The translations under genes were made by a program, and so were the position numbers. A stretch of DNA of 54,610 nt from Clostridiales bacterium (GTDB lineage Bacteria > Bacillota > Clostridia > Christensenellales > Borkfalkiaceae), in contig SVIG01000009.1 in NCBI GenBank assembly GCA_015071005.1, positions 1-54,610 on the forward strand, written 5' to 3'. The notes below the pieces were generated by a model, which was not told the origin of the DNA, searched no databases, and was given only the letters and a program-made list of their open reading frames with translations. Shown piece by piece: positions 1 to 54,610 of the stretch (its first letter is position 1; every line of letters begins with the position of its first letter).

Positions 1-2
1 AA

Positions 3-230
3 CAAAGAAGAAAAGATATTGACACAATCATTCAAACCCTCGAAGAAATCCGCGAACAAATCCAATTCGTATTAGAGGAAGAGCAAGAATACCTTGATAA
101 TATTCCCGAGAACCTGCAAAACAGCGAAAGGTACGAAACAGCACAAACGGCTGTTTCGGAACTCGAAGAAGCGGACGGTTCTATTGATGATATTATCGAA
201 CACCTTGAAAACGCTAAATATGGTACGTAA
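3..230 (+). CDS. Acidic coiled-coil-like hypothetical protein, 5' truncated by window edge
   Basis: An open frame enters from the left edge and stops at TAA 228-230, giving the last 75 residues. It is rich in Glu, Gln and Asp (segments EEIREQIQFVLEEEQEYLD and SELEEADGSIDDIIEHLE) and looks helical. Short acidic helical proteins of this kind are common in plasmids and phages, but I cannot assign a function. It is the only plus-strand gene left of the small RNA and is followed by two hairpins (243-262 and 301-325), the second with a short T-run. It may belong to the prophage or to a neighbouring element. Confidence 0.6.
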   Translation, partial: QRRKDIDTIIQTLEEIREQIQFVLEEEQEYLDNIPENLQNSERYETAQTAVSELEEADGSIDDIIEHLENAKYGT

Positions 231-242
231 AGACGGTCAAGA

Positions 243-327
243 CCGGGGGAAACTTCCCCCGGCAACCGTCAGCCCTAATCCCAACCACTACCAAAAAAGA
301 AAAAACCTGCAAATTGCAAGTTTTTCC
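243..327 (+). terminator. Two tandem hairpins after the partial CDS; the second is terminator-like
   Basis: CCGGGGGAA (243-251) pairs with TTCCCCCGG (254-262). A second hairpin has AAAAAC (301-306) pairing with GTTTTT (320-325) and an inner TGCAA/TTGCA stem, followed by a short T-run. They separate the partial gene from the small RNA promoter. Confidence 0.5.
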
Positions 328-337
328 GTAAAAAGGA

Positions 338-366
338 TTGACTTTTGTAAATCAATCCTTTATAAT
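338..366 (+). promoter_or_regulatory. Promoter of the small RNA with palindromic operator
   Basis: TTGACT (338-343), a 17-bp spacer and TATAAT (361-366) make a near-consensus sigma-A promoter. A 10-bp inverted repeat, AAAGGATTGA (332-341) and TCAATCCTTT (352-361), overlaps the -35 box, the spacer and the first base of the -10 box, as expected for a repressor site. The predicted start (about 372-374) coincides with the 5' end of the folded RNA. Confidence 0.65.
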
Positions 367-373
367 AACAAAT

Positions 374-464
374 AGAAAGTGTTTGGCTCGGTGTTGCGAT
401 ATTCGCTCCGTCCTTGTAGCCCCCACGGAAAGAGGCTTAATTGCTCGTGGCACTTTCTTTTTTT
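374..464 (+). ncRNA. Candidate stand-alone structured small RNA (about 90 nt), three-way junction closed by its terminator
   Basis: The predicted transcript starts where a closing stem begins: AGAAAGTG (374-381) pairs with CACTTTCT (451-458), followed by a T-run to 464. Inside are a hairpin GGCT/AGCC (385-388 with 418-421) plus CGG/CCG (389-391 with 408-410) capped by GCGA-TAT-TCGC (396-406), and a second hairpin CCACG/CGTGG (423-427 with 446-450). There is no good open frame. The fold resembles no riboswitch class I can recall by consensus. It lies between convergent genes, so it is a free-standing RNA or, less likely, a phage ssDNA packaging or origin structure. Confidence 0.55.
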
Positions 465-472
465 ATGCTCCG

Positions 473-913
473 TTACTTACGGGGCTTTTTCTTTTGACGA
501 TTTTTTCCTTTTCCACCTGTAACAGGAATATTTTCACGAGGGAATACTTCAAACATTTTGCCAATACGCTTTTTATCAAAATCAACAGGTTCATATTTAT
601 CCGTTTCTTCATGTAAAGCGGAACGTTTGCCTACAAAAACTTTTGGGTAGGCATAAGTACGATTTTCGCCAAATTTCTTACCTTGCGCTTTATTCCTGCG
701 CCGTTCATCAGGACTTATATTATCCAATAATGGAACAGTACGCACTTTCTTATTCCCCAAGTCTACTTCGGGAGAATGGGTAAAAGTTATATATTCAATA
801 TCATCACTTTTTGAATTTTTACGCCTATATGTAGCAGGGTGTGATTTATGAGGATAACTTTTCGTATGCGCCCAACCAGATGATTTACGTTTTCTATTAA
901 ATTTCTTTGCCAT
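473..913 (-). CDS. Basic hypothetical protein (146 aa), last gene of the prophage operon
   Basis: This strongly basic protein, rich in Lys and Arg at both ends, contains a TYRRKN segment near residue 28 and ends in GKNRQKKKPRK. It has no membrane segment or signal peptide. It sits 13 bp downstream of the Zot-like ATPase with an upstream AAGGAAGG-type ribosome binding site, so it is expressed with the assembly genes. Net charge and position suggest nucleic-acid binding or virion packaging (inference). It is similar in composition to the 100-aa protein at 3600-3902. I do not recognise a family. Confidence 0.7.
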   Translation of the reverse strand: MAKKFNRKRKSSGWAHTKSYPHKSHPATYRRKNSKSDDIEYITFTHSPEVDLGNKKVRTVPLLDNISPDERRRNKAQGKKFGENRTYAYPKVFVGKRSALHEETDKYEPVDFDKKRIGKMFEVFPRENIPVTGGKGKNRQKKKPRK

Positions 914-926
914 AATAAACCTTCCT

Positions 927-2558
927 TTACGCCGTTTCTTCGGCGTTTTCTTTTTTATTTGCCCATTCGCTAACCACTCCGCAAAGGGAAGTAATCAACG
1001 AGGACATGGATTTGCTTGCTTCTTCTGATATTTGTATCTTGCCGTTTTGCACCGCGGAAAAACCTTCCACAACAGAGGATAACAGTTTTTCTACCGCTTT
1101 AATATCCGTTTCTTTCTTTTTCATTTCGTCACCTTGATATTTTTTCAATTCGCGTTGTACGTAGTTATGCAACATGTCTAATTCGTCCTGCGTTGCAATA
1201 TATCCTGCAAATTCTTTCATGTCGTCAAGACCGATAGTGTTCAGCTCGCCACGGCTTTCAAACATTCCTGCCGTACAGTCCGAAGCGTTACGTTTTGCGT
1301 AGTCTTTCTTGTCTTGAATTAAAAACTGATATAGCTTAACCTTGCCGTCCATTCGGCCCGTTTGTAGTTCAATTTGCAAGGCGTGACCGCCAAAAACACC
1401 TACCGTGCGTAGCTCCCATTGACCGATTGCCACGCGGATCCTTTCAAGAGCCGACGTCAGCAATCGTTTGTCAGGGCGCAAATAGCGTTCGTTTATATGC
1501 AAATTATCCAAACGTGACTTAATAGACAGCAATGGTGGGGAAAAAATTTTCCAAACCGAGAACCACGGCAAAACAACCTTCTTTTCGTCCTTTGCCGTAA
1601 TCAATGCAACTTGTCCGACCTGGCGTAAATTTGCCGTGATATTCTCAACGCGTTGCATATCCGCAATAATGCGGACGAAGTTTCTAAAACGTATCATGCA
1701 GGCATGGCGCGACATTTTAAACAAAACATGCATTAAATCATTCTTTTGATTACATTCTTCGTCCTGCGCTTTTATTTCCTGCTGTTCAAGCGTATTTTTC
1801 GCGTCCTTGTCAAGCTCCGTAAAAACCCAAACGCCCCAACCGAACGCGTAACGGTTGGGATTGTTTTTCAGCATTTGGTTACCCAAACGAACCATATCGT
1901 AATCAAGTATATGGGAATGGCGCGAAAAACTATCTATTAAACGACTATCACGCTTGAAGAAATCGCAATCCCAAATGGGGAAGTTTCCCAAATCGAGCAT
2001 AAGCGAATCGACACGGATTGAATAGTTAGAAATAATCAATGCCGTTTGCATTGTATAAATCGTGTACGCAAGCGCATAATCTTGTATCGTTTCCCAAATA
2101 TCCTCAACGTACTTTTTGTTATCGAACGTCAAAGGGTATCTGTCGTAATCGTACCCGAATATATTTTCCTTACAAGGATTTTCCGCGAACCTTTCACACA
2201 GTTCACGGATAAATCGAATACAGCTCCACTTGTCATAGATAACGTGTTCCGCATACGCCTTTTTTAATGTTCTTTCCAACGTCAGCCAAGGGAAGTGTGG
2301 GAAACACATATCGCATTCGAGTATGACTTCCAAGGCATCATCACGAAGCTGCACTTCCATAGAAAGAGCCATACTCGTCAGCATTGTCGTTTTACCTTCG
2401 CCCATTTCGGCATATATGTACGTAACAATACCCAACTCATTGATAAAACCGCGGTTCTTCCGTTCGTTATGCTCCAAACGTTCATACCCAATTTTATTTG
2501 CCCATACGTTCAAGCCAACGCCTGCGAGAGCCAAACCGCCTGTTATTGTACCTATCAT
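927..2558 (-). CDS. Zot/pI-like assembly ATPase of a filamentous prophage
   Basis: A 543-residue protein with a short hydrophobic N-terminus (about 1-20) and a Walker A motif MGEGKTT near residues 52-58. A Walker B-like stretch, VWVFTELD, lies near 243-250. A later segment, RIIADMQRVENITANLRQ, resembles the motif following Walker B in Zot/pI proteins, where a Gln/Asp-rich helix leads to a conserved Arg. pI/Zot proteins are inner-membrane ATPases driving filamentous phage extrusion. Its start overlaps the stop of the polytopic membrane gene by ATGA, matching the pVI-pI order of inoviruses. It is longer than typical pI (350-450 aa). Other P-loop DNA-packaging ATPases remain possible, but context favours pI. 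Confidence 0.72.
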   Translation of the reverse strand: MIGTITGGLALAGVGLNVWANKIGYERLEHNERKNRGFINELGIVTYIYAEMGEGKTTMLTSMALSMEVQLRDDALEVILECDMCFPHFPWLTLERTLKKAYAEHVIYDKWSCIRFIRELCERFAENPCKENIFGYDYDRYPLTFDNKKYVEDIWETIQDYALAYTIYTMQTALIISNYSIRVDSLMLDLGNFPIWDCDFFKRDSRLIDSFSRHSHILDYDMVRLGNQMLKNNPNRYAFGWGVWVFTELDKDAKNTLEQQEIKAQDEECNQKNDLMHVLFKMSRHACMIRFRNFVRIIADMQRVENITANLRQVGQVALITAKDEKKVVLPWFSVWKIFSPPLLSIKSRLDNLHINERYLRPDKRLLTSALERIRVAIGQWELRTVGVFGGHALQIELQTGRMDGKVKLYQFLIQDKKDYAKRNASDCTAGMFESRGELNTIGLDDMKEFAGYIATQDELDMLHNYVQRELKKYQGDEMKKKETDIKAVEKLLSSVVEGFSAVQNGKIQISEEASKSMSSLITSLCGVVSEWANKKENAEETA

Positions 2559-3490
2559 TCTTCCACCTCACCGTTCATCATACGTTCATACTCTAAATCT
2601 TCCGACTTTCTTTTCAATATAAGTATTACAATCGTAATCCAACTGAACAAGCCAAAGATAGATAATACCGCCGATAAATCAAGACACAGCTTGTACACCT
2701 GCCGATAGAGATTGACGAAATCGAACGACACGGCAAAATATACGTAATACGCGCAAAACTCAATAAAAATCGTGAGTACGTTGAAATAGAGCAGTACAAG
2801 CAACAGCCAAAATTGATACAATTCTTCGCGCGCTTTTACGAAATCGAACAGCGCAACAAACCACATTCCTATTCGTACCAATATTGTGAAATAAAACCAA
2901 TGCCATGCGCGCAACAGCTTGCTTTCTTTGATAGGGCGTGTTTCGTCCTGCTGTTCTTCTTCCGTTTCAGGGTGGCGCGGTTCTTTGAAATAATACTTAT
3001 TAAAAAGCTTTTTCACGCCAAACCAAATGGGAAGACCGAACATAAGTATAGGCGCGAGCAACGTTATATAATAAGCAAGATATAAAGAATACAGCCTGAT
3101 ATTTTCCGTATCAATAAACGCTTGCCAATAAATCGTCCATTTTTCGGTAAAACGTTCCCATTCCGAAGGTAATCCAAGCGAAGGAGTAGACGGAATAGAC
3201 GGCATAGACGATTGATTGAATAACGAATACAGCCATTCCTGCACGTTTAAAAACGAATAATCGGGATAATTGTTGACGGTAGGCGTAATTTCCGCTTCGA
3301 TATGAAACCAATCGCAAAATACGTATGCAATCGATAAGCCGAAATCCCGACAGCTTTCAACCAAACGCCCAATAGCGTTTGGAAAGCGAAATAAACCCAA
3401 GGCAAGCAAACCAAGGGTTATTATCGTACAAACGTAATAAAATTGTTTTTCGCGGAAATGACCGCCGATTCTTCGCAACAACGTTCTCAT
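2555..3490 (-). CDS. Polytopic membrane protein, pVI-like position in the assembly block
   Basis: A 311-residue protein with about five to six hydrophobic segments: one near the N-terminus, one or two around 130-160 and a cluster in the last third. A charged loop (about 170-190) is rich in Glu and Gln. The start ATG overlaps the stop of the tiny 38-aa membrane gene, and its own stop overlaps the start of the Zot-like ATPase. That tight coupling indicates one membrane-bound complex. In filamentous phages the gene before pI encodes the minor coat protein pVI; this one is larger, so equivalence is inference. Confidence 0.7.
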   Translation of the reverse strand: MRTLLRRIGGHFREKQFYYVCTIITLGLLALGLFRFPNAIGRLVESCRDFGLSIAYVFCDWFHIEAEITPTVNNYPDYSFLNVQEWLYSLFNQSSMPSIPSTPSLGLPSEWERFTEKWTIYWQAFIDTENIRLYSLYLAYYITLLAPILMFGLPIWFGVKKLFNKYYFKEPRHPETEEEQQDETRPIKESKLLRAWHWFYFTILVRIGMWFVALFDFVKAREELYQFWLLLVLLYFNVLTIFIEFCAYYVYFAVSFDFVNLYRQVYKLCLDLSAVLSIFGLFSWITIVILILKRKSEDLEYERMMNGEVEE

Positions 3491-3603
3491 ACCATACTAC
3501 CTACAAAAAGAAAATAACCTGCGAGGATTGCGCCGAGAATACCGAGAACCCAAAATAGTACGTATTTAAAAGATACTTTCTTTTTCTTAATCGCTTTAAT
3601 CAC
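3487..3603 (-). CDS. Tiny single-span membrane protein (38 aa), candidate coat protein
   Basis: The frame starts at GTG 3603-3601 and ends at TGA 3489-3487. The product has a Lys-rich N-terminus (IKAIKKKKVSF) followed by one hydrophobic segment (YVLFWVLGILGAILAGYFLF). The start overlaps the upstream stop by GTGA and the stop overlaps the next start by ATGA, so it is locked into the operon on both sides, strong evidence that it is real. Size, one helix and small residues in the helix fit a filamentous-phage major or minor coat protein, although there is no signal peptide and the charge is at the N-terminus. It is too short for most gene finders. Confidence 0.62.
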   Translation of the reverse strand: MIKAIKKKKVSFKYVLFWVLGILGAILAGYFLFVGSMV

Positions 3604-3902
3604 TTCTTGCCTCTTTTTTGACGTTTTGCATAAGCCTTTTTCCAAGCACTATCCTTACGCCGTTGCGACAAAGAAACCGCAACTAAATCGCCTTTACGGT
3701 TTGTTTTATAAATTTCACGCTTGGGAATAAACTCTTTATATTCATGAACAAATTCACGCGTTTTTTTATCCGATATATCAAACAAACCGCTTTTTGTGCC
3801 ACCCATGGCTATGAATTTTGAATACTTCTTCAGATTCTTTCTTTTAGCCTTTTCAATACGTTTACTTTCACCGTCAATACGGTATTTTCTTTTAAACTTC
3901 AT
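3600..3902 (-). CDS. Basic hypothetical protein (100 aa), first gene of the assembly block
   Basis: A very basic protein with a Lys/Arg-rich start (MKFKRKYRIDGESKRIEKAK) and end (KKAYAKRQKRGKK) and no membrane segment. It is preceded by an AGG..AGG-type site and followed by the coat-like gene with a GTGA overlap. Its N-terminus resembles that of the 146-aa protein at 473-913. It may bind phage DNA or be a structural component (inference). Family not recognised. Confidence 0.66.
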   Translation of the reverse strand: MKFKRKYRIDGESKRIEKAKRKNLKKYSKFIAMGGTKSGLFDISDKKTREFVHEYKEFIPKREIYKTNRKGDLVAVSLSQRRKDSAWKKAYAKRQKRGKK

Positions 3903-3932
3903 TTTTTTACCTGCCTTTTTTATTTTTTAATC

Positions 3933-3961
3933 TTGACAAATCCCATAAAATGGGATATTAT
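3933..3961 (+). promoter_or_regulatory. Plus-strand promoter with palindromic operator in the spacer
   Basis: TTGACA (3933-3938), a 17-bp spacer and TATTAT (3956-3961). The spacer contains the palindrome TCCCATAAAATGGGA (3941-3955), a likely repressor site. Transcription would start near 3968, the first bases of the long hairpin described next. Confidence 0.7.
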
Positions 3962-3966
3962 GGTAA

Positions 3967-4097
3967 TGCTACATAAACTTTATACCTATTATAGACACTT
4001 TTCCTTTGGTAAAAAGTGTGTTTTTCGGCATTCTATAATAGGTCGTTTATGTAGCAATAACAAACCTTGCCGAAATTTCACACTTTTTATTTTTTTT
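3967..4097 (+). promoter_or_regulatory. Attenuator-like structured leader with two competing folds
   Basis: Fold 1: 3967-3978 pairs with 4045-4056, 3985-3995 with 4032-4042, and 3996-4002 with 4012-4018, giving a nested hairpin of about 90 nt starting at the predicted transcription start. Fold 2: AAAAAGTGTG (4011-4020) pairs with CACACTTTTT (4079-4088), and TTTCGGCA (4023-4030) with TGCCGAAA (4068-4075), followed by a T-rich run ending just before the AGGAG of the next gene (4098-4102). Fold 2 looks like an intrinsic terminator. The folds share 4012-4018, so they exclude each other, as in attenuators and riboswitches. A phage replication or packaging hairpin is an alternative reading. Confidence 0.55.
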
Positions 4098-4112
4098 AGG
4101 AGAAAACCTGCT

Positions 4113-4514
4113 ATGAAATGCCCTGAATGCAAAAATGACGAAATACTAATTTCAACCCAATATTACAAAGCACCGCTTTGGAGAATACTTAAATTTTCAT
4201 GTTTAATAATTGCAATTATTCTTTTGGCGTGTGTATTCTACGAAGTAATAGTTGACGGTCAAACGACAAACAGCGTACAAATTGAACAAAGCGCTTTCCA
4301 ATTTACCGCAGGGATTATAGATAACCAAACAAACGCAGGCGAAACGCCTTCGGCGATTGTAAGAGGAACGCTTCCACCTGCAACCTTTGGTTGGTTTATA
4401 ATATTTTTAATTCTTGCAACGATTTTTTATGGAATACAAACATATAAAGAACGACAAATAATTGCCGTATATACCTGCAAAAAATGCGGAAACACATGGA
4501 TTGAAAAAAATTGA
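4113..4514 (+). CDS. Membrane zinc-ribbon protein (133 aa) on the strand opposite to the prophage operon
   Basis: The start at 4113 is chosen because AGGAG (4098-4102) precedes it; a longer frame upstream runs through the leader and promoter. The protein has a split zinc ribbon: CPEC at the N-terminus (residues 3-6) and CKKC at the C-terminus (YTCKKCGNTW). Between them are two membrane segments, one after residue 28 and one around 93-112, separated by an extracytoplasmic loop. Both zinc half-sites would face the cytoplasm and could join. As an independently regulated plus-strand gene within the prophage it may be a cargo gene, for example for immunity or host interference (inference). Confidence 0.72.
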   Translation: MKCPECKNDEILISTQYYKAPLWRILKFSCLIIAIILLACVFYEVIVDGQTTNSVQIEQSAFQFTAGIIDNQTNAGETPSAIVRGTLPPATFGWFIIFLILATIFYGIQTYKERQIIAVYTCKKCGNTWIEKN

Positions 4515-4520
4515 ATAGTT

Positions 4521-4545
4521 ACCGCCCCATTGGGGCGGTATTTTT
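4521..4545. terminator. Bidirectional terminator between convergent genes
   Basis: ACCGCCCCA (4521-4529) pairs with TGGGGCGGT (4531-4539), followed by ATTTTTATT. It ends the plus-strand zinc-ribbon gene and probably also the minus-strand pIII-like gene. Confidence 0.7.
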
Positions 4546-5959
4546 ATTCTCGCTTAAAAAGTTTTCCTATCAATTTGAAAGGGGCGCAAATAATACGCCA
4601 TATCCATTTTAACAGCCATAGGAAAGCTGTTACAATCCACTTAAAGGCTACCGCAATACCTTTACCAATAAGCGCAATAATCCAAGGGCAAAAATTAAGT
4701 AACACAACAACAAGTAGAGCAAGCAAGCCAATACCTAATATCCAGCCTAATACTTCGGCAAGCCAATCAAAATCTTGTCCGACTTCAACGGAAGGTTTTT
4801 CGCTACCTGTCGTCATATTATCAACAACCCCTGCAACGTGAACTACGCCATTTTCTTTATACGTTAATTGTAAAATGCTTACGTCTTTAACGACATACGA
4901 AGTTTGCTTTTTTTCGCCAAAACCTATAAATGTCGATTCTTTCTCTTCGCAAGGAGCATTAAAAAATCTTAAAACCCAATCCATGTGATTTTTAGCTTCC
5001 GCTTTCGTCATATTATAAGAAGCCTTGGATTCAGAATAAAACTCGTCTAATGTTTGTATTTGGTCCCATACATACGTTTCATTAAAGACTAAACCGCTTG
5101 TTTTGAAGGAATCTTCTTCGCCTCGAACAACGTCAAAATGCTTTTCTTCAGGTTCACTATAACTTGAACCTTGCCCTGCATAAACGCCAAAATAAATATT
5201 CCATTTTGACGTTTTTTTAGAAACTTTTGCATAAACCCTTGCAGATAATAAATCTTCTATTTTTTTATCGGTTTTAAAACCGACATAAAAAGAATCGTAA
5301 TCATCACCGCCAAAAAGGGAATCATCATAATAACGAACGAACCCTGCATATTTCCCTGTAACTTCAATCGTTTCAATCGTTTCTTCAACGTATATAACGT
5401 CGCCACCTGCCGATACCGCAGTCCATTTTTTACCGATATTACAAGCTATTTCACTAATCGTATTATCAGTACCTGTCGAGCTATCAATATCTTTATCAAA
5501 ATCACGATACAAAGAAGTTATATTATAAATACGAACAGTAGAAGAAGGAATTTCCAAGCCTTCAACCACATATTTATCAAAAACGCCATGCGTACTTACC
5601 AATGTCAAATGATAAAGATGATTATCCAAAGTATCGTCCGCTGTCGCGGAAAGATTGACAGACGTAGCAACTAAATCCTTTGTTGCATGACTTGGTTGAT
5701 AAACGTACAAAAATAATTCATCACTCGAACTTTCCGCAACTTGAATTAGCTTAAAAGTATAATCACTTTTATCACTCGGATAATCCGTTACGTTAAACGT
5801 TCCGCTTTTTGTTAAGTCCGTCATAACGTCCGTATATGTAACCGTCGTTTCCTCGGCATTTGCCGTTTTTGTATGCACGCTTTGGAACACGCAAAACAAC
5901 GAGAGGAGCAGGGCAACACACGTCCACAATATTTTATTAAAAAATGCTTTTGTTTTCAT
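4544..5959 (-). CDS. Exported surface protein with C-terminal membrane anchor, pIII-like
   Basis: A 471-residue protein with a signal peptide (about 1-35, ending near TANAEE), a long hydrophilic extracytoplasmic region and a C-terminal membrane block: a helix near 405-425 (LGWILGIGLLALLVVVLL) and a second Trp-rich hydrophobic stretch ending in KLIGKLFKRE. This architecture, cleaved signal plus large external domain plus C-terminal anchor, is that of filamentous-phage adsorption protein pIII. It lies between the lipoprotein and the tiny coat-like gene, though separated from the latter by the plus-strand zinc-ribbon gene. No receptor-binding domain is recognisable. A host-surface cargo protein is possible. 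Confidence 0.66.
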   Translation of the reverse strand: MKTKAFFNKILWTCVALLLSLFCVFQSVHTKTANAEETTVTYTDVMTDLTKSGTFNVTDYPSDKSDYTFKLIQVAESSSDELFLYVYQPSHATKDLVATSVNLSATADDTLDNHLYHLTLVSTHGVFDKYVVEGLEIPSSTVRIYNITSLYRDFDKDIDSSTGTDNTISEIACNIGKKWTAVSAGGDVIYVEETIETIEVTGKYAGFVRYYDDSLFGGDDYDSFYVGFKTDKKIEDLLSARVYAKVSKKTSKWNIYFGVYAGQGSSYSEPEEKHFDVVRGEEDSFKTSGLVFNETYVWDQIQTLDEFYSESKASYNMTKAEAKNHMDWVLRFFNAPCEEKESTFIGFGEKKQTSYVVKDVSILQLTYKENGVVHVAGVVDNMTTGSEKPSVEVGQDFDWLAEVLGWILGIGLLALLVVVLLNFCPWIIALIGKGIAVAFKWIVTAFLWLLKWIWRIICAPFKLIGKLFKRE

Positions 5960-5978
5960 TTTTTTTCACCTCAAAGAG

Positions 5979-6012
5979 AAAACGGCTCGGCCCTATGGGG
6001 CAGAGCCGTTTT
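5979..6012 (-). terminator. Hairpin between lipoprotein and pIII-like gene
   Basis: AAAACGGCTC (5979-5988) pairs with GAGCCGTTTT (6003-6012). On the minus strand it follows the lipoprotein stop. The T-run is short, so it may only attenuate read-through into the next gene. Confidence 0.5.
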
Positions 6013-6015
6013 ATT

Positions 6016-7140
6016 TTATTCCGCAGTTACAGGTTTAGGCACAAGGCGTTTAACAGTAACACCATCGGCTATAGATTTTACAACCAAATCTTCGGTAAAA
6101 GTTAAACCAACCATATCGTTAACTCCTGCATTATACACTTCAATTTTTCCATTAAGAGGAACATAAATATCAATATAATCCTCATAAACTTCCGCTTCAA
6201 GCTCACCTTTTAAACCTAAAAGAGGGTTATAAACATTTAATGTCAAAGTATTATCTTTAGGCGAAGCATAAATGAAAAAAATAAGAGTACTGCCCGAGTC
6301 AAAAAAAGAAGAAGTCGTACGAATCAAGTCTAAATCAGCGACATTTACCTCAAAAGAAAAACCATAATTACTTTCAGGTCCCATTTGAGTATCTGCACGA
6401 GTAATACGATACCAATAACCTGCAACCTTATCGCCAACAACAACGTCTTCTTCCGTATAATTATAGTCTTCAGAATAAATGTATTCTAATCTACCACATT
6501 TTACGCAAGCACCATTTTCATAATCATGGGTAGTATCAATTATATTTTGTTCGGTAAAAACAGTTTCGCATTTATCACAGAAAACGCCTTGCGTTTTACC
6601 TTCCGTTGTGCAAGTAGGTTCTACCGCTTCCAAAATCACAAGATTATGCCCTGTCGCAGGTACTTTTTCTTGTGCTTTTAACACTTCATTGCAACGAGAA
6701 CAATGCTCGCCTTCCGTCAAACCCTCTTCCAAACAAGTAGGCTTAACTGCCGAATCCTTTACAACGATATGACCAAGTGCAGGAATTTCTTGAAAACCCG
6801 AAAGCTTCGTTTCACAAACGCTACATACCGTACCGTCGGTAATACCTTTTTCCGAACAGGTAGGGGTAACGGCTTGTACGTAGACCGCAATATGCTCTGC
6901 AAGCTCGATTTCTTCCGTTTCTACCTTTTCGCAAAGGGTACACGTTTTCGTCAATTCGCCTTTTTCCGTGCAAGTTGCTTCTTTGGTAACTTCGCCGTCG
7001 TTCCATTCGTGTTCACAGCGCGCCTGCTCGATTTTTTCTTTAATTTTATCGGTCAGGTTACAACCGCTTGCAACAACTGCAAATGCCGATACTGCACATA
7101 CCGCAAACACGGTAATCAATCTTTTAATGCTTTTCTTCAT
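6016..7140 (-). CDS. Prophage-encoded lipoprotein with tandem PTC..G..CxxC repeats
   Basis: A 374-residue protein with a lipoprotein signal ending in VVASGC (lipid Cys27). Residues about 43-225 hold four to five repeats of roughly 40 residues built as H..A.PTC..EG...G..C..C...I.ALGH, each with Cys pairs that could bind zinc. The C-terminal third (from about 235) is a beta-rich domain without a recognised family. Host proteins in this window at 12903, 14769 and 16358 carry the same repeat type, so phage and host share exported modules. It would sit on the outer membrane face, perhaps as an adsorption or host-surface factor (inference). Confidence 0.72.
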   Translation of the reverse strand: MKKSIKRLITVFAVCAVSAFAVVASGCNLTDKIKEKIEQARCEHEWNDGEVTKEATCTEKGELTKTCTLCEKVETEEIELAEHIAVYVQAVTPTCSEKGITDGTVCSVCETKLSGFQEIPALGHIVVKDSAVKPTCLEEGLTEGEHCSRCNEVLKAQEKVPATGHNLVILEAVEPTCTTEGKTQGVFCDKCETVFTEQNIIDTTHDYENGACVKCGRLEYIYSEDYNYTEEDVVVGDKVAGYWYRITRADTQMGPESNYGFSFEVNVADLDLIRTTSSFFDSGSTLIFFIYASPKDNTLTLNVYNPLLGLKGELEAEVYEDYIDIYVPLNGKIEVYNAGVNDMVGLTFTEDLVVKSIADGVTVKRLVPKPVTAE

Positions 7141-7155
7141 CTTTTTTTACCTCGC

Positions 7156-7374
7156 TTATTTAGATTCTCTATATTTTTTTACTTTGTTTTGAATTTTGGT
7201 GATTTTATTTCTATCGCCATAGCCTTTGGAATAACCTTTTGAACCCCAAAATTTACTGCCTTCTTTGCCCATTTTTTCGCTATCGTCAAAACCGTTTAAG
7301 TAACCGCGCCGATAGGCACGCTTTATGCGTTCGGATAACTTTTCTTCTTTCTTCTTCGCTTTATCCTTTGCCAT
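7156..7374 (-). CDS. Small basic hypothetical protein (72 aa)
   Basis: A Lys/Arg-rich soluble protein containing AYRRGYLNGFDD, a motif shape also seen in the next gene upstream (AGYRMGYRAALG). I take ATG 7374 as start because GGTGAT precedes it closely; GTG 7383, overlapping the upstream stop by GTGA, is an alternative adding three residues. It lies between the 82-aa basic protein and the lipoprotein. It could be a DNA-binding or structural protein of the prophage. Family not recognised. Confidence 0.6.
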   Translation of the reverse strand: MAKDKAKKKEEKLSERIKRAYRRGYLNGFDDSEKMGKEGSKFWGSKGYSKGYGDRNKITKIQNKVKKYRESK

Positions 7375-7379
7375 AAATA

Positions 7380-7628
7380 TCACCCATGTTTCTTGTTGTA
7401 AATTGCCGATTGTTCGCCAAGTGCTGCACGATATCCCATACGATATCCTGCTGCACAGGCGTTCAACGGTTTACCTGTACGGGAATTTTTCCCCGAACGC
7501 AACTCACGTCCGTAACGTGTTACCTTCCCCGAAGGGGTAAGGAACGTTACTTGTTTACCGCTTGCCGTTCGACAAATGGTAGCTCCTTTGGTCTTTTTTA
7601 CTACGGTCAATTTCTTTTTGCTTGCCAT
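7380..7628 (-). CDS. Small basic hypothetical protein (82 aa)
   Basis: Highly basic (MASKKKLTVVKKTKG start) with a central TPSGKVTRYGRELRSG segment and AGYRMGYRAAL near the C-terminus; no membrane segment. A GGAG ribosome binding site precedes the ATG. It follows the Rep gene after a small CACGGC/GCCGTG hairpin (7674-7691) and is likely co-transcribed with the following 72-aa gene. Charge and position suggest nucleic-acid binding (inference). Confidence 0.62.
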   Translation of the reverse strand: MASKKKLTVVKKTKGATICRTASGKQVTFLTPSGKVTRYGRELRSGKNSRTGKPLNACAAGYRMGYRAALGEQSAIYNKKHG

Positions 7629-7673
7629 AATAATCTCCTTCGCCGTCTTTCCGTGCTGTAATTTTTATTCCTA

Positions 7674-7691
7674 CACGGCTTTCCTGCCGTG
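7674..7691 (-). other. Short hairpin after rep
   Basis: CACGGC (7674-7679) and GCCGTG (7686-7691) form a 6-bp stem just past the rep stop on the minus strand. There is no clear T-run, so it is more likely a processing or stability element than a full terminator. Confidence 0.35.
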
Positions 7692-7699
7692 AATAGGTC

Positions 7700-8965
7700 T
7701 TATTTAATGCGATTTCCTTCGCTGTTTTCTCCGAAGAACAATTTACGCATTTTTTCTAAACACGTTTCTTTTTCTTCATCGGATAAAGTTTGAAATACAC
7801 GACGTAATACCGCAGGTCCGATATATCGGATTTTCTTCTTGCGTTTTTTATTGCTTTGCAAGTCGTTTAAAATTTCCTCGATACAGCTTTGTATGACAAC
7901 AGGCTTTTCACGACGTTGCAACTCTTTCAACAATTCATCAAAAATCATATCTGACATATCTTGCAAATTTGATATATCGCCAACGTCGTTGAAATTGTAT
8001 TCACGCAGGACACCATACGTTTCGTAAACACGCCGATTTTTCAAAGCTTCTTCAAGATAGCAAAAATCTTCGTATTCAAAGATTTTTTCTTTCTTATACG
8101 TGCCTTTTATGGCGTACTTAAAAATTTCGTGGAAATTGCCTTGCGCGTTATCCGCTTTTACGTCAAAGCCGTCTTTATACAATCCGTCCGTAACGCCGTA
8201 AATATCTATGATATTTTGCTTCGTTACCTTGATATCCAACATAAGCAAACACCAAATACGCTGTAACAGCCATTCAAACTTTGAAAAGTACGTAACCTTG
8301 CGTTTATTCGTTACGTAATCATATTTGCCGTTGGAAAAACTGTTTTCTATAACCTTTTCCATATTCGGGGGATTTTTGGAAAGCACAATCATTGTGTGGA
8401 AATGGGGGTGAAAATCATTGCCGTTTTTGCGTTTGCCTGTCGTAATTTCTAACGAACGTACCGCGCCAACGTAACCGTATTGAAAGAAATCAAGTCCTTT
8501 GACTTTCTTTTCACCTTTCAGGTACGCTATCAAACGCCCGAAACGGCTATACATTTTATCCAATGTCCAATTTAGACGTTGCCCCGACACATTCGGTACG
8601 GTGAATACCGTATGGAAAATGTCGTGTGTTTTTTCCAACTGTCGCAAAATGGGGGAAAATAATTGAAAACGCCTTTGCGCTTTCAAACTTTGACATACGT
8701 AACAAAAGGAATCCTGACAGCGCGTTATGCTTTTTATTTGTTTGATACCATGACGAACGTAATAGTTCAAATCCCAAACCTTACTGCAAGCAAGCGTGCG
8801 CTCTGCTTTCTTGCGGTAGGTATCATCGTTGTAATCGTCTGCCATGCGCTCGTAATACTCGCTTTGGTAGACGTTGTACTTTACTTTCGCTTGCAGGTCT
8901 TTGAACCAATCGATACCAAATTCCCATTCAATAGTGCTTTCTTCCCGATTTTTCTTTGAACTCAT
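7700..8965 (-). CDS. rep: HUH rolling-circle replication initiator, pC194/pUB110 (Rep_1) type
   Basis: A 421-residue initiator nicking one origin strand and joining covalently through a tyrosine. Visible motifs, in Rep_1 order: a Cys cluster CQDSFCYVC (residues 83-91), the metal-binding HUH motif HPHFH (186-190), then FKYAIK with the likely catalytic Tyr284 and Lys287, followed by RRVYETYGVLRE. The C-terminal 60 residues are basic. Directly upstream (9025-9068) lie a hairpin and the sequence CTTGATAATA on the same strand, as in pC194-family double-strand origins. The ssDNA-binding-type gene is upstream. A plasmid-type Rep with filamentous-phage assembly genes is a mosaic arrangement. Confidence 0.88.
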   Translation of the reverse strand: MSSKKNREESTIEWEFGIDWFKDLQAKVKYNVYQSEYYERMADDYNDDTYRKKAERTLACSKVWDLNYYVRHGIKQIKSITRCQDSFCYVCQSLKAQRRFQLFSPILRQLEKTHDIFHTVFTVPNVSGQRLNWTLDKMYSRFGRLIAYLKGEKKVKGLDFFQYGYVGAVRSLEITTGKRKNGNDFHPHFHTMIVLSKNPPNMEKVIENSFSNGKYDYVTNKRKVTYFSKFEWLLQRIWCLLMLDIKVTKQNIIDIYGVTDGLYKDGFDVKADNAQGNFHEIFKYAIKGTYKKEKIFEYEDFCYLEEALKNRRVYETYGVLREYNFNDVGDISNLQDMSDMIFDELLKELQRREKPVVIQSCIEEILNDLQSNKKRKKKIRYIGPAVLRRVFQTLSDEEKETCLEKMRKLFFGENSEGNRIK

Positions 8966-9024
8966 ATTTCAACGCTCCGTAGTAAAGATTTTGTTCCAAG
9001 ATTTTGCGGGTGAAGATGATTCTA

Positions 9025-9068
9025 TATTATCAAGGAGGGGGATTATGTGGTTTTCCCCACATAATCCC
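9025..9068 (-). other. Candidate double-strand origin: nick-site-like sequence beside a 12-bp hairpin
   Basis: On the minus strand CTTGATAATA (9034 to 9025) matches the conserved nick-region core remembered for pC194-type plasmids. Beside it GGGATTATGTGG (9039-9050) pairs with CCACATAATCCC (9057-9068). It lies about 60 bp upstream of the Rep start, the expected place for the family. The match is from memory, not alignment. Confidence 0.6.
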
Positions 9069-9096
9069 TTCTTATGAAAAAACCTACGCGATTACC

Positions 9097-9657
9097 TCAC
9101 GCATTGTTTGCCAAATACCGCATTTTAGCAAGATTGCCACGGTATTTAAAGTCGGTACGGTCTTCGGAAGAAAAGTCAATAACCTCAACAGGGATATCGG
9201 CTTCGCCAACCCTGATAAAGAAATTGTACTTTTCGCCGTCTTTGCTTTCCGTCTTTTTCGTTCTCGCAAAAACTTCTACGGGATTGCAGACTTCGCCCTG
9301 CTTGAATGCTTCATAGCTGACCGCAAACATATCCAACAAATCTTCCCTAATACGGAAATCATCATCACGAAGAATATCGTTACCGTCCTCGTCTTTCTTC
9401 ACGCGCATAATAACATTGCCGTCTTTGTCCTTCTTTTCGACAAGCAATTCCTTGCCGTCCTTATCCAACTTCGGCTTGTTCGTTGCAGGGTCAATAACCT
9501 TTTCCAAAACAGCTTCCATTACAGGTTTGCCAAAATAGCAAACACGAATGGGAACCATACCCGACAAGCCTACGCCTTGAAGATACAACGTGCGGTTGAA
9601 ATAATCTTCACCGTTCTTGGTCGTTTTCTTCTCCGTCTTAATAACATAACACTTCAT
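9097..9657 (-). CDS. Probable ssDNA-binding protein (pV-like), 186 aa
   Basis: The protein begins with beta-rich segments (MKCYVIKTEKKTTKNGEDYF) and is adjacent to rep, where filamentous and rolling-circle phages keep their ssDNA-binding protein. A middle stretch (about 55-100) is a charged insertion with three DKDGK/DKDGN/DEDGN repeats that look like calcium-loop motifs. The C-terminal half returns to beta-rich sequence. I see no definite OB-fold signature, so the role is inferred from position and composition. Preceded by a GGAG site; the next upstream gene is separated by a palindrome. Confidence 0.6.
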   Translation of the reverse strand: MKCYVIKTEKKTTKNGEDYFNRTLYLQGVGLSGMVPIRVCYFGKPVMEAVLEKVIDPATNKPKLDKDGKELLVEKKDKDGNVIMRVKKDEDGNDILRDDDFRIREDLLDMFAVSYEAFKQGEVCNPVEVFARTKKTESKDGEKYNFFIRVGEADIPVEVIDFSSEDRTDFKYRGNLAKMRYLANNA

Positions 9658-9733
9658 AAAATTACTCCTTCGCGCTCCTCGCGCATTTAAAATTATTTAT
9701 CTAAACGCTCCTCACGTTTGATATCGATTTAAC

Positions 9734-9788
9734 GAGAGTCCAACGTTGGACTCTCATTTTTTACAGCCCGTCCAACATATCGTTGGAC
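9734..9788. promoter_or_regulatory. Two palindromes with identical GTCCAAC half sites
   Basis: A perfect 22-bp palindrome, GAGAGTCC-AACG-TTGGACTCTC, spans 9734-9755, with a T-run on the plus side. A second, GTCCAAC (9770-9776) with GTTGGAC (9782-9788), lies inside the 3' end of the gene at 9761-10615. Shared half sites suggest binding sites for one protein. The first may double as a terminator. Confidence 0.5.
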
Positions 9789-10615
9789 TGCATTTTCAAC
9801 ACTTCGCCCTGCAAGCGTTTCAATACGCTTTCTAATTCTTGTACGATAGGGGCAAAACGTGTATTGTTGCTATATAAACCTGCAACCGTTCGCAACGTTT
9901 CATCAAAAAAACGTGTATATGCTTTGTAGGGATCGGACACCAAGCCTTTGGGCTTGCCGTCCGTTTCCTTCGCGGATTCAAACTTCCTTTGAAGCAACCT
10001 TGCGCTTTTTAATAAACGGTTTTCTTCCTGTTCGATTTCAAACTTTTTCAAATCATCGCGCCACGTTGTTTGAATGTCCACGTGCCATTCGTGCGATGAA
10101 TAATATTTTTTCAACTTGTCCAACTGTTTTACCGTAACACTCGGTTGGAGTTTACCTTCCAACCCGTTCTCAAACGTTGCCATGATTGCAAGCTTGGAAG
10201 CTCCATAACTCTTATACTGTTCAGGCAGTTTGGAATCGTTTTTACAAAAATGCTCGTTAATTGCGATAAGTCGTTTTGCCGTCGTTTGCGCTACGCCTAA
10301 CTTTTCTTCGCAAAACTTATAAAAATTCGTATAACCTTGCAAGCCTTCTTCAATGCAATAGCGATACAAGCCTTCGCGTTTGATAAGGTTTAAAAAATAA
10401 CCGCATAAAATAAAATCGTCTTGAATGCGTTTCACGCACCTGCCGAAGTCTTTTACGTACCTTTGCAAATCCGCAAATTTAGGTTCAACCTTCATTGACA
10501 TTTCCAAAGGCAAATACCTTGTAAACTGTATTTCACCTTCCAACTGAACAATGCTTGCAGGTTGCATTTCCTTTTTCTTCGTCGCAACCAACGTTTCTAT
10601 TACGTCGTAACTCAT
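9761..10615 (-). CDS. Hypothetical helical protein upstream of the replication genes (284 aa)
   Basis: A mainly helical soluble protein: an N-terminal region to about residue 50, then a segment (YFLNLIKREGLYRYC, GYTNFYKFCEEKLGVAQ, TAKRLIAINEHF) reminiscent of helix-turn-helix DNA-binding proteins of plasmids and phages, where short helices recognise operator or partition sites. The central part is Lys/Glu-rich and coiled-coil-like. Two palindromes with GTCCAAC half sites lie at and just beyond its 3' end. It overlaps the upstream 72-aa gene by ATGA. Likely an early regulator or replication accessory protein (inference). Confidence 0.65.
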   Translation of the reverse strand: MSYDVIETLVATKKKEMQPASIVQLEGEIQFTRYLPLEMSMKVEPKFADLQRYVKDFGRCVKRIQDDFILCGYFLNLIKREGLYRYCIEEGLQGYTNFYKFCEEKLGVAQTTAKRLIAINEHFCKNDSKLPEQYKSYGASKLAIMATFENGLEGKLQPSVTVKQLDKLKKYYSSHEWHVDIQTTWRDDLKKFEIEQEENRLLKSARLLQRKFESAKETDGKPKGLVSDPYKAYTRFFDETLRTVAGLYSNNTRFAPIVQELESVLKRLQGEVLKMQSNDMLDGL

Positions 10616-10830
10616 TGCTTAACACCCTGCTTGATAACTTCACAACAAATAGCACCCGATTTATAGGTACAAATTCTTAAAACAGAATAACTGTCAAGAT
10701 TACAATGACGTACCGCCCAACGTAAAGCTTTTTGTTCATCGTAAAAGGTTTTTACAGCGAATGTATAATGTCTATGCCCACGGTCTTCCGACCTTATAAC
10801 TTGCCAATAGATAAAATCCATTTCTTTCAT
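10612..10830 (-). CDS. Small hypothetical protein (72 aa), first gene of the prophage operon
   Basis: Start at 10830 is chosen because AGGAG lies 10 nt upstream; a longer frame would run through the hairpin region. The protein has WQVIRSEDRGHRHYTF and KALRWAVRHCNLDSYSVLRI segments with aromatic and Arg residues, consistent with a small alpha-beta nucleic-acid-associated protein, but no family is recognised. It overlaps the next gene by ATGA. As the first gene after the hairpin region it would be transcribed early. Confidence 0.6.
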   Translation of the reverse strand: MKEMDFIYWQVIRSEDRGHRHYTFAVKTFYDEQKALRWAVRHCNLDSYSVLRICTYKSGAICCEVIKQGVKQ

Positions 10831-10860
10831 GTTTTCAACACTCCTATTAAATTTTTTCTT

Positions 10861-11044
10861 ACGCTCATTCCCACATAGGGGGCGTAGCGTTCGCGCAAAC
10901 GCTACGCCATGAGCGTTGAAAGCTTCCATACGGCTCATGCGCCATAAGGGAGCAGATTTTGCCGAAACGGACGAGAACAAGCATATTTTCCGTATTTTCG
11001 GCAAAAATGAAAATAAAAAAATGCGAACTTTTATTTTCGCATTT
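10861..11044. repeat. Triple-hairpin intergenic region at the right end of the prophage
   Basis: The 348-bp gap between the 72-aa gene and the tRNA operon holds three strong hairpins. (1) A nested one: ACGCTCAT (10861-10868) with ATGAGCGT (10909-10916) outside, GGCGTAGCGTT (10881-10891) with AACGCTACGCC (10898-10908) inside. (2) TTTTGCCGAA (10957-10966) with TTCGGCAAAA (10997-11006). (3) AAATGCGAA (11019-11027) with TTCGCATTT (11036-11044). Filamentous phages carry a cluster of hairpins as packaging signal and minus-strand origin; this could be the counterpart. The third may act as a terminator. Confidence 0.5.
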
Positions 11045-11096
11045 AATTATAAATTATACATTTTCCAATTTTTTTGCAAAAATACTAAAAAAACAG

Positions 11097-11125
11097 TTGA
11101 CAAACGAAATTGTTTTTAGTATTAT
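11097..11125 (+). promoter_or_regulatory. Promoter of the first tRNA operon
   Basis: TTGACA (11097-11102), 17-bp spacer, TATTAT (11120-11125), start expected near 11132, about 47 nt before the first tRNA. It marks the chromosomal side of the prophage boundary. Confidence 0.8.
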
Positions 11126-11178
11126 TATAAAGCTGTTTTTGGTGGCGTTGTATCAATGTTGCTAAAAATAGAACATAT

Positions 11179-11255
<77 letters not shown>

Positions 11256-11258
11256 GAT

Positions 11259-11335
11259 GGCGGCGTAGCTTAGTTGGTTAGAGCGATCGGTTCATACCCG
11301 ATAGGTCATAAGTTCGAATCTCATCGCCGCTACCA
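11259..11335 (+). tRNA. Elongator tRNA-Met (CAT)
   Basis: A 77-nt cloverleaf with acceptor stem GGCGGCG/CGCCGCT, anticodon stem ATCGG/CCGAT and CAT anticodon, CCA encoded. The base-paired position 1-72 and the absence of the GGG/CCC anticodon stem separate it from the initiator. A CAT-bearing tRNA-Ile read after lysidine modification is less likely, since the stem matches elongator Met. Confidence 0.88.
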
Positions 11336-11366
11336 AGACAATACACGGAATTTTCGTTTCATATAT

Positions 11367-11441
11367 GGCCCGTTGGTCAAGCGGTTAAGACACCACCCTT
11401 TCACGGTGGTAACATGGGTTCGAGTCCCGTACGGGTCACCA
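11367..11441 (+). tRNA. tRNA-Glu (TTC), copy 1
   Basis: A 75-nt cloverleaf: acceptor GGCCCGT/ACGGGTC, anticodon stem CCACC/GGTGG with TTC anticodon, T-arm GGGTTCGAGTCCC, CCA encoded. Identical to the copy at 11608-11682. Confidence 0.95.
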
Positions 11442-11477
11442 AAAGCCAACAACGAAAATTCCGTTATTCATATAGAT

Positions 11478-11580
11478 GGCCCGCATACAAGCGGTTAGAA
11501 ATCAGCTTACACGGTGGTAACGTGGTTCGGAAAATCCTTGATTTTCTTTGAGCGAAGCGAAAGCCCCCGTACGGGTCACG
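11478..11580 (+). pseudogene. Disrupted tRNA-Glu copy with hairpin insertion
   Basis: It keeps the 5' end (GGCCCG), a D-arm remnant (CAAGCGGTTAGA), part of the anticodon arm (ACGGTGGTAACGTGG) and the 3' acceptor (CCCGTACGGGTCAC), but has lost the TTC anticodon. A roughly 35-nt insertion splits the T-arm. The insertion contains GAAAATC-CTT-GATTTTC (11530-11546), a perfect small palindrome like those at 11738-11915. It cannot fold as a tRNA. It lies between two intact identical tRNA-Glu genes, so it probably arose by tandem duplication and decay. Confidence 0.75.
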
Positions 11581-11607
11581 TAAATAGAAAAAAATACAAT
11601 TTCATAT

Positions 11608-11682
11608 ATGGCCCGTTGGTCAAGCGGTTAAGACACCACCCTTTCACGGTGGTAACATGGGTTCGAGTCCCGTACGGGTCAC
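11608..11682 (+). tRNA. tRNA-Glu (TTC), copy 2
   Basis: Same 75-nt sequence as the copy at 11367-11441, TTC anticodon and encoded CCA. Last intact tRNA of the operon; its CCA is followed at once by the terminator hairpin. Confidence 0.95.
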
Positions 11683-11683
11683 C

Positions 11684-11721
11684 AGCAAAAGACACCTGTC
11701 GATAGACAGGTGTCTTTTGCT
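11684..11721 (+). terminator. Terminator of the tRNA operon
   Basis: AGCAAAAGACACCTGTC and its exact complement GACAGGTGTCTTTTGCT flank a 3-4-nt loop, a very long perfect stem with an internal TTTT. It directly follows the last tRNA-Glu CCA. Confidence 0.8.
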
Positions 11722-11983
11722 GTATGCTTCCGTCGGACGAACCCATCGGGTTCGTGCGAGCAAGCTATGCTTGCGACACTCTCCGAGAGGACTCCGCTTG
11801 CGGAGTGTCGGAGATACCCGTACGGGGATGGTGAAGAACACGTTGGTTCGCGCGATGCGATTTGTCGCCGACGCTCTCCGGAAAATACTTGTATTTTCTT
11901 TGGTGCTTGCACCAAGGGTTCTCTTTTAAGGGTGTCGGAGATTCCCGCGAAAAGCTTTGATTTTGGTTAAGGGTCACCAGCAA
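11722..11983 (+). repeat. Palindrome-rich debris: two diverged hairpin units and a tRNA-Glu 3' remnant
   Basis: This non-coding stretch is packed with small perfect palindromes: CGAACCC/GGGTTCG (11738-11754), GCAAGC/GCTTGC (11760-11774), ACTCCGC-TT-GCGGAGT (11791-11806), CCCG-TA-CGGG (11817-11826), GAAAATAC-TT-GTATTTTC (11881-11898) and TTGGTGC-TT-GCACCAA (11900-11915). Two diverged units share ends: GAC(A/G)CTCTCCG at the left and GTGTCGGAGAT(A/T)CCCG at the right (11805-11820 and 11933-11948). It ends with GGGTCACCAGCAAAA, the 3' end of tRNA-Glu plus terminator start, so it is probably derived from decayed tRNA-operon copies. Confidence 0.5.
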
Positions 11984-12016
11984 AAAAAGGATAGGTAAAA
12001 TGCCTATCCTTTTTTA
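11984..12016 (+). terminator. Terminator, copy 1 of a repeated sequence
   Basis: AAAAAAGGATAGG, loop TAAAATG, CCTATCCTTTTTT. The same stem and loop recur at 14648-14682. From here to 12120 (about 100 AT-rich bases) I see nothing functional. Confidence 0.75.
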
Positions 12017-12120
12017 ACTTGTAAAATTCATAATTTGCATTTTTTATATCCATATTTGTATTTTGCATTATTTTCGTAAAATCTCTTGGAAAATATAAAT
12101 ATATTGGTTGAAAAATGGTG

Positions 12121-12351
12121 CTATTCAATATTGAAAATATCGTCGTAGGATACTTTTAGTATTTTCCGCAACAAAATAATTTCATCAGGATATAAATGGC
12201 GTTGTCCAACTTCAATTTTGGCAATAGCGCTTCTTGTAATATCGCAACCGTTTAGTTGTAATTTGGTTGCGACATAGTCTTGTGTGAATCCTGCTTTTTC
12301 TCTTAATTTCCGTAAATTATACCCAATTTTCTTTTCAATAACCGTATTCAT
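12121..12351 (-). CDS. XRE-family transcriptional regulator (76 aa)
   Basis: Start at 12351 is chosen because the helix-turn-helix domain begins there (MNTVIEKKIGYNLRKLREKA); an upstream extension would run through the divergent promoter. The whole protein is one XRE/Cro-type domain: GFTQDYVATKL as helix 2, then TRSAIAKIEVGQRHL as recognition helix and turn, then DEIILLRKILKVSYDDIF, the usual ending of short Clostridia regulators. It faces the zinc-ribbon gene at 12467 across a promoter with two palindromes, so it probably autoregulates and represses that gene. Confidence 0.85.
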   Translation of the reverse strand: MNTVIEKKIGYNLRKLREKAGFTQDYVATKLQLNGCDITRSAIAKIEVGQRHLYPDEIILLRKILKVSYDDIFNIE

Positions 12352-12369
12352 AAAAAACCACCATATTTT

Positions 12370-12448
12370 GCTCTTAAATGAGAGCAAAGCATTGACAATA
12401 TTATATGTATTTGCTATAATAATATTGCACCCATATAGGCGCAATATT
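12370..12448 (+). promoter_or_regulatory. Promoter with flanking palindromes between the XRE regulator and the zinc-ribbon gene
   Basis: TTGACA (12392-12397), 17-bp spacer, TATAAT (12415-12420). GCTCT/AGAGC (12370-12385) lies upstream of the -35 box, and AATATTGC (12421-12428) with GCAATATT (12441-12448) lies immediately downstream of the -10 box. Either could be the operator of the XRE protein. Confidence 0.7.
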
Positions 12449-12466
12449 AACAAAACGGAGAAAATT

Positions 12467-12703
12467 ATGGCTTTAGTAAAATGTGCGGAATGTAAACACT
12501 GGGTTTCTAATAGAGCGATAAAATGTCCGCAGTGTGGGTATGAACCATGGGGAGAGTGTAGGGTTTGCAAATGGTTTGAAAGTCAATCATGGACGGATTG
12601 GGGACGGTGTGGTGCTGTGGAAAAGGATTTTATAAGAAACACTAAAAGCGTATGCCCAGCCGTTATCAAAAAAAGCATAGCCGAATTGCTTAAACTTAAA
12701 TGA
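12467..12703 (+). CDS. Small double zinc-ribbon-like protein (78 aa)
   Basis: Start at 12467 follows an ACGGAG site; a longer frame lies across the promoter. Cys residues come in pairs: CAEC (6-9), CPQC (20-23) and CRVC (31-34), then single Cys at about 48 and 62. The first half resembles a treble-clef zinc ribbon (KCPQCGYEPWG); the second resembles small Cys-rich proteins. No membrane segment. Divergent from an XRE regulator whose operator it probably shares. Function unknown; a DNA- or protein-binding adaptor is plausible. Confidence 0.7.
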   Translation: MALVKCAECKHWVSNRAIKCPQCGYEPWGECRVCKWFESQSWTDWGRCGAVEKDFIRNTKSVCPAVIKKSIAELLKLK

Positions 12704-12710
12704 TGATAAA

Positions 12711-12743
12711 TTAAAAAAGACAGGCAAAACGCCTATCCTTTTT
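12711..12743 (+). terminator. Terminator after the zinc-ribbon gene
   Basis: An imperfect stem, AAAAAGACAGGC and GCCTATCCTTTTT around AAAAC, similar to but degraded from the terminators at 11984 and 14648. Confidence 0.6.
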
Positions 12744-12818
12744 ATATGGCGTTGAGAAACGGTTTTGAATAGATAAAAATAAAAAAAGTTTATTTTATCT
12801 TAAAAAAAGAGTAGAAAA

Positions 12819-12846
12819 TTGACGCTGATTGTGTTATGATTAAGAT
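12819..12846 (+). promoter_or_regulatory. Probable promoter of the phosphoesterase gene
   Basis: TTGACG (12819-12824), 16-bp spacer, TAAGAT (12841-12846). The -10 box is imperfect. Confidence 0.5.
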
Positions 12847-12902
12847 AGAAAATCTTGAATATGTGTAATAAATATTCAAAATTACGGTTTTAAGAGGTTG
12901 GG

Positions 12903-14636
12903 ATGAAAAAATTTCTTACGGCATTGCTCGCGTTTAGCTTGTGCTTTATGACCGCTTGCGGTGGCTCGGGCAAAAGCGACGAGAACGATGTGAGCGATAA
13001 TAGCGTGAGCGTGGGGCAGGATAGTGAAACGAGCGAAAACGTGAAGCCTGAACACGTACACAACCTTATAAAACAAGAAGCAAAAGCGTCTACTTGTACA
13101 AAAAAAGGCAATATCGAGTTTTATTATTGTCCGCGTTGTAAGGGTTATTATTTAGACGAAAACGCAGAGCAAGAAAGCTCGTTTGAGGGTACGCGAGCGC
13201 CTTTGGCACCACATGACGCGACCAAAACAGACGGCTATGCGCCTACCTGCGGTGAAGTGGGGTTGAAAGAACATTGGACGTGTGTGCATTGCTTGGAAAA
13301 GTTTATTGACGAAGAGTGCAGTCAGCACGTTTGGGATACGGATTTGGAAATCCCTGCCCTTGCGCATAAGAATATAACTTATCACGAAGGGTTCCCCGTT
13401 GAAGGGGACAATGATGGTCAACTCTCGCATTGGTATTGCCAGGACTGCGAAGGGTATTACTTGGACGAAAGCTTCACCGAAAGGGTGGAATGGGAGGACG
13501 TTATTTTGTATTCGGCTGTCAATATTCCCGATTTTATCGTAGAGATTCCCGATGGGCGCGATCCTGTTGTGTTGCAGCTTACAGATACGCAAATTATCGA
13601 TGGGGCGCAGGCTCGTCCTGACAAATCTTCTGGGGATAAAATTACCTATGCAACGCCGTTGATTAAGAATTATTGCTACGATTATTTAACGGAAATTATC
13701 CAAGCAACAAAACCCGATTTTATCATCATCACAGGCGACCTTGTCTATGGGGAATATGATGATAACGGTAGCGTTTTGAAGGCGTTCGTAGAGTTTATGG
13801 ACAGTTTCAAGATTAATTGGGCTCCCGTATTCGGTAATCACGAAAACGAAAGCGCGATGGGCGTGGATTGGCAATGCGAACAGCTCGAAAACAGCGAGTA
13901 TTGCTTGTTTGAACAAAAAGAGCTCACGGGCAACGGTAATTATTCGGTTGGGATTATGCAAGGCGGTAAGCTCACGCGCGTGTTTTATATGCTCGATTCG
14001 AACGGTTGTGGCAATCCCAGCGAAGCGACTTTAGAAAACATGCATTTTAGATCTTCGGTGGGGTTTGGTTCCGATCAAATTGAGTGGTACACCAACCAAA
14101 TTACGGAGTTGAAAGCGCTCTCGCCCGATACGAAAATTTCCTTTGCATACCATATTCAGACGTCGGTATTTGGCGAGGCTTTGGAACAATACGGCTTTGT
14201 CCAAAGTCAAAAATACCAAGATTTCTTTATCGATTATTTGGCGAACAAGCAAGCGGGGGATTTCGGTTTTGTCGGTAGACAAATGAAAGATGGATGGGAT
14301 TCGTCTAAAACGGTATTTAACGGTATGAAAGCGCTCGGGGCAGATTCGATTTTCGTCGGACACGAGCATTGCAACAGCGCAAGCGTTATGTTTGAGGGCG
14401 TGCGTTTGCAGTACGGACAAAAATCGAGCGAATACGATCGCTATAATTGCGTAATCGAAGGCGGTGAGATTGCGGGATTTGCAATTTGGAACAAGAGCGG
14501 CACGGCGCTTGTCGGCGGTAGTGTAATCGTCCTTTCGGAAACGGACGGCGGGATCAAGGATGCGTATATTTACTACTGTTCGAACGCAGGTCAAAACGTC
14601 GATTGGGACGCAGTTGCAGAAAAATACACAAAATAA
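12903..14636 (+). CDS. Exported metallophosphoesterase lipoprotein with CxxC repeats
   Basis: A 577-residue lipoprotein (signal ending FMTAC, lipid Cys19). Residues about 50-190 contain Cys-paired repeats (HNLIKQEAKASTC...YYCPRC, PTCGEVGLKEHWTCVHC, YWCQDC-type). From about 220 there is a calcineurin-like phosphoesterase domain: LQLTDTQ (metal site 1), FIIITGDLVYGE, VFGNHENE, FAYHIQ and FVGHEH. The enzyme hydrolyses phosphate esters outside the cell; the substrate cannot be told. The next gene encodes an exported nuclease with its own promoter, so both may serve nucleic-acid or phosphate scavenging. The cell wall role of the repeats is unknown. Confidence 0.87.
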   Translation: MKKFLTALLAFSLCFMTACGGSGKSDENDVSDNSVSVGQDSETSENVKPEHVHNLIKQEAKASTCTKKGNIEFYYCPRCKGYYLDENAEQESSFEGTRAPLAPHDATKTDGYAPTCGEVGLKEHWTCVHCLEKFIDEECSQHVWDTDLEIPALAHKNITYHEGFPVEGDNDGQLSHWYCQDCEGYYLDESFTERVEWEDVILYSAVNIPDFIVEIPDGRDPVVLQLTDTQIIDGAQARPDKSSGDKITYATPLIKNYCYDYLTEIIQATKPDFIIITGDLVYGEYDDNGSVLKAFVEFMDSFKINWAPVFGNHENESAMGVDWQCEQLENSEYCLFEQKELTGNGNYSVGIMQGGKLTRVFYMLDSNGCGNPSEATLENMHFRSSVGFGSDQIEWYTNQITELKALSPDTKISFAYHIQTSVFGEALEQYGFVQSQKYQDFFIDYLANKQAGDFGFVGRQMKDGWDSSKTVFNGMKALGADSIFVGHEHCNSASVMFEGVRLQYGQKSSEYDRYNCVIEGGEIAGFAIWNKSGTALVGGSVIVLSETDGGIKDAYIYYCSNAGQNVDWDAVAEKYTK

Positions 14637-14647
14637 GAAGATGAAGC

Positions 14648-14682
14648 AAAAAAAGGATAGGTAAAATGCCTATCCTTTTTTG
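14648..14682 (+). terminator. Terminator, copy 2 of the repeated sequence
   Basis: AAAAAAAGGATAGG, TAAAATG loop, CCTATCCTTTTTT, identical in stem and loop to 11984-12016, ending in TTTTTTGC. Confidence 0.8.
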
Positions 14683-14706
14683 CTTGCGTTATCGTGTAAA
14701 AAAGTC

Positions 14707-14735
14707 TTGACTTATACGCGCGTTCGTGTTACAAT
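14707..14735 (+). promoter_or_regulatory. Promoter of the nuclease gene
   Basis: TTGACT (14707-14712), 17-bp spacer, TACAAT (14730-14735). Transcription would start about 30 nt before ATG 14769. Confidence 0.7.
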
Positions 14736-14768
14736 ATTTTATGGAAATAATATTTACGAAGGTCAATT

Positions 14769-16259
14769 ATGAAAAAATTTGCTAAATTTTCCTTGTTTGG
14801 CTTGATAGCGGCGCTTGCTTTTACGGCTTGCTTGCCGATTTTTGCGCGCAAAACTGCGCCTATCGAAGCGGACGCGGCGGTGTCGGGGCCTATGAACTTG
14901 GGTAAGGCGACAGGTTATACGGAGGCTTCGGACGTAAAATACGTGACGTCGGGTAAATACGTTGCAAACTGGGGCGCGCGCGACGAAGATTGCGTGTTCT
15001 TGAGCGAGTACGCGGAAGATTTCTATACGGGTAGCTATACCTATCAAACCCTTTCGAAAACGTCGGGCGGTACGTCGGGTTCAAATGCACCGACGAGCAC
15101 GCTTTATAAATCTTTGCAAACCTTGATGACTTCTAAACAAACGTACCAAACGAGCTATAATGCAACCCGAGATTTGTTTAAGTACACCGATTGCGTGAAT
15201 AGCAATTATACCTATATTTCGTCCTTCTATTCGGGCGTGCGAATTTCTGGTACGTGGGACGGCGGTAGTACGTGGAACCGTGAACATACTTGGCCGAATA
15301 GTAAGGGTGACGCAAGCGGTAATGGCGAAAACGACATTACGATGCTTCGTCCCACCTCTGTAAGTGAAAATTCTAGCCGTGGTAATAAGGCATACGGTAC
15401 AACCACAAATAGCAACTATTACAATCCTAACGGAGAAGGTCAAAACGTGCGCGGCGATTGCGCAAGAATTTTACTTTTCGTATATACGCGTTGGGGTAAC
15501 ACAAGTAGCATGTGGGGCGCGAGCGGTGTAATAGAAAGCTTGGACGTCTTGCTCGATTGGATGGAAGAAGACCCCGTAGACACGTGGGAAATGGGTAGAA
15601 ACGACGCCGTGCAGTCGATTACGGGCACGAGAAACGTTTTCGTTGACTATCCCGAATACGCGTTTAAGCTCTTCGGAAGAGCCGTGCCTGCGGACATGGT
15701 TACCCCGTCCAAGGCATCGAGAGGGGAATCGGTGACTCCGCCTACGAGTGAGAAACCCGAACCGCCTGTGAGCGAAGAACCCGAAGTTCCGCCTACGAGT
15801 GAGAAACCCGAGCCGCCTACGAGCGAACAACCGCCCGTGAGTGAAGAACCTGAAGTTCCCGAGCATAATTTTATTGATTGGGTGCAAACGAAAGCCCCGA
15901 CGGAAACGGAAGCAGGGGAAGAATACCGCATTTGCACGAAGTGTAATTTAACGGAAACTCGTGAAATTCCTGCGTTGGGCGCAGGGAAGTGCCCTGACGG
16001 TACGGAACATCAATTTAGTGAATGGGTAGAAACGAAAGCACCTACGGAAACGGCAAAGGGCGAAGAATATCGCATTTGCACCAAGTGCTATGAATCGCAA
16101 ACCCGTGAAATTCCTGCATTGGGCGGCGGCACAAATCCCTCGACGAGCGCAGGGGGAGACGAAAGCGGTTTGGGTTGTGGCGCGACGATTGTAACGCCTA
16201 TGTTTGTCACGCTTTTGGTAGCGGCGGCAGGCGTAATGCTAAAAAAGAAAGAACAGTAA
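14769..16259 (+). CDS. Exported endonuclease I family nuclease with CxxC repeats and membrane anchor
   Basis: A 496-residue secreted nuclease. A signal peptide (about 1-35) is followed by the endonuclease I domain: the His-metal finger motif WNREHTWPNSKG at 169-180 and NDITMLRPT about ten residues later. A Pro/Glu/Ser-rich linker (325-365, repeats of TSEKPEPP) leads to two repeats of the H..F..W..TKAPTET..GEEYRICTKC..T.TREIPALG type. A C-terminal hydrophobic helix with a Lys tail (VAAAGVMLKKKEQ) anchors it at the membrane; no LPXTG is seen. It degrades external DNA or RNA without sequence specificity. It follows a phosphoesterase lipoprotein. Confidence 0.9.
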   Translation: MKKFAKFSLFGLIAALAFTACLPIFARKTAPIEADAAVSGPMNLGKATGYTEASDVKYVTSGKYVANWGARDEDCVFLSEYAEDFYTGSYTYQTLSKTSGGTSGSNAPTSTLYKSLQTLMTSKQTYQTSYNATRDLFKYTDCVNSNYTYISSFYSGVRISGTWDGGSTWNREHTWPNSKGDASGNGENDITMLRPTSVSENSSRGNKAYGTTTNSNYYNPNGEGQNVRGDCARILLFVYTRWGNTSSMWGASGVIESLDVLLDWMEEDPVDTWEMGRNDAVQSITGTRNVFVDYPEYAFKLFGRAVPADMVTPSKASRGESVTPPTSEKPEPPVSEEPEVPPTSEKPEPPTSEQPPVSEEPEVPEHNFIDWVQTKAPTETEAGEEYRICTKCNLTETREIPALGAGKCPDGTEHQFSEWVETKAPTETAKGEEYRICTKCYESQTREIPALGGGTNPSTSAGGDESGLGCGATIVTPMFVTLLVAAAGVMLKKKEQ

Positions 16260-16263
16260 TAAC

Positions 16264-16295
16264 AAAAAAACGGACGGTTTTCCGTCCGTTTTTTG
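16264..16295 (+). terminator. Terminator of the nuclease gene
   Basis: AAAAAAACGGACGG and CCGTCCGTTTTTT around a TTTT loop. Confidence 0.85.
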
Positions 16296-16304
16296 TATAA
16301 AGTC

Positions 16305-16333
16305 TTGAAAACGTAATATTTATATGTTATAAT
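16305..16333 (+). promoter_or_regulatory. Promoter of the unknown lipoprotein gene
   Basis: TTGAAA (16305-16310), 17-bp spacer, TATAAT (16328-16333). The AAGGAG of the next gene follows at 16344-16349. Confidence 0.75.
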
Positions 16334-16357
16334 AAAGAAAAAAAAGGAGTGCTTACT

Positions 16358-17905
16358 ATGCAAAAACGGATTTTTTCGCTATTGTTAGGTGCGGCGTTGC
16401 TGTTTGGCGGTTGCGGTGGAAAATTTGGCGAAAAGCATAACGCGACGGACAAATACGAATCGGTCGCAACGTTTACGGCGCACTACGATTACGGTAACCA
16501 TATCGAAGGGGAAACGACGCTGCTTTTGGATGATTTACTCCTTTTCTTCAATCCTGCTGATTACGGAATCGATAGAATTGTGGCAGGGGAACAAGTCAAG
16601 GTCTATTACGACGGTGTGCTTGAATGGCAGGACACCTATCCTGCCGTCGTTTGGTCGGAAAATCTTGAAATTGGCGACGTGGAAATTGTCAAAGCCAAGC
16701 TTATCGAGTTTGAAGTAATGGAAAATCCAGGCGGGGGATATTCCCTTGCCGATAAGACGGATTGGGTAACCAGGTACGAGATGAAAGTGCCCAATCAATA
16801 TATTTTTGACGCGAGCGGCTCTTATGCACCCCTTGATGCGAGTGACGTGGGTAAGACGATTTACGGCACTTATCAAGATATGGACAACGTACAAATTTAC
16901 GGTTTGTACGACTATAATCCATACGGCGATTTTACGCCGAGTGAGCACGTGTGCAATTTGGCAATCGTGGGCGGTTATGAAGCTACCTGTCAAGCAAAAG
17001 GTTTGCAGGTAATCGGCTGTACTTCTTGCTCGTATATCCAAGAACAAACCGTGCTTGACAAAGTGGAATGTGAGCTTGCCGAAAATGGAAAATGCAAGTG
17101 GTGCGGGCAAACCTTAGAGGATTTGCTTCCTTGGGTTAGGACTTTGGAATGTGAGTTTATTTCCGTCACGCAAATACGAGAGTATTACGGCGTTGCCCCT
17201 GGGCATTTTAAGGAAGTGACGAGAAGTGAGAGCCAAGCGGATATGGAAACGATGCTTGCTTATTTGAAAAATTGTTCGCTTGTGCAAATTACCGACGAAA
17301 CGAAAACGCAAATCTCGGGCGGCGGTGGCGTAACGATGGAGTTTGAAACGGAAAACGGTACGCATACGCTCACTCGCGCCAACGGATTTTTCCGCATCGA
17401 CGGCAAGTATTACGAGTCCAAAACGCCGATTCCTGAGCTCTCGGACGGCGAAGCTTGTCATGCCTTCGTCACGTACACGGGTAGGTCGGAATTGTATATT
17501 AACGGTGCAAAAATGCAAATCCAAAACGGCTTGATTGATAAGATTCATTTCCGTCTTGTAGAAGGCGTGATGGTGCAACCCGAGCTTATCGGCGGTACGT
17601 ATCTTCTTACGTTTGATTATGAAGGAAAAATCGAACTGTATTCGGCAAAATATTTTGTTCATAACGGCAATTTATACGAAGTGGTAGGGACGGCGGATTT
17701 CTCGCAGATATTTGAAGAGTATCCAAGAACGGAAGACGGCTATAAAACGTTATGCGAGAATTGCCGAAAAACCGATGAGGGTAGTATTTACCGCCAAGAA
17801 TACGGCGCAAATCTTTGCGACGGCTGTTATCAAGAGTTTGAGGAAGTGATTATGCTGCCCTGCTGTTTTTGCGGCTCGTACGTTTGCAATGGCTGTCAGG
17901 GATAA
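16358..17905 (+). CDS. Lipoprotein of unknown function with Cys-pair motifs (515 aa)
   Basis: ATG 16358 is taken as start because AAGGAG precedes it by eight bases; a GTG nine bases upstream is inside the binding site. The lipoprotein signal ends in LLFGGCGG (about Cys20). A repeat of the window's Cys-pair type lies near 205-250 (HVCNLAIVGGYEATC then GCTSC and CKWC). Two long beta-rich regions follow, and the C-terminus has a second zinc-like cluster (CENC, CDGC, CCFCGS, CNGC). No catalytic motif is visible. It belongs with the neighbouring exported proteins at 12903 and 14769, though it has its own promoter and terminator. Confidence 0.75.
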   Translation: MQKRIFSLLLGAALLFGGCGGKFGEKHNATDKYESVATFTAHYDYGNHIEGETTLLLDDLLLFFNPADYGIDRIVAGEQVKVYYDGVLEWQDTYPAVVWSENLEIGDVEIVKAKLIEFEVMENPGGGYSLADKTDWVTRYEMKVPNQYIFDASGSYAPLDASDVGKTIYGTYQDMDNVQIYGLYDYNPYGDFTPSEHVCNLAIVGGYEATCQAKGLQVIGCTSCSYIQEQTVLDKVECELAENGKCKWCGQTLEDLLPWVRTLECEFISVTQIREYYGVAPGHFKEVTRSESQADMETMLAYLKNCSLVQITDETKTQISGGGGVTMEFETENGTHTLTRANGFFRIDGKYYESKTPIPELSDGEACHAFVTYTGRSELYINGAKMQIQNGLIDKIHFRLVEGVMVQPELIGGTYLLTFDYEGKIELYSAKYFVHNGNLYEVVGTADFSQIFEEYPRTEDGYKTLCENCRKTDEGSIYRQEYGANLCDGCYQEFEEVIMLPCCFCGSYVCNGCQG

Positions 17906-17923
17906 AATAAACGTTGTTTTTTC

Positions 17924-17969
17924 ACTCCGCGAAAGGAAAAATTTTTCCTTTCGCGGAGTTTGTTTTTTA
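17924..17969 (+). terminator. Perfect 36-bp palindromic terminator
   Basis: ACTCCGCGAAAGGAAAAA and its complement (17924-17959), no loop beyond the T-A centre, followed by TTGTTTTTTA. Confidence 0.85.
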
Positions 17970-17986
17970 TTCCGCTTTCAAAATAC

Positions 17987-18015
17987 TTTACAATCCGTGT
18001 TTTTTTCGGTATAAT
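17987..18015 (+). promoter_or_regulatory. Promoter of the methyltransferase-pseudouridine synthase pair
   Basis: TTTACA (17987-17992), 17-bp spacer, TATAAT (18010-18015). Confidence 0.65.
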
Positions 18016-18085
18016 AGGATAGATAATTGTGTTATTATGCCTTCATGCGCGTATTATGCGAGGGGAAAGGCGAATAGGAAAGCAT

Positions 18086-18958
18086 ATGAAGATTTCAAAA
18101 AATTGGAAGGATTATTCGATCATTGCAACGGGCGACGGGTACAAGCTCGAGCGTTGGAAGGACGTATATTTACTCCGTCCCGATCCGCAAGTGATTTGGT
18201 CGTCGCAAATCGACCTTTTCTCATATCCCAAGCTCAACGCGTATTATAAGCGCAGCGAAAAGGGCGGCGGCGGTTGGAAGGTGCTCCGTCCCTTCCCCGA
18301 TGAGTGGAACGTGGATTACGGCGAGCTGGATATTTCCTTCAAGATCAAGCCGATGGGCTTTAAGCATACGGGGCTTTTCCCCGAACAAGCGGTGAATTGG
18401 GAGTACATGACCAAGCTCATCAAAAACGCGGGTAGACCGATCAAGGTCTTGAACTTATTCGCGTACACGGGTGGCGCGACTGTGGCTTGCGCCAAAGCTG
18501 GAGCGCAAGTAACCCACGTAGACGCGGCGAAGGGTATGGTTGAACGTGCAGGCGAAAATGCCCGTCTTTCGGGGATTGAAACGGGTATCCGTTATATCGT
18601 CGACGATTGCTTGAAATTCGTCCAGAGAGAGATTCGCCGTGGGAATAAGTACGACGCGATCATTATGGATCCGCCGAGCTACGGCAGAGGCCCGAACGGG
18701 GAAATGTGGAAGATTGAAAATAATCTCTATCCCTTCGTAGAGCTTTGCTCGCAGGTGCTTTCGGAGAATCCGCTGTTCGTGCTGATCAATAGCTACACGA
18801 CGGGTTTGCAACCGATGGTTTTGAAAAACATTTTGCAGTTGACGTTGAAAAATTACAAAGGCAGTGTGGATGCCTACGAGGTAGGGATTCAAACGGAAGA
18901 AGGGATTTCGCTCCCTTGCGGCGCAGGAGGTATATTCGTCCATGACGGAAACGACTAA
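18086..18958 (+). CDS. Class I SAM-dependent methyltransferase, RlmI-like (COG1092-type)
   Basis: The start at 18086 has AGGAAA upstream and gives 290 residues; an upstream TTG would extend it. The N-terminal part (about 1-95) is beta-rich. The SAM domain starts with VLNLFAYTGGATVACAKAGA (motif I, near 118), has THVDAAKGMVERAGENARL and the catalytic MDPPSYGRGP (motif IV, near 195). The DPPSYG version is typical of 23S rRNA m5C/m7G methyltransferases of the RlmI/RlmK group, so rRNA is the likely substrate. It overlaps the next gene, an RluA pseudouridine synthase, by 17 bases, making a two-gene RNA-modification operon. Confidence 0.82.
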   Translation: MKISKNWKDYSIIATGDGYKLERWKDVYLLRPDPQVIWSSQIDLFSYPKLNAYYKRSEKGGGGWKVLRPFPDEWNVDYGELDISFKIKPMGFKHTGLFPEQAVNWEYMTKLIKNAGRPIKVLNLFAYTGGATVACAKAGAQVTHVDAAKGMVERAGENARLSGIETGIRYIVDDCLKFVQREIRRGNKYDAIIMDPPSYGRGPNGEMWKIENNLYPFVELCSQVLSENPLFVLINSYTTGLQPMVLKNILQLTLKNYKGSVDAYEVGIQTEEGISLPCGAGGIFVHDGND

Positions 18959-19673
18959 CGAAAAAACGAGCGTAGAAGAAACGCTCACGATTTTATACGA
19001 AGACAACCACATTATCGTGGTTTTGAAACCGCAAATGACGGCTTGTTGTCCCGACGAGAGCAAGGACGATAATTTGCTTGATCAAGTCAAGCGTTACGTC
19101 AAGGAAAAATATAACAAGCCCGGCAACGTGTACGTGGGGCTTGTGCATAGACTCGACCGCCCTACGGGCGGTGTGATGGTGTACGCCAAGACAAGCAAGG
19201 CGGCGGCACGTCTTACCGAAGGCTTGCAAACGGGGGATTTCGAGAAGAAATATCTCGCCGTGCTTTGCGGTGCGCCCGATAGCTTGCGCGGAAAGCTCTG
19301 CAATTATTTGAGAAAGAACACCGTGAATAATATGGTGTACATTTGTACCCCGAGCGAAGAAGGCGCGAAATACGCCGAGCTTGACTATCGCGTGGTGGAA
19401 GATAAGGGGAAATATTCGCTTGTGGAAGTGCTTTTGCATACGGGTAGAACCCACCAAATCCGCGTGCAAATGGCAGGGATTTCCCACCCGATTTACGGGG
19501 ATATGCGCTACGGCGGTGCGCTTGCGCAAAAGGGGAAACTTGCGCTTTGGGCATACTCGCTTTCCTTCCTGCACCCGATTACGAAAGAACGCTTAAAATT
19601 CATCGCGTACCCGCCCGAAACGGAGACGCCTTGGAAGGCGTTTGAGCTTGCAAAAGCGCTCGAAATTAAATAA
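18942..19673 (+). CDS. RluA-family pseudouridine synthase (no S4 domain)
   Basis: A 243-residue RNA pseudouridine synthase. The catalytic motif HRLDRPTGGVMVYAK has its Asp at about residue 69. Later conserved elements are KKYLAVLCG, SLVEVLLHTGRTHQIRVQ and HPIYGDMRYGG. An N-terminal S4 domain is absent, as in short RluA members, so the substrate (rRNA or tRNA) cannot be told. It overlaps the methyltransferase by 17 bases and is coupled to it. A second RluA paralogue, with S4, lies at 22351. Confidence 0.9.
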   Translation: MTETTNEKTSVEETLTILYEDNHIIVVLKPQMTACCPDESKDDNLLDQVKRYVKEKYNKPGNVYVGLVHRLDRPTGGVMVYAKTSKAAARLTEGLQTGDFEKKYLAVLCGAPDSLRGKLCNYLRKNTVNNMVYICTPSEEGAKYAELDYRVVEDKGKYSLVEVLLHTGRTHQIRVQMAGISHPIYGDMRYGGALAQKGKLALWAYSLSFLHPITKERLKFIAYPPETETPWKAFELAKALEIK

Positions 19674-19719
19674 AATTTAACTTTTTGAGAAAAATGGGTA
19701 AAATCCTTATAAAATGCGA

Positions 19720-19748
19720 TTGACAAACGTGTTGTTTTAAGGTAAAAT
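19720..19748 (+). promoter_or_regulatory. Promoter of the large surface protein
   Basis: TTGACA (19720-19725), 17-bp spacer, TAAAAT (19743-19748). Confidence 0.7.
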
Positions 19749-19810
19749 AGATAAGTACGGTATTGTAAAAAAATAGACAAACTTTGTTAAAAAATACGAG
19801 GCACAGTTTC

Positions 19811-22276
19811 ATGAAAAGAATGAACAAAAAACTCTTAACTCTTATGCTTGCCGGCGCGCTTTGCTCGGCGACGCTCGGCGGCATTCTCGCGCAAGACGCG
19901 GTGGCTACGGTTAGTACTTCCGCAGCGGAAGCAACGAAGAAGATTACGGAAGTATTCGAAGCGGACAAAACGGCTGGCGGCGCGATTATCACGAAAGCGA
20001 ATAATGCAACTGCCGACGATAAAACGGAAACGCTCGCATTCGAATTGAAGGATTCTGACGATAAAGTTTCTATCAAGCGTGATTTGGCGTACAAATGGTT
20101 CGTAGGCAAGAACGCTGCGAGATATTTCAATATGACGTTCGCGTTTGAAGCGTTGAGCTTTGAAAGCGTTTCCTTCGTAATGGAATGCGCGCCATCGGTT
20201 GCAACGGAAGACGAAAAGATTTCCAACACCGTGAAGTTCACGCAGAACGGCGGCAAAATTTACGCGTCCGTTTTGAACGGCGACGTAGAAGATACGGCAA
20301 ACAAGAAAGAAATCGCGCTCACCGCAGGTCAAGACGTGAAAGTGGAATTTAGAGGCACGGCTGATTCCGATGCGTTCGCGATTGTTTTGACGGTTGGCGC
20401 TACGGAATACGAAATCGGTGAATTCACGAATATCGGTGCAAACTACGCAGACTATTCTGCGGAGAAGATTTCCCCCTTGTCCGTTTCGGCAGCGTTTGCT
20501 GAAGGCGCAACGGATACGGTAGCGGTTGTGTTGATGAAGGATATCAACGGTCAATCGTTCACGAATATCACGGGCGAAGAGGGCGCGAAGGTAGTGAAAG
20601 ATACGGCGGCTCCCGTGCTTGTCGTTAACGAAGACTTGAACGGTTTCATGCTCGGTACGAAGATTTATGATTCCTTGAAATACGTCAACGTGGACGTGTT
20701 GCAAACGTCGAATATTTCCGAAACAAAAGAATTCTATCGTTACAACCCCGTTGATACGACGGTGACGTATACGAGTCTTAAAGATACTTGGGCGACTACC
20801 CTTGTAAACTATACGACTTACTACGTAAACGATTCGACAGGTGAGATTTCCAAGGAAGCGAAGGACGGTTTTAGATTGACTTCCGTATACTTGGAAGAAG
20901 GTGCGGAATACGTTTCCACGAAGATTACGCTTGGCGACGATGCATTCAAGGATGCGGACGGCGAATGGGCAAAGGTTGTGTACGATCTTTCTTGGTATGC
21001 GCCCGAATACGATCCTACCGATGCAAGCAGAAAAATCGTTGTGGAAAAGAACGGCGTAGATTGTATTATCGTAGATAGAAATACGAACGGTCCTTCCTAT
21101 AAATATATTACGGCGAATCATACGACGAAGGAAAACGACGTCGACGAAGCGGCGCTCGAGGCGCAAGCGGCAATTTTCCAAGCGAAATTAGAGGAAAAAG
21201 CGAAGGGTGTTTACGCAGGCGGTAGTACGTATATGTATTTCCCTTCGATGGAATGGCTTCTTGAAGACAACAACGGCTACCGCGGTTTGAGATTTGTCAT
21301 CAGCTACAAGACGCCGACCTCGCAGTCGCCTTCGGCTTCCTCTATCAAGGCGTACAGCAGCTTGTCGTTGACTGCATCGAGTGAAGGTACGTACGAATTT
21401 AAGATTTTCGCATCCGACAAAGCGGGTAATCCGATGTATTACTACTTGGACAATGAGCTTGTAGAGGTTACGTCGAGCAACGTTTGGGATATCAAAGAAA
21501 TTCCTTCCTTCACTTATGAAATTGAAAACTTGGGTATCAAGGTGGAATCTTCTTCAGCGACGAATAGAAAAACGTCGAAGATTTTGAACGAAACCTATAC
21601 GTTTGTTGATCCCACAATTAAGGGTGCGACGAATAAAAAGAGCGCGTATGCGTTGTACAAGATCAATCTTGCTGCTTATAACGATACGTTGACGGACGGC
21701 ACGAAAAAGCTTTCCTCGAGCATGCTTGCGGAAGTTGGTTACGATCAAATCGCGAAGAAGCTTGAAGGCAAGATCACGGTTGGCGCGGACTACTTCGATC
21801 TTTACACGACGGCAATTTCCGAAGTGCTTGCTGAAAAGGTAACCGGCGACGCGACGGCAATCAAGGCGATTTTTGGCACGGCTATTCAAGAATACAATAG
21901 CAAGATTACCGAAGATGATCCTGAATGGGAATGGAATAAGTATCAATGGAAGCCTTCGTCCAAGAGCTTCAAGACGGTCGAAGAAGGCACGTATATGATC
22001 ATCGCGGACTACTCGGAAAGAGATCTTCCCATGCAACGCGCGGCAGCTTATAAGGTTATCAACGTAGCTTCGGAAGCGGATATCATCAAGGGCGAAACGC
22101 AATGGTTGAAGGACAACGTTATTTCCGTAGTTCTCTTCTCGATTGCAGGCGTAATGCTCGTGATTATCATCATCTTGCTCCTTATCAAGCCTACGGATGA
22201 AACGCTTGAAGACCTCGATAAAAAACCTGCTAAAAAATCCAAAAAGGATAAAAAGAAGGATAAGAAATCGAAATAA
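19811..22276 (+). CDS. Large membrane-anchored surface protein (821 aa), function unknown
   Basis: ATG 19811 has a GAGG site nine bases upstream; a TTG at 19784 would add nine residues. A signal peptide (about 1-38, LLTLMLAGALCSATLGGILAQDA) is followed by a long beta-rich extracytoplasmic region without Cys pairs, then a C-terminal membrane helix (VVLFSIAGVMLVIIIILLL) and a Lys-rich tail. Such proteins are cell-surface adhesins or wall-associated proteins in Clostridia, but no domain is recognised. Ala/Thr/Ser-rich segments suggest immunoglobulin-like folds (inference). Single-gene unit with its own promoter and terminator. Confidence 0.75.
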   Translation: MKRMNKKLLTLMLAGALCSATLGGILAQDAVATVSTSAAEATKKITEVFEADKTAGGAIITKANNATADDKTETLAFELKDSDDKVSIKRDLAYKWFVGKNAARYFNMTFAFEALSFESVSFVMECAPSVATEDEKISNTVKFTQNGGKIYASVLNGDVEDTANKKEIALTAGQDVKVEFRGTADSDAFAIVLTVGATEYEIGEFTNIGANYADYSAEKISPLSVSAAFAEGATDTVAVVLMKDINGQSFTNITGEEGAKVVKDTAAPVLVVNEDLNGFMLGTKIYDSLKYVNVDVLQTSNISETKEFYRYNPVDTTVTYTSLKDTWATTLVNYTTYYVNDSTGEISKEAKDGFRLTSVYLEEGAEYVSTKITLGDDAFKDADGEWAKVVYDLSWYAPEYDPTDASRKIVVEKNGVDCIIVDRNTNGPSYKYITANHTTKENDVDEAALEAQAAIFQAKLEEKAKGVYAGGSTYMYFPSMEWLLEDNNGYRGLRFVISYKTPTSQSPSASSIKAYSSLSLTASSEGTYEFKIFASDKAGNPMYYYLDNELVEVTSSNVWDIKEIPSFTYEIENLGIKVESSSATNRKTSKILNETYTFVDPTIKGATNKKSAYALYKINLAAYNDTLTDGTKKLSSSMLAEVGYDQIAKKLEGKITVGADYFDLYTTAISEVLAEKVTGDATAIKAIFGTAIQEYNSKITEDDPEWEWNKYQWKPSSKSFKTVEEGTYMIIADYSERDLPMQRAAAYKVINVASEADIIKGETQWLKDNVISVVLFSIAGVMLVIIIILLLIKPTDETLEDLDKKPAKKSKKDKKKDKKSK

Positions 22277-22284
22277 TCGAATAT

Positions 22285-22315
22285 AAAAAGAACGGCGAAA
22301 CGCCGTTCTTTTTTC
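22285..22315 (+). terminator. Terminator of the surface protein gene
   Basis: AAAAGAACGGCG, AAA loop, CGCCGTTCTTTTTT. Confidence 0.85.
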
Positions 22316-22350
22316 TTGCCTTTTATGCTAAAAAAGGGTATAATAAAATT

Positions 22351-23181
22351 ATGTTAGAGCTCATTTGTGAAAAAACCCAATCGTTGAAGGAATTCACCGA
22401 AACACATTACGCGCAAGCGTCTTTTTTTTGGACGGCGCTTTTGAAAAATCGGGAAATCAAAGTCAACGGCAAGCGGGTTAGCGCGGACACCCGTCTTTTT
22501 GCGGGCGACGTCGTCACCTATTATCTTTCGCAAAAGCAAGCGGAAAAGGCGGCGTTTTACGTTGTCTATGAGGACGAAAACGTGCTCGTTGTCGATAAGG
22601 AAAGCGGCGTAAACTCGGAAGCGGTCTTTGCGGAATTGTCGCGCAAGGGGGAATACTATTTTTTGCACCGCTTGGATAGAAACACGACGGGCTTGATGCT
22701 GTTTGCGCGCAATCCCAAAGCGGAAAAAGCAATCCTTGACGCCTTCAAGGAAAAGCGTATCGAAAAGAAATACCACGCACTTTGTTTTGGGATTTTCCCC
22801 AAAGCGCAGGATGTTTTGGTTGCCTACTTAAAAAAGAATGCGGATAGCGCGTTAGCGCGCATTTACGATACTCCCGTGAACGGCGCGGAAAAAATTATCA
22901 CCGAGTATAAGGTGTTGGAAAAGCGCGGCGAAACCACGCTCGTGGAAATCACATTGCATACGGGCAAGACTCACCAAATTCGCGCCCATTTGTCGCATAT
23001 ACGGTGTCCCATCGTCGGGGATATGAAATACGGTGTGACGGCACAAAATAAGGCGTTAAAACGAGCAAGACAATGCCTCACGGCAAAGAGCCTGCGTGTG
23101 GAATTAAGCGGCGAATTTGCCTACTTAAACGGCTTGGTTTGGACGTCTCGTTTTGAGGCAGAAATAGTGGATAAGGAATAG
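22351..23181 (+). CDS. RluA-family pseudouridine synthase with S4 domain
   Basis: A 276-residue enzyme. The N-terminal S4-like RNA-binding region (residues about 1-65: LLKNREIKVNGKRVSADTRLFAGDVVTYY) is followed by the catalytic HRLDRNTTGLMLFARN (Asp near 109), KKYHALCFG and TTLVEITLHTGKTHQIRAHLSHI. This matches RluD/RluA-type rRNA or tRNA pseudouridine synthases. Separate from the paralogue at 18942, which lacks S4. It ends in a terminator shared with the convergent gpmI gene. Confidence 0.9.
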   Translation: MLELICEKTQSLKEFTETHYAQASFFWTALLKNREIKVNGKRVSADTRLFAGDVVTYYLSQKQAEKAAFYVVYEDENVLVVDKESGVNSEAVFAELSRKGEYYFLHRLDRNTTGLMLFARNPKAEKAILDAFKEKRIEKKYHALCFGIFPKAQDVLVAYLKKNADSALARIYDTPVNGAEKIITEYKVLEKRGETTLVEITLHTGKTHQIRAHLSHIRCPIVGDMKYGVTAQNKALKRARQCLTAKSLRVELSGEFAYLNGLVWTSRFEAEIVDKE

Positions 23182-23198
23182 GCAGGTACGAGTTGAAT

Positions 23199-23233
23199 AA
23201 AAAAGCAGTCGGTAAAAACCGACTGCTTTTTGT
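23199..23233. terminator. Bidirectional terminator between rlu and gpmI
   Basis: AAAAAAGCAGTCGG and CCGACTGCTTTTT around TAAAAA. Works for both converging genes. Confidence 0.85.
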
Positions 23234-23247
23234 GTTTTTATAAATAA

Positions 23248-24819
23248 TTATTTGATCAAGCTCTTGCCCGTCATTTCTTTGGGCTGTTCGATCTTCATCA
23301 TATCGAGAAGGGTGGGCGCAAGATCCGCCAAAACGCCGTCTTCACGAAGGGTGACGTTCTTATATTCTTCGGAAACGAGAATTACGGGAACGGGGAAGGT
23401 CGTGTGTTGCGTGAACGCGCCAACGCCGTCGTCCGCAAGCATTTGATCCGCGTTGCCGTGGTCCGCCGTCACGAGTGCCGAGCCGCCCATGGAAAGGATC
23501 TTGTCCGTCACTTTCTTCACGCATTCGTCTACGGTGTGCACCGCTTTGATCGCCGCGTCCATAATACCCGTGTGACCGACCATATCGCAGTTTGCGAAGT
23601 TCAAAATCACAACGTCGTATTCGCCCTTGTCGAGTTCTTCCAAAACCTTTTCCGTTACGGGATATGCGCTCATTTCGGGCTGCAAATCGTAGGTCGCTAC
23701 CTTCGGGGAAGGGATTACGATACGCGTTTCCCCATCGACGGGCGCTTCCAATTTCGCGTTAAAGAAGAAGGTTACGTGCGCGTACTTTTCCGTTTCCGCG
23801 ATATGGAGCTGCTTCAAACCGAGCGAAGAGATATATTGCGGAAGGGTGTTCGTGATATCGTCGGGAGGGAATGCCACGCCAACGTTTTCAAAGGACGAAT
23901 CGTACACCGCAAAACCAACGTACGTGGGAGCAAGGAAACCCGTTTTTCTTTCAAAACCGAGCGTTGCGCCCGTCTTTGCGTCCACGTAGGGGAAGTTCGC
24001 TTGCGAGAACATTCTCGAAATTTGTCTTGCTCTATCGGGACGGAAGTTGAAGCAAATAATGCTGTCGTTCTTTCCGATGAGTGCAACGGGCTTGCCATTT
24101 TCGGTAAGGTTGGTGGGAAGGATGAATTCGTCGGTCACGCCGTTTTCATAGGACGCTTTCGCCGCATCTTCCGCGCTGCCTTCGAATTGTACGCCCGTGC
24201 CGAGCGTGAGCATATCGTATGCCTTTTCTTCTCTATCCCAGTTGTTGTCGCGGTCCATAGCGTAGTATCTACCTGCTACGGAAGCGATTTTACCGAACTG
24301 CAATTCGTTGAGCTTGTCCTGCAAATCCTTCAAAAAGCCTGCGCCGGAAGTGGGGGCAACGTCGCGCCCGTCGGTAAATGCGTGGATATACACGTTTTCC
24401 AAGCCTTCCTTTTTCGCCATTTCCACCAACGCATAGAGATGGTCGGTGTGGCTGTGTACGCCGCCCGTCGAAACGAGCCCGTAAAGGTGGAGCTTTTTGC
24501 CGTTTTCTTTTGCCGCGTGCATTGCGCGGAGAAGTTCCGCGTTCTTGAAAAATTCGCCGTCGCGGATATCTTTCGTGATTTTCGTAAGGTCTTGATAGAC
24601 GATACGGCCAGCACCGATGTTCAAATGCCCAACTTCACTATTGCCCATTTGACCGTCGGGAAGTCCGACCGACATACCGCTCGCGCCAAGTTGTGCGGAA
24701 GGGTATTTATTTTTCAGCTCATTAACGTATTTGCTGCCGTCCGCGATAATGGCGTTGCCCTGCGCGGAGGGGTTGATTCCATAGCCGTCCATAATAATGA
24801 TAGCATAGGGAGTTCTCAT
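23248..24819 (-). CDS. gpmI: 2,3-bisphosphoglycerate-independent phosphoglycerate mutase
   Basis: The enzyme interconverts 3- and 2-phosphoglycerate in glycolysis using two manganese ions and a phosphoserine. Length 523 aa, normal for the family. N-terminal metal site IIMDGYGIN, the phospho-acceptor Ser in GNSEVGHLNIGAGR, FTDGRDVAP, FRPDRARQI and the C-terminal metal site TADHGNADQM are all visible. Third gene of the pgk-tpiA-gpmI operon, in the order of the pathway. A GGGGGC/GCCCCC hairpin lies in the spacer before tpiA. Confidence 0.96.
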   Translation of the reverse strand: MRTPYAIIIMDGYGINPSAQGNAIIADGSKYVNELKNKYPSAQLGASGMSVGLPDGQMGNSEVGHLNIGAGRIVYQDLTKITKDIRDGEFFKNAELLRAMHAAKENGKKLHLYGLVSTGGVHSHTDHLYALVEMAKKEGLENVYIHAFTDGRDVAPTSGAGFLKDLQDKLNELQFGKIASVAGRYYAMDRDNNWDREEKAYDMLTLGTGVQFEGSAEDAAKASYENGVTDEFILPTNLTENGKPVALIGKNDSIICFNFRPDRARQISRMFSQANFPYVDAKTGATLGFERKTGFLAPTYVGFAVYDSSFENVGVAFPPDDITNTLPQYISSLGLKQLHIAETEKYAHVTFFFNAKLEAPVDGETRIVIPSPKVATYDLQPEMSAYPVTEKVLEELDKGEYDVVILNFANCDMVGHTGIMDAAIKAVHTVDECVKKVTDKILSMGGSALVTADHGNADQMLADDGVGAFTQHTTFPVPVILVSEEYKNVTLREDGVLADLAPTLLDMMKIEQPKEMTGKSLIK

Positions 24820-24847
24820 AGTTTTATCTCCTTAAAAAATACAAAAT

Positions 24848-24888
24848 GGTGGGGGCAGGTACGCGTCGAATACGTCCAAGCCCCCAAG
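24848..24888 (-). other. Intercistronic hairpin between tpiA and gpmI
   Basis: GGGGGC and GCCCCC pair across an ACG/CGT inner stem. It contains the dispersed word GGTACGCG. It may stabilise or process the operon mRNA. Confidence 0.4.
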
Positions 24889-24907
24889 ATATTGCCTAAA
24901 AATCAGC

Positions 24908-25654
24908 TTACTTGTCGAAGTTTACGATTGCAGCGAAGTCGGGTGCTTTCAAGGAAGCGCCGCCAATCAAACCGCCGTCGATTTCGGGCATAGCCATAAG
25001 TTCTTTGCAGTTGCCTGCGTTCATGCTGCCGCCGTATTGGATGCGAAGAGCTTCCGCGCATTTCGGGCAGAACATTTCGCCAACCGTCTTACGGATGAAA
25101 GCGATCGTTTCATTTGCTTGTTCAGCCGTTGCGGTTTTGCCCGTACCGATTGCCCAAACGGGTTCGTAAGCGATCACGATCTTGGTGATATCTTCGATAC
25201 CCTTCAAGCCTTCGTGGATTTGGGTAGCCAAAACTTCTTCCGTCTTGCCCGTTTCTCTTTCTTCGAGCGATTCACCGATACAAACGATGGGGGTAAGACC
25301 GTTTGCGAGCGCGGTAAGCGTTCTCTTGTTTACCGTTTCGTCCGTTTCCGCGAAGTATTGACGACGTTCGCTGTGACCGATAATAACGTATTCCACGCCG
25401 TATTCCAAAAGCATCGCCGCGGAGATTTCACCCGTGTATGCGCCTTTTTCAGCGAAGTGTACGTTTTCTGCGCCAAGCTTAATGTTCGTGCCTTTGATCG
25501 CTTCGCTGATTGCGGGGATGTTGATCGCGGGTACGCATACGACTACGTCGCAGTTAGCTTCCGTCACAAGGGGGGCGATCGCGTTTACAAGCGCTACGCC
25601 TTGGGATGCGGTGTTGTTCATTTTCCAGTTGCCTGCAATAATAGGTCTTCTCAT
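24908..25654 (-). CDS. tpiA: Triosephosphate isomerase
   Basis: Start at 25654 gives the usual beginning MRRPIIAGNWKMN and 248 residues; an upstream in-frame extension runs through the intergenic hairpin and is rejected. The catalytic Lys (NWKMN), His (IIGHSERRQ), Glu (AYEPVWAIGTG) and the phosphate loop GGSMNAGN are present. It interconverts glyceraldehyde-3-phosphate and dihydroxyacetone phosphate. Middle gene of the operon; preceded by a GGAG site. Confidence 0.96.
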   Translation of the reverse strand: MRRPIIAGNWKMNNTASQGVALVNAIAPLVTEANCDVVVCVPAINIPAISEAIKGTNIKLGAENVHFAEKGAYTGEISAAMLLEYGVEYVIIGHSERRQYFAETDETVNKRTLTALANGLTPIVCIGESLEERETGKTEEVLATQIHEGLKGIEDITKIVIAYEPVWAIGTGKTATAEQANETIAFIRKTVGEMFCPKCAEALRIQYGGSMNAGNCKELMAMPEIDGGLIGGASLKAPDFAAIVNFDK

Positions 25655-25712
25655 AGTTGTTAAAACACTCCTAATCTGTTTTTTCTTTTTTTGTTGGTTT
25701 TTATACATGGTA

Positions 25713-25737
25713 CAAGGGCGAATCAAGTTCGCCCTTG
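25713..25737 (-). other. Intercistronic hairpin between pgk and tpiA
   Basis: CAAGGGCGAA (25713-25722) pairs with TTCGCCCTTG (25728-25737). There is no strong T-run, so it is a processing or attenuation element rather than a full terminator. Confidence 0.5.
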
Positions 25738-25748
25738 CTAATTTTCAA

Positions 25749-27065
25749 TTATTTGTCGTTAAGGCAAGCGATACCGGGAAGCACTTTACCTTCAAAAAGT
25801 TCGAGAGAAGCGCCGCCGCCCGTCGAAATATGGGTCATCTTATCCGCATAGCCGAGTACTTGTACAGCCGCCGCAGAGTCGCCGCCGCCGATGATGGTGG
25901 TTGCCTTGCCGTAAGCGTTTGCAAGGGAAGCCGCTACCGCTTTCGTGCCTTCCGCCAAAATGGGGTTTTCGAATACGCCCATAGGACCGTTCCAAATCAC
26001 CGATTTTGCATTAGCAACAGCCGCCGCAAACGCTTTCTTCGTTTCAGGACCGATGTCAAGACCCATCATATCGTCGGGGATATTCATGGAATCTACGACA
26101 ACCGTATCAATAGGCGCGTCGATGGGGTTGGGGAAAGACTTCGCCGCAACCGTATCAACGGGGAGAAGAATCGTCTTGCCGAGCGATTCCGCTTTTTGAA
26201 GCATTTCGAGGCAGTAATCGATCTTTTCGTCGTCCACGAGGGAGTTGCCGATCTTGCCGCCCTTTGCCTTCAAGAAGGTGTACGCCATACCGCCGCCGAT
26301 AACGAGCGTATCGCATTTTTCCAACAAGTTGGAAATAACGTTGAGTTTATCCGCAACCTTCGCGCCGCCAAGGATTGCAACGAAAGGTCTTTCGGGGTTT
26401 TCAAGAGTGTCCGCCATAACGGAAAGTTCTTTTTCGATCAAGAAACCGCAAGCCGCCGTGGATACCAAGCCTTCTTCTACGATACCAGCCGTAGAGGAGT
26501 GGGAGCGGTGCGCCGTACCGAACGCGTCGTTCACGTATACTTCGCAGTAGGAAGCGAGCGCTTGCATGAATTCAGGCGCTTTCTTTTCTTCGCCCTTATG
26601 GAAACGAAGGTTTTCCAAAAGTACGCATTCGCCTTCTTTGCAAGCCGCAACTTTCGCCTTCGCGTCTTCGCCGATAACGTCGGTCGCAAACGTTACCTTG
26701 CCGTCCAAAAGTTCGTTCAAACGAGCCGCAACGGGTGCAAGGGAAAGTTTCTTTACGTCTTTCTTTGCTTTTTCAAGGAATTCTTCGGTTGCCGCAGCCT
26801 GCTGATCTTCGGGAAGCGCCGCTACTTTGCCTTTTTCCTTCTTGTTGAGTTCGAGTTTAGCGTCGAATACGTTGTGGGGCTTGCCCATGTGCGAGCAAAG
26901 CACAACCTTCGCGCCTTGTTCCATAAGGTATTTAATCGTAGGAAGCGCGCCAACGATACGGTTTTCGTCGGTGATCACGCCGTCTTTCATGGGTACGTTG
27001 AAGTCGCATCTTACAAGGACTTTTTTGCCCTTAACGTCTACGTCTTTGACAGTTTTCTTGTTCAT
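25749..27065 (-). CDS. pgk: Phosphoglycerate kinase with a charged insertion
   Basis: The enzyme transfers phosphate from 1,3-bisphosphoglycerate to ADP. Typical motifs: [14 protein letters not shown] (N-terminal substrate site), [20 protein letters not shown]-type segment, [10 protein letters not shown] and a C-terminal GGGDSAAAV nucleotide site. At 438 residues it is longer than most (about 395): a Lys/Glu-rich insertion of about 40 residues follows SHMGKP (around 60-110) and looks helical. First gene of the operon pgk-tpiA-gpmI. Confidence 0.96.
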
Positions 27066-27110
27066 AGAATTTAAGCACTCCTTTGCTGTTATTTTTTTAC
27101 ATACACATAT

Positions 27111-27139
27111 ATGATACTCGTTTTTCCAAGCTTTGTCAA
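27111..27139 (-). promoter_or_regulatory. Promoter of the pgk-tpiA-gpmI operon
   Basis: Minus strand: TTGACA (27139 to 27134), 17-bp spacer, TATCAT (27116 to 27111). Start about 40 nt before pgk. Confidence 0.8.
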
Positions 27140-27193
27140 CTTTTTACTTATGTAAAAAGGAAAAAACTTTTTGAAAGGTTTGCGAAATAAATC

Positions 27194-27223
27194 TTGACGA
27201 AAGGGAAGGGGATGTGTTATAAT
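27194..27223 (+). promoter_or_regulatory. Promoter of thyA-folA
   Basis: TTGACG (27194-27199), 18-bp spacer, TATAAT (27218-27223). Confidence 0.75.
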
Positions 27224-27252
27224 AGTTAGGATGACACAAAAGAGGTGGGTCT

Positions 27253-28083
27253 ATGAGTAGAGCGGATGAAATTTTTGCGCAAAACATGAAGGACATTATG
27301 GAAAACGGGTATTGGGACACCGATTTGCCCGTACGTCCCCGTTGGGATGACGGTACGCCGGCGCATACCGTAAAAAAATTCGGGATTGTCAACCGTTACA
27401 ATTTGCAGGAAGAATTCCCGATTCTTACCATGCGTAGAACGGCGTTTAAGTCCTGTATTGACGAGCTTTTATGGATTTGGCAGAAAAAGAGCAACAACAT
27501 CAAGGACTTGAATTCGCATATTTGGGATAGCTGGGCGGACGAAAACGGTTCGATCGGTAAGGCGTACGGCTATCAGCTCGGCGTGAAGCATAAGTACAAG
27601 GAAGGGGAGTTCGACCAAGTAGACAGAGTTCTTTACGACTTGAAACACAATCCGTCCAGCCGCCGTATTATGACGAATATCTACAATTTCCAAGACCTGC
27701 ACGAAATGGGCTTGTACCCTTGCGCGTACTCGATGACCTTTAACGTTTCAGGGGACACTCTCAACGGAATTTTGAATCAGCGCTCCAACGATATGCTTAC
27801 CGCGAACAACTGGAACGTAGTGCAGTACGCGATTTTGCTGATTATGATGGCGCAGGTTTCTGGGTTGAAGGCGGGCGAGCTCGTGCACGTGATCGCGGAC
27901 GCGCATATTTATGATAGACATATCCCGCTTGTGGAAGAAATTTTGCAAAATCCCCGTCACAAAGCGCCGAAGCTCGTAGTGGACGAAAGTATTACGAATT
28001 TCTACGATTTCACGGTGGACAGCTTCAAGCTCGTAGACTACGAGTACGAGAAACTTGAAAAGAAAATCCCGGTGGCGATATGA
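27253..28083 (+). CDS. thyA: Thymidylate synthase
   Basis: A 276-residue folate-dependent enzyme making dTMP from dUMP. The RWDDGTPAHTVKKFG start, the LYPCAYSMTF catalytic Cys segment and the dUMP-binding region LNQRSNDMLTANNWNVVQYAI are in the family order, followed by HVIADAHIYDRHI. The stop overlaps folA by ATGA, so the two are translationally coupled: thyA produces dihydrofolate that folA recycles. Confidence 0.95.
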   Translation: MSRADEIFAQNMKDIMENGYWDTDLPVRPRWDDGTPAHTVKKFGIVNRYNLQEEFPILTMRRTAFKSCIDELLWIWQKKSNNIKDLNSHIWDSWADENGSIGKAYGYQLGVKHKYKEGEFDQVDRVLYDLKHNPSSRRIMTNIYNFQDLHEMGLYPCAYSMTFNVSGDTLNGILNQRSNDMLTANNWNVVQYAILLIMMAQVSGLKAGELVHVIADAHIYDRHIPLVEEILQNPRHKAPKLVVDESITNFYDFTVDSFKLVDYEYEKLEKKIPVAI

Positions 28084-28580
28084 TTTACGCGATTGTACAC
28101 GCCGACAAGGAATGGGGAATCGGAAAGGGGAACGATATGATGTTTTCCCTGCCTAAGGACATGAAATTTTTCCGTGAAACGACGATGGGGCACACCGTCG
28201 TTATGGGGGGGAATACTCTGCGCTCTTTTCCCAATCAAAAACCGCTCAAAAATCGGGTGAATATCGTATTATCAAGGGGGCAGGTACGCGATGACTGCGT
28301 AATTGTCCGTTCTTACGACGAGTTGAAAAACGCGATGAAAGCACGCGAAAACGAGGATATTTTCGTGATCGGCGGCGGCGAAGTATATAGGGAATTGCTC
28401 CCGTACTGTCACGGTGCTTACGTGACCAAGGTGGACGCGATTGGCGGCGCGGAAGTGTTCTTCCCGAACTTGGATGCGCACCCCGATTTCGTCTGCGTGG
28501 AAGAGGGCGAGCCGATTGAAGATAACGGCTTGACGATTCGATTCACTAAGTATGAGAATAAAAACGTAAAGAGCTTATAA
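28080..28580 (+). CDS. folA: Dihydrofolate reductase
   Basis: A 166-residue reductase regenerating tetrahydrofolate with NADPH. IVHADKEWGIGKGNDMMFSLPKDMKFFRE contains the substrate-binding Asp replaced by the usual LPKDMKFF variant, TVVMGGNTLRSFP is the cofactor segment and FVIGGGEVYRELL the GG turn. Coupled to thyA. The protein contains the dispersed nucleotide word GGGGGCAGGTACGCG in its coding sequence. Confidence 0.94.
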   Translation: MIYAIVHADKEWGIGKGNDMMFSLPKDMKFFRETTMGHTVVMGGNTLRSFPNQKPLKNRVNIVLSRGQVRDDCVIVRSYDELKNAMKARENEDIFVIGGGEVYRELLPYCHGAYVTKVDAIGGAEVFFPNLDAHPDFVCVEEGEPIEDNGLTIRFTKYENKNVKSL

Positions 28581-28595
28581 CGGCTTAAAAAAAGG

Positions 28596-28624
28596 AAAAA
28601 ACCGCAAACTTTTGCGGTTTTTTT
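28596..28624 (+). terminator. Terminator of thyA-folA
   Basis: AAAAAACCGCAA, ACT loop, TTGCGGTTTTTTTT. Confidence 0.85.
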
Positions 28625-28665
28625 TATATTTATAAAAAATTTTCCGAAAAACGCCCGTGAAATTC

Positions 28666-28694
28666 TTGTCATTTACAAGGGAAAGTATTAAAAT
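28666..28694 (+). promoter_or_regulatory. Probable promoter of typA
   Basis: TTGTCA (28666-28671), 17-bp spacer, TAAAAT (28689-28694). Confidence 0.55.
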
Positions 28695-28734
28695 AGTAGG
28701 GTTGAAAAGTTTACAAAGGAAAGGAGTCCTATTT

Positions 28735-30561
28735 ATGATTAGAAACGATTTAAGAAACGTAGCGATTATTGCTCACGTTGACCACGGTAAAACGACGCTT
28801 GTCAACGAAATGTTGGCGCAAGGCGGTGTATTCCGTGAAAATCAGCAGGTACAGGACCGCGTAATGGACAGCGGTGATTTGGAAAGAGAACGCGGCATCA
28901 CCATTCTCGCGAAAAATACGTCCGCGCACTACAACGGCGTAAAAATCAATATTATCGACACCCCTGGTCACGCCGATTTCTCGGGGGAAGTAGAACGCGT
29001 TTTGAAGATGGTAAACGGCGCAATCATTCTCGTTGACTCGGCGGAAGGTCCGTTGCCTCAAACTCGTTTTGTTATGCAAAAGGCGTTGCAGCTCGGCTTA
29101 AAAACGATTATCGTCATCAATAAAGTGGATAGACCGGACGCGCGTATTGCGGAGGTTGTGGAAGAAATGCAGCTTTTGATGATGGATCTTGACGCGACGG
29201 ACGAACAGCTTGAAAGCCCGATCGTTTATTGCTGCGGCAGAGAGGGTACGGCTTCCCTTGATCCCGATCATCAAGAACCGAATTTGAATCCCTTGTTCGA
29301 TACGATTTTAGAGACGATTCCCCCTATGGAAATGGATACGGAAGGGGCGGGTCAGCTTTTGGTTTCCTGCATCGACTATAACGAATTTGTGGGCCGTATC
29401 GGTATTGGTAGAATCGAACGCGGCGTCATCCGTTCCAACGAGCCCGTTTCCATTTGCAATTTTAACGATAGCAAGGTCAGAACGAACTGCAAAATCGCAA
29501 ATCTTTACCAAATCGAAGGCTTGGAAAGAGTGCCCGTAGAACGTGCGCAGGCAGGCGACATCGTTATGTTCTCGGGGATTGACGGACTCAATATTGGGGA
29601 TACCGTGTGCGAGCCGACGGCGGTTGAGCCGGTTGAATTCGTGAAAATCGAGGACCCGACGGTGGAGATGACTTTCTCGGTAAACGACAGTCCGTTCGCA
29701 GGCAAGGAAGGGAAATTCGTCACGAGCAGACAGCTCCGCGATAGACTCTATAAAGAGCTCCTTCGCGACGTGTCCTTGCGCGTAAACGACACCGAGCTTG
29801 CGGATAGTTTCCGCGTGTGCGGCCGTGGGGAAATGCACCTTTCCATCTTGATTGAAACGATGCGAAGAGAAGGCTACGAATTCCAAGTATCCACGCCCAA
29901 AGTATTGTATAAAGAAATCGACGGCGTGCGTCACGAGCCGATTGAACGCTTCGTTGCGGACGTGCCCGAAGATATGACCGGCTCCGTATTTTCCGCGATG
30001 GGGAATAGAAAGGGCAACCTTGTACAAATGACGGCAATCGGTAACAGAATGCGTTTGGAATTCACCGTTCCTTCCCGTGGTTTGTTTGGCTACAAGAGCG
30101 AATTCTTGACGGACACGAAGGGGCAAGGGATTATGAACACGATTTTCTATTCCTACGAACCCTACAAGGGGGATATGCAGCGTAGAAATACGGGTTCGCT
30201 CGTAGCGCATGAAACGGGTGAAGCGGTCACGTACGGCTTGTTCAATGCACAAGGCAGAGGGAATTTGTTTATTACTCCCGGTACGCCCGTATATCAAGGT
30301 ATGGTTGTTGGTTATACCAATCTTTCCGACGATATCAACGTAAACGTTTGTAAGACAAAACACTTGTCGAACACCCGTTCTTCGGGGAGCGACGACGCGT
30401 TGACCCTTGTTCCCGTAAGCAAAATGAGCTTGGAAGAATGCCTCGAATTTATCGCTGATGACGAGCTTTTGGAAGTGACGCCGAAGTCCTTGCGTATTAG
30501 AAAACGCATTTTGGATAGCGAACTTCGCGCCAAGGCAAGAGCAAAAGAAAAGAAGCAATAA
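28735..30561 (+). CDS. typA: Ribosome-associated GTPase TypA/BipA
   Basis: Start at 28735 is set by AAGGAG upstream and by the family start MIRNDLRNVAIIAHVDHGKTT. G-domain: AHVDHGKTT (G1), ERGITILAKNT (G2), DTPGHADF (G3), NKVDRPDA (G4). Domains II, III and V and the TypA-specific C-terminus follow (608 aa). TypA binds the ribosome and supports late assembly and stress adaptation. The HAD phosphatase gene begins nine bases after its stop and is probably co-transcribed. Confidence 0.96.
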   Translation: MIRNDLRNVAIIAHVDHGKTTLVNEMLAQGGVFRENQQVQDRVMDSGDLERERGITILAKNTSAHYNGVKINIIDTPGHADFSGEVERVLKMVNGAIILVDSAEGPLPQTRFVMQKALQLGLKTIIVINKVDRPDARIAEVVEEMQLLMMDLDATDEQLESPIVYCCGREGTASLDPDHQEPNLNPLFDTILETIPPMEMDTEGAGQLLVSCIDYNEFVGRIGIGRIERGVIRSNEPVSICNFNDSKVRTNCKIANLYQIEGLERVPVERAQAGDIVMFSGIDGLNIGDTVCEPTAVEPVEFVKIEDPTVEMTFSVNDSPFAGKEGKFVTSRQLRDRLYKELLRDVSLRVNDTELADSFRVCGRGEMHLSILIETMRREGYEFQVSTPKVLYKEIDGVRHEPIERFVADVPEDMTGSVFSAMGNRKGNLVQMTAIGNRMRLEFTVPSRGLFGYKSEFLTDTKGQGIMNTIFYSYEPYKGDMQRRNTGSLVAHETGEAVTYGLFNAQGRGNLFITPGTPVYQGMVVGYTNLSDDINVNVCKTKHLSNTRSSGSDDALTLVPVSKMSLEECLEFIADDELLEVTPKSLRIRKRILDSELRAKARAKEKKQ

Positions 30562-30569
30562 AGGCTACC

Positions 30570-31223
30570 ATGTACGCGTTGAAATGTAAAAATTACGTTT
30601 TTGACTTGGACGGTACGCTGTTGGATTCTATGCCGCTTGCGGTCAAAATCGTGCTCGATTATCTGGACGAGTACGGTGTGCCTTACGAGCCGAGTATCGT
30701 CAAGATTTTAACGCCGCTTGGTTTTCGGGGAATTTCCGTCTACTATGCAAGGGAGCTTGGAATTCCGCGTACACCCGACGAGATTTACGCGGCGTTTACG
30801 GAACGGCTTTCCAAAGCCTACGCGGACGAAATGCCCTTAAAAACGGGCGTGGTAGAGGCATTAAAGGGCTTAAAATCGCAGGGCGCGCGTTTGTGCGTGC
30901 TTACGGCGAGTCCGCACGAATTCACCGATATTTGCTTGAAAAATCGAGGGATTTACGAGCTGTTTGATTGCGTGTGGACGGCGGAGGATTTTGGCATGCT
31001 GAAATCGGACGTTCGTATTTATGGAGAAGTAGCCAATCGATTAAAGGTAAATATTTCCGAATGTGCGATGGTGGACGATAGCTTGCGCGTATTAAAGACG
31101 GCAAAGAGCGCAGGTATGCGTACGATTGGCGTTTACGAGCCTTTTTCGGAAGACGAATGGGCGGAGATTGAAAGGACAGCGGATTTTTGCGTGCGCCGTT
31201 TGGACGAGCTTATGGAAAAGTAA
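30570..31223 (+). CDS. HAD-superfamily hydrolase, phosphoglycolate/pyrophosphatase-like
   Basis: A 217-residue HAD enzyme: motif I FDLDGTLLDS (nucleophile Asp13), a cap domain of helices (about 20-85), motif II LTASP, Lys motif near MLKSDVRIYG and motif III MVDDSLRVL. Class IA cap as in phosphoglycolate phosphatase or PpaX, so a small phosphomonoester substrate is expected; which one cannot be said. Starts nine bases after typA. Its first codons are a copy of the dispersed word ACCATGTACGCGTTGAAAT. Confidence 0.88.
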   Translation: MYALKCKNYVFDLDGTLLDSMPLAVKIVLDYLDEYGVPYEPSIVKILTPLGFRGISVYYARELGIPRTPDEIYAAFTERLSKAYADEMPLKTGVVEALKGLKSQGARLCVLTASPHEFTDICLKNRGIYELFDCVWTAEDFGMLKSDVRIYGEVANRLKVNISECAMVDDSLRVLKTAKSAGMRTIGVYEPFSEDEWAEIERTADFCVRRLDELMEK

Positions 31224-31233
31224 AAGGAAAATT

Positions 31234-31259
31234 ACGGAAAAGGATTTTTTCCGTTTTTC
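31234..31259 (+). terminator. Terminator after the HAD gene
   Basis: ACGGAAAA (31234-31241) pairs with TTTTCCGT (31247-31254), followed by TTTTCT. Confidence 0.75.
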
Positions 31260-31261
31260 TT

Positions 31262-31295
31262 TACGCGCGTGCGCGTATGTACGTATATGCGCGTA
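31262..31295. other. 34-nt perfectly alternating purine-pyrimidine tract
   Basis: Every base from T31262 to A31295 alternates pyrimidine and purine, mostly CG, GT and AT steps, with a CG-rich start. Such tracts favour left-handed Z-DNA under negative supercoiling. It lies between a terminator and the rpsJ promoter, the start of the longest operon here. The rest of the gap 31224-31443 is AT-rich with no gene. Confidence 0.6.
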
Positions 31296-31443
31296 ATGCG
31301 TGGGTATGCGCTCGCACTATTATATTTAATGGCGGCAGGTGTAAAAAACGGCAAAAAGGGGAATGCTCTTTATGCGCGAAAATGGCAAATATTCCCAAAA
31401 AATAAAAAAATAAAAAATTTTTCAAAAAAGTTGTTTCAAACGC

Positions 31444-31472
31444 TTGACACATATTGACAAAACTGGTATTAT
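31444..31472 (+). promoter_or_regulatory. Main promoter of the S10-spc-alpha operon
   Basis: TTGACA (31444-31449), 17-bp spacer, TATTAT (31467-31472). A start near 31479 leaves a leader of about 240 nt before rpsJ. Confidence 0.8.
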
Positions 31473-31478
31473 AAATAG

Positions 31479-31721
31479 GCTGTGTAAAAATGCGTTGTAT
31501 AGGGTTGATACGGGAAGTTACTGTAAATCCAAAGCAAAAAGCCGCTTTGGCAGATAATTTCCGTTGACAAAAGTGGGGGCTAGACTCCTGCGACTAACCG
31601 AGGCTTTGCAAGTAAACGCTCGGTAAAAAGAAGAGTGTTTTTATTTTGCGGACACCTCGATACACACGGATGGGTTGACACGGTAAATAAATTGTTAGTA
31701 TAAACTAAAAGGAGTAACAAC
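31479..31721 (+). promoter_or_regulatory. Structured 5' leader of the ribosomal operon
   Basis: A long imperfect hairpin spans 31510-31564: CGGGAA-type and TTACTG strands pair with CAGATAA and TTTCCG, capped by CCAAAGC/GCTTTGG. A second stem, CCGAG (from 31598) with CTCGG (ending about 31623), follows. A second promoter-like pair, TTGACA (31675-31680) and TATAAA (31699-31704), lies just before the AAGGAG. Ribosomal operons are usually autoregulated by a ribosomal protein binding such leaders; which protein here is unknown. No open frame. Confidence 0.5.
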
Positions 31722-32021
31722 ATGGCAGTACAAAAAATCAGAATCAAGTTAGCGGCTTACAGCCACGAACTCGTAGATGAAGCGGCAAGCAGAATCGTAG
31801 AAACGATGAAGAAGAGCAACGCGAAAATCAGCGGTCCTATTCCTCTTCCTACGGAAAGAGAAATCGTAACGATCCTTCGTTCGCCTCACAAGTATAAGGA
31901 TTCCCGTGAACAGTTCGAAATGAGAACGTACAAGAGAATCATCGATATCTATTCCCCCAATGCAAACTTGCTTAACTCGATTCAACTTCCCGCAGGCGTT
32001 GACATCAAGATTAAGCTCTAA
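31722..32021 (+). CDS. rpsJ: 30S ribosomal protein S10
   Basis: A 99-residue protein of the small-subunit head, also the NusE antitermination factor. Visible: [21 protein letters not shown] start, [29 protein letters not shown] and the [26 protein letters not shown] end. Normal length. First gene of the operon, behind a structured leader and an AAGGAG site; in many bacteria the leader regulates the whole cluster. Confidence 0.97.
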
Positions 32022-32092
32022 GTTTTAAGATGCCGAGAAATACTTTCAAAGGTATTCGAGAATAAAAAATTTATAAGGAGTGAACTTTATCA

Positions 32093-32728
32093 ATGAATAA
32101 AGCAATCATCGGTCGCAAAGTTGGGATGACCCAAATCTTTGCAGAAGACGGGAAGTTGATCCCCGTTACGGTAGTAGAGGCAGGTCCTTGCCCCGTTGTT
32201 CAAGTGAAGACGGTAGCAAACGACGGTTACGCAGCGCTCAAGCTCGGTTTCATCGAAGTAAGCGAAAAAGCTCTTACGAAGCCTGAACTTGGTCAGTTCA
32301 AGAAAGCTGGCGTAAAGCCCCACAAGGTATTGAAAGAAATCAGAGTAGCAAATGCTGAATCTTTCGAAGTAGGTGCAGAACTTAAAGCGGACGTGTTCGC
32401 GGCAGGCGACAAGGTAGACGTATCGGGCGTGACGAAAGGTCACGGTTTCACGGGCGTAATCAAGAGATGGAATCAGCATCGCTTGAAGATGACGCACGGT
32501 ACTGGTCCTGTGCATAGAGAACCCGGTTCTATGGGTCCTATCAGCTCCCCCTCGCGTGTATTCAAGAACAAGCATCTCGCTGGTCAGTACGGTGTGGAAA
32601 ACGTTACGATTCAAAATCTCGAAGTTGTAAGAGTAGATTTGAATAGAAACGCAATCCTCATCAAAGGCGCTATTCCCGGACCTAAAGGTAGCATCGTTAC
32701 CATTTCGGACAGCGTGAAGAGCAAATAA
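32093..32728 (+). CDS. rplC: 50S ribosomal protein L3
   Basis: A 211-residue early-assembly protein near the peptidyl-transferase centre. IIGRKVGMTQIFAEDGKLIPVTVVEAGPC start and the central loop GVTKGHGFTGVIKRWNQHRLKMTHG typical of bacterial L3 are visible. The gap to rpsJ is 71 bp with an AAGGAG site. Normal length. Confidence 0.97.
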   Translation: MNKAIIGRKVGMTQIFAEDGKLIPVTVVEAGPCPVVQVKTVANDGYAALKLGFIEVSEKALTKPELGQFKKAGVKPHKVLKEIRVANAESFEVGAELKADVFAAGDKVDVSGVTKGHGFTGVIKRWNQHRLKMTHGTGPVHREPGSMGPISSPSRVFKNKHLAGQYGVENVTIQNLEVVRVDLNRNAILIKGAIPGPKGSIVTISDSVKSK

Positions 32729-32743
32729 GGAGAGTGAACGAAA

Positions 32744-33367
32744 ATGGCGGCTATTAAAGTATTAAATATGAACGGCTCCGAAGTTGGTTCGATGGAACTT
32801 AACGATAACGTATTCGCAGTAGAATACAACGAGCCTTTGATTCATCAGGCAGTCGTTACCCGTCTTGCAAATGAAAGACAGGGCACGAAATCCACCCTCA
32901 CGAGAACGGAAGTTAGAGGCGGCGGTATCAAACCTTGGAGACAAAAGGGCACGGGTCGTGCTCGTCAAGGTTCGATCAGAGCACCTCAATGGATTAAGGG
33001 CGGCGTAGTATTCGCACCCAAGTCCCGTGACTTCTCGAAGAAAGTGAACGCGAAAGCAAAGAATGCAGCGCTTCTTTCCGCACTTTCCAAGAAAGTGGCT
33101 GACGGCGAATTCATCGTAGTAGACGAATTGAAAGTATCCGCGCCCAAGACGAAGGAAATGGCAGCGTTCGCAAAAGCGCTTGGCTTGAACAAGACGGCGC
33201 TCGTTGTTATGGATAACAACGACGTAAACGTAATCCGCGCGGCGGCTAACCTTCCTAAGCTTGAAACGATGCCCCTTGCGCAGTTGAGCACGTATGAAGT
33301 AGTTGTAAACGAAAAGATCGTTATGACGAAAGCTGCGGTTGAGAAATTCCAGGAGGTAAACGGCTAA
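32744..33367 (+). CDS. rplD: 50S ribosomal protein L4
   Basis: A 207-residue protein lining the exit tunnel and the usual S10-operon regulator in proteobacteria. The tunnel loop is recognised as [31 protein letters not shown]. Its stop TAA shares one base with rplW's start (TAATG), so the two are coupled. Confidence 0.97.
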
Positions 33368-33657
33368 TGTTTGCAGAAGATATCATCATTAAACCCGTCC
33401 TTACGGAAAAGGGCTTCGCAGAAGTAGCGGATAAGAAATACGCGTTCATCGTAAAGAAGGATGCGAATAAGACGGAAATCAAAATTGCAGTAGAAAAACT
33501 CTTCGATGTTAAAGTTGCAAACGTTAACACCGTAAACTGCAAAGGCAAACTCAAGAGAATGGGCAGACATGAAGGTTATACTCCCGATCATAAGAAGGCT
33601 ATCGTAACGTTGACGGAAGATAGCAAAGCCCTCGAGTTTTTTGAATCTTTGACTTAA
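33367..33657 (+). CDS. rplW: 50S ribosomal protein L23
   Basis: A 96-residue protein at the tunnel exit, docking site for signal recognition particle and trigger factor. [12 protein letters not shown] start, [25 protein letters not shown] and [18 protein letters not shown] are family signatures. Coupled to rplD. Confidence 0.97.
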
Positions 33658-33675
33658 TCAGGAGGATAAAGAGAA

Positions 33676-34506
33676 ATGGCTATTAAATCGTATAAACCCA
33701 CGTCGGCTGGTCGTCGTTTCGTAACGGTTCTTACCTACGATGATCTTACGCCCGGCGCAAAGCCCGAAAAATCCTTGATGCACGACCAACGTCATAGCGG
33801 CGGTCGCAACAACATGGGTAGAATCACCACGAGACATATCGGCGGTGGTAACCGTAGAAAATATCGTATCATCGACTTCAAGAGATTGAAGGATGACATT
33901 CCTGCAACGGTACAGAGCATTCAGTACGACCCCAACCGTTCCGCGCACATCGCATTGATCGTATACGCAGACGGCGTTAAGTCCTACATCCTTGCTCCCG
34001 TAGGTTTGAACGTAGGGGACAAGATTATGAGCGGTAAGAATGCAGACATCAAAGTCGGCAACGCGCTTCCCCTTGAAAACATTCCCGTAGGTACGATGGT
34101 ACACAACATCGAGCTTACCCCTGGTAAAGGCGGTCAAATCGCTCGTTCGGCAGGTATCTCCGCGCAAATCATGGCAGTTGAAGGCAAGTACGCGACCCTT
34201 CGTATGCCCAGCGGCGAAATGAGATACGTACTCTTGAAGTGCCGTGCGACCATCGGTCAAGTAGGTAACGTAGACCACGAACTCGTTTCCCTCGGTAAAG
34301 CAGGTAAGGCAAGATACCTTGGTTTGAGACCTGAAGTAAGAGGTTCGGTAATGAACCCTGTAGATCACCCTCACGGTGGTGGTGAAGGTAAATCTCCTAT
34401 CGGTCACGCTGGTCCTTTGACGCCTTGGGGCAAACCCGCTCTCGGCTACAAGACGAGAAAGAAGAAGAATGCAACGAACAAGTTCATTCTTAAGAGAATC
34501 AACTAA
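33676..34506 (+). CDS. rplB: 50S ribosomal protein L2
   Basis: A 276-residue universal protein of the peptidyl-transferase region. [14 protein letters not shown] start, [21 protein letters not shown], the RNA-binding [24 protein letters not shown] and the catalytic-centre segment [15 protein letters not shown] near the C-terminus are visible. Normal length. Confidence 0.98.
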
Positions 34507-34521
34507 TCGGAGGATAGATAA

Positions 34522-34794
34522 ATGTCTAGAAGTGTTAAGAAAGGACCTTACGTCGAAGCGAAGCTTTACAGCAGAATTGAAGCTATGAACGCGGCGAACG
34601 AAAAGAAAGTTATCAAGACCTGGTCGAGAGCATCTACTATTTTCCCCGAATTCGTAGGTCACACGATCGCAGTATACGACGGGCGTAAGCACGTTCCCGT
34701 ATACGTAACGGAAGATATGATCGGTTGCAAACTCGGTGAGTTTGCTCCCACGAGAACCTTCCACGGCCACGCGGCTAAAACGACGGGTAAATAA
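34522..34794 (+). CDS. rpsS: 30S ribosomal protein S19
   Basis: A 90-residue head protein contacting S13 and the A-site finger. [19 protein letters not shown] start, [30 protein letters not shown] and [14 protein letters not shown] are family hallmarks. Confidence 0.97.
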
Positions 34795-34808
34795 GGAGAA
34801 ATAAAGAA

Positions 34809-35210
34809 ATGGCAAGTAATATGAAGAAAAAGACGGAAAGGGTTGCGGAAAGAAGAGAAAAGCGCCCTTACGCAGTTGCTAAATATATTAGAGTTTCGCC
34901 TTACAAAGTAAGAACCGTTCTCGCTTTGATCCGTGGTAAGGATTATAAAGAAGCGAAAGCGATTCTCGATTACAGCGTAAACGGCAGCGCGCTTGCGGTT
35001 AAGAAAGTTCTTATGTCCGCAGCAGCAAACGCAGAACATAACATGGGTATGGACAAGAACGACCTCTACGTAGCAGAATGCTTCGCAGACGGCGGTCAAA
35101 TGCTTAAGAGAATGCAACCTGTATCGAAAGGTCGCGGTCATGCAATCTTGAAGAGAACCAGCCATATCACGGTTATCTTGGACGTTAAGAAATTGGAAGG
35201 AGAAGTATAA
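34809..35210 (+). CDS. rplV: 50S ribosomal protein L22
   Basis: A 133-residue protein lining the exit tunnel. The core starts at [22 protein letters not shown], with an N-terminal charged extension of about 20 residues. Later [20 protein letters not shown] and [16 protein letters not shown] tunnel-loop and strand segments. Its stop is two bases before rpsC. Confidence 0.97.
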
Positions 35211-35212
35211 CA

Positions 35213-35875
35213 ATGGGACAAAAAGTTAATCCTCACGGTTTGAGAGTCGGCGTTATCAAAGATTGGAACACCACTTGGTATGCAGATAAAAAAGAATTCT
35301 CCAAATTCCTCAAAGAAGACAACGTAATCCGTACCTTCATTAAGAAGAAGTACTACGCATCCGCGATCAGCAAAATCTTGATTGAAAGAGCGGCTGCAAG
35401 AATCGTTGTTACGATCTACACGGCACGTCCCGGCGTTATCATCGGTAAAGGCGGCGCTGAAGTAGAAGTTATTAAGAAAGACCTTGCAAAGCTTACGAAC
35501 GGTAAAGCAGTAGCTATCAACATTACCGAAGTAAGAAAGCCTGACTGCGACGCACAACTCGTAGCAGAAGGGGTTGCTGCACAGCTCGAAAAGCGTATGT
35601 CTTTCCGTCGTTGCATGAAGCAAGCGATCGGTCGTTCGATGAGAGCAGGCTGCAAGGGTATCAAAATGATGGTTAGCGGTCGTCTTGACGGCGCTGAAAT
35701 CGCAAGAAGCGAAAGTTATCATGAAGGTTCTATTCCCCTTCAAACGCTTCGTGCGGACATCGACTACGGCTTCGCAGAAGCGCACACGACGTTCGGTATG
35801 ATCGGCGTTAAGTGCTGGATCTACAAGGGCGAAGTTATCAAGAGCGCGAAGAAGGCAGAAGGAGGCGAACAGTAA
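35213..35875 (+). CDS. rpsC: 30S ribosomal protein S3
   Basis: A 220-residue protein at the mRNA entry channel with a KH domain. [22 protein letters not shown] start; the KH loop [26 protein letters not shown]-type segment ([14 protein letters not shown]). Its stop overlaps the rplP start by one base (TAATG). Confidence 0.97.
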
Positions 35876-36324
35876 TGTTAATTCCTAAGAGAGTAAAAAG
35901 ACGTAGACAACATCGTGGCACGATGAAGGGTAAAGCTCAAAAGGGTAACGTAATCGCATACGGCGAATACGGTCTTGTATCCGAAGAGCTTGGCTGGATC
36001 AAATCCAACCAAATCGAAGCAGCCCGTATCGCAATGACGAGATTCATCAAGCGTGGCGGTAAAGTTTGGATCGACATCTTCCCCCACAAGCCTATTACGA
36101 AGAAACCCGCTGAAACGCGTATGGGTTCCGGTAAAGGTTCTGTAGAATACTGGGTAGCAGTCGTTAAACCCGGCCGCGTTATGTTCGAAATGTCGGGCGT
36201 AAGTGAAGAAGTAGCAAGAGAAGCAATGCGTCTTGCGTCGCACAAGCTTCCCGTAAAATGCAAGTTTGTAAAGAAAGAAGTTGTAGCAGAAGCACCTGCA
36301 ACGACTGAAGGCGGTGAACAATAA
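35875..36324 (+). CDS. rplP: 50S ribosomal protein L16
   Basis: Start at 35875 gives the family start [15 protein letters not shown]; an earlier in-frame ATG lies inside rpsC. 149 residues. [55 protein letters not shown] and [12 protein letters not shown] are the L16 signatures at the A-site tRNA elbow. Its stop overlaps rpmC by one base. Confidence 0.97.
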
Positions 36325-36518
36325 TGAAAGCTAAAGAAGTGAAATTGATGACGAGCGAAGAACTCGTAGCAAAGCTCGCGGAACTTAAGAGCGAACTTTT
36401 CAATCTTCGTTTCCGTTTGGCAGCTGGCCAGCTTGAAAACCCCGTTTCCATCAGAACCTGCAAGAGAGATATCGCTCGCATTAACACGGAAATCCGTGCG
36501 AGAGAAATCAAAGCGTAA
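36324..36518 (+). CDS. rpmC: 50S ribosomal protein L29
   Basis: A 64-residue two-helix protein near the tunnel exit: [29 protein letters not shown] and [16 protein letters not shown]. Overlaps rplP by one base. Confidence 0.95.
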
Positions 36519-36536
36519 GATCGGAGGACAACAGTA

Positions 36537-36791
36537 ATGGAAAGAAATTTGAGAAAAGAAAGAGTAGGGCTTGTTGTATCCGATAAGATGGATAAAACGG
36601 TTATCGTTCTCGTAAGCGATAAGAGCAAGCACCCGCTTTACAAGAAGACCATCACGACGAGTAAGCGTTACAAAGCGCACGACGAAGCAAACGAATGCGG
36701 CGTAGGCGATAAAGTACGTATCGTTGAAACGAGAAAGCTCAGCAAGGACAAGAACTGGCGCGTTGCTGAGATTATCGAAAGAGCTAAGTAA
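36537..36791 (+). CDS. rpsQ: 30S ribosomal protein S17
   Basis: An 84-residue OB-fold primary binding protein of 16S r[44 protein letters not shown] and [25 protein letters not shown]. Confidence 0.96.
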
Positions 36792-36810
36792 TTAAGGAGG
36801 GCAAGAAATT

Positions 36811-37179
36811 ATGATTCAGCCTCAGACGAGATTGAAATCCGCAGACAACAGCGGTGCAAAAGAGTTGATGTGTATCAGAGTTCTTGGCGGTTCCTTCCGT
36901 AAGACCGGTAACATCGGCGACGTAATCGTAGCGTCCGTAAAGACGGCTACGCCCGGCGGCGCAGTAAAGAAGGGTGACGTTGTAAAAGCAGTCATCGTAA
37001 GAAGCGCTAGCGGTATCAGAAGAGCAGACGGTACGTTCGTAAAATTCGACGACAACGCAGCCGTAATCATCGACGCAAACAAGCAGCCGAAAGGCACGCG
37101 TATCTTTGGGCCGATTGCGAGAGAATTGAGAGAAAAAGATTACATGAAGATCATCTCTCTTGCTCCCGAAGTTCTGTAA
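36811..37179 (+). CDS. rplN: 50S ribosomal protein L14
   Basis: A 122-residue protein at the subunit interface. [27 protein letters not shown] start, [23 protein letters not shown] and [28 protein letters not shown] end are exact family hallmarks. Confidence 0.98.
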
Positions 37180-37197
37180 TTTAGGAGGACTAAAACA

Positions 37198-37632
37198 ATG
37201 AACGTAAAAGTAAATGATAACGTACTTGTAATTGCCGGTAAAGATAAAGGCGTACAGGGAAAAGTCCTTGCCACGTCCCCTAAAGCAAATACGGTAACGG
37301 TAGAAGGCGTTCGCATCTTGAAAAAGCATCAAAAAGCTAGAAAAGCGAACGAAACCAGCAAGATTGAAGAAATGCCCGGACCCATCGACGTATCGAACGT
37401 AATGGTAGTATGCCCCGCTTGCGGCAAAGCAACGAGAGTATACCATAACGTAGTTGACGGTAAGAAGGTTCGCGTATGTAAGTGTGGCGCAGTTCTTGAC
37501 AAGGCGTACTCCAAGAAAGCAGCTAAGGCAGCAGCGGCAGTTGCAGAAGAAGCACCCAAGAAGAGAACGAGAAAGCGCGCGGCAAAAACCGAAGCGCCCG
37601 TTGAATCCGTAGAAAACACGGAAAACAACTAA
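37198..37632 (+). CDS. rplX: 50S ribosomal protein L24 with extended C-terminus
   Basis: The first 105 residues are standard L24: KVNDNVLVIAGKDKGVQGKVL (KOW), KHQKARKANETSKIEEMPGPIDVSNVMV and a zinc-like CPACGKATR..CKCG. The 144-residue length exceeds the usual 103 or so because of an Ala/Lys/Glu tail after residue 107 (KAAKAAAAVAEEAPKKRTRKR). The tail is low complexity, so it is probably disordered on the ribosome surface. Confidence 0.96.
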   Translation: MNVKVNDNVLVIAGKDKGVQGKVLATSPKANTVTVEGVRILKKHQKARKANETSKIEEMPGPIDVSNVMVVCPACGKATRVYHNVVDGKKVRVCKCGAVLDKAYSKKAAKAAAAVAEEAPKKRTRKRAAKTEAPVESVENTENN

Positions 37633-37646
37633 CGAGGTAACGAAAA

Positions 37647-38204
37647 ATGGCAGAAAAAGTTTATAAAAACAGAGTAAAAGAAAAGTACGAAAAAGAAGTA
37701 GTACCTTTCCTTATGAAGAAATTCGGCTATAAGTCCGTAATGGAATGCCCTAAACTCGTTAAGATTGTTATCAACACGGGTCTTGGCGACATTAAGGATA
37801 ACGCGAAGTCCATCCAAATGACGGAAAACGAAATCAAACTCATTTCCGGTCAAAAACCCATCTTGACGAAGGCGAAGAAATCCGTCGCTAACTTCAAGGT
37901 AAGAGAAGGACAAACCGTTGGTATCAAAGTAACCCTTCGCGGTGAAAGAATGTACAACTTCTATGACAAGTTCGTATCCATCGCGCTTCCCAGACTCCGC
38001 GACTTCCGCGGTGTATCGGACAAAGCGTTTGACGGTCGCGGCAACTACTCGGTAGGTTTGAAAGAACAATTGATCTTCCCCGAAATCACGTACGATCAGG
38101 TAGAAAAGATCAGAGGTATGGACGTAGCAATCGTTACGACCGCAAACACCGATGAAGAGGCAAGAGAGCTTTTGAAAGCGCTCGGTATGCCTTTCAAAAA
38201 GTAA
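37647..38204 (+). CDS. rplE: 50S ribosomal protein L5
   Basis: A 185-residue protein binding 5S rRNA and contacting the P-site t[38 protein letters not shown], then [30 protein letters not shown]. Normal length. Confidence 0.97.
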
Positions 38205-38216
38205 GGAGAAACGAAC

Positions 38217-38402
38217 ATGGCAAAGAAGTCAATGATTAATAAACAGCAAAAGACGCCTAAGTTCTCGACGAGAGCTTATACGAGATGCAGCATCTGCGGA
38301 AGACCTCACGCGGTTTTGAGAAAGTACGGTGTATGCCGTATTTGCTTCCGTAACCTTGCGTACAAGGGAGAAATTCCCGGCGTTAAGAAGTCGAGCTGGT
38401 AA
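38217..38402 (+). CDS. rpsZ: 30S ribosomal protein S14, zinc (type Z)
   Basis: A 61-residue zinc version with CSIC (residues 24-27) and CRIC (40-43): [23 protein letters not shown]. The short Zn-form is typical of Bacillota; it assembles into the 30S head. Located between rplE and rpsH as usual. Confidence 0.96.
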
Positions 38403-38417
38403 TAGGAGGTAAAAGAA

Positions 38418-38807
38418 ATGACGGATCCTATCGCAGATATGCTTACAAGAATTAGAAACGCGATCACGGCTAAGAAGGAAACGGTAGAAATTCCCGCTTC
38501 CAACGAAAAGAAGGCTATTGCAGAAATCCTTCTCAACGAAGGTTGGGTAAAGGACGTTAAGCTTGTTGAAGACGGCTATAACGGCAAGATCGCAATCACG
38601 CTTAAATATGATGACAAGAAATCGGTTATCAGCGGTCTTCGCAGAGTATCCAAGCCCGGCTTGCGTACGTATGCGGGTGTTGATAATATGCCCAGAGTAC
38701 TTGGCGGTTTCGGTACGGTTATTTTGTCCACGAACAAGGGCATCATGACGGGTAAGAACGCAAAGGCTGCTAACGTAGGCGGCGAAGTACTTTGCGAAAT
38801 CTGGTAA
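38418..38807 (+). CDS. rpsH: 30S ribosomal protein S8
   Basis: A 129-residue primary 16S-binding protein and regulator of the spc operon in proteobacteria. [20 protein letters not shown] start, KRVSKPGLR-type segment ([12 protein letters not shown]) and [22 protein letters not shown] end. Confidence 0.97.
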
Positions 38808-38825
38808 TAGGGAGGTAAATGAGCA

Positions 38826-39374
38826 ATGTCGAGAATCGGTAAAATGCCCATCGCCCTTCCTGCAGGCGTGGAAGTAAAATTTGTTGACGGCGTTGTTACG
38901 GTAAAGGGTGCAAAAGGCACGCTTTCCCGTGAAGTAGTCGGCAACATCGGTATTGAAGTTGAAGGCGCAACCCTTTTGGTAAAAGCGCTTGACGACAAAG
39001 CTGAAACGAACGCGAAGCACGGTCTTTACAGAGCACTCCTTGCTGGTATGGTAACGGGTGTAACGGACGGTTTCACGAAAGTTTTGGAAGTAAAAGGTGT
39101 AGGTTGGAAAGCAGCAGTTCAAGGCAACAAGCTTGTATTGAACGTTGGTTTCTCCCACCCCGTAGAATTTGTTGCTCCGGAAGGCATCAAGTTTGAATGC
39201 CCTACCCTTACGGAAGTACGCGTAAGCGGTATCAGCAAAGAACTTGTAGGTCAAATGGCAGCAAACATCAGAGCTATCAGAGTTCCCGAACCTTACCATG
39301 GCTACGGTATTCGCTACCAAGGCGAACACGTAGAACATAAGGAAGGTAAGACCTCCGGTAAAGGCAAGAAATAA
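38826..39374 (+). CDS. rplF: 50S ribosomal protein L6
   Basis: A 182-residue protein of the 50S GTPase region. SRIGKMPIALPAGVEVKF start, VTDGFTKVLEVKGVGWKAAVQGNKLVLNVGFSHPV and EPYHGYGIRYQGEHVEHKEGKTSGKGKK end (two repeats of the L6 fold). Confidence 0.97.
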   Translation: MSRIGKMPIALPAGVEVKFVDGVVTVKGAKGTLSREVVGNIGIEVEGATLLVKALDDKAETNAKHGLYRALLAGMVTGVTDGFTKVLEVKGVGWKAAVQGNKLVLNVGFSHPVEFVAPEGIKFECPTLTEVRVSGISKELVGQMAANIRAIRVPEPYHGYGIRYQGEHVEHKEGKTSGKGKK

Positions 39375-39387
39375 GGAGCGTTAAAGA

Positions 39388-39771
39388 ATGATTACTAAAA
39401 TTGATAAAAATGCAGTAAGACAGAGACGCCATGCACGCGTTAGAAAGACGGTTACGGGCACGGCAGAAGCTCCCCGTATGAACGTATACAGAAGCCTCAA
39501 CCACATCTACGTACAGATCATCGACGATCGTAAGGGCAACGAAAAGGGCGGTGTAACGATCGCTTCCGCGTCCACGATGGATAAGGCTGTAAAAGAACAA
39601 ATCGCAGGTCTTTCGAAGACCGACGCGGCAAAGGTTGTCGGTAAAGTAGCGGCTGAAAGAGCACTTGAAAAGGGCGTTAAAGCAGTCGTATTCGACAGAG
39701 GCGGCTATCTTTACACGGGTCGTGTAAAGGCAGTTGCGGACGGCGCAAGAGAAGCCGGACTTGATTTCTAA
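39388..39771 (+). CDS. rplR: 50S ribosomal protein L18
   Basis: A 127-residue 5S rRNA-binding protein. [37 protein letters not shown] and [26 protein letters not shown] are visible. A small insertion, GNEKGGVTI, lies in the middle. Confidence 0.97.
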
Positions 39772-39783
39772 GGAGGTGGAACT

Positions 39784-40311
39784 ATGGCAGACGAAAAGAG
39801 AGAAAGAAGACCTCAAAGAAGACAGGCCGAAGACGACGGGCTTATCAAAAAGCTCATCGAAGTTAACCGCGTAACGAAGGTTGTTAAGGGTGGTAAAAAC
39901 ATGCGTTTTGCCGCACTTGTAATCGTAGGCGACGGCAAGGGCAAAATCGGCGTAGCAACGGGTAAAGCAAAAGAAGTTCCCGAAGCAATCGAAAAAGCTA
40001 CTTTGAGAGCAAAGAAGAACATGGTTTCCGTAGCAATCGTAGACAATACGGTTCCTCACAAGGTAATCGGTCGTTTCGGCCGTGGCTCCGTGCTCATGAT
40101 GCCGGCTGAAGAAGGTACCGGTGTTATCGCGGGCGGTCCCGTTCGTGCGGTAATGGAAGCTGTAGGTATTAAGAACATCAGAACGAAATCGCACGGCAGT
40201 CAAAACCCTGGCAACTGCGTAAAAGCGGCTATTGAAGGTTTGAAAGAACTCAAATCCGCTGAACAAGTAGCAGCGCTTCGTGGTAAGACGGTAGAAGAAA
40301 TTCTGAGCTAA
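39784..40311 (+). CDS. rpsE: 30S ribosomal protein S5
   Basis: A 175-residue fidelity protein. [37 protein letters not shown] and [32 protein letters not shown] are the S5 signatures; the N-terminus has about ten extra basic residues. Confidence 0.97.
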
Positions 40312-40328
40312 GGACGGAGGATAAGACA

Positions 40329-40508
40329 ATGGCGAAAATCAGAGTAACGCTTGTAAAGAGCACGATCGGTCAAGTAGAGTCCGTAAAGGGCACTATTAAG
40401 GCACTCGGTCTTAAGAAAATCCGTTCTTCCAAAGAACTTGACGATACGCCTGTAGTACAAGGTATGATTACGAAAGTAAAGCATCTCGTCAAAGTAGAGA
40501 ATATTTAA
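40329..40508 (+). CDS. rpmD: 50S ribosomal protein L30
   Basis: A 59-residue protein: MAKIRVTLVKSTIGQ, VKGTIKALGLKKIRSSKEL, DTPVVQGMITKVKHLVKV. It is too short for many gene finders but has its own ACGGAGG site and lies between rpsE and rplO exactly as in Bacillota and Clostridia. Confidence 0.95.
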   Translation: MAKIRVTLVKSTIGQVESVKGTIKALGLKKIRSSKELDDTPVVQGMITKVKHLVKVENI

Positions 40509-40520
40509 GGAGAGAACACT

Positions 40521-40967
40521 ATGAGAATAGATACTCTTTCTCCCGCACAGGGAGCTACCAGATCCACGAAGAGATTGGGTCGTGGTATCGGTTCGGGTAC
40601 GGGTAAGACCTCCGGTAAAGGTCACAAAGGTCAATGGGCACGTTCCGGTGGCGGCGTACGTCCCGGTTTCGAAGGCGGTCAAATGCCCATCGCTCGCCGT
40701 GTGCCTAAGAGAGGCTTCAATCACGTTGGTAAGAAAGTTTACGTACTCGTAAACCTTTCCGACTTGGCTGAACTTCCTGCAGGTACGGTTGTAGATTACG
40801 GTTTCGTAATGGAAAACGGTCTTGCAAAAGAAGTGAAGAACAACTGCGGACTTAAAGTTCTCGGTAATGGCGAACTTAACGTAGCGCTTACCGTGAAAGC
40901 GGCGAAATTCTCCGCATCCGCAAAGGCAGCTATCGAAGCGGCTCAGGGTACGGCGGAAACCCTCTAA
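40521..40967 (+). CDS. rplO: 50S ribosomal protein L15
   Basis: A 148-residue late-assembly protein. RKRLGRG-type start (STKRLGRGIGSGTGKTSGKGHKGQWARSGG), GFEGGQMPIARRVPKRGF and ELNVALTVKAAKFSASAKAAIEAAQGTAETL are the L15 hallmarks. Confidence 0.97.
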   Translation: MRIDTLSPAQGATRSTKRLGRGIGSGTGKTSGKGHKGQWARSGGGVRPGFEGGQMPIARRVPKRGFNHVGKKVYVLVNLSDLAELPAGTVVDYGFVMENGLAKEVKNNCGLKVLGNGELNVALTVKAAKFSASAKAAIEAAQGTAETL

Positions 40968-41082
40968 AATGAAACATTGCAACGCGGAAAATCGCAACGC
41001 GCGGTTTTCCGTAGTTCGCATTATTTCTCCCCGTGCGTTTTTATAATGAAAACGCGAAAAAAACCCATTTACGGAGAAAAAA

Positions 41083-42405
41083 ATGTTACAGACACTTATC
41101 AATGCTTTTAAGGTAAAGGAAATCAGAAGAAAGGTGTACATGATGCTCCTTTTGCTTTTGATTTTCAGAATCGGCTGTTTCATTCCGGTTCCCGGTTTGG
41201 ATAGAGGGAATTTTTCTGAGTTATTTGATAAAGATAACCCTAATAGCAATGATTTCCTCACGCTTATGAGCAGCCTTACTGGTGGCGCGCTTGCGCAAGG
41301 TACGATATTCGCTTTGGGTATCGGGCCTTACATTAACGCGTCCATTATCATGCAGCTTTTATCGGTAGGTATTCCTGCCCTTGAAAGACTTTCCAAGCAG
41401 GGTGAAGAAGGTCGTAAAAAGATTTCGCAATATACGAGATACGTGACCATTCTCCTTGCAATCGTGCAATCCATCGGTATCATTTTGAGCTTCGGTAACG
41501 ATAGCGACGCTATTCGTTATGAATTGTTCTTCGATCAAAAATGGCTTGCATACGTATTCATGACGACCCTTTATACGTCGGGCGCGGTCATCGTAATGTG
41601 GATCGGTGAAAGAATCACTGATTACGGCGTAGGTAACGGTCAATCGATGATCATTTTTGTGGGTATCCTTTCCACGGCAGGCGCACAAATCGTTGCAAAA
41701 TGCAAGCAAATTCCCAGCGATCCCGGCAGCGCAGCTTGGGACCTTATCGCATTCGTACTCGTTTGCGCGTTGATTTTCTTCGCAATCGTTTACGTGGATT
41801 TGTCTGAAAGAAGTGTTAAGGTACAATACGCAAAACAAATCAGAGGCAGAAAAATGTACGGCGGTCAGTCGTCCTCGATCCCCATTAAGATCAGCGGCGG
41901 CGGCGTAATGCCCCTCATCTTCTCCTTCTCGATTTTGAGCTTCCCTCAAATGCTTTCGAGTATGCTTTGGCCTAACTCGGGCTTTGATAGATGGTGGTCG
42001 AACTGGATGTCGGCATCGGCAACGGGTAGTGGTGCAGTCGTATATTCGATCGTGCTTTGTTTGTTGATCTTTGCGTTCTCGTTCTTCTACGCACAAATGC
42101 AATTCAACCCCGAAGATATTGCTAGAAACATTCAGCAAAACGGCGGTTTCATTTTGCACGTTAGCCCTGGTAAGCCTACGGCGTTGTATCTCAAGAAGAT
42201 TTCGAACCGTATCACGCTTTTCGGTGCGATTTATCTCGCGTTGGTTGCGCTTATTCCTTCCGTTGCGTTTGCATGGGCGTCGTTCGACCTCGTAAACGTA
42301 TTCTCTACGACGGGTATCCTCATCGTAGTATCCTGCGCGATGGAATTCGAAAAGCAACTTCAAGCGCAAATGATGATGAAGAATTACAAAGGGTTTTTGA
42401 AGTAA
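41083..42405 (+). CDS. secY: Protein translocase subunit SecY
   Basis: A 440-residue channel protein with ten membrane segments, the core of the Sec translocon. Family segments: RIGCFIPVPGLD near the start, GIGPYINASIIMQLL, GQSMIIFVGIL, SSIPIKISGGGVMPLIFSFS and FYAQMQFNPEDIARNIQQNGGFILHVSPGKPT. Gap to rplO is 115 bp and contains a GCGGAAAA-type hairpin; otherwise the operon continues. Confidence 0.97.
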   Translation: MLQTLINAFKVKEIRRKVYMMLLLLLIFRIGCFIPVPGLDRGNFSELFDKDNPNSNDFLTLMSSLTGGALAQGTIFALGIGPYINASIIMQLLSVGIPALERLSKQGEEGRKKISQYTRYVTILLAIVQSIGIILSFGNDSDAIRYELFFDQKWLAYVFMTTLYTSGAVIVMWIGERITDYGVGNGQSMIIFVGILSTAGAQIVAKCKQIPSDPGSAAWDLIAFVLVCALIFFAIVYVDLSERSVKVQYAKQIRGRKMYGGQSSSIPIKISGGGVMPLIFSFSILSFPQMLSSMLWPNSGFDRWWSNWMSASATGSGAVVYSIVLCLLIFAFSFFYAQMQFNPEDIARNIQQNGGFILHVSPGKPTALYLKKISNRITLFGAIYLALVALIPSVAFAWASFDLVNVFSTTGILIVVSCAMEFEKQLQAQMMMKNYKGFLK

Positions 42406-42416
42406 GAAAATCCACT

Positions 42417-42445
42417 CTTGCGTTCCGCGGCAAGCGGAGCGCAAG
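42417..42445 (+). other. Strong hairpin between secY and adk
   Basis: CTTGCGTTCCGC (42417-42428) pairs with GCGGAGCGCAAG (42434-42445), one G-T wobble. No T-run. It may cut or attenuate the operon mRNA at the secY-adk border. Confidence 0.5.
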
Positions 42446-42496
42446 GGGAATTCCTTAAAAAACTACATACGTAATTTTTCAAAAGGAGCGCAAAAC

Positions 42497-43129
42497 ATGA
42501 ATATTATTTTGCTCGGTGCGCCTGGTGCAGGTAAGGGAACGCAAGCTTCGAGAATTTCCGATGCTTACAAGCTTCCCCATATCTCTACGGGTGACATTTT
42601 CAGAGAAAACATCAAAAACGAAACCCCCATCGGGTTGCTTGCAAAATCTTACATCGATAAGGGACAGCTTGTTCCCGATGAAGTAACTTGCAAAATCGTG
42701 GAAGGCCGTATTGAGAAAGACGACTGCAAAGACGGTTATATGCTTGACGGTTTCCCCCGTACGATCGCGCAAGCGGAAGCGCTTGACAAGATTACGAAGA
42801 TCGATCTCGTTATCAACATCGACGTAGATTTCTCTCTTCTTCTTGATAGATTGTGCGGTAGACGCGTTTGCAAGGATTGCGGCGAAAGCTATCATATTTC
42901 CTGGCTCAACGGAGCAACGTCGTGCAAACGCTGCGGCGGTGAATTGTATCAAAGAAAAGACGATAACGAAGAAACGGTGCAAAGCCGTTTGGACGTATAC
43001 AATGCACAAACAGCTCCGCTTATCGAATACTACTCGAAGAAAGGCTTGCTCTTCAACGTAGAAGGCAACAATTCTCCCGACGCAGTATTCGCGGCAGTCG
43101 CGGAAAAGCTTGACGCCATGAAGAAATAA
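42497..43129 (+). CDS. adk: Adenylate kinase
   Basis: A 210-residue kinase balancing AMP, ADP and ATP. LLGAPGAGKGTQA (P-loop), ISTGDIFRENI, LDGFPRTIAQAEAL (NMP binding) and the zinc-type lid CKDCGESYHISW...CKRCGGELYQRKDD with four Cys, the Gram-positive form. Stands in the spc operon after secY, as in Bacillus. Confidence 0.97.
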   Translation: MNIILLGAPGAGKGTQASRISDAYKLPHISTGDIFRENIKNETPIGLLAKSYIDKGQLVPDEVTCKIVEGRIEKDDCKDGYMLDGFPRTIAQAEALDKITKIDLVINIDVDFSLLLDRLCGRRVCKDCGESYHISWLNGATSCKRCGGELYQRKDDNEETVQSRLDVYNAQTAPLIEYYSKKGLLFNVEGNNSPDAVFAAVAEKLDAMKK

Positions 43130-43131
43130 TC

Positions 43132-43875
43132 ATGATTCACGTAAAGAGCGAAAGAGAAATAGACTTAATGCGCGAGCCCTGTCGTATCGTAAAAGACACG
43201 TTGGCATTCGTAGGTGAAAAGATTCACGCAGGAATGACGACGAAAGAGCTTGACGTACTCATCGAGCGGTTTATCCGTTCGGAAGGCGCGCGTCCGTCTT
43301 GCCTTGGCTATGGCGGATTTCCCGCTTCGGCTTGTATCTCGATCAACGACGTAGTCGTGCACGGAATCCCTGATGAACGCATTATTCGCGAAGGGGACAT
43401 CGTGAGCGTAGACGTAGTCGCGGATAAGAACGGATACCACGGCGACGCTTGCAGAACCTTCTGCATCGGCGACGTGAAGCCGGAAGTGAAAAAGCTTGTC
43501 CAAGTGACGGAAGAATGTTTCTTTAAGGCAATCGAAGGATTGAGAGCAGGTAGGCCTTTATTTGATATCGGTTATCGTGTGCAAAAGCATGCGGAGTCCT
43601 TCGGCTACGGAGTAATCCGTTCATACACGGGGCACGGTATTGGCAAAGAAATGCATGAAGACCCGTCCGTTCCCAACTATGGGAAACTGGGTACGGGAGT
43701 GCGTTTGAAGGCGGGTACGGCGCTTTGTATCGAGCCGATGATCGCGCTTGGCGACTGGCACGTTCGTATCTTAAACGACGGCTGGACGGCGGTAACGGTA
43801 GATAGGAAGCCTGCAGCGCATTACGAAAACACCGTAATCGTGCGAGAAGACGGCGTGGAAATTCTTACGTTGTAA
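43132..43875 (+). CDS. map: Methionine aminopeptidase type I
   Basis: A 247-residue enzyme removing the N-terminal Met. Metal ligands: VSVDVVADKNGYHGDA (two Asp), YTGHGIGKEMHEDP (His), LCIEPMI (Glu) and TAVTVDRKPAAHYENTVIV (Glu). The substrate His is in VVHGIPD. It starts two bases after adk and so is coupled. Confidence 0.97.
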   Translation: MIHVKSEREIDLMREPCRIVKDTLAFVGEKIHAGMTTKELDVLIERFIRSEGARPSCLGYGGFPASACISINDVVVHGIPDERIIREGDIVSVDVVADKNGYHGDACRTFCIGDVKPEVKKLVQVTEECFFKAIEGLRAGRPLFDIGYRVQKHAESFGYGVIRSYTGHGIGKEMHEDPSVPNYGKLGTGVRLKAGTALCIEPMIALGDWHVRILNDGWTAVTVDRKPAAHYENTVIVREDGVEILTL

Positions 43876-43935
43876 GAACCTCGTCGCAAGAAAAAAAGAC
43901 CGCATTAGCGGATAAAAAATTCGGAGGAATTTTCT

Positions 43936-44157
43936 GTGTCCAAAGACGACGTAATCGAGGCGGAAGGTAAAGTAGTCGAAGCGTTGCCCAACGCAACCTT
44001 CAAAGTACAGCTTTCCAACGGTCATACCATCACGGCATATATTTCCGGCAAACTCAGAATGAACTATATCAGAATCATCGAGGGTGACACGGTGAAATTG
44101 GAAATGAGTCCGTACGATCTGACGAAAGGCAGAATCACGTGGCGTAGCAAGTCGTAA
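43936..44157 (+). CDS. infA: Translation initiation factor IF-1
   Basis: A 73-residue OB-fold factor blocking the A-site during initiation. Starts at GTG 43936 with GGAGG before it. [30 protein letters not shown] and [29 protein letters not shown] are the IF-1 hallmarks. Confidence 0.97.
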
Positions 44158-44199
44158 TTACAAGCGACGATAAAGTTTATTAAACAAGGAGAAAATACA

Positions 44200-44316
44200 A
44201 TGAAAGTTAGACCTTCTGTAAAACCTATGTGCGATAAGTGCAAAGTTATTAAAAGAAACGGTAGAGTTATGGTTATCTGCTCAAAGAGCAAGAGCCACAA
44301 ACAAAGACAAGGCTAA
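44200..44316 (+). CDS. rpmJ: 50S ribosomal protein L36, zinc form
   Basis: A 38-residue protein: [35 protein letters not shown]. The zinc ligands are the CDKC pair, Cys27 and a His. It has an AAGGAG site and stands after infA as usual; it is too short for many gene finders. The zinc (C+) form. Confidence 0.95.
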
Positions 44317-44350
44317 TTAGAAAATAAAAGAAAAAATTACCAAAAAACAC

Positions 44351-44380
44351 TTGACAAACCTTGACAAGGTATGATAAAAT
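44351..44380 (+). promoter_or_regulatory. Internal promoter before rpsM
   Basis: TTGACA (44351-44356), 18-bp spacer, TAAAAT (44375-44380); a second TTGACA at 44361-44366 may use TATCAT near 44383. It gives the alpha part of the operon its own start. Confidence 0.65.
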
Positions 44381-44669
44381 TATATCATGCCGTAATTTGG
44401 GGAATGTCGCGTAAAATGGTGATTTTTCCTGAAAATGAATAACGAAATGAAACTGAATTTCCGTCGATTTTGCGGAAATTCAGCTTTATCGCGTTTATTG
44501 GAAGTGCGGTTTTTGCGTGAAAAACAGGGCAAGGACAGGCACTTTGAAGGCTTTGAAAATAATACGGCGATTTTTGCGGCGCATTTTCCACTGCAAAGCA
44601 AAGAACGCTTGTTGGCGATAGATAAGCAAACAATAAAAAAAGAAAAAACAAATTGGAGGATAGAAATCA
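44381..44669 (+). promoter_or_regulatory. Leader of rpsM with a perfect 11-bp hairpin
   Basis: The 353-bp gap 44317-44669 holds no convincing gene. CTGAATTTCCG (44453-44463) pairs exactly with CGGAAATTCAG (44473-44483). Alpha-operon leaders are often autoregulated by S4; rpsD lies downstream here, so this is a candidate S4 target (inference). The SD is GGAGG before ATG 44670. A plus-strand frame through this gap runs into rpsM in another phase and lacks a binding site. Confidence 0.45.
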
Positions 44670-45038
44670 ATGGCACGTATTGCCGGTGTAGATTTACCCA
44701 GAGAAAAGAGAGTGGAAATCGGTCTTACCTATATTTACGGTATCGGTCTTACCACGTCTAAAAAGATTCTCGCGGAAACGGGCATTAACCCCGATACGAG
44801 AGTAAAAGATCTCGACGAAAACGACGTTTCCAAATTGAGAGAATATATCGATCACAACATCAGAGTAGAAGGTGAACTTCGTAGTGAAGTTTCCTTGAAC
44901 ATTAAACGCCTTATGGAAATCGGTTGCTATCGTGGCATCCGTCACAGAAAAGGCTTGCCCGTTCGCGGTCAGAGCACGAAGAGAAACGCTCGTACGCGTA
45001 AGGGTCCCGCGCGCGCAATCGCAGGTAAGAAGAAGTAA
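44670..45038 (+). CDS. rpsM: 30S ribosomal protein S13
   Basis: A 122-residue head protein contacting both subunits. [25 protein letters not shown] start, [13 protein letters not shown] and the C-terminus [24 protein letters not shown] are signatures. Confidence 0.97.
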
Positions 45039-45057
45039 TAGGAGGCGATAGAAAGTT

Positions 45058-45456
45058 ATGGCAGAAATGAAGAAAAAAGTCGTTTCCAGAAAGCGCAAAG
45101 AAATTAAGAAAATCGACAAAGGTCAAGTTCATATTCAATCCACGTTCAACAACACGATCGTAACGGTTACGGATATGAACGGTAACGCTATCTCCCAATC
45201 GAGTGCAGGTGCGCTTGGTTACAAGGGCAGCAGAAAGGGTACTCCCTTTGCAGCACAGATGGCGGCTGAAACGGCAGCAAAGGTTGCAAAAGAACACGGT
45301 TTGAGAACGGTCGAAGTATACGTAAAAGGTCCCGGTGCTGGTAGAGAATCCGCAATCCGCGCACTTTCCACGTGTGAATTGGAAATCACGTTGATTTCCG
45401 ACGTTTCGCCCATTCCCCACAACGGTTGCAGACCCCCGAAGCGTCGTAGAGTATAA
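45058..45456 (+). CDS. rpsK: 30S ribosomal protein S11
   Basis: A 132-residue platform protein. [51 protein letters not shown] and [35 protein letters not shown] are family hallmarks. Confidence 0.97.
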
Positions 45457-45476
45457 TCAGGAGGCAGAAAAAAGTT

Positions 45477-46103
45477 ATGGCAAGATATAGAGAAGCTAAA
45501 TGTAAGCTTTGCAGAAGAGAAGGCGGCAAGTTGTTCCTTAAAGGCGACAAGTGCTACATGGAAAAATGCCCGTTCAACAAACGTCCCGTAGCTCCCGGTC
45601 AGCACGGTGCTGATAGAAAGAAGGTTTCCGAATACGGTTTGCAGCTTCGTGAAAAGCAAAAGACCAAGAGAATTTACGGCGTACAAGAAGGTCAATTCCG
45701 TAAGTATTACGAAATGGCTGACCGTATGAAGGGTGTTACCGGTGAAAACATGCTTTCCTTGTTGGAAAGAAGACTTGACAACGTAGTATTCAGAATGGGT
45801 ATTGCTCCTTCCAGAACGCTCGCTCGTCAAATCGTAAGCCACGCACACCTTACGGTGAACGGCCAAACGGTTACGATTCCTTCCTACATTGTTAAGGCAG
45901 GCGACGTTATCGTCATTAAAGAAAACAGAAAGGGCAACAAATATTTCACGGCTCTCAAAGAAACGAAAGCAAGCAACACCCTTGTTAAGTGGGTTGAGTT
46001 TGATAGAGAAAAACTTGAAGGTAAGGTATTGGCTCTTCCTACCAGAGAAGATATCGACAGCCAGATTGCAGAGCATATGATTGTCGAATTGTACTCCAAA
46101 TAA
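45477..46103 (+). CDS. rpsD: 30S ribosomal protein S4, zinc form
   Basis: A 208-residue primary 16S-binding protein. N-terminal Cys cluster CKLCRREG...CYMEKCPF identifies the zinc-containing C+ form; the S4 domain [39 protein letters not shown] follows. Position between rpsK and rpoA is the Clostridia order. It can repress its own operon in other bacteria. Confidence 0.97.
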
Positions 46104-46125
46104 TTCATTTTAAGGAGGTAACATA

Positions 46126-47076
46126 ATGATCGAAATGGATATGCCCAAGCTCGAAGTGCTTGAAAACGACGACTTTTATGCAAAGGTAGTTTGCGAGCCC
46201 TTGGAGAAAGGTTTCGGTCTTACTATTGGAAACTGCTTGAGAAGAATTCTCCTTTCCGCATTGCCCGGCGCGGCGGTGGAAGGTATCAAATTCCTCGACG
46301 GTAGCGTAAAACATGAATTTTCCGCTGTAACGGGTGTCAAAGAAGACGTTACGGAAATTATCCTTAACTTAAAAACGCTTGCAATCAAGACGAAGGTAAT
46401 CGATAAAGAATACGAAAAAGTTTTGACGATCAGCAAGGAAGGTCCTGCGGTACTTACCGGTAAAGACCTCAATATCGATGCGGAAATCGAAGTTATCAAC
46501 GGCGATCAGTACATCTGCACGATCGACGAAGGTGCAAAGCTTGATATCGAGCTCACCATCGGCCGTGGCAGAGGTTATAGACCTGCAAAAGAAAACAAGA
46601 AGAACGTACTCGATTATATCGCAATCGACTCGATTTATACGCCGGTTCAAAAGGTAAACTACACGGTTGAACCCACGCGCGTAGGTCAGGCTGTTGACTA
46701 CGATAAGTTGACGCTTGAAGTATGGACGGACGGCACGTTCTCGGGCAAAGAAATCATTTCTTTGGCGGCGAAGATCATGCAAGACCATATCGGTTTGTTC
46801 GTTAACTTGAGCGAAACGATTAAGGGTATGGATATCCTCGTTAAAACGGAAGACGATAAGCAACAACAAATTCTCAAGATGGCGATTGAAGAAATGGATC
46901 TTTCCGTCCGTTCCTACAACTGCTTGAAGAGAGCGAACATTCATACGGTTGAAGATTTGACGAAGAAGACGGAAGACGATATGTTGAAGGTGAGAAACCT
47001 TGGTAGAAAGTCGTTGGAAGAAGTTATTCACAAGTTAGAATCTTACGGCCTTGCATTAAGACAACAGGAGGATTAA
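46126..47076 (+). CDS. rpoA: RNA polymerase subunit alpha
   Basis: A 316-residue subunit forming the polymerase assembly platform. N-terminal domain: EPLEKGFGLTIGNCLRRILLSALPGAAV and ELTIGRGRGYRPAKENK; C-terminal domain: SVRSYNCLKRANIHTVEDLTKKTEDDMLKVRNLGRKSLEEVIHKL, which contacts UP elements and activators. Normal length. Confidence 0.98.
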   Translation: MIEMDMPKLEVLENDDFYAKVVCEPLEKGFGLTIGNCLRRILLSALPGAAVEGIKFLDGSVKHEFSAVTGVKEDVTEIILNLKTLAIKTKVIDKEYEKVLTISKEGPAVLTGKDLNIDAEIEVINGDQYICTIDEGAKLDIELTIGRGRGYRPAKENKKNVLDYIAIDSIYTPVQKVNYTVEPTRVGQAVDYDKLTLEVWTDGTFSGKEIISLAAKIMQDHIGLFVNLSETIKGMDILVKTEDDKQQQILKMAIEEMDLSVRSYNCLKRANIHTVEDLTKKTEDDMLKVRNLGRKSLEEVIHKLESYGLALRQQED

Positions 47077-47080
47077 AATT

Positions 47081-47587
47081 ATGCCCAGAAAATTGGGAAG
47101 AACGTCCAAAGAAAGAAACGCTCTCTTGAGAGGTTTGGCTTCGCAGCTCCTTTGGTACGGCAGAATTGAAACGACCGCTGAAAAAGCGAAAGAACTTAGA
47201 TCTTACGTTGAAAAATTGATCACGAAAGCTGTAAACACCTACGACGATAACATCGAATTTGAAGTTACGAAGACGGATGCAAAAGGCAAAGAAGTGACGG
47301 TTACGAACGTTAAAGACGGCGCTAAAAAGCTTGCTGCACGTCGCGCTATCATGGCAAAGACGTACGATTTGCAAGAAATCAAGGGCTTCAATGAAAAGAA
47401 GAGCGAATATAAAGCAAGAACGGCTGACGTTCAGCATCCTTTGATGGATAAGATCTTCAACGAAATCGCACCCAAATATGCGGCTCGTAAAGAAGAACTT
47501 GGCCAAGGCGGTGGCTACACGAGAATTTACCTTCTCGGTGAACGCCGCGGTGACGGCGCAGAAGGCGCAATCATCGAATTGGTTTAA
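47081..47587 (+). CDS. rplQ: 50S ribosomal protein L17 with two insertions
   Basis: The ends are standard: PRKLGRTSKERNALLRGLASQLL start and GGGYTRIYLLGERRGDGAEGAIIELV end. The 168-residue length exceeds the usual 112-125. A Glu/Lys/Thr-rich stretch of about 30 residues (after KLITKAVNTYDDN) and a second of about 15 (around KGFNEKKSEYKARTADVQ) are inserted in the core. L17 contacts tunnel exit proteins, so the insertions would sit on the surface. Last gene of the cluster. Confidence 0.96.
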   Translation: MPRKLGRTSKERNALLRGLASQLLWYGRIETTAEKAKELRSYVEKLITKAVNTYDDNIEFEVTKTDAKGKEVTVTNVKDGAKKLAARRAIMAKTYDLQEIKGFNEKKSEYKARTADVQHPLMDKIFNEIAPKYAARKEELGQGGGYTRIYLLGERRGDGAEGAIIELV

Positions 47588-47597
47588 TCATTAAAAG

Positions 47598-47627
47598 AAA
47601 CGCCTACGGGATTTCCCGTAGGCGTTT
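47598..47627 (+). terminator. Terminator of the ribosomal cluster
   Basis: AAACGCCTACGGGA and CCCGTAGGCGTTTT around TTT. Confidence 0.9.
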
Positions 47628-47698
47628 TATAATGCGTTGTAATGCTTAAAATGAGTACAATTTTCTGAAAATGGGAGCACCATGTACGCGTTGAAATA

Positions 47699-47724
47699 AA
47701 AAAGCTTGGCTATAGCCAAGCTTT
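47699..47724. terminator. Terminator after the DegV gene
   Basis: AAAAAGCTTGGC, TATA loop, GCCAAGCTTTTA; on the minus strand it ends the DegV gene. A copy of the dispersed GTACGCGTTGAAA word lies just upstream (47679-47697). Confidence 0.75.
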
Positions 47725-47730
47725 TAGTCT

Positions 47731-48606
47731 TTATTTTTCAATGCGAGTAATAGCAACTGCTACGGCGCCAGGACCGATATGGCAGGAAACACTTAAAGAA
47801 AGCGGTTCGCAATATCTAAAGGGGATATTCGGGAAGGCAGTTTTCAATTCTTCCACAAAGGCAAGAGCATCCGATTCACAGTTCGTATGCGCGACGGAAA
47901 TAGTCATTTCACCCTTCTTAACGTATTCCGCATATTCGCCCTCGAAATCGTTTTTAACGGCTGCTTTCATCGCTTCTTTGGCTTTTTGCAAGCCACGTAC
48001 TAAGGCATACTTATCAAGCTTATCGCCGTGGATTTGCAGGACGGGTTTGATTTTTAAGATCGTTCCAATCATTGCAGCGCCGGCTGTTACACGTCCGCCT
48101 TTTTTGAGATATTTCATTGTATCAACGGCAATATAAATGGAGGAGTGCCTGCTCGTTTTTTCCAGGTATTCCTTAATTTCTTCCGCCGTTTTTCCTTCAT
48201 CGCGAAGTTTGATCGCTTCAATTACGCTTTCCTTTTGCGTGACGGAAATACGCTTGTTATCTACAACAAGTACGCGCCCATCGTAATCTTTGGCAACCGT
48301 ACTCGCAGTCGCGCAGGATTGACTTAACCCTGAAGACATAGGGATATGCAATAATTGATCGTATTCTTTGAGCACTTCATCCCAAAGCTCGGTCAAATCT
48401 CCAATGCTAGGCTGCGAAGTCGAAACGTTTGCATTGGTGCTCAAAAGTTCGTAAAATTTTTCTTGCGTAAGCGTAATATTTTCTAAATAGGGTACACCGT
48501 TTACCAAGAAAGGCATAGGGACAACGAAAACCCCGTAATCTTTCAATTCTTCGGCAAGAATACCGCTGTTGCTATCCGTAACGATTGCAATTTTTTTCTT
48601 ATCCAT
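47731..48606 (-). CDS. DegV family fatty-acid-binding protein
   Basis: Start at 48606 is set by AGGAG upstream and by the family start MDKKKIAIVTDSNSGI; upstream frame continuation runs into the promoter. 291 residues: VVPMPFLVNGVPY, STSQPSIGDL and IPMSSGLSQSCATAS (fatty-acid head group contact region) and a C-terminal SLSVSCHIGPGAVAV. DegV proteins (FakB-like) present fatty acids to a kinase in Gram-positives. Not next to a fakA gene here. Confidence 0.9.
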   Translation of the reverse strand: MDKKKIAIVTDSNSGILAEELKDYGVFVVPMPFLVNGVPYLENITLTQEKFYELLSTNANVSTSQPSIGDLTELWDEVLKEYDQLLHIPMSSGLSQSCATASTVAKDYDGRVLVVDNKRISVTQKESVIEAIKLRDEGKTAEEIKEYLEKTSRHSSIYIAVDTMKYLKKGGRVTAGAAMIGTILKIKPVLQIHGDKLDKYALVRGLQKAKEAMKAAVKNDFEGEYAEYVKKGEMTISVAHTNCESDALAFVEELKTAFPNIPFRYCEPLSLSVSCHIGPGAVAVAITRIEK

Positions 48607-48661
48607 TCGTTCTCCTGGCGGATTATACGTCCGCTTTGCATACATGTTTTTCACTAATACT

Positions 48662-48690
48662 ATCATACCAAATTTTGTAGCGATTGTCAA
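48662..48690 (-). promoter_or_regulatory. Promoter of the DegV gene
   Basis: Minus strand: TTGACA (48690 to 48685), 17-bp spacer, TATGAT (48667 to 48662). Confidence 0.75.
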
Positions 48691-48760
48691 CGCCTAATGA
48701 AAGAAAAAACTAAAAACTCTTTCATAACAAGGAAAGATATGCTTATATTGCGTAAACTCG

Positions 48761-48789
48761 TTTACAAACGCACAAAAATATGGTATAAT
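48761..48789 (+). promoter_or_regulatory. Promoter of the serine dehydratase gene
   Basis: TTTACA (48761-48766), 17-bp spacer, TATAAT (48784-48789). Confidence 0.75.
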
Positions 48790-48823
48790 AAATGGGTACG
48801 GAAGAATAGAGCGGAGGTTGTAT

Positions 48824-50014
48824 ATGCGCTCGTTGAAGGAATTATATAGAATCGGAAAAGGTCCGTCGTCCTCGCATACGATTGGTCCTGAACGCGCTTG
48901 TAAGCTGTTTTTGTCCGAAAATCCACAAGCGGATGCCTACAAAGTGATTTTGTACGGTTCTCTTGCATTGACGGGCGAAGGTCACGGCACGAACACGGTC
49001 ATTGAAAGTGTTTTGCCAAACGTTACGGTCGAATTTGATAGCGTTTCCGCATGCGAACATCCCAATACAATGGAACTCATCGCATACACGGGTGGGCTTA
49101 AGACCGCCCAAATGCGTGTTTTTAGCGTTGGAGGCGGCGCAATCCGCGTAGACGGTAGAGCAAGCGTAGAAGGCGCGGAAGTGTATGATTTGAACACTCT
49201 TGCCGAGATTCGTGCGTATTGTGAAAAGAAGAATATGCAGCTTTACGATTATGTGTACGAGCGCGAAGGGGAGGAGTTAAAAACTTACCTTACACAAGTT
49301 TGGACGACGATGAAAGAGGCTGTTGAAAGGGGCGTGCACAAGACGGGAACTTTACCTGGCGGATTGGAAGTGGAACGTCGCGCGAAAATCCTTTATGACG
49401 GCGTTATCCATAATGAAAGCGCGGAAAATCGCGAAAACCGCCTCGTATGCGCATATGCGTTTGCGGTCAGCGAAGAGAATGCGTCGAGCGGCACGATCGT
49501 CACGGCGCCGACTTGCGGTGCTTGCGGCGTTTTACCTGCGGTTTTGAAGTATTCCCAAGAGAGAAAGGGGTATACGGACGAAGAGATTGTCAATGCTTTG
49601 GCAACGGCAGGCTTGATTGGGAACTTGATTAAAACAAACGCGTCAATTTCGGGCGCGGAGTGCGGTTGTCAAGCGGAAATTGGCAGCGCGTGCTGTATGG
49701 CAACGGCAGCGCTTGCGCAGCTTCAAGGGCTCACGCTTGGGCAAATTGAGTACGGCGCCGAGGTCGCGATGGAGCACCATTTGGGGTTGACCTGCGATCC
49801 AATTTGCGGACTCGTACAAATTCCCTGCATCGAACGCAATGCTGTTGCGGCGATGCGTGCAATTAACGCGGCGTCACTTGCTTACTTTTTGTCTGACAGT
49901 CGTAAAATTTCTTTCGACCTGGTTGTAAAAACGATGTACGAAACGGGCAAGGACTTGAATAAGTCTTATCGTGAAACGGCGGAAGGCGGGCTTGCCAAGC
50001 TTTACAAAAAGTAA
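48824..50014 (+). CDS. sdaA: L-serine ammonia-lyase, single-chain iron-sulfur type
   Basis: ATG 48824 is preferred over TTG 48818, which overlaps the GGAGG binding site. 396 residues joining the beta domain (LKELYRIGKGPSSSHTIGPERA) and the alpha domain (TAPTCGACGVLPAVL, SGAECGCQAEIGSACCMATAAL, TCDPICGLVQIPCIERNA). Three of these Cys would hold the 4Fe-4S cluster. The enzyme deaminates L-serine to pyruvate and ammonia. Many Clostridia have separate sdaAA and sdaAB; here they are fused. Single gene with its own promoter. Confidence 0.93.
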   Translation: MRSLKELYRIGKGPSSSHTIGPERACKLFLSENPQADAYKVILYGSLALTGEGHGTNTVIESVLPNVTVEFDSVSACEHPNTMELIAYTGGLKTAQMRVFSVGGGAIRVDGRASVEGAEVYDLNTLAEIRAYCEKKNMQLYDYVYEREGEELKTYLTQVWTTMKEAVERGVHKTGTLPGGLEVERRAKILYDGVIHNESAENRENRLVCAYAFAVSEENASSGTIVTAPTCGACGVLPAVLKYSQERKGYTDEEIVNALATAGLIGNLIKTNASISGAECGCQAEIGSACCMATAALAQLQGLTLGQIEYGAEVAMEHHLGLTCDPICGLVQIPCIERNAVAAMRAINAASLAYFLSDSRKISFDLVVKTMYETGKDLNKSYRETAEGGLAKLYKK

Positions 50015-50133
50015 TATGGGGATACCGTGTACGCGTTGAAAGGCATTTTTTGCATTTTTTTTAATGTGAAGAAATTCGCGTAAAAAAAGTTGAAAAAAAG
50101 TTAAAAATTTTCCTTAAAAAAGGGAAAAAATAC

Positions 50134-50162
50134 TTGACAAAAATCTTGAAATAGATTATTAT
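50134..50162 (+). promoter_or_regulatory. Promoter of the second tRNA operon
   Basis: TTGACA (50134-50139), 17-bp spacer, TATTAT (50157-50162). A copy of the dispersed word GTGTACGCGTTGAAA lies just upstream at about 50025-50041. Confidence 0.8.
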
Positions 50163-50196
50163 ATACAAGCACTTGATTGAGAGTGCTTGGATAAAT

Positions 50197-50273
50197 GGCC
50201 CAGTAGCTCAGTTGGTTAGAGCGCCAGCCTGTCACGCTGGAGGTCGACGGTTCGAGCCCGTTCTGGGTCGCCA
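50197..50273 (+). tRNA. tRNA-Asp (GTC)
   Basis: A 77-nt cloverleaf with acceptor GGCCCAG/CTGGGTC, GTC anticodon in CCAGC-CTGTCAC-GCTGG and encoded CCA. Confidence 0.95.
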
Positions 50274-50278
50274 TTTAT

Positions 50279-50354
50279 GCCTTGGTAGCTCAGTTGGTAG
50301 AGCAGCAGACTGAAAATCTGCCTGTCGGTGGTTCGATTCCGCCCCAAGGCACCA
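50279..50354 (+). tRNA. tRNA-Phe (GAA)
   Basis: A 76-nt cloverleaf with acceptor GCCTTGG/CCAAGGC, GAA anticodon between GCAGA and TCTGC, CCA encoded. Confidence 0.95.
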
Positions 50355-50357
50355 CAC

Positions 50358-50432
50358 GCCGGTGTAGCTCAATGGCAGAGCAGCTGATTTGTAATCAGCA
50401 GGTTGTGGGTTCGAGTCCAATCACCGGCTCCA
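50358..50432 (+). tRNA. tRNA-Thr (TGT)
   Basis: A 75-nt cloverleaf with acceptor GCCGGTG/CACCGGC, TGT anticodon between GCTGA and TCAGC, CCA encoded. Confidence 0.94.
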
Positions 50433-50460
50433 CAACGAATTGAGTTACATCTATATATAT

Positions 50461-50545
50461 GGGCAGATTCCAGAGCGGCCAAATGGATCAGACTGTAAAT
50501 CTGACGTCTTCGACTTCGGTGGTTCGAATCCACCTCTGCCCACCA
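50461..50545 (+). tRNA. tRNA-Tyr (GTA) with long variable arm
   Basis: An 85-nt class II cloverleaf with acceptor GGGCAGA/TCTGCCC, GTA anticodon between CAGAC and GTCTG-type strands and a long variable arm (CGTCTTCGACTTCGG), CCA encoded. Its 3' end borders the integrative element and is the probable attachment site of the integrase at 51005 (inference). Confidence 0.93.
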
Positions 50546-50592
50546 AAACACGACAATTATGCAGAAAAAATGTATAAAAGTCGTGTTTTTCT
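50545..50592 (+). terminator. Terminator of the second tRNA operon
   Basis: AAAACACGAC (50545-50554) pairs with GTCGTGTTTT (50580-50589), with a 25-nt loop and following T-run. Confidence 0.65.
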
Positions 50593-50639
50593 TTACTTTT
50601 TTGAATAAATATTCACTCAAAAATGCGTTTTTGATGGGG

Positions 50640-50663
50640 TTTGGGGAACAATTTGGGGAACAA
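50640..50663 (+). repeat. Two tandem copies of TTTGGGGAACAA
   Basis: The 12-mer TTTGGGGAACAA is repeated exactly at 50640-50651 and 50652-50663, just inside the element next to tRNA-Tyr. Direct 12-mers at a tRNA-integrase border are candidate arm-type binding sites. Confidence 0.55.
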
Positions 50664-50715
50664 AATCACTCAAATTATTCCTATGATAGGATATATTTAA
50701 GCCCGCTAAAAACGA

Positions 50716-50744
50716 TTGACAAATATGCCCTGTTTTGATATACT
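50716..50744 (+). promoter_or_regulatory. Promoter of the mini-ORF unit
   Basis: TTGACA (50716-50721), 17-bp spacer, TATACT (50739-50744). Start near 50751. Confidence 0.75.
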
Positions 50745-50791
50745 ATTTTTGCCGCCGTCGTATAACAGGAATAAAAGGTAGTCCTATATAA

Positions 50792-50878
50792 ATGTTTACT
50801 AATGCTTGGTCAACTTTACATAGAACTAAAAGGAATCCAAGGACAAATAAATCTAAGGAGGACTTGCCGAATGCGTAA
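50792..50878 (+). CDS. Mini-ORF 1 (28 aa), possible leader peptide
   Basis: ATG 50792 to TAA 50876-50878, with AAAGG about a dozen bases upstream. The product starts MFTNAWSTLHRTKRNPRTNK and ends KSKEDLPNA. Its last codons overlap the start of mini-ORF 2 by eight bases in another frame, so translation of the first may expose or restart at the second, as with leader peptides. Whether it is translated is unproven. Confidence 0.45.
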   Translation: MFTNAWSTLHRTKRNPRTNKSKEDLPNA

Positions 50879-50924
50879 AATTAAAATTCGCATAAAGGGT
50901 ACGATTCGTATCCGCCGTCGTTAA
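50871..50924 (+). CDS. Mini-ORF 2: 17-residue alternating cationic peptide
   Basis: ATG 50871 to TAA 50922-50924, preceded by a perfect AAGGAGG (50855-50861) at nine bases. Product MRKIKIRIKGTIRIRRR: hydrophobic Ile alternates with Lys or Arg on both sides of a KGT turn, so it would form an amphipathic beta-hairpin, a pattern known from cationic antimicrobial and membrane-active peptides. Nine of seventeen residues are basic. The strong binding site and dedicated promoter and terminator argue for real expression. Role could be a toxin, nucleic-acid binder or regulator (inference). Confidence 0.55.
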   Translation: MRKIKIRIKGTIRIRRR

Positions 50925-50935
50925 TCGCGGTTGTG

Positions 50936-50966
50936 CCAGAGGGTGTTAACGCACCTTCTGTTTTTT
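50936..50966 (+). terminator. Terminator of the mini-ORF unit
   Basis: CAGAGGGTG and CACCTTCTG pair with one G-T wobble, followed by TTTTTT. It ends the transcript just inside the right inverted repeat. Confidence 0.75.
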
Positions 50967-51004
50967 ATTTAGCGGGCTTAAAGTGCAAAGTTGAAGTGCA
51001 ATTC

Positions 51005-52231
51005 TTATGCACTTAAAGGAAACTCTACTTTATCCATTTGCTTTCTCATAAATTCATCTGAGAAATGGGTGTATACCTTTCCAACAAGTCTTTGCGGGCT
51101 ATCTCCCATCCAAATATCTACAATATCTGGACGGACATATTGCTGACAAACGGTTGCAAAAGTATGTCGCAAACAGTAAGCGGTTTTTTCTGCAAGCAAT
51201 TCTTTCATGGTATCGTTTATCTTTAATCGGTGTAAATCAGTCGTTAAAGGCTTATCCCAGTCAATCAATCCCTGTGCCTGTGTAGGTATGGGGATTTTTT
51301 TATACTCGATTTTACCATTCTTGCGCTTCCGATTACGAGCGATTAAGAACTCACCCTCGCGGTGGGTTTCTTCATCAATTTCGCAGGGACGCAAACCGAA
51401 GAAATAGAGGACATAGGCAAACTGTCTAATAGAATCATATTTTACGGCTTTAATACGCTCTAAAAACGCTTTAACTTCGTCTTCGGATAAAGCCTCGCGG
51501 GTTTGTCTTTCTGAACGTTTAAACTTAATTAGAGCCACTGGATTATGCTGAATAATTCCACTTGCAATTGCATACTTGAATATGCCATTGAAAAGAGTGC
51601 GTAATTCTTCGTGTTTTCGTGGTTTTACGTCTTTCATCACGCCGTCGATGTCAATGGTACGTACATCAGCTAATGCCTTTTGTTGGAGTTCTATTGGTAA
51701 CGATAAAAAATTTGTTTCAAATCTACGTAATTCCTTATCTGTAACAGTTCCTTTTTTATACTGATACCACTCCTTAAAGATTGCTTCCAGAGTATTATCA
51801 TTGGAGTTGTATGTCGCTGTTCTGTATTTTCCAATTTCTTTTGGCGTTGTTTTAAATAAAAATTTTTCTTTTGCTCGACTTAAATCTGTTGAGGATGCTG
51901 TAATATTGTAACCGTTTGAGCGGTATCGAATTTCATAGCAAAATGAGTTTCTTCCGCTTTCTCTTTTAATAATTTTTGCGGCGAGCCCATTGGCTATAAA
52001 TTCCTTTTTGAAGGTTTCTGCCATTTTTGAAATCTCCTTTTTTGTAAATTTCAAAGATGTGGTTGCAGACTTTGTATGTAATACGGCACCCTCATTATTT
52101 TGTTCAAGCTCAACAACTCTTCGCGCAGCTTCGCTAAATTCAGCTGAGAGTTTTAATGCTTCATTTCTTGTGTTAATCATCATCAACTTAGTAGTTAAAT
52201 TGATGATTGTGTCCGACACTTTTTCACTCAT
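51005..52231 (-). CDS. int: Tyrosine-family site-specific integrase
   Basis: A 408-residue recombinase. An N-terminal helical region and an arm-binding-like beta domain (about 80-125: SFCYEIRYRSNGYNITAS), a core-binding helical domain (about 135-225), then the catalytic domain: box I YFFGLRPCEID with the Arg, box II YCLRHTFATV with Arg and His (the usual first His is Tyr here) and the nucleophile Tyr in VGKVYTHFSD. It catalyses integration and excision of the element, probably at tRNA-Tyr. The gene starts beside the mini-ORF unit. Confidence 0.92.
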   Translation of the reverse strand: MSEKVSDTIINLTTKLMMINTRNEALKLSAEFSEAARRVVELEQNNEGAVLHTKSATTSLKFTKKEISKMAETFKKEFIANGLAAKIIKRESGRNSFCYEIRYRSNGYNITASSTDLSRAKEKFLFKTTPKEIGKYRTATYNSNDNTLEAIFKEWYQYKKGTVTDKELRRFETNFLSLPIELQQKALADVRTIDIDGVMKDVKPRKHEELRTLFNGIFKYAIASGIIQHNPVALIKFKRSERQTREALSEDEVKAFLERIKAVKYDSIRQFAYVLYFFGLRPCEIDEETHREGEFLIARNRKRKNGKIEYKKIPIPTQAQGLIDWDKPLTTDLHRLKINDTMKELLAEKTAYCLRHTFATVCQQYVRPDIVDIWMGDSPQRLVGKVYTHFSDEFMRKQMDKVEFPLSA

Positions 52232-52294
52232 CGTTCAAAATATCCTTTAAGTGGTGTGTCCTGTTATTCCTTGATTTCCTTAAAGCCCTAACCT

Positions 52295-52753
52295 CTATTT
52301 GTAAAGCTGAAACTTCTTGCTGATTTTGTGTGCAATTTCGTCTGGCAATGGCTTAAATCCAATGCAGGTCAAAACTCTACCTATCCCATTTTCGTCAACT
52401 TCTTCAGGGGTTAATTCTGTTAGGCAACAATCCTTAATCAAGAAGTAATCAATATCTTCCTTTAGTCCAAGTTCGTTAGCAATAGTAATTGCTTTTTCTA
52501 ATTGATTCTTATTCTTCGCTTCGCAAATTGTTTTTGTAAATATCCCGCAAATCCATTTCTCATATACATCTTTATCTAGTTGTATATATGGAATATAATA
52601 TAGAACTTCATTGCCGTTTCTGCAAACTCTATCAACGTTTTTTGGATTTTGAAACCTTTTTGTTAAAAAAGCAAGAGATGCGTGGCTTACTTGAGCAGCC
52701 AACTTACCAGGCGACATATTCAAGTCTTTGCGAGCTATTATTAACTGTCTCAT
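52295..52753 (-). CDS. Peptidyl-tRNA hydrolase 2 (Pth2)-like protein
   Basis: A 152-residue protein beginning RQLIIARKDLNMSPGKLAAQVSHASLAFL, the substrate-binding start of Pth2, where Lys, Gln and His contact the peptidyl-tRNA. The C-terminal GRVLTCIGFKPLPDEIAHKISKKFQLY matches the Pth2 ending (IGPAPxExID). Pth2 is the archaeal and eukaryotic hydrolase type; bacteria usually rely on Pth. In a mobile element at a tRNA gene it may act on tRNA or defend against it, or be repurposed (inference). Starts where the next gene ends (ATGA overlap). Confidence 0.78.
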   Translation of the reverse strand: MRQLIIARKDLNMSPGKLAAQVSHASLAFLTKRFQNPKNVDRVCRNGNEVLYYIPYIQLDKDVYEKWICGIFTKTICEAKNKNQLEKAITIANELGLKEDIDYFLIKDCCLTELTPEEVDENGIGRVLTCIGFKPLPDEIAHKISKKFQLYK

Positions 52754-53007
52754 GGTTGTTGCTTGATTGGAAATGCGTGATAAAACGCAACTTCACGCTT
52801 ATCAATTTCAGCATAAGATTTTGCATCAATTAAAATTTTTACATTGCCTTTTCTTGGAGTGTAAAATGTGTCAAAATCCTCAATAGATAGAGGGGTATTA
52901 ACCGATACTCTTGCGCCGGATTTAAGCACAAATACAATAGTTGTCAAAGGAACGAGTAAGTCTTCAAAAGGAATTCCCATTGAAGTTAAATTATACTTTT
53001 GTTTCAT
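52750..53007 (-). CDS. Hypothetical protein (85 aa) coupled to the Pth2-like gene
   Basis: A small soluble protein (IPFEDLLVPLTTIVFVLKSGARVSVNTPLSIEDFDTF) with beta-strand-like stretches and no membrane segment. Its stop overlaps the start of the Pth2-like gene, and a GGAG site precedes its ATG, so it is expressed with it. Not recognised as a family. Confidence 0.65.
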   Translation of the reverse strand: MKQKYNLTSMGIPFEDLLVPLTTIVFVLKSGARVSVNTPLSIEDFDTFYTPRKGNVKILIDAKSYAEIDKREVAFYHAFPIKQQP

Positions 53008-53065
53008 ATAATCTCCTATATGTCTAAATATATTCTATGTTTTATAAAAATATAAAGCCTTAGCC

Positions 53066-53971
53066 TTATATTTTATTTGTATATATCGAGTTAACCCATT
53101 TATAATACTGTTCTCGATAATTAAAAGCAGAGTTTTCAGAGCATCCCATTATCGAACAAATCTTCTCTAAAAGTGTTCTGTTTGATTTATCCTGATAGAT
53201 TTTTACAAACAAGGCATTCTTTCTCAAATTTCTGAAAATGATAGCAACATTTCTTTCCTTTGGAATAAGAGAATTAAACCTGCTTATAGCCAAAATGATG
53301 TGATTTTCTTCGACTCTTGGGCAAGAAGTGGTAGGACGGAATAAAAAAGATTCGTCTCCCTTAAATACTCTGACTTTCCCACTCGGTAATCCTCGATAAC
53401 TGTCAAGATATCGCAGGGCTTTAAGTGCTGTATAGGCACTGTCTTCTATGGCGATCATTTCTCCGTTATGTTCAAGCAAATACCTCGTATTATCGTCAGA
53501 AATCAATTCGTTTTTTTTGAGAACGGCAATTTCCCTAGGGGATAATCCGTGCCAACCTAAAACAACAATAGCCTTTACCGTCGCAAGATCTGCATTTGGA
53601 TTATAACCAGCCATTAAAGAAGCGCCGATTTCATCGATGAGATTTAATATGCTATCCAAGTCTCTAAAATAACAGGATGTTTGCTGAGAATCCATTACCT
53701 CTTCTCTTGTCGGTACTGTTCCAAGCACACCAAACCAATCAAAAAGATTAAGCAAATATTCTTTAATCTTTTGATAGTGTTGTCTTGAAATGCTATTTGT
53801 AGACTGCAAAAAGAAGGTACGGCATAAAAACTCTTTATCTAACAATCTAGTTGATGGATTGTCTTCTTTTAAGAGAGCATCCACGTAGGACAGGAATCTT
53901 TCTACATCGTTTTCTCTTTGTGCGTTTGCGTTAGGATAATACTTTTCAATAAATGCTTTTGAATCAATCAT
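53066..53971 (-). CDS. Degenerate tyrosine-recombinase homologue (301 aa)
   Basis: The layout follows tyrosine recombinases: an N-terminal helical core-binding domain (about 1-95, ending in DWFGVLGTV) and a catalytic-type domain. Where box I normally has LGLRxxEL there is GWHGLSPREIAVLKKNEL, with no aligned Arg; where box II has HxLRHTFA there is FRNLRKNALFVKIY. A C-terminal Tyr-rich segment (AFNYREQYYKWV) follows. So the fold seems present but key catalytic residues are replaced, suggesting a DNA-binding or regulatory paralogue of the integrase. Transcribed from a promoter embedded in a palindromic operator. Confidence 0.65.
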   Translation of the reverse strand: MIDSKAFIEKYYPNANAQRENDVERFLSYVDALLKEDNPSTRLLDKEFLCRTFFLQSTNSISRQHYQKIKEYLLNLFDWFGVLGTVPTREEVMDSQQTSCYFRDLDSILNLIDEIGASLMAGYNPNADLATVKAIVVLGWHGLSPREIAVLKKNELISDDNTRYLLEHNGEMIAIEDSAYTALKALRYLDSYRGLPSGKVRVFKGDESFLFRPTTSCPRVEENHIILAISRFNSLIPKERNVAIIFRNLRKNALFVKIYQDKSNRTLLEKICSIMGCSENSAFNYREQYYKWVNSIYTNKI

Positions 53972-53990
53972 TACTAACCACCTCCATTAA

Positions 53991-54028
53991 ATTATACAAC
54001 ATTTTTAGACACAAGTCAAGATGTTGTA
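53991..54028 (-). promoter_or_regulatory. Promoter embedded in an 8-bp palindromic operator
   Basis: Minus strand: TTGACT (54019 to 54014), 17-bp spacer, TATAAT (53996 to 53991). TACAACAT (53995-54002) and ATGTTGTA (54021-54028) form an inverted repeat overlapping the -10 side and flanking the -35 box, so a bound repressor would block polymerase. Confidence 0.7.
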
Positions 54029-54081
54029 CGCTAAAAAATATGTATAAAGTGGAATAGGGTGGAGGATTTTGTTAGATTTTC

Positions 54082-54456
54082 TTAATTTTTATAGGCTATT
54101 TTGTTAGCAATAGCCGAAAGTAATCGGATTTTCTCGTTGTTACTTAATTGAAGATTAAACGATACAGCTCCGTCCTCAGAGTAGTTGTCAAACTTAAGAT
54201 AACTATCGTCGTCTCCAAATTCAACAATTGCTCCCACGTAGACATCTTCGCTCGTTAGGCGTGCAAACAACTCAGCCCCCGACACGGAAAACGGAAAGTT
54301 TGCAGGATTGCCTATTTCCGTCACATCGTAGGCGATTGAATACACGCCAAACTCGTCTTCTGCCTTTACTTTTTGTATAAGGTCTGTGTCAAGATTTGAC
54401 TCGACCTCAATTTTTTTACCTTTAATTGCTTTAATCCTCGGTGCTATGGATATAAT
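54082..54456 (-). CDS. Hypothetical protein, start uncertain (non-AUG or 87-aa GTG form)
   Basis: The first conventional start is GTG 54345, giving 87 residues (VYSIAYDVTEIGNPANFPFS start) but with no ribosome binding site. The frame continues upstream without a stop to 54456, adding IKAIKGKKIEVESNLDTDLI-type sequence that looks like real protein. The only start codons there are ATT 54456 or ATA 54453, near a GGAG. So either a rare AUU/AUA start is used, or the frame is reached by frameshifting from the 52-aa gene it overlaps. The fold is beta-rich; not recognised. Confidence 0.55.
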   Translation of the reverse strand: MISIAPRIKAIKGKKIEVESNLDTDLIQKVKAEDEFGVYSIAYDVTEIGNPANFPFSVSGAELFARLTSEDVYVGAIVEFGDDDSYLKFDNYSEDGAVSFNLQLSNNEKIRLLSAIANKIAYKN

Positions 54457-54589
54457 CTAACAATATCTCCATAGTCGCTCGCTCTTTTACGTTGTGAGAA
54501 TTCTCAATATGTATGCAAGGATTATCTCCGGTGGAAAAGGTGACTGTTAGATTGTATTTAGCAAAAACTTTGTTTTGGTTGTCTGTCAT
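54431..54589 (-). CDS. Small hypothetical protein (52 aa)
   Basis: ATG 54589 with AGGAGG upstream to TAA 54431. Product begins MTDNQNKVFAKYNLTVTFST and ends in a helix MEILLDYIHSTED. No domain recognised. Its end overlaps the upstream extension of the next gene in another frame. Too short for many gene finders, but the binding site is excellent. Confidence 0.6.
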   Translation of the reverse strand: MTDNQNKVFAKYNLTVTFSTGDNPCIHIENSHNVKERATMEILLDYIHSTED

Positions 54590-54610
54590 TGTTCCTCCTG
54601 TGTCTAAATA

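Follow-up and report, generated by a model that had tools for sequence, protein, structure and literature searches.

Type I toxin-antitoxin toxins are small and hydrophobic, as in hok/sok with its overlapping mok ORF. Prophage “moron” genes are independent transcription units that lie at the edge of an integrated element and are lacking from its relatives (PMC7067206). D-IK8, the D-form of the designed β-sheet peptide IK8, disrupts membranes, and IK8 itself is synthetic, eight residues long, and applied externally (PMC4942614). The repressor MrpR of SPbeta binds SPBRE, a repeated element (PMC10516654). For SroF of phi3T, structure entries are titled as a complex with the antirepressor Sar.

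The probable 17-codon gene examined here, carried by a small integrative element beside tRNA-Tyr in an uncultured gut-type bacterium, lies in a window of 54,610 bases, which is one complete contig from a draft genome of 1.69 Mb. As in hok/sok, a very short ORF is accompanied by an overlapping upstream ORF and a ribosome-binding site predicted to be partly paired; unlike hok/sok, the window unit has no antisense promoter-like site by simple consensus scan, and its upstream ORF is not clearly conserved. A small hydrophobic toxin of type I was rejected, as 9 of the 17 residues are Lys or Arg. As with moron genes (PMC7067206), the unit has an apparent promoter of its own, sits at an element edge antisense to neighboring genes, and is missing in related elements; it differs in that its predicted product is a 17-residue peptide for which the searches found no relative. 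The peptide shares with IK8 an alternation of Ile with Lys/Arg, a cationic character, and hydrophobic side chains on alternate residues (PMC4942614), but is 17 residues long and gene-encoded, with a central Lys-Gly-Thr, a C-terminal Arg run, and no export signal. A sequence-only reading of this DNA had likened the peptide to membrane-active β-hairpin peptides; the residue alternation does match that of D-IK8 (PMC4942614); the β-hairpin itself is putative.

Organization of the peptide gene unit

Toward the right end of the window, a tRNA cluster (Asp-Phe-Thr-Tyr) is followed by the unit and then, on the minus strand, by genes for an integrase, Pth2, an 85-aa protein, and a 301-aa protein. Over 4,233 bp the window is matched at 100% identity by IMG/VR contig L009, which extends 5.3 kb beyond the end of the window; G096, a genome of another genus, carries a second copy of the peptide gene. 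Features of the unit and its surroundings are as follows.

50461–50545, plus strand: tRNA-Tyr (ARAGORN), whose 3′ end serves as attachment site; L009 shows 28 bp of this end again 6,002 bp away, at the far end of the element
50640–50663: direct repeat TTTGGGGAACAA, two copies, probably arm-type sites of the integrase; the far end of the element has a similar pair, TGGGGAACA
50696–50710: left arm of the inverted repeat, perfect over 15 bp; missing in G096
50716–50744, plus strand: sigma-A type promoter-like site, TTGACA-17-TATACT; G096 counterpart TTGACA-17-TATAAT
50792–50878, plus strand: upstream 28-codon mini-ORF overlapping the start of the peptide ORF, of doubtful coding status (from sequence and translation)
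50855–50861, plus strand: Shine-Dalgarno sequence AAGGAGG, 9 nt before the ATG; last three bases predicted to pair with the 5′ leader, first four mostly open
50871–50924, plus strand: 17-codon ORF plus stop, ATG at 50871, conserved peptide MRKIKIRIKGTIRIRRR; 13 of 17 residues identical in G096, with coding tests
50937–50967, plus strand: intrinsic terminator-like hairpin (10-pair stem, 50937–50960) and T-run, with a counterpart in G096
50968–50982: right arm of the inverted repeat, perfect over 15 bp, exact complement of the left arm
51005–52231, minus strand: tyrosine integrase of the 6.0-kb element (Pfam PF22022; PHROG 1)
52295–52753, minus strand: peptidyl-tRNA hydrolase 2 (Pth2) gene of the element (Pfam PF01981, E 3.7e-20)

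The unit had been placed between tRNA-Tyr (50461–50545) and the integrase (51005–52231, minus strand), which is right, and the peptide gene is convergent with that integrase. The 17-residue peptide ORF behind a perfect AAGGAGG was likewise borne out by the sequence (50871–50924, with AAGGAGG nine bases upstream). The promoter-like site matches the consensus at 11 of 12 positions, has a TG before the −10 box, and was the sole one found by consensus scan in 50540–51010; since shuffled sequences averaged 1.6 such sites, the evidence for a promoter is the quality of the match and not the count. The terminator scan found one site against a shuffle mean of 0.4. In MRKIKIRIKGTIRIRRR, 9 of 17 residues are Lys or Arg, giving a net side-chain charge of +9 (+8 for the G096 peptide), and at both loci the residues alternate between cationic and hydrophobic with a net positive charge. 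The stretch CCGCCGTCGT occurs twice, once where the transcript is expected to begin (50752–50761) and once at the end of the peptide ORF (50912–50921).

Just within both ends of the element, L009 carries paired GGGGAACA repeats, which are probably integrase arm sites. Past the element come another integrase, which shares 66% identity with the first, a phage minor head protein, and a small protein that by eye resembles helix-turn-helix repressors, so that the 6.0-kb element stands in tandem with a prophage. A satellite-helper relation between the two is possible. The att-to-integrase gap of the tandem prophage itself is without the peptide unit. Over L009 positions 1–9505, element and prophage, with related integrases, lie in tandem at tRNA-Tyr with arm repeats that differ (TTTGGGGAACAA vs TTTGGTGAACAA). 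An element-borne Pth2 is also present in viral contig L154 (69% identical), and the host has a PF01195 Pth of its own.

The inverted repeat

The unit had been described as 287 bp bounded by perfect 15-bp terminal inverted repeats, and the repeat is present as described: TTTAAGCCCGCTAAA at 50696–50710 and its complement at 50968–50982 agree over 15 of 15 bp with an outer length of 287 bp. No other perfect 15-bp inverted repeat with an arm spacing of 20 to 400 bp occurs in the 54,610-base window, and when the window was simulated 60 times under a Markov-1 model, 2 simulations contained one or more; it is therefore modestly beyond chance window-wide, and more so as the exact flanks of a transcription unit. 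As a design, the “inverted-repeat cassette” was not supported by the comparison. The 15-bp repeat was not found in the G096 locus, and the exact 15-mer pair is single-copy in its own 94%-complete genome, so that it is incidental to the gene and forms no defining part of it; a multi-copy repeat was rejected for the same single occurrence. The 15-mer was found in 63 IMG/VR stretches, with both arms only in L009, whose locus is identical to the window, and no target duplication was seen by eye in the flanks of the repeat-bound unit.

A second copy in another genus and evidence for coding

One independent homolog was found, on contig SVHO01000008.1 of G096 (a Clostridiales MAG). Its peptide, MAKIKIKVKGTLRIRRR, is identical to MRKIKIRIKGTIRIRRR at 13 of 17 residues; the unit matches by blastn at 74% over 90 bases (E 6e-8), and the peptide search gave E 0.0011. 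AAGGAGG likewise lies nine bases upstream, and consensus scans returned a promoter-like site matching at 12 of 12 positions and a terminator-like site. The unit's own promoter and terminator, as claimed in the sequence-only reading, are thus represented at both loci by promoter-like and terminator-like sites from consensus scans. A simple consensus scan also gave a minus-strand promoter-like site in the G096 unit and none in the window unit. The peptide frame, whose loss or interruption in homologous loci that reading had taken as counting against it, is kept at this one independent locus.

The G096 gene occupies the same position as the window gene, directly within the att end of its element, which is another one, ∼7.5 kb long and integrated at the rlmD 3′ end. 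Membership in integrative elements, also claimed earlier, accordingly holds for both copies, each just inside an att end of a different element. The G096 element is bounded by a 24/30 repeat of the rlmD end, with paired TGTCCAC repeats within both ends; the left TGTCCAC pair overlaps a terminator-like hairpin (6770–6797), so the repeats taken for arm sites in G096 may be a terminator instead. No match to the window's integrase was found in the G096 element, and the two elements share relatives of 301-aa, 85-aa, and 270-aa proteins.

Between the two ORFs, 13 of 54 bases differ without gaps, distributed over codon positions 1, 2, and 3 as 4, 2, and 7. When 13 changes were placed at random in codons 2 to 12, starting from either sequence, 1 and 0 of 50,000 trials preserved the peptide to the same degree; for codons 2 to 17 the numbers were 3 and 4 of 50,000, and a further simulation of 13 changes gave 1 of 20,000. 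Each set of 50,000 trials included 11,582 to 18,327 that introduced stops. The true frame scores highest of the three (64 vs 32 and 44). Because the observed substitutions leave the peptide much better preserved than chance would, the 17-codon ORF is probably translated and under selection, the conservation being that of a single comparison between two independent sequences. Over its final 18 nt the ORF does not differ between the window and G096, and this invariance makes an RNA or DNA constraint possible for the 3′ part. The inverted repeat aside, the comparison indicates a gene that is probably real and conserved beyond the window locus.

RNA folding and the upstream mini-ORF

The predicted fold of the window transcript is better than those of 200 of 200 shuffles (z −2.8), whereas that of the G096 transcript is within the ordinary range (z −1.2; as many as 24 of 200 shuffles were equally stable). 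In the window, the last three bases of AAGGAGG are predicted to pair, at 0.97 to 0.99, with a leader segment directly before the 28-codon ORF, while the central GG is predicted open (pairing 0.07–0.08); in G096, predicted pairing of the ribosome site is split among partners. Damping of translation through partial pairing of the ribosome site with the leader is weakly supported, since the G096 transcript is not exceptionally structured, its pairing is split, and the central GG of the window site is open. There is a hint that ribosomes on the 28-codon ORF could open the ribosome site, as in translational coupling. Of the two overlapping mini-ORFs noted in the sequence-only reading, both exist, with an 8-base overlap, but the upstream one is not clearly conserved, as its ATG in G096 falls downstream of the −10 box but short of the point where transcription is expected to start. 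Its coding status is doubtful.

Distribution of the peptide gene

By peptide search, the gene occurs in 2 of 398 family genomes (its own and G096). Blastn of the unit against 151 family genomes gave four matches, to its own genome, G096, G041, and G106, of which the last two were rejected as copies, being only promoter-like stretches. A match in G025 (E 0.53, third of three at E up to 1 in 398 family genomes) proved on reading not to be a 17-codon gene. A profile search of 396 order genomes returned 21 matches at E up to 1, all except its own at E of at least 0.02; two of the 21 lacked loci and were left out of reading, and the 19 further loci that were read hold no comparable gene. The pattern KGT-x-R-x-RRR-stop was found in IMG/VR only in L009, identical to the window, and in six stretches among 84,980 GTDB species genomes, one being the G096 contig and the other five having no comparable short ATG ORF. 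An N-terminal pattern gave nine IMG/VR stretches, comparable only in L009, and the exact 18-mer of the ORF end gave two, L009 and one unrelated. Blastn of the unit produced two weak phage matches (E 0.3 and 0.9) and no plasmid match. These are fast, first-look searches that may miss divergent copies. Literature searches returned nothing on this peptide gene.

Relatives of the integrase at E up to 1e-60 are present in 40 of 398 family genomes (49 matches), and 30 borders were fetched, up to 600 bp each. The sequence-only reading had proposed searching integrase-tRNA borders for the peptide; the frame is conserved in the G096 element, and 28 of the 29 readable integrase borders are without the gene, the remaining one being its own. 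ARAGORN found a tRNA in 24 borders, starting 109 to 165 bases past the integrase stop in 16 and at least 244 bases past it in 8 (460 at its own border), and these eight long gaps indicate that the gap accepts extra DNA. Fourteen other borders, including the other seven long ones, were read and hold no comparable gene. The integrase-tRNA-Cys gaps of L142 and L147 are both filled, by eye, by a similar block without an obvious gene. A scan of 1.04 Mb of loci, which counts overlapping copies, for ATG ORFs of 10 to 46 codons preceded by a ribosome site and at least half Lys/Arg returned the window peptide (seven overlapping loci) and one unrelated 11-codon ORF; the G096 peptide (8/17 Lys/Arg) falls just below this cut. 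Mimicry of the first strand of ribosomal protein S10 was rejected, since the 13 top-ranking local matches listed for the window do not include that strand; eleventh among them, at a score of 24 and level with unrelated frames, is a stretch from the interior of S10.

The 301-aa protein and a repeated operator-like motif

Three further features lie at the right end of the window.

53021–53039, plus strand: 19-bp operator-like motif TGTCTAAATATRTTNTAYA, one mismatch
53066–53971, minus strand: 301-aa protein with a predicted tyrosine-recombinase fold (by model, MrpR/YopR/SroF repressors and Cre rank together), common to G096 and phage-like contigs
53993–54011, minus strand: 19-bp operator-like motif, one mismatch, just upstream of the 301-aa gene

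The model of the 301-aa protein, built from three sequences, has a pLDDT of 70.7; YopR/MrpR and SroF top the Foldseek lists with Cre tied, at TM-scores of 0.32 to 0.43, and by sequence the protein has no match among solved structures (best E 0.095, unrelated). The motif TGTCTAAATATRTTNTAYA was written from sites in L009 and G096. At up to three mismatches it occurs twice in the window, four times in L009, five times in the G096 element (with one further three-mismatch site in G096 outside the element), six times in viral contig L154, and three times in L086, where chance means are 0.01 to 0.2 per source. In each of four sources, the window element, G096, L154, and L086, one site directly precedes the 301-aa gene. 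In the phage-like region of L086, a 296-aa ORF (14935–15825) sits beside the 301-aa relative; from its sequence it is a candidate Thg1-type tRNA guanylyltransferase. The 301-aa gene with its motif looks like an MrpR-type repressor regulon: a modeled tyrosine-recombinase fold is combined with a repeated intergenic motif, as for MrpR with SPBRE (PMC10516654). It differs from SPbeta MrpR and phi3T SroF in that the protein, a putative DNA binder, has no sequence-level match to solved structures and Cre-type recombinases score equally. At up to three mismatches, the motif is missing from both peptide units. Degenerate operator-like sites lie upstream of both (four mismatches at 6742 in G096, five at 50685 in the window) and are near chance, 13 of 200 random 411-bp stretches reaching four mismatches.

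Discussion

That the unit is a cargo gene of integrative elements encoding a conserved peptide is likely. Consensus scans and the element bounds place a promoter-like and a terminator-like site of its own within the element, and related elements lack it, judged on the 29 readable integrase borders and the neighboring prophage border. The locus would then be an accessory, moron-type independent transcription unit located in the space that separates the attachment site from the element's last gene, transcribed from the integrated element free of the element's own putative repressor, with translation possibly damped by a ribosome site partly paired with the leader. Given the missing export signal, any action of the peptide would be from inside the cell. 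The Lys/Arg-Ile alternation and central Lys-Gly-Thr would form a cationic, two-strand amphipathic hairpin that may bind the inner membrane face or nucleic acids, and abundant peptide could slow or kill the cell or block invading phage. Such an inhibitory mechanism is tentative in itself; accessory peptide cargo with inhibition as the leading hypothesis has, in our estimate, a probability of about 0.5. A strong promoter combined with a strong ribosome site is not what would be expected for a highly toxic product, and no immunity or antisense gene was recognized at the peptide loci. It is rather unlikely that the peptide is a full natural counterpart of IK8, i.e., an unexported, 17-residue cationic β-hairpin acting as a post-transcriptionally damped suicide or anti-phage effector from a self-contained unit in elements with different integration sites.

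Several alternatives were weighed against peptide cargo. A chance ORF in a chance repeat-flanked spacer would suit the very narrow distribution (2/398 family genomes), but recurrence of promoter-like site, ribosome site, ORF, and terminator in the distinct G096 element already makes this unlikely, and we consider it highly improbable. Equally hard to credit is a minigene like lambda bar, in which the short ORF, on being translated, would tie up tRNA in the form of peptidyl-tRNA and the element's Pth2 would serve as antidote: Pth2 is encoded two genes away and a literature on minigenes and Pth exists, yet 17 codons is long for drop-off. The antidote role was rejected, as the G096 element has no Pth2 match, L154 has Pth2 without the peptide, and both hosts have a PF01195-family Pth. 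A mobile cassette bounded by terminal inverted repeats, either MITE-like or an invertible segment, in which the gene is a chance passenger would account for perfect repeats flanking the unit exactly, modestly beyond chance, and for related borders without the unit. This is quite unlikely considering the single copy in a 94%-complete genome, the occurrence of both arms in 1 of 63 IMG/VR 15-mer stretches (the identical L009 locus), the lack of a flanking target duplication by eye, and the missing repeats in G096. Unlikely too, though less so, is that what is conserved is a structured small RNA that has a promoter and a terminator of its own, with an open frame that is incidental or a minor by-product; the well-folding window transcript, a GGGUAC...GUAUCC hairpin within the ORF and a terminator common to both loci, and the identical last 18 nt of the ORF are consistent with it, but the differences are commonest at third positions with the peptide kept, the perfect ribosome site and its spacing are equal at both loci, and the G096 transcript is within the shuffle range.

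The main rival to an intracellular inhibitor, which we favor, is a regulatory peptide that binds nucleic acid or a regulator, e.g., as antirepressor of the MrpR-like 301-aa protein or as accessory factor at the arm sites, and thereby tunes excision or repression. It owes this rank to the 301-aa protein encoded by both peptide-bearing elements, whose modeled fold ranks with MrpR and SroF, and the SroF-Sar complex, as named in structure entry titles, offers a parallel; moreover, the unit promoter lies ∼40 to 60 bp from the presumed arm-site repeats at the element end at both loci. However, relatives of the 301-aa protein occur without a recognizable peptide gene in L154 (L155 being the same DNA), L086, L087, and L088 as far as these were fetched, 28 of 29 readable integrase borders (up to 600 bp) lack the gene, and a positive peptide is not an obvious partner for a DNA-binding surface. 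We regard regulation as a real but minority possibility.

Annotation usually skips genes this short. Here comparative evidence, beyond an eye-catching pattern, favors a probably real 17-codon gene carried by small integrative elements. If growth-inhibiting or anti-phage, its product would be among the smallest such effectors and a natural analog of designed antimicrobial peptides; if it serves in regulation, it would represent a minimal regulator.
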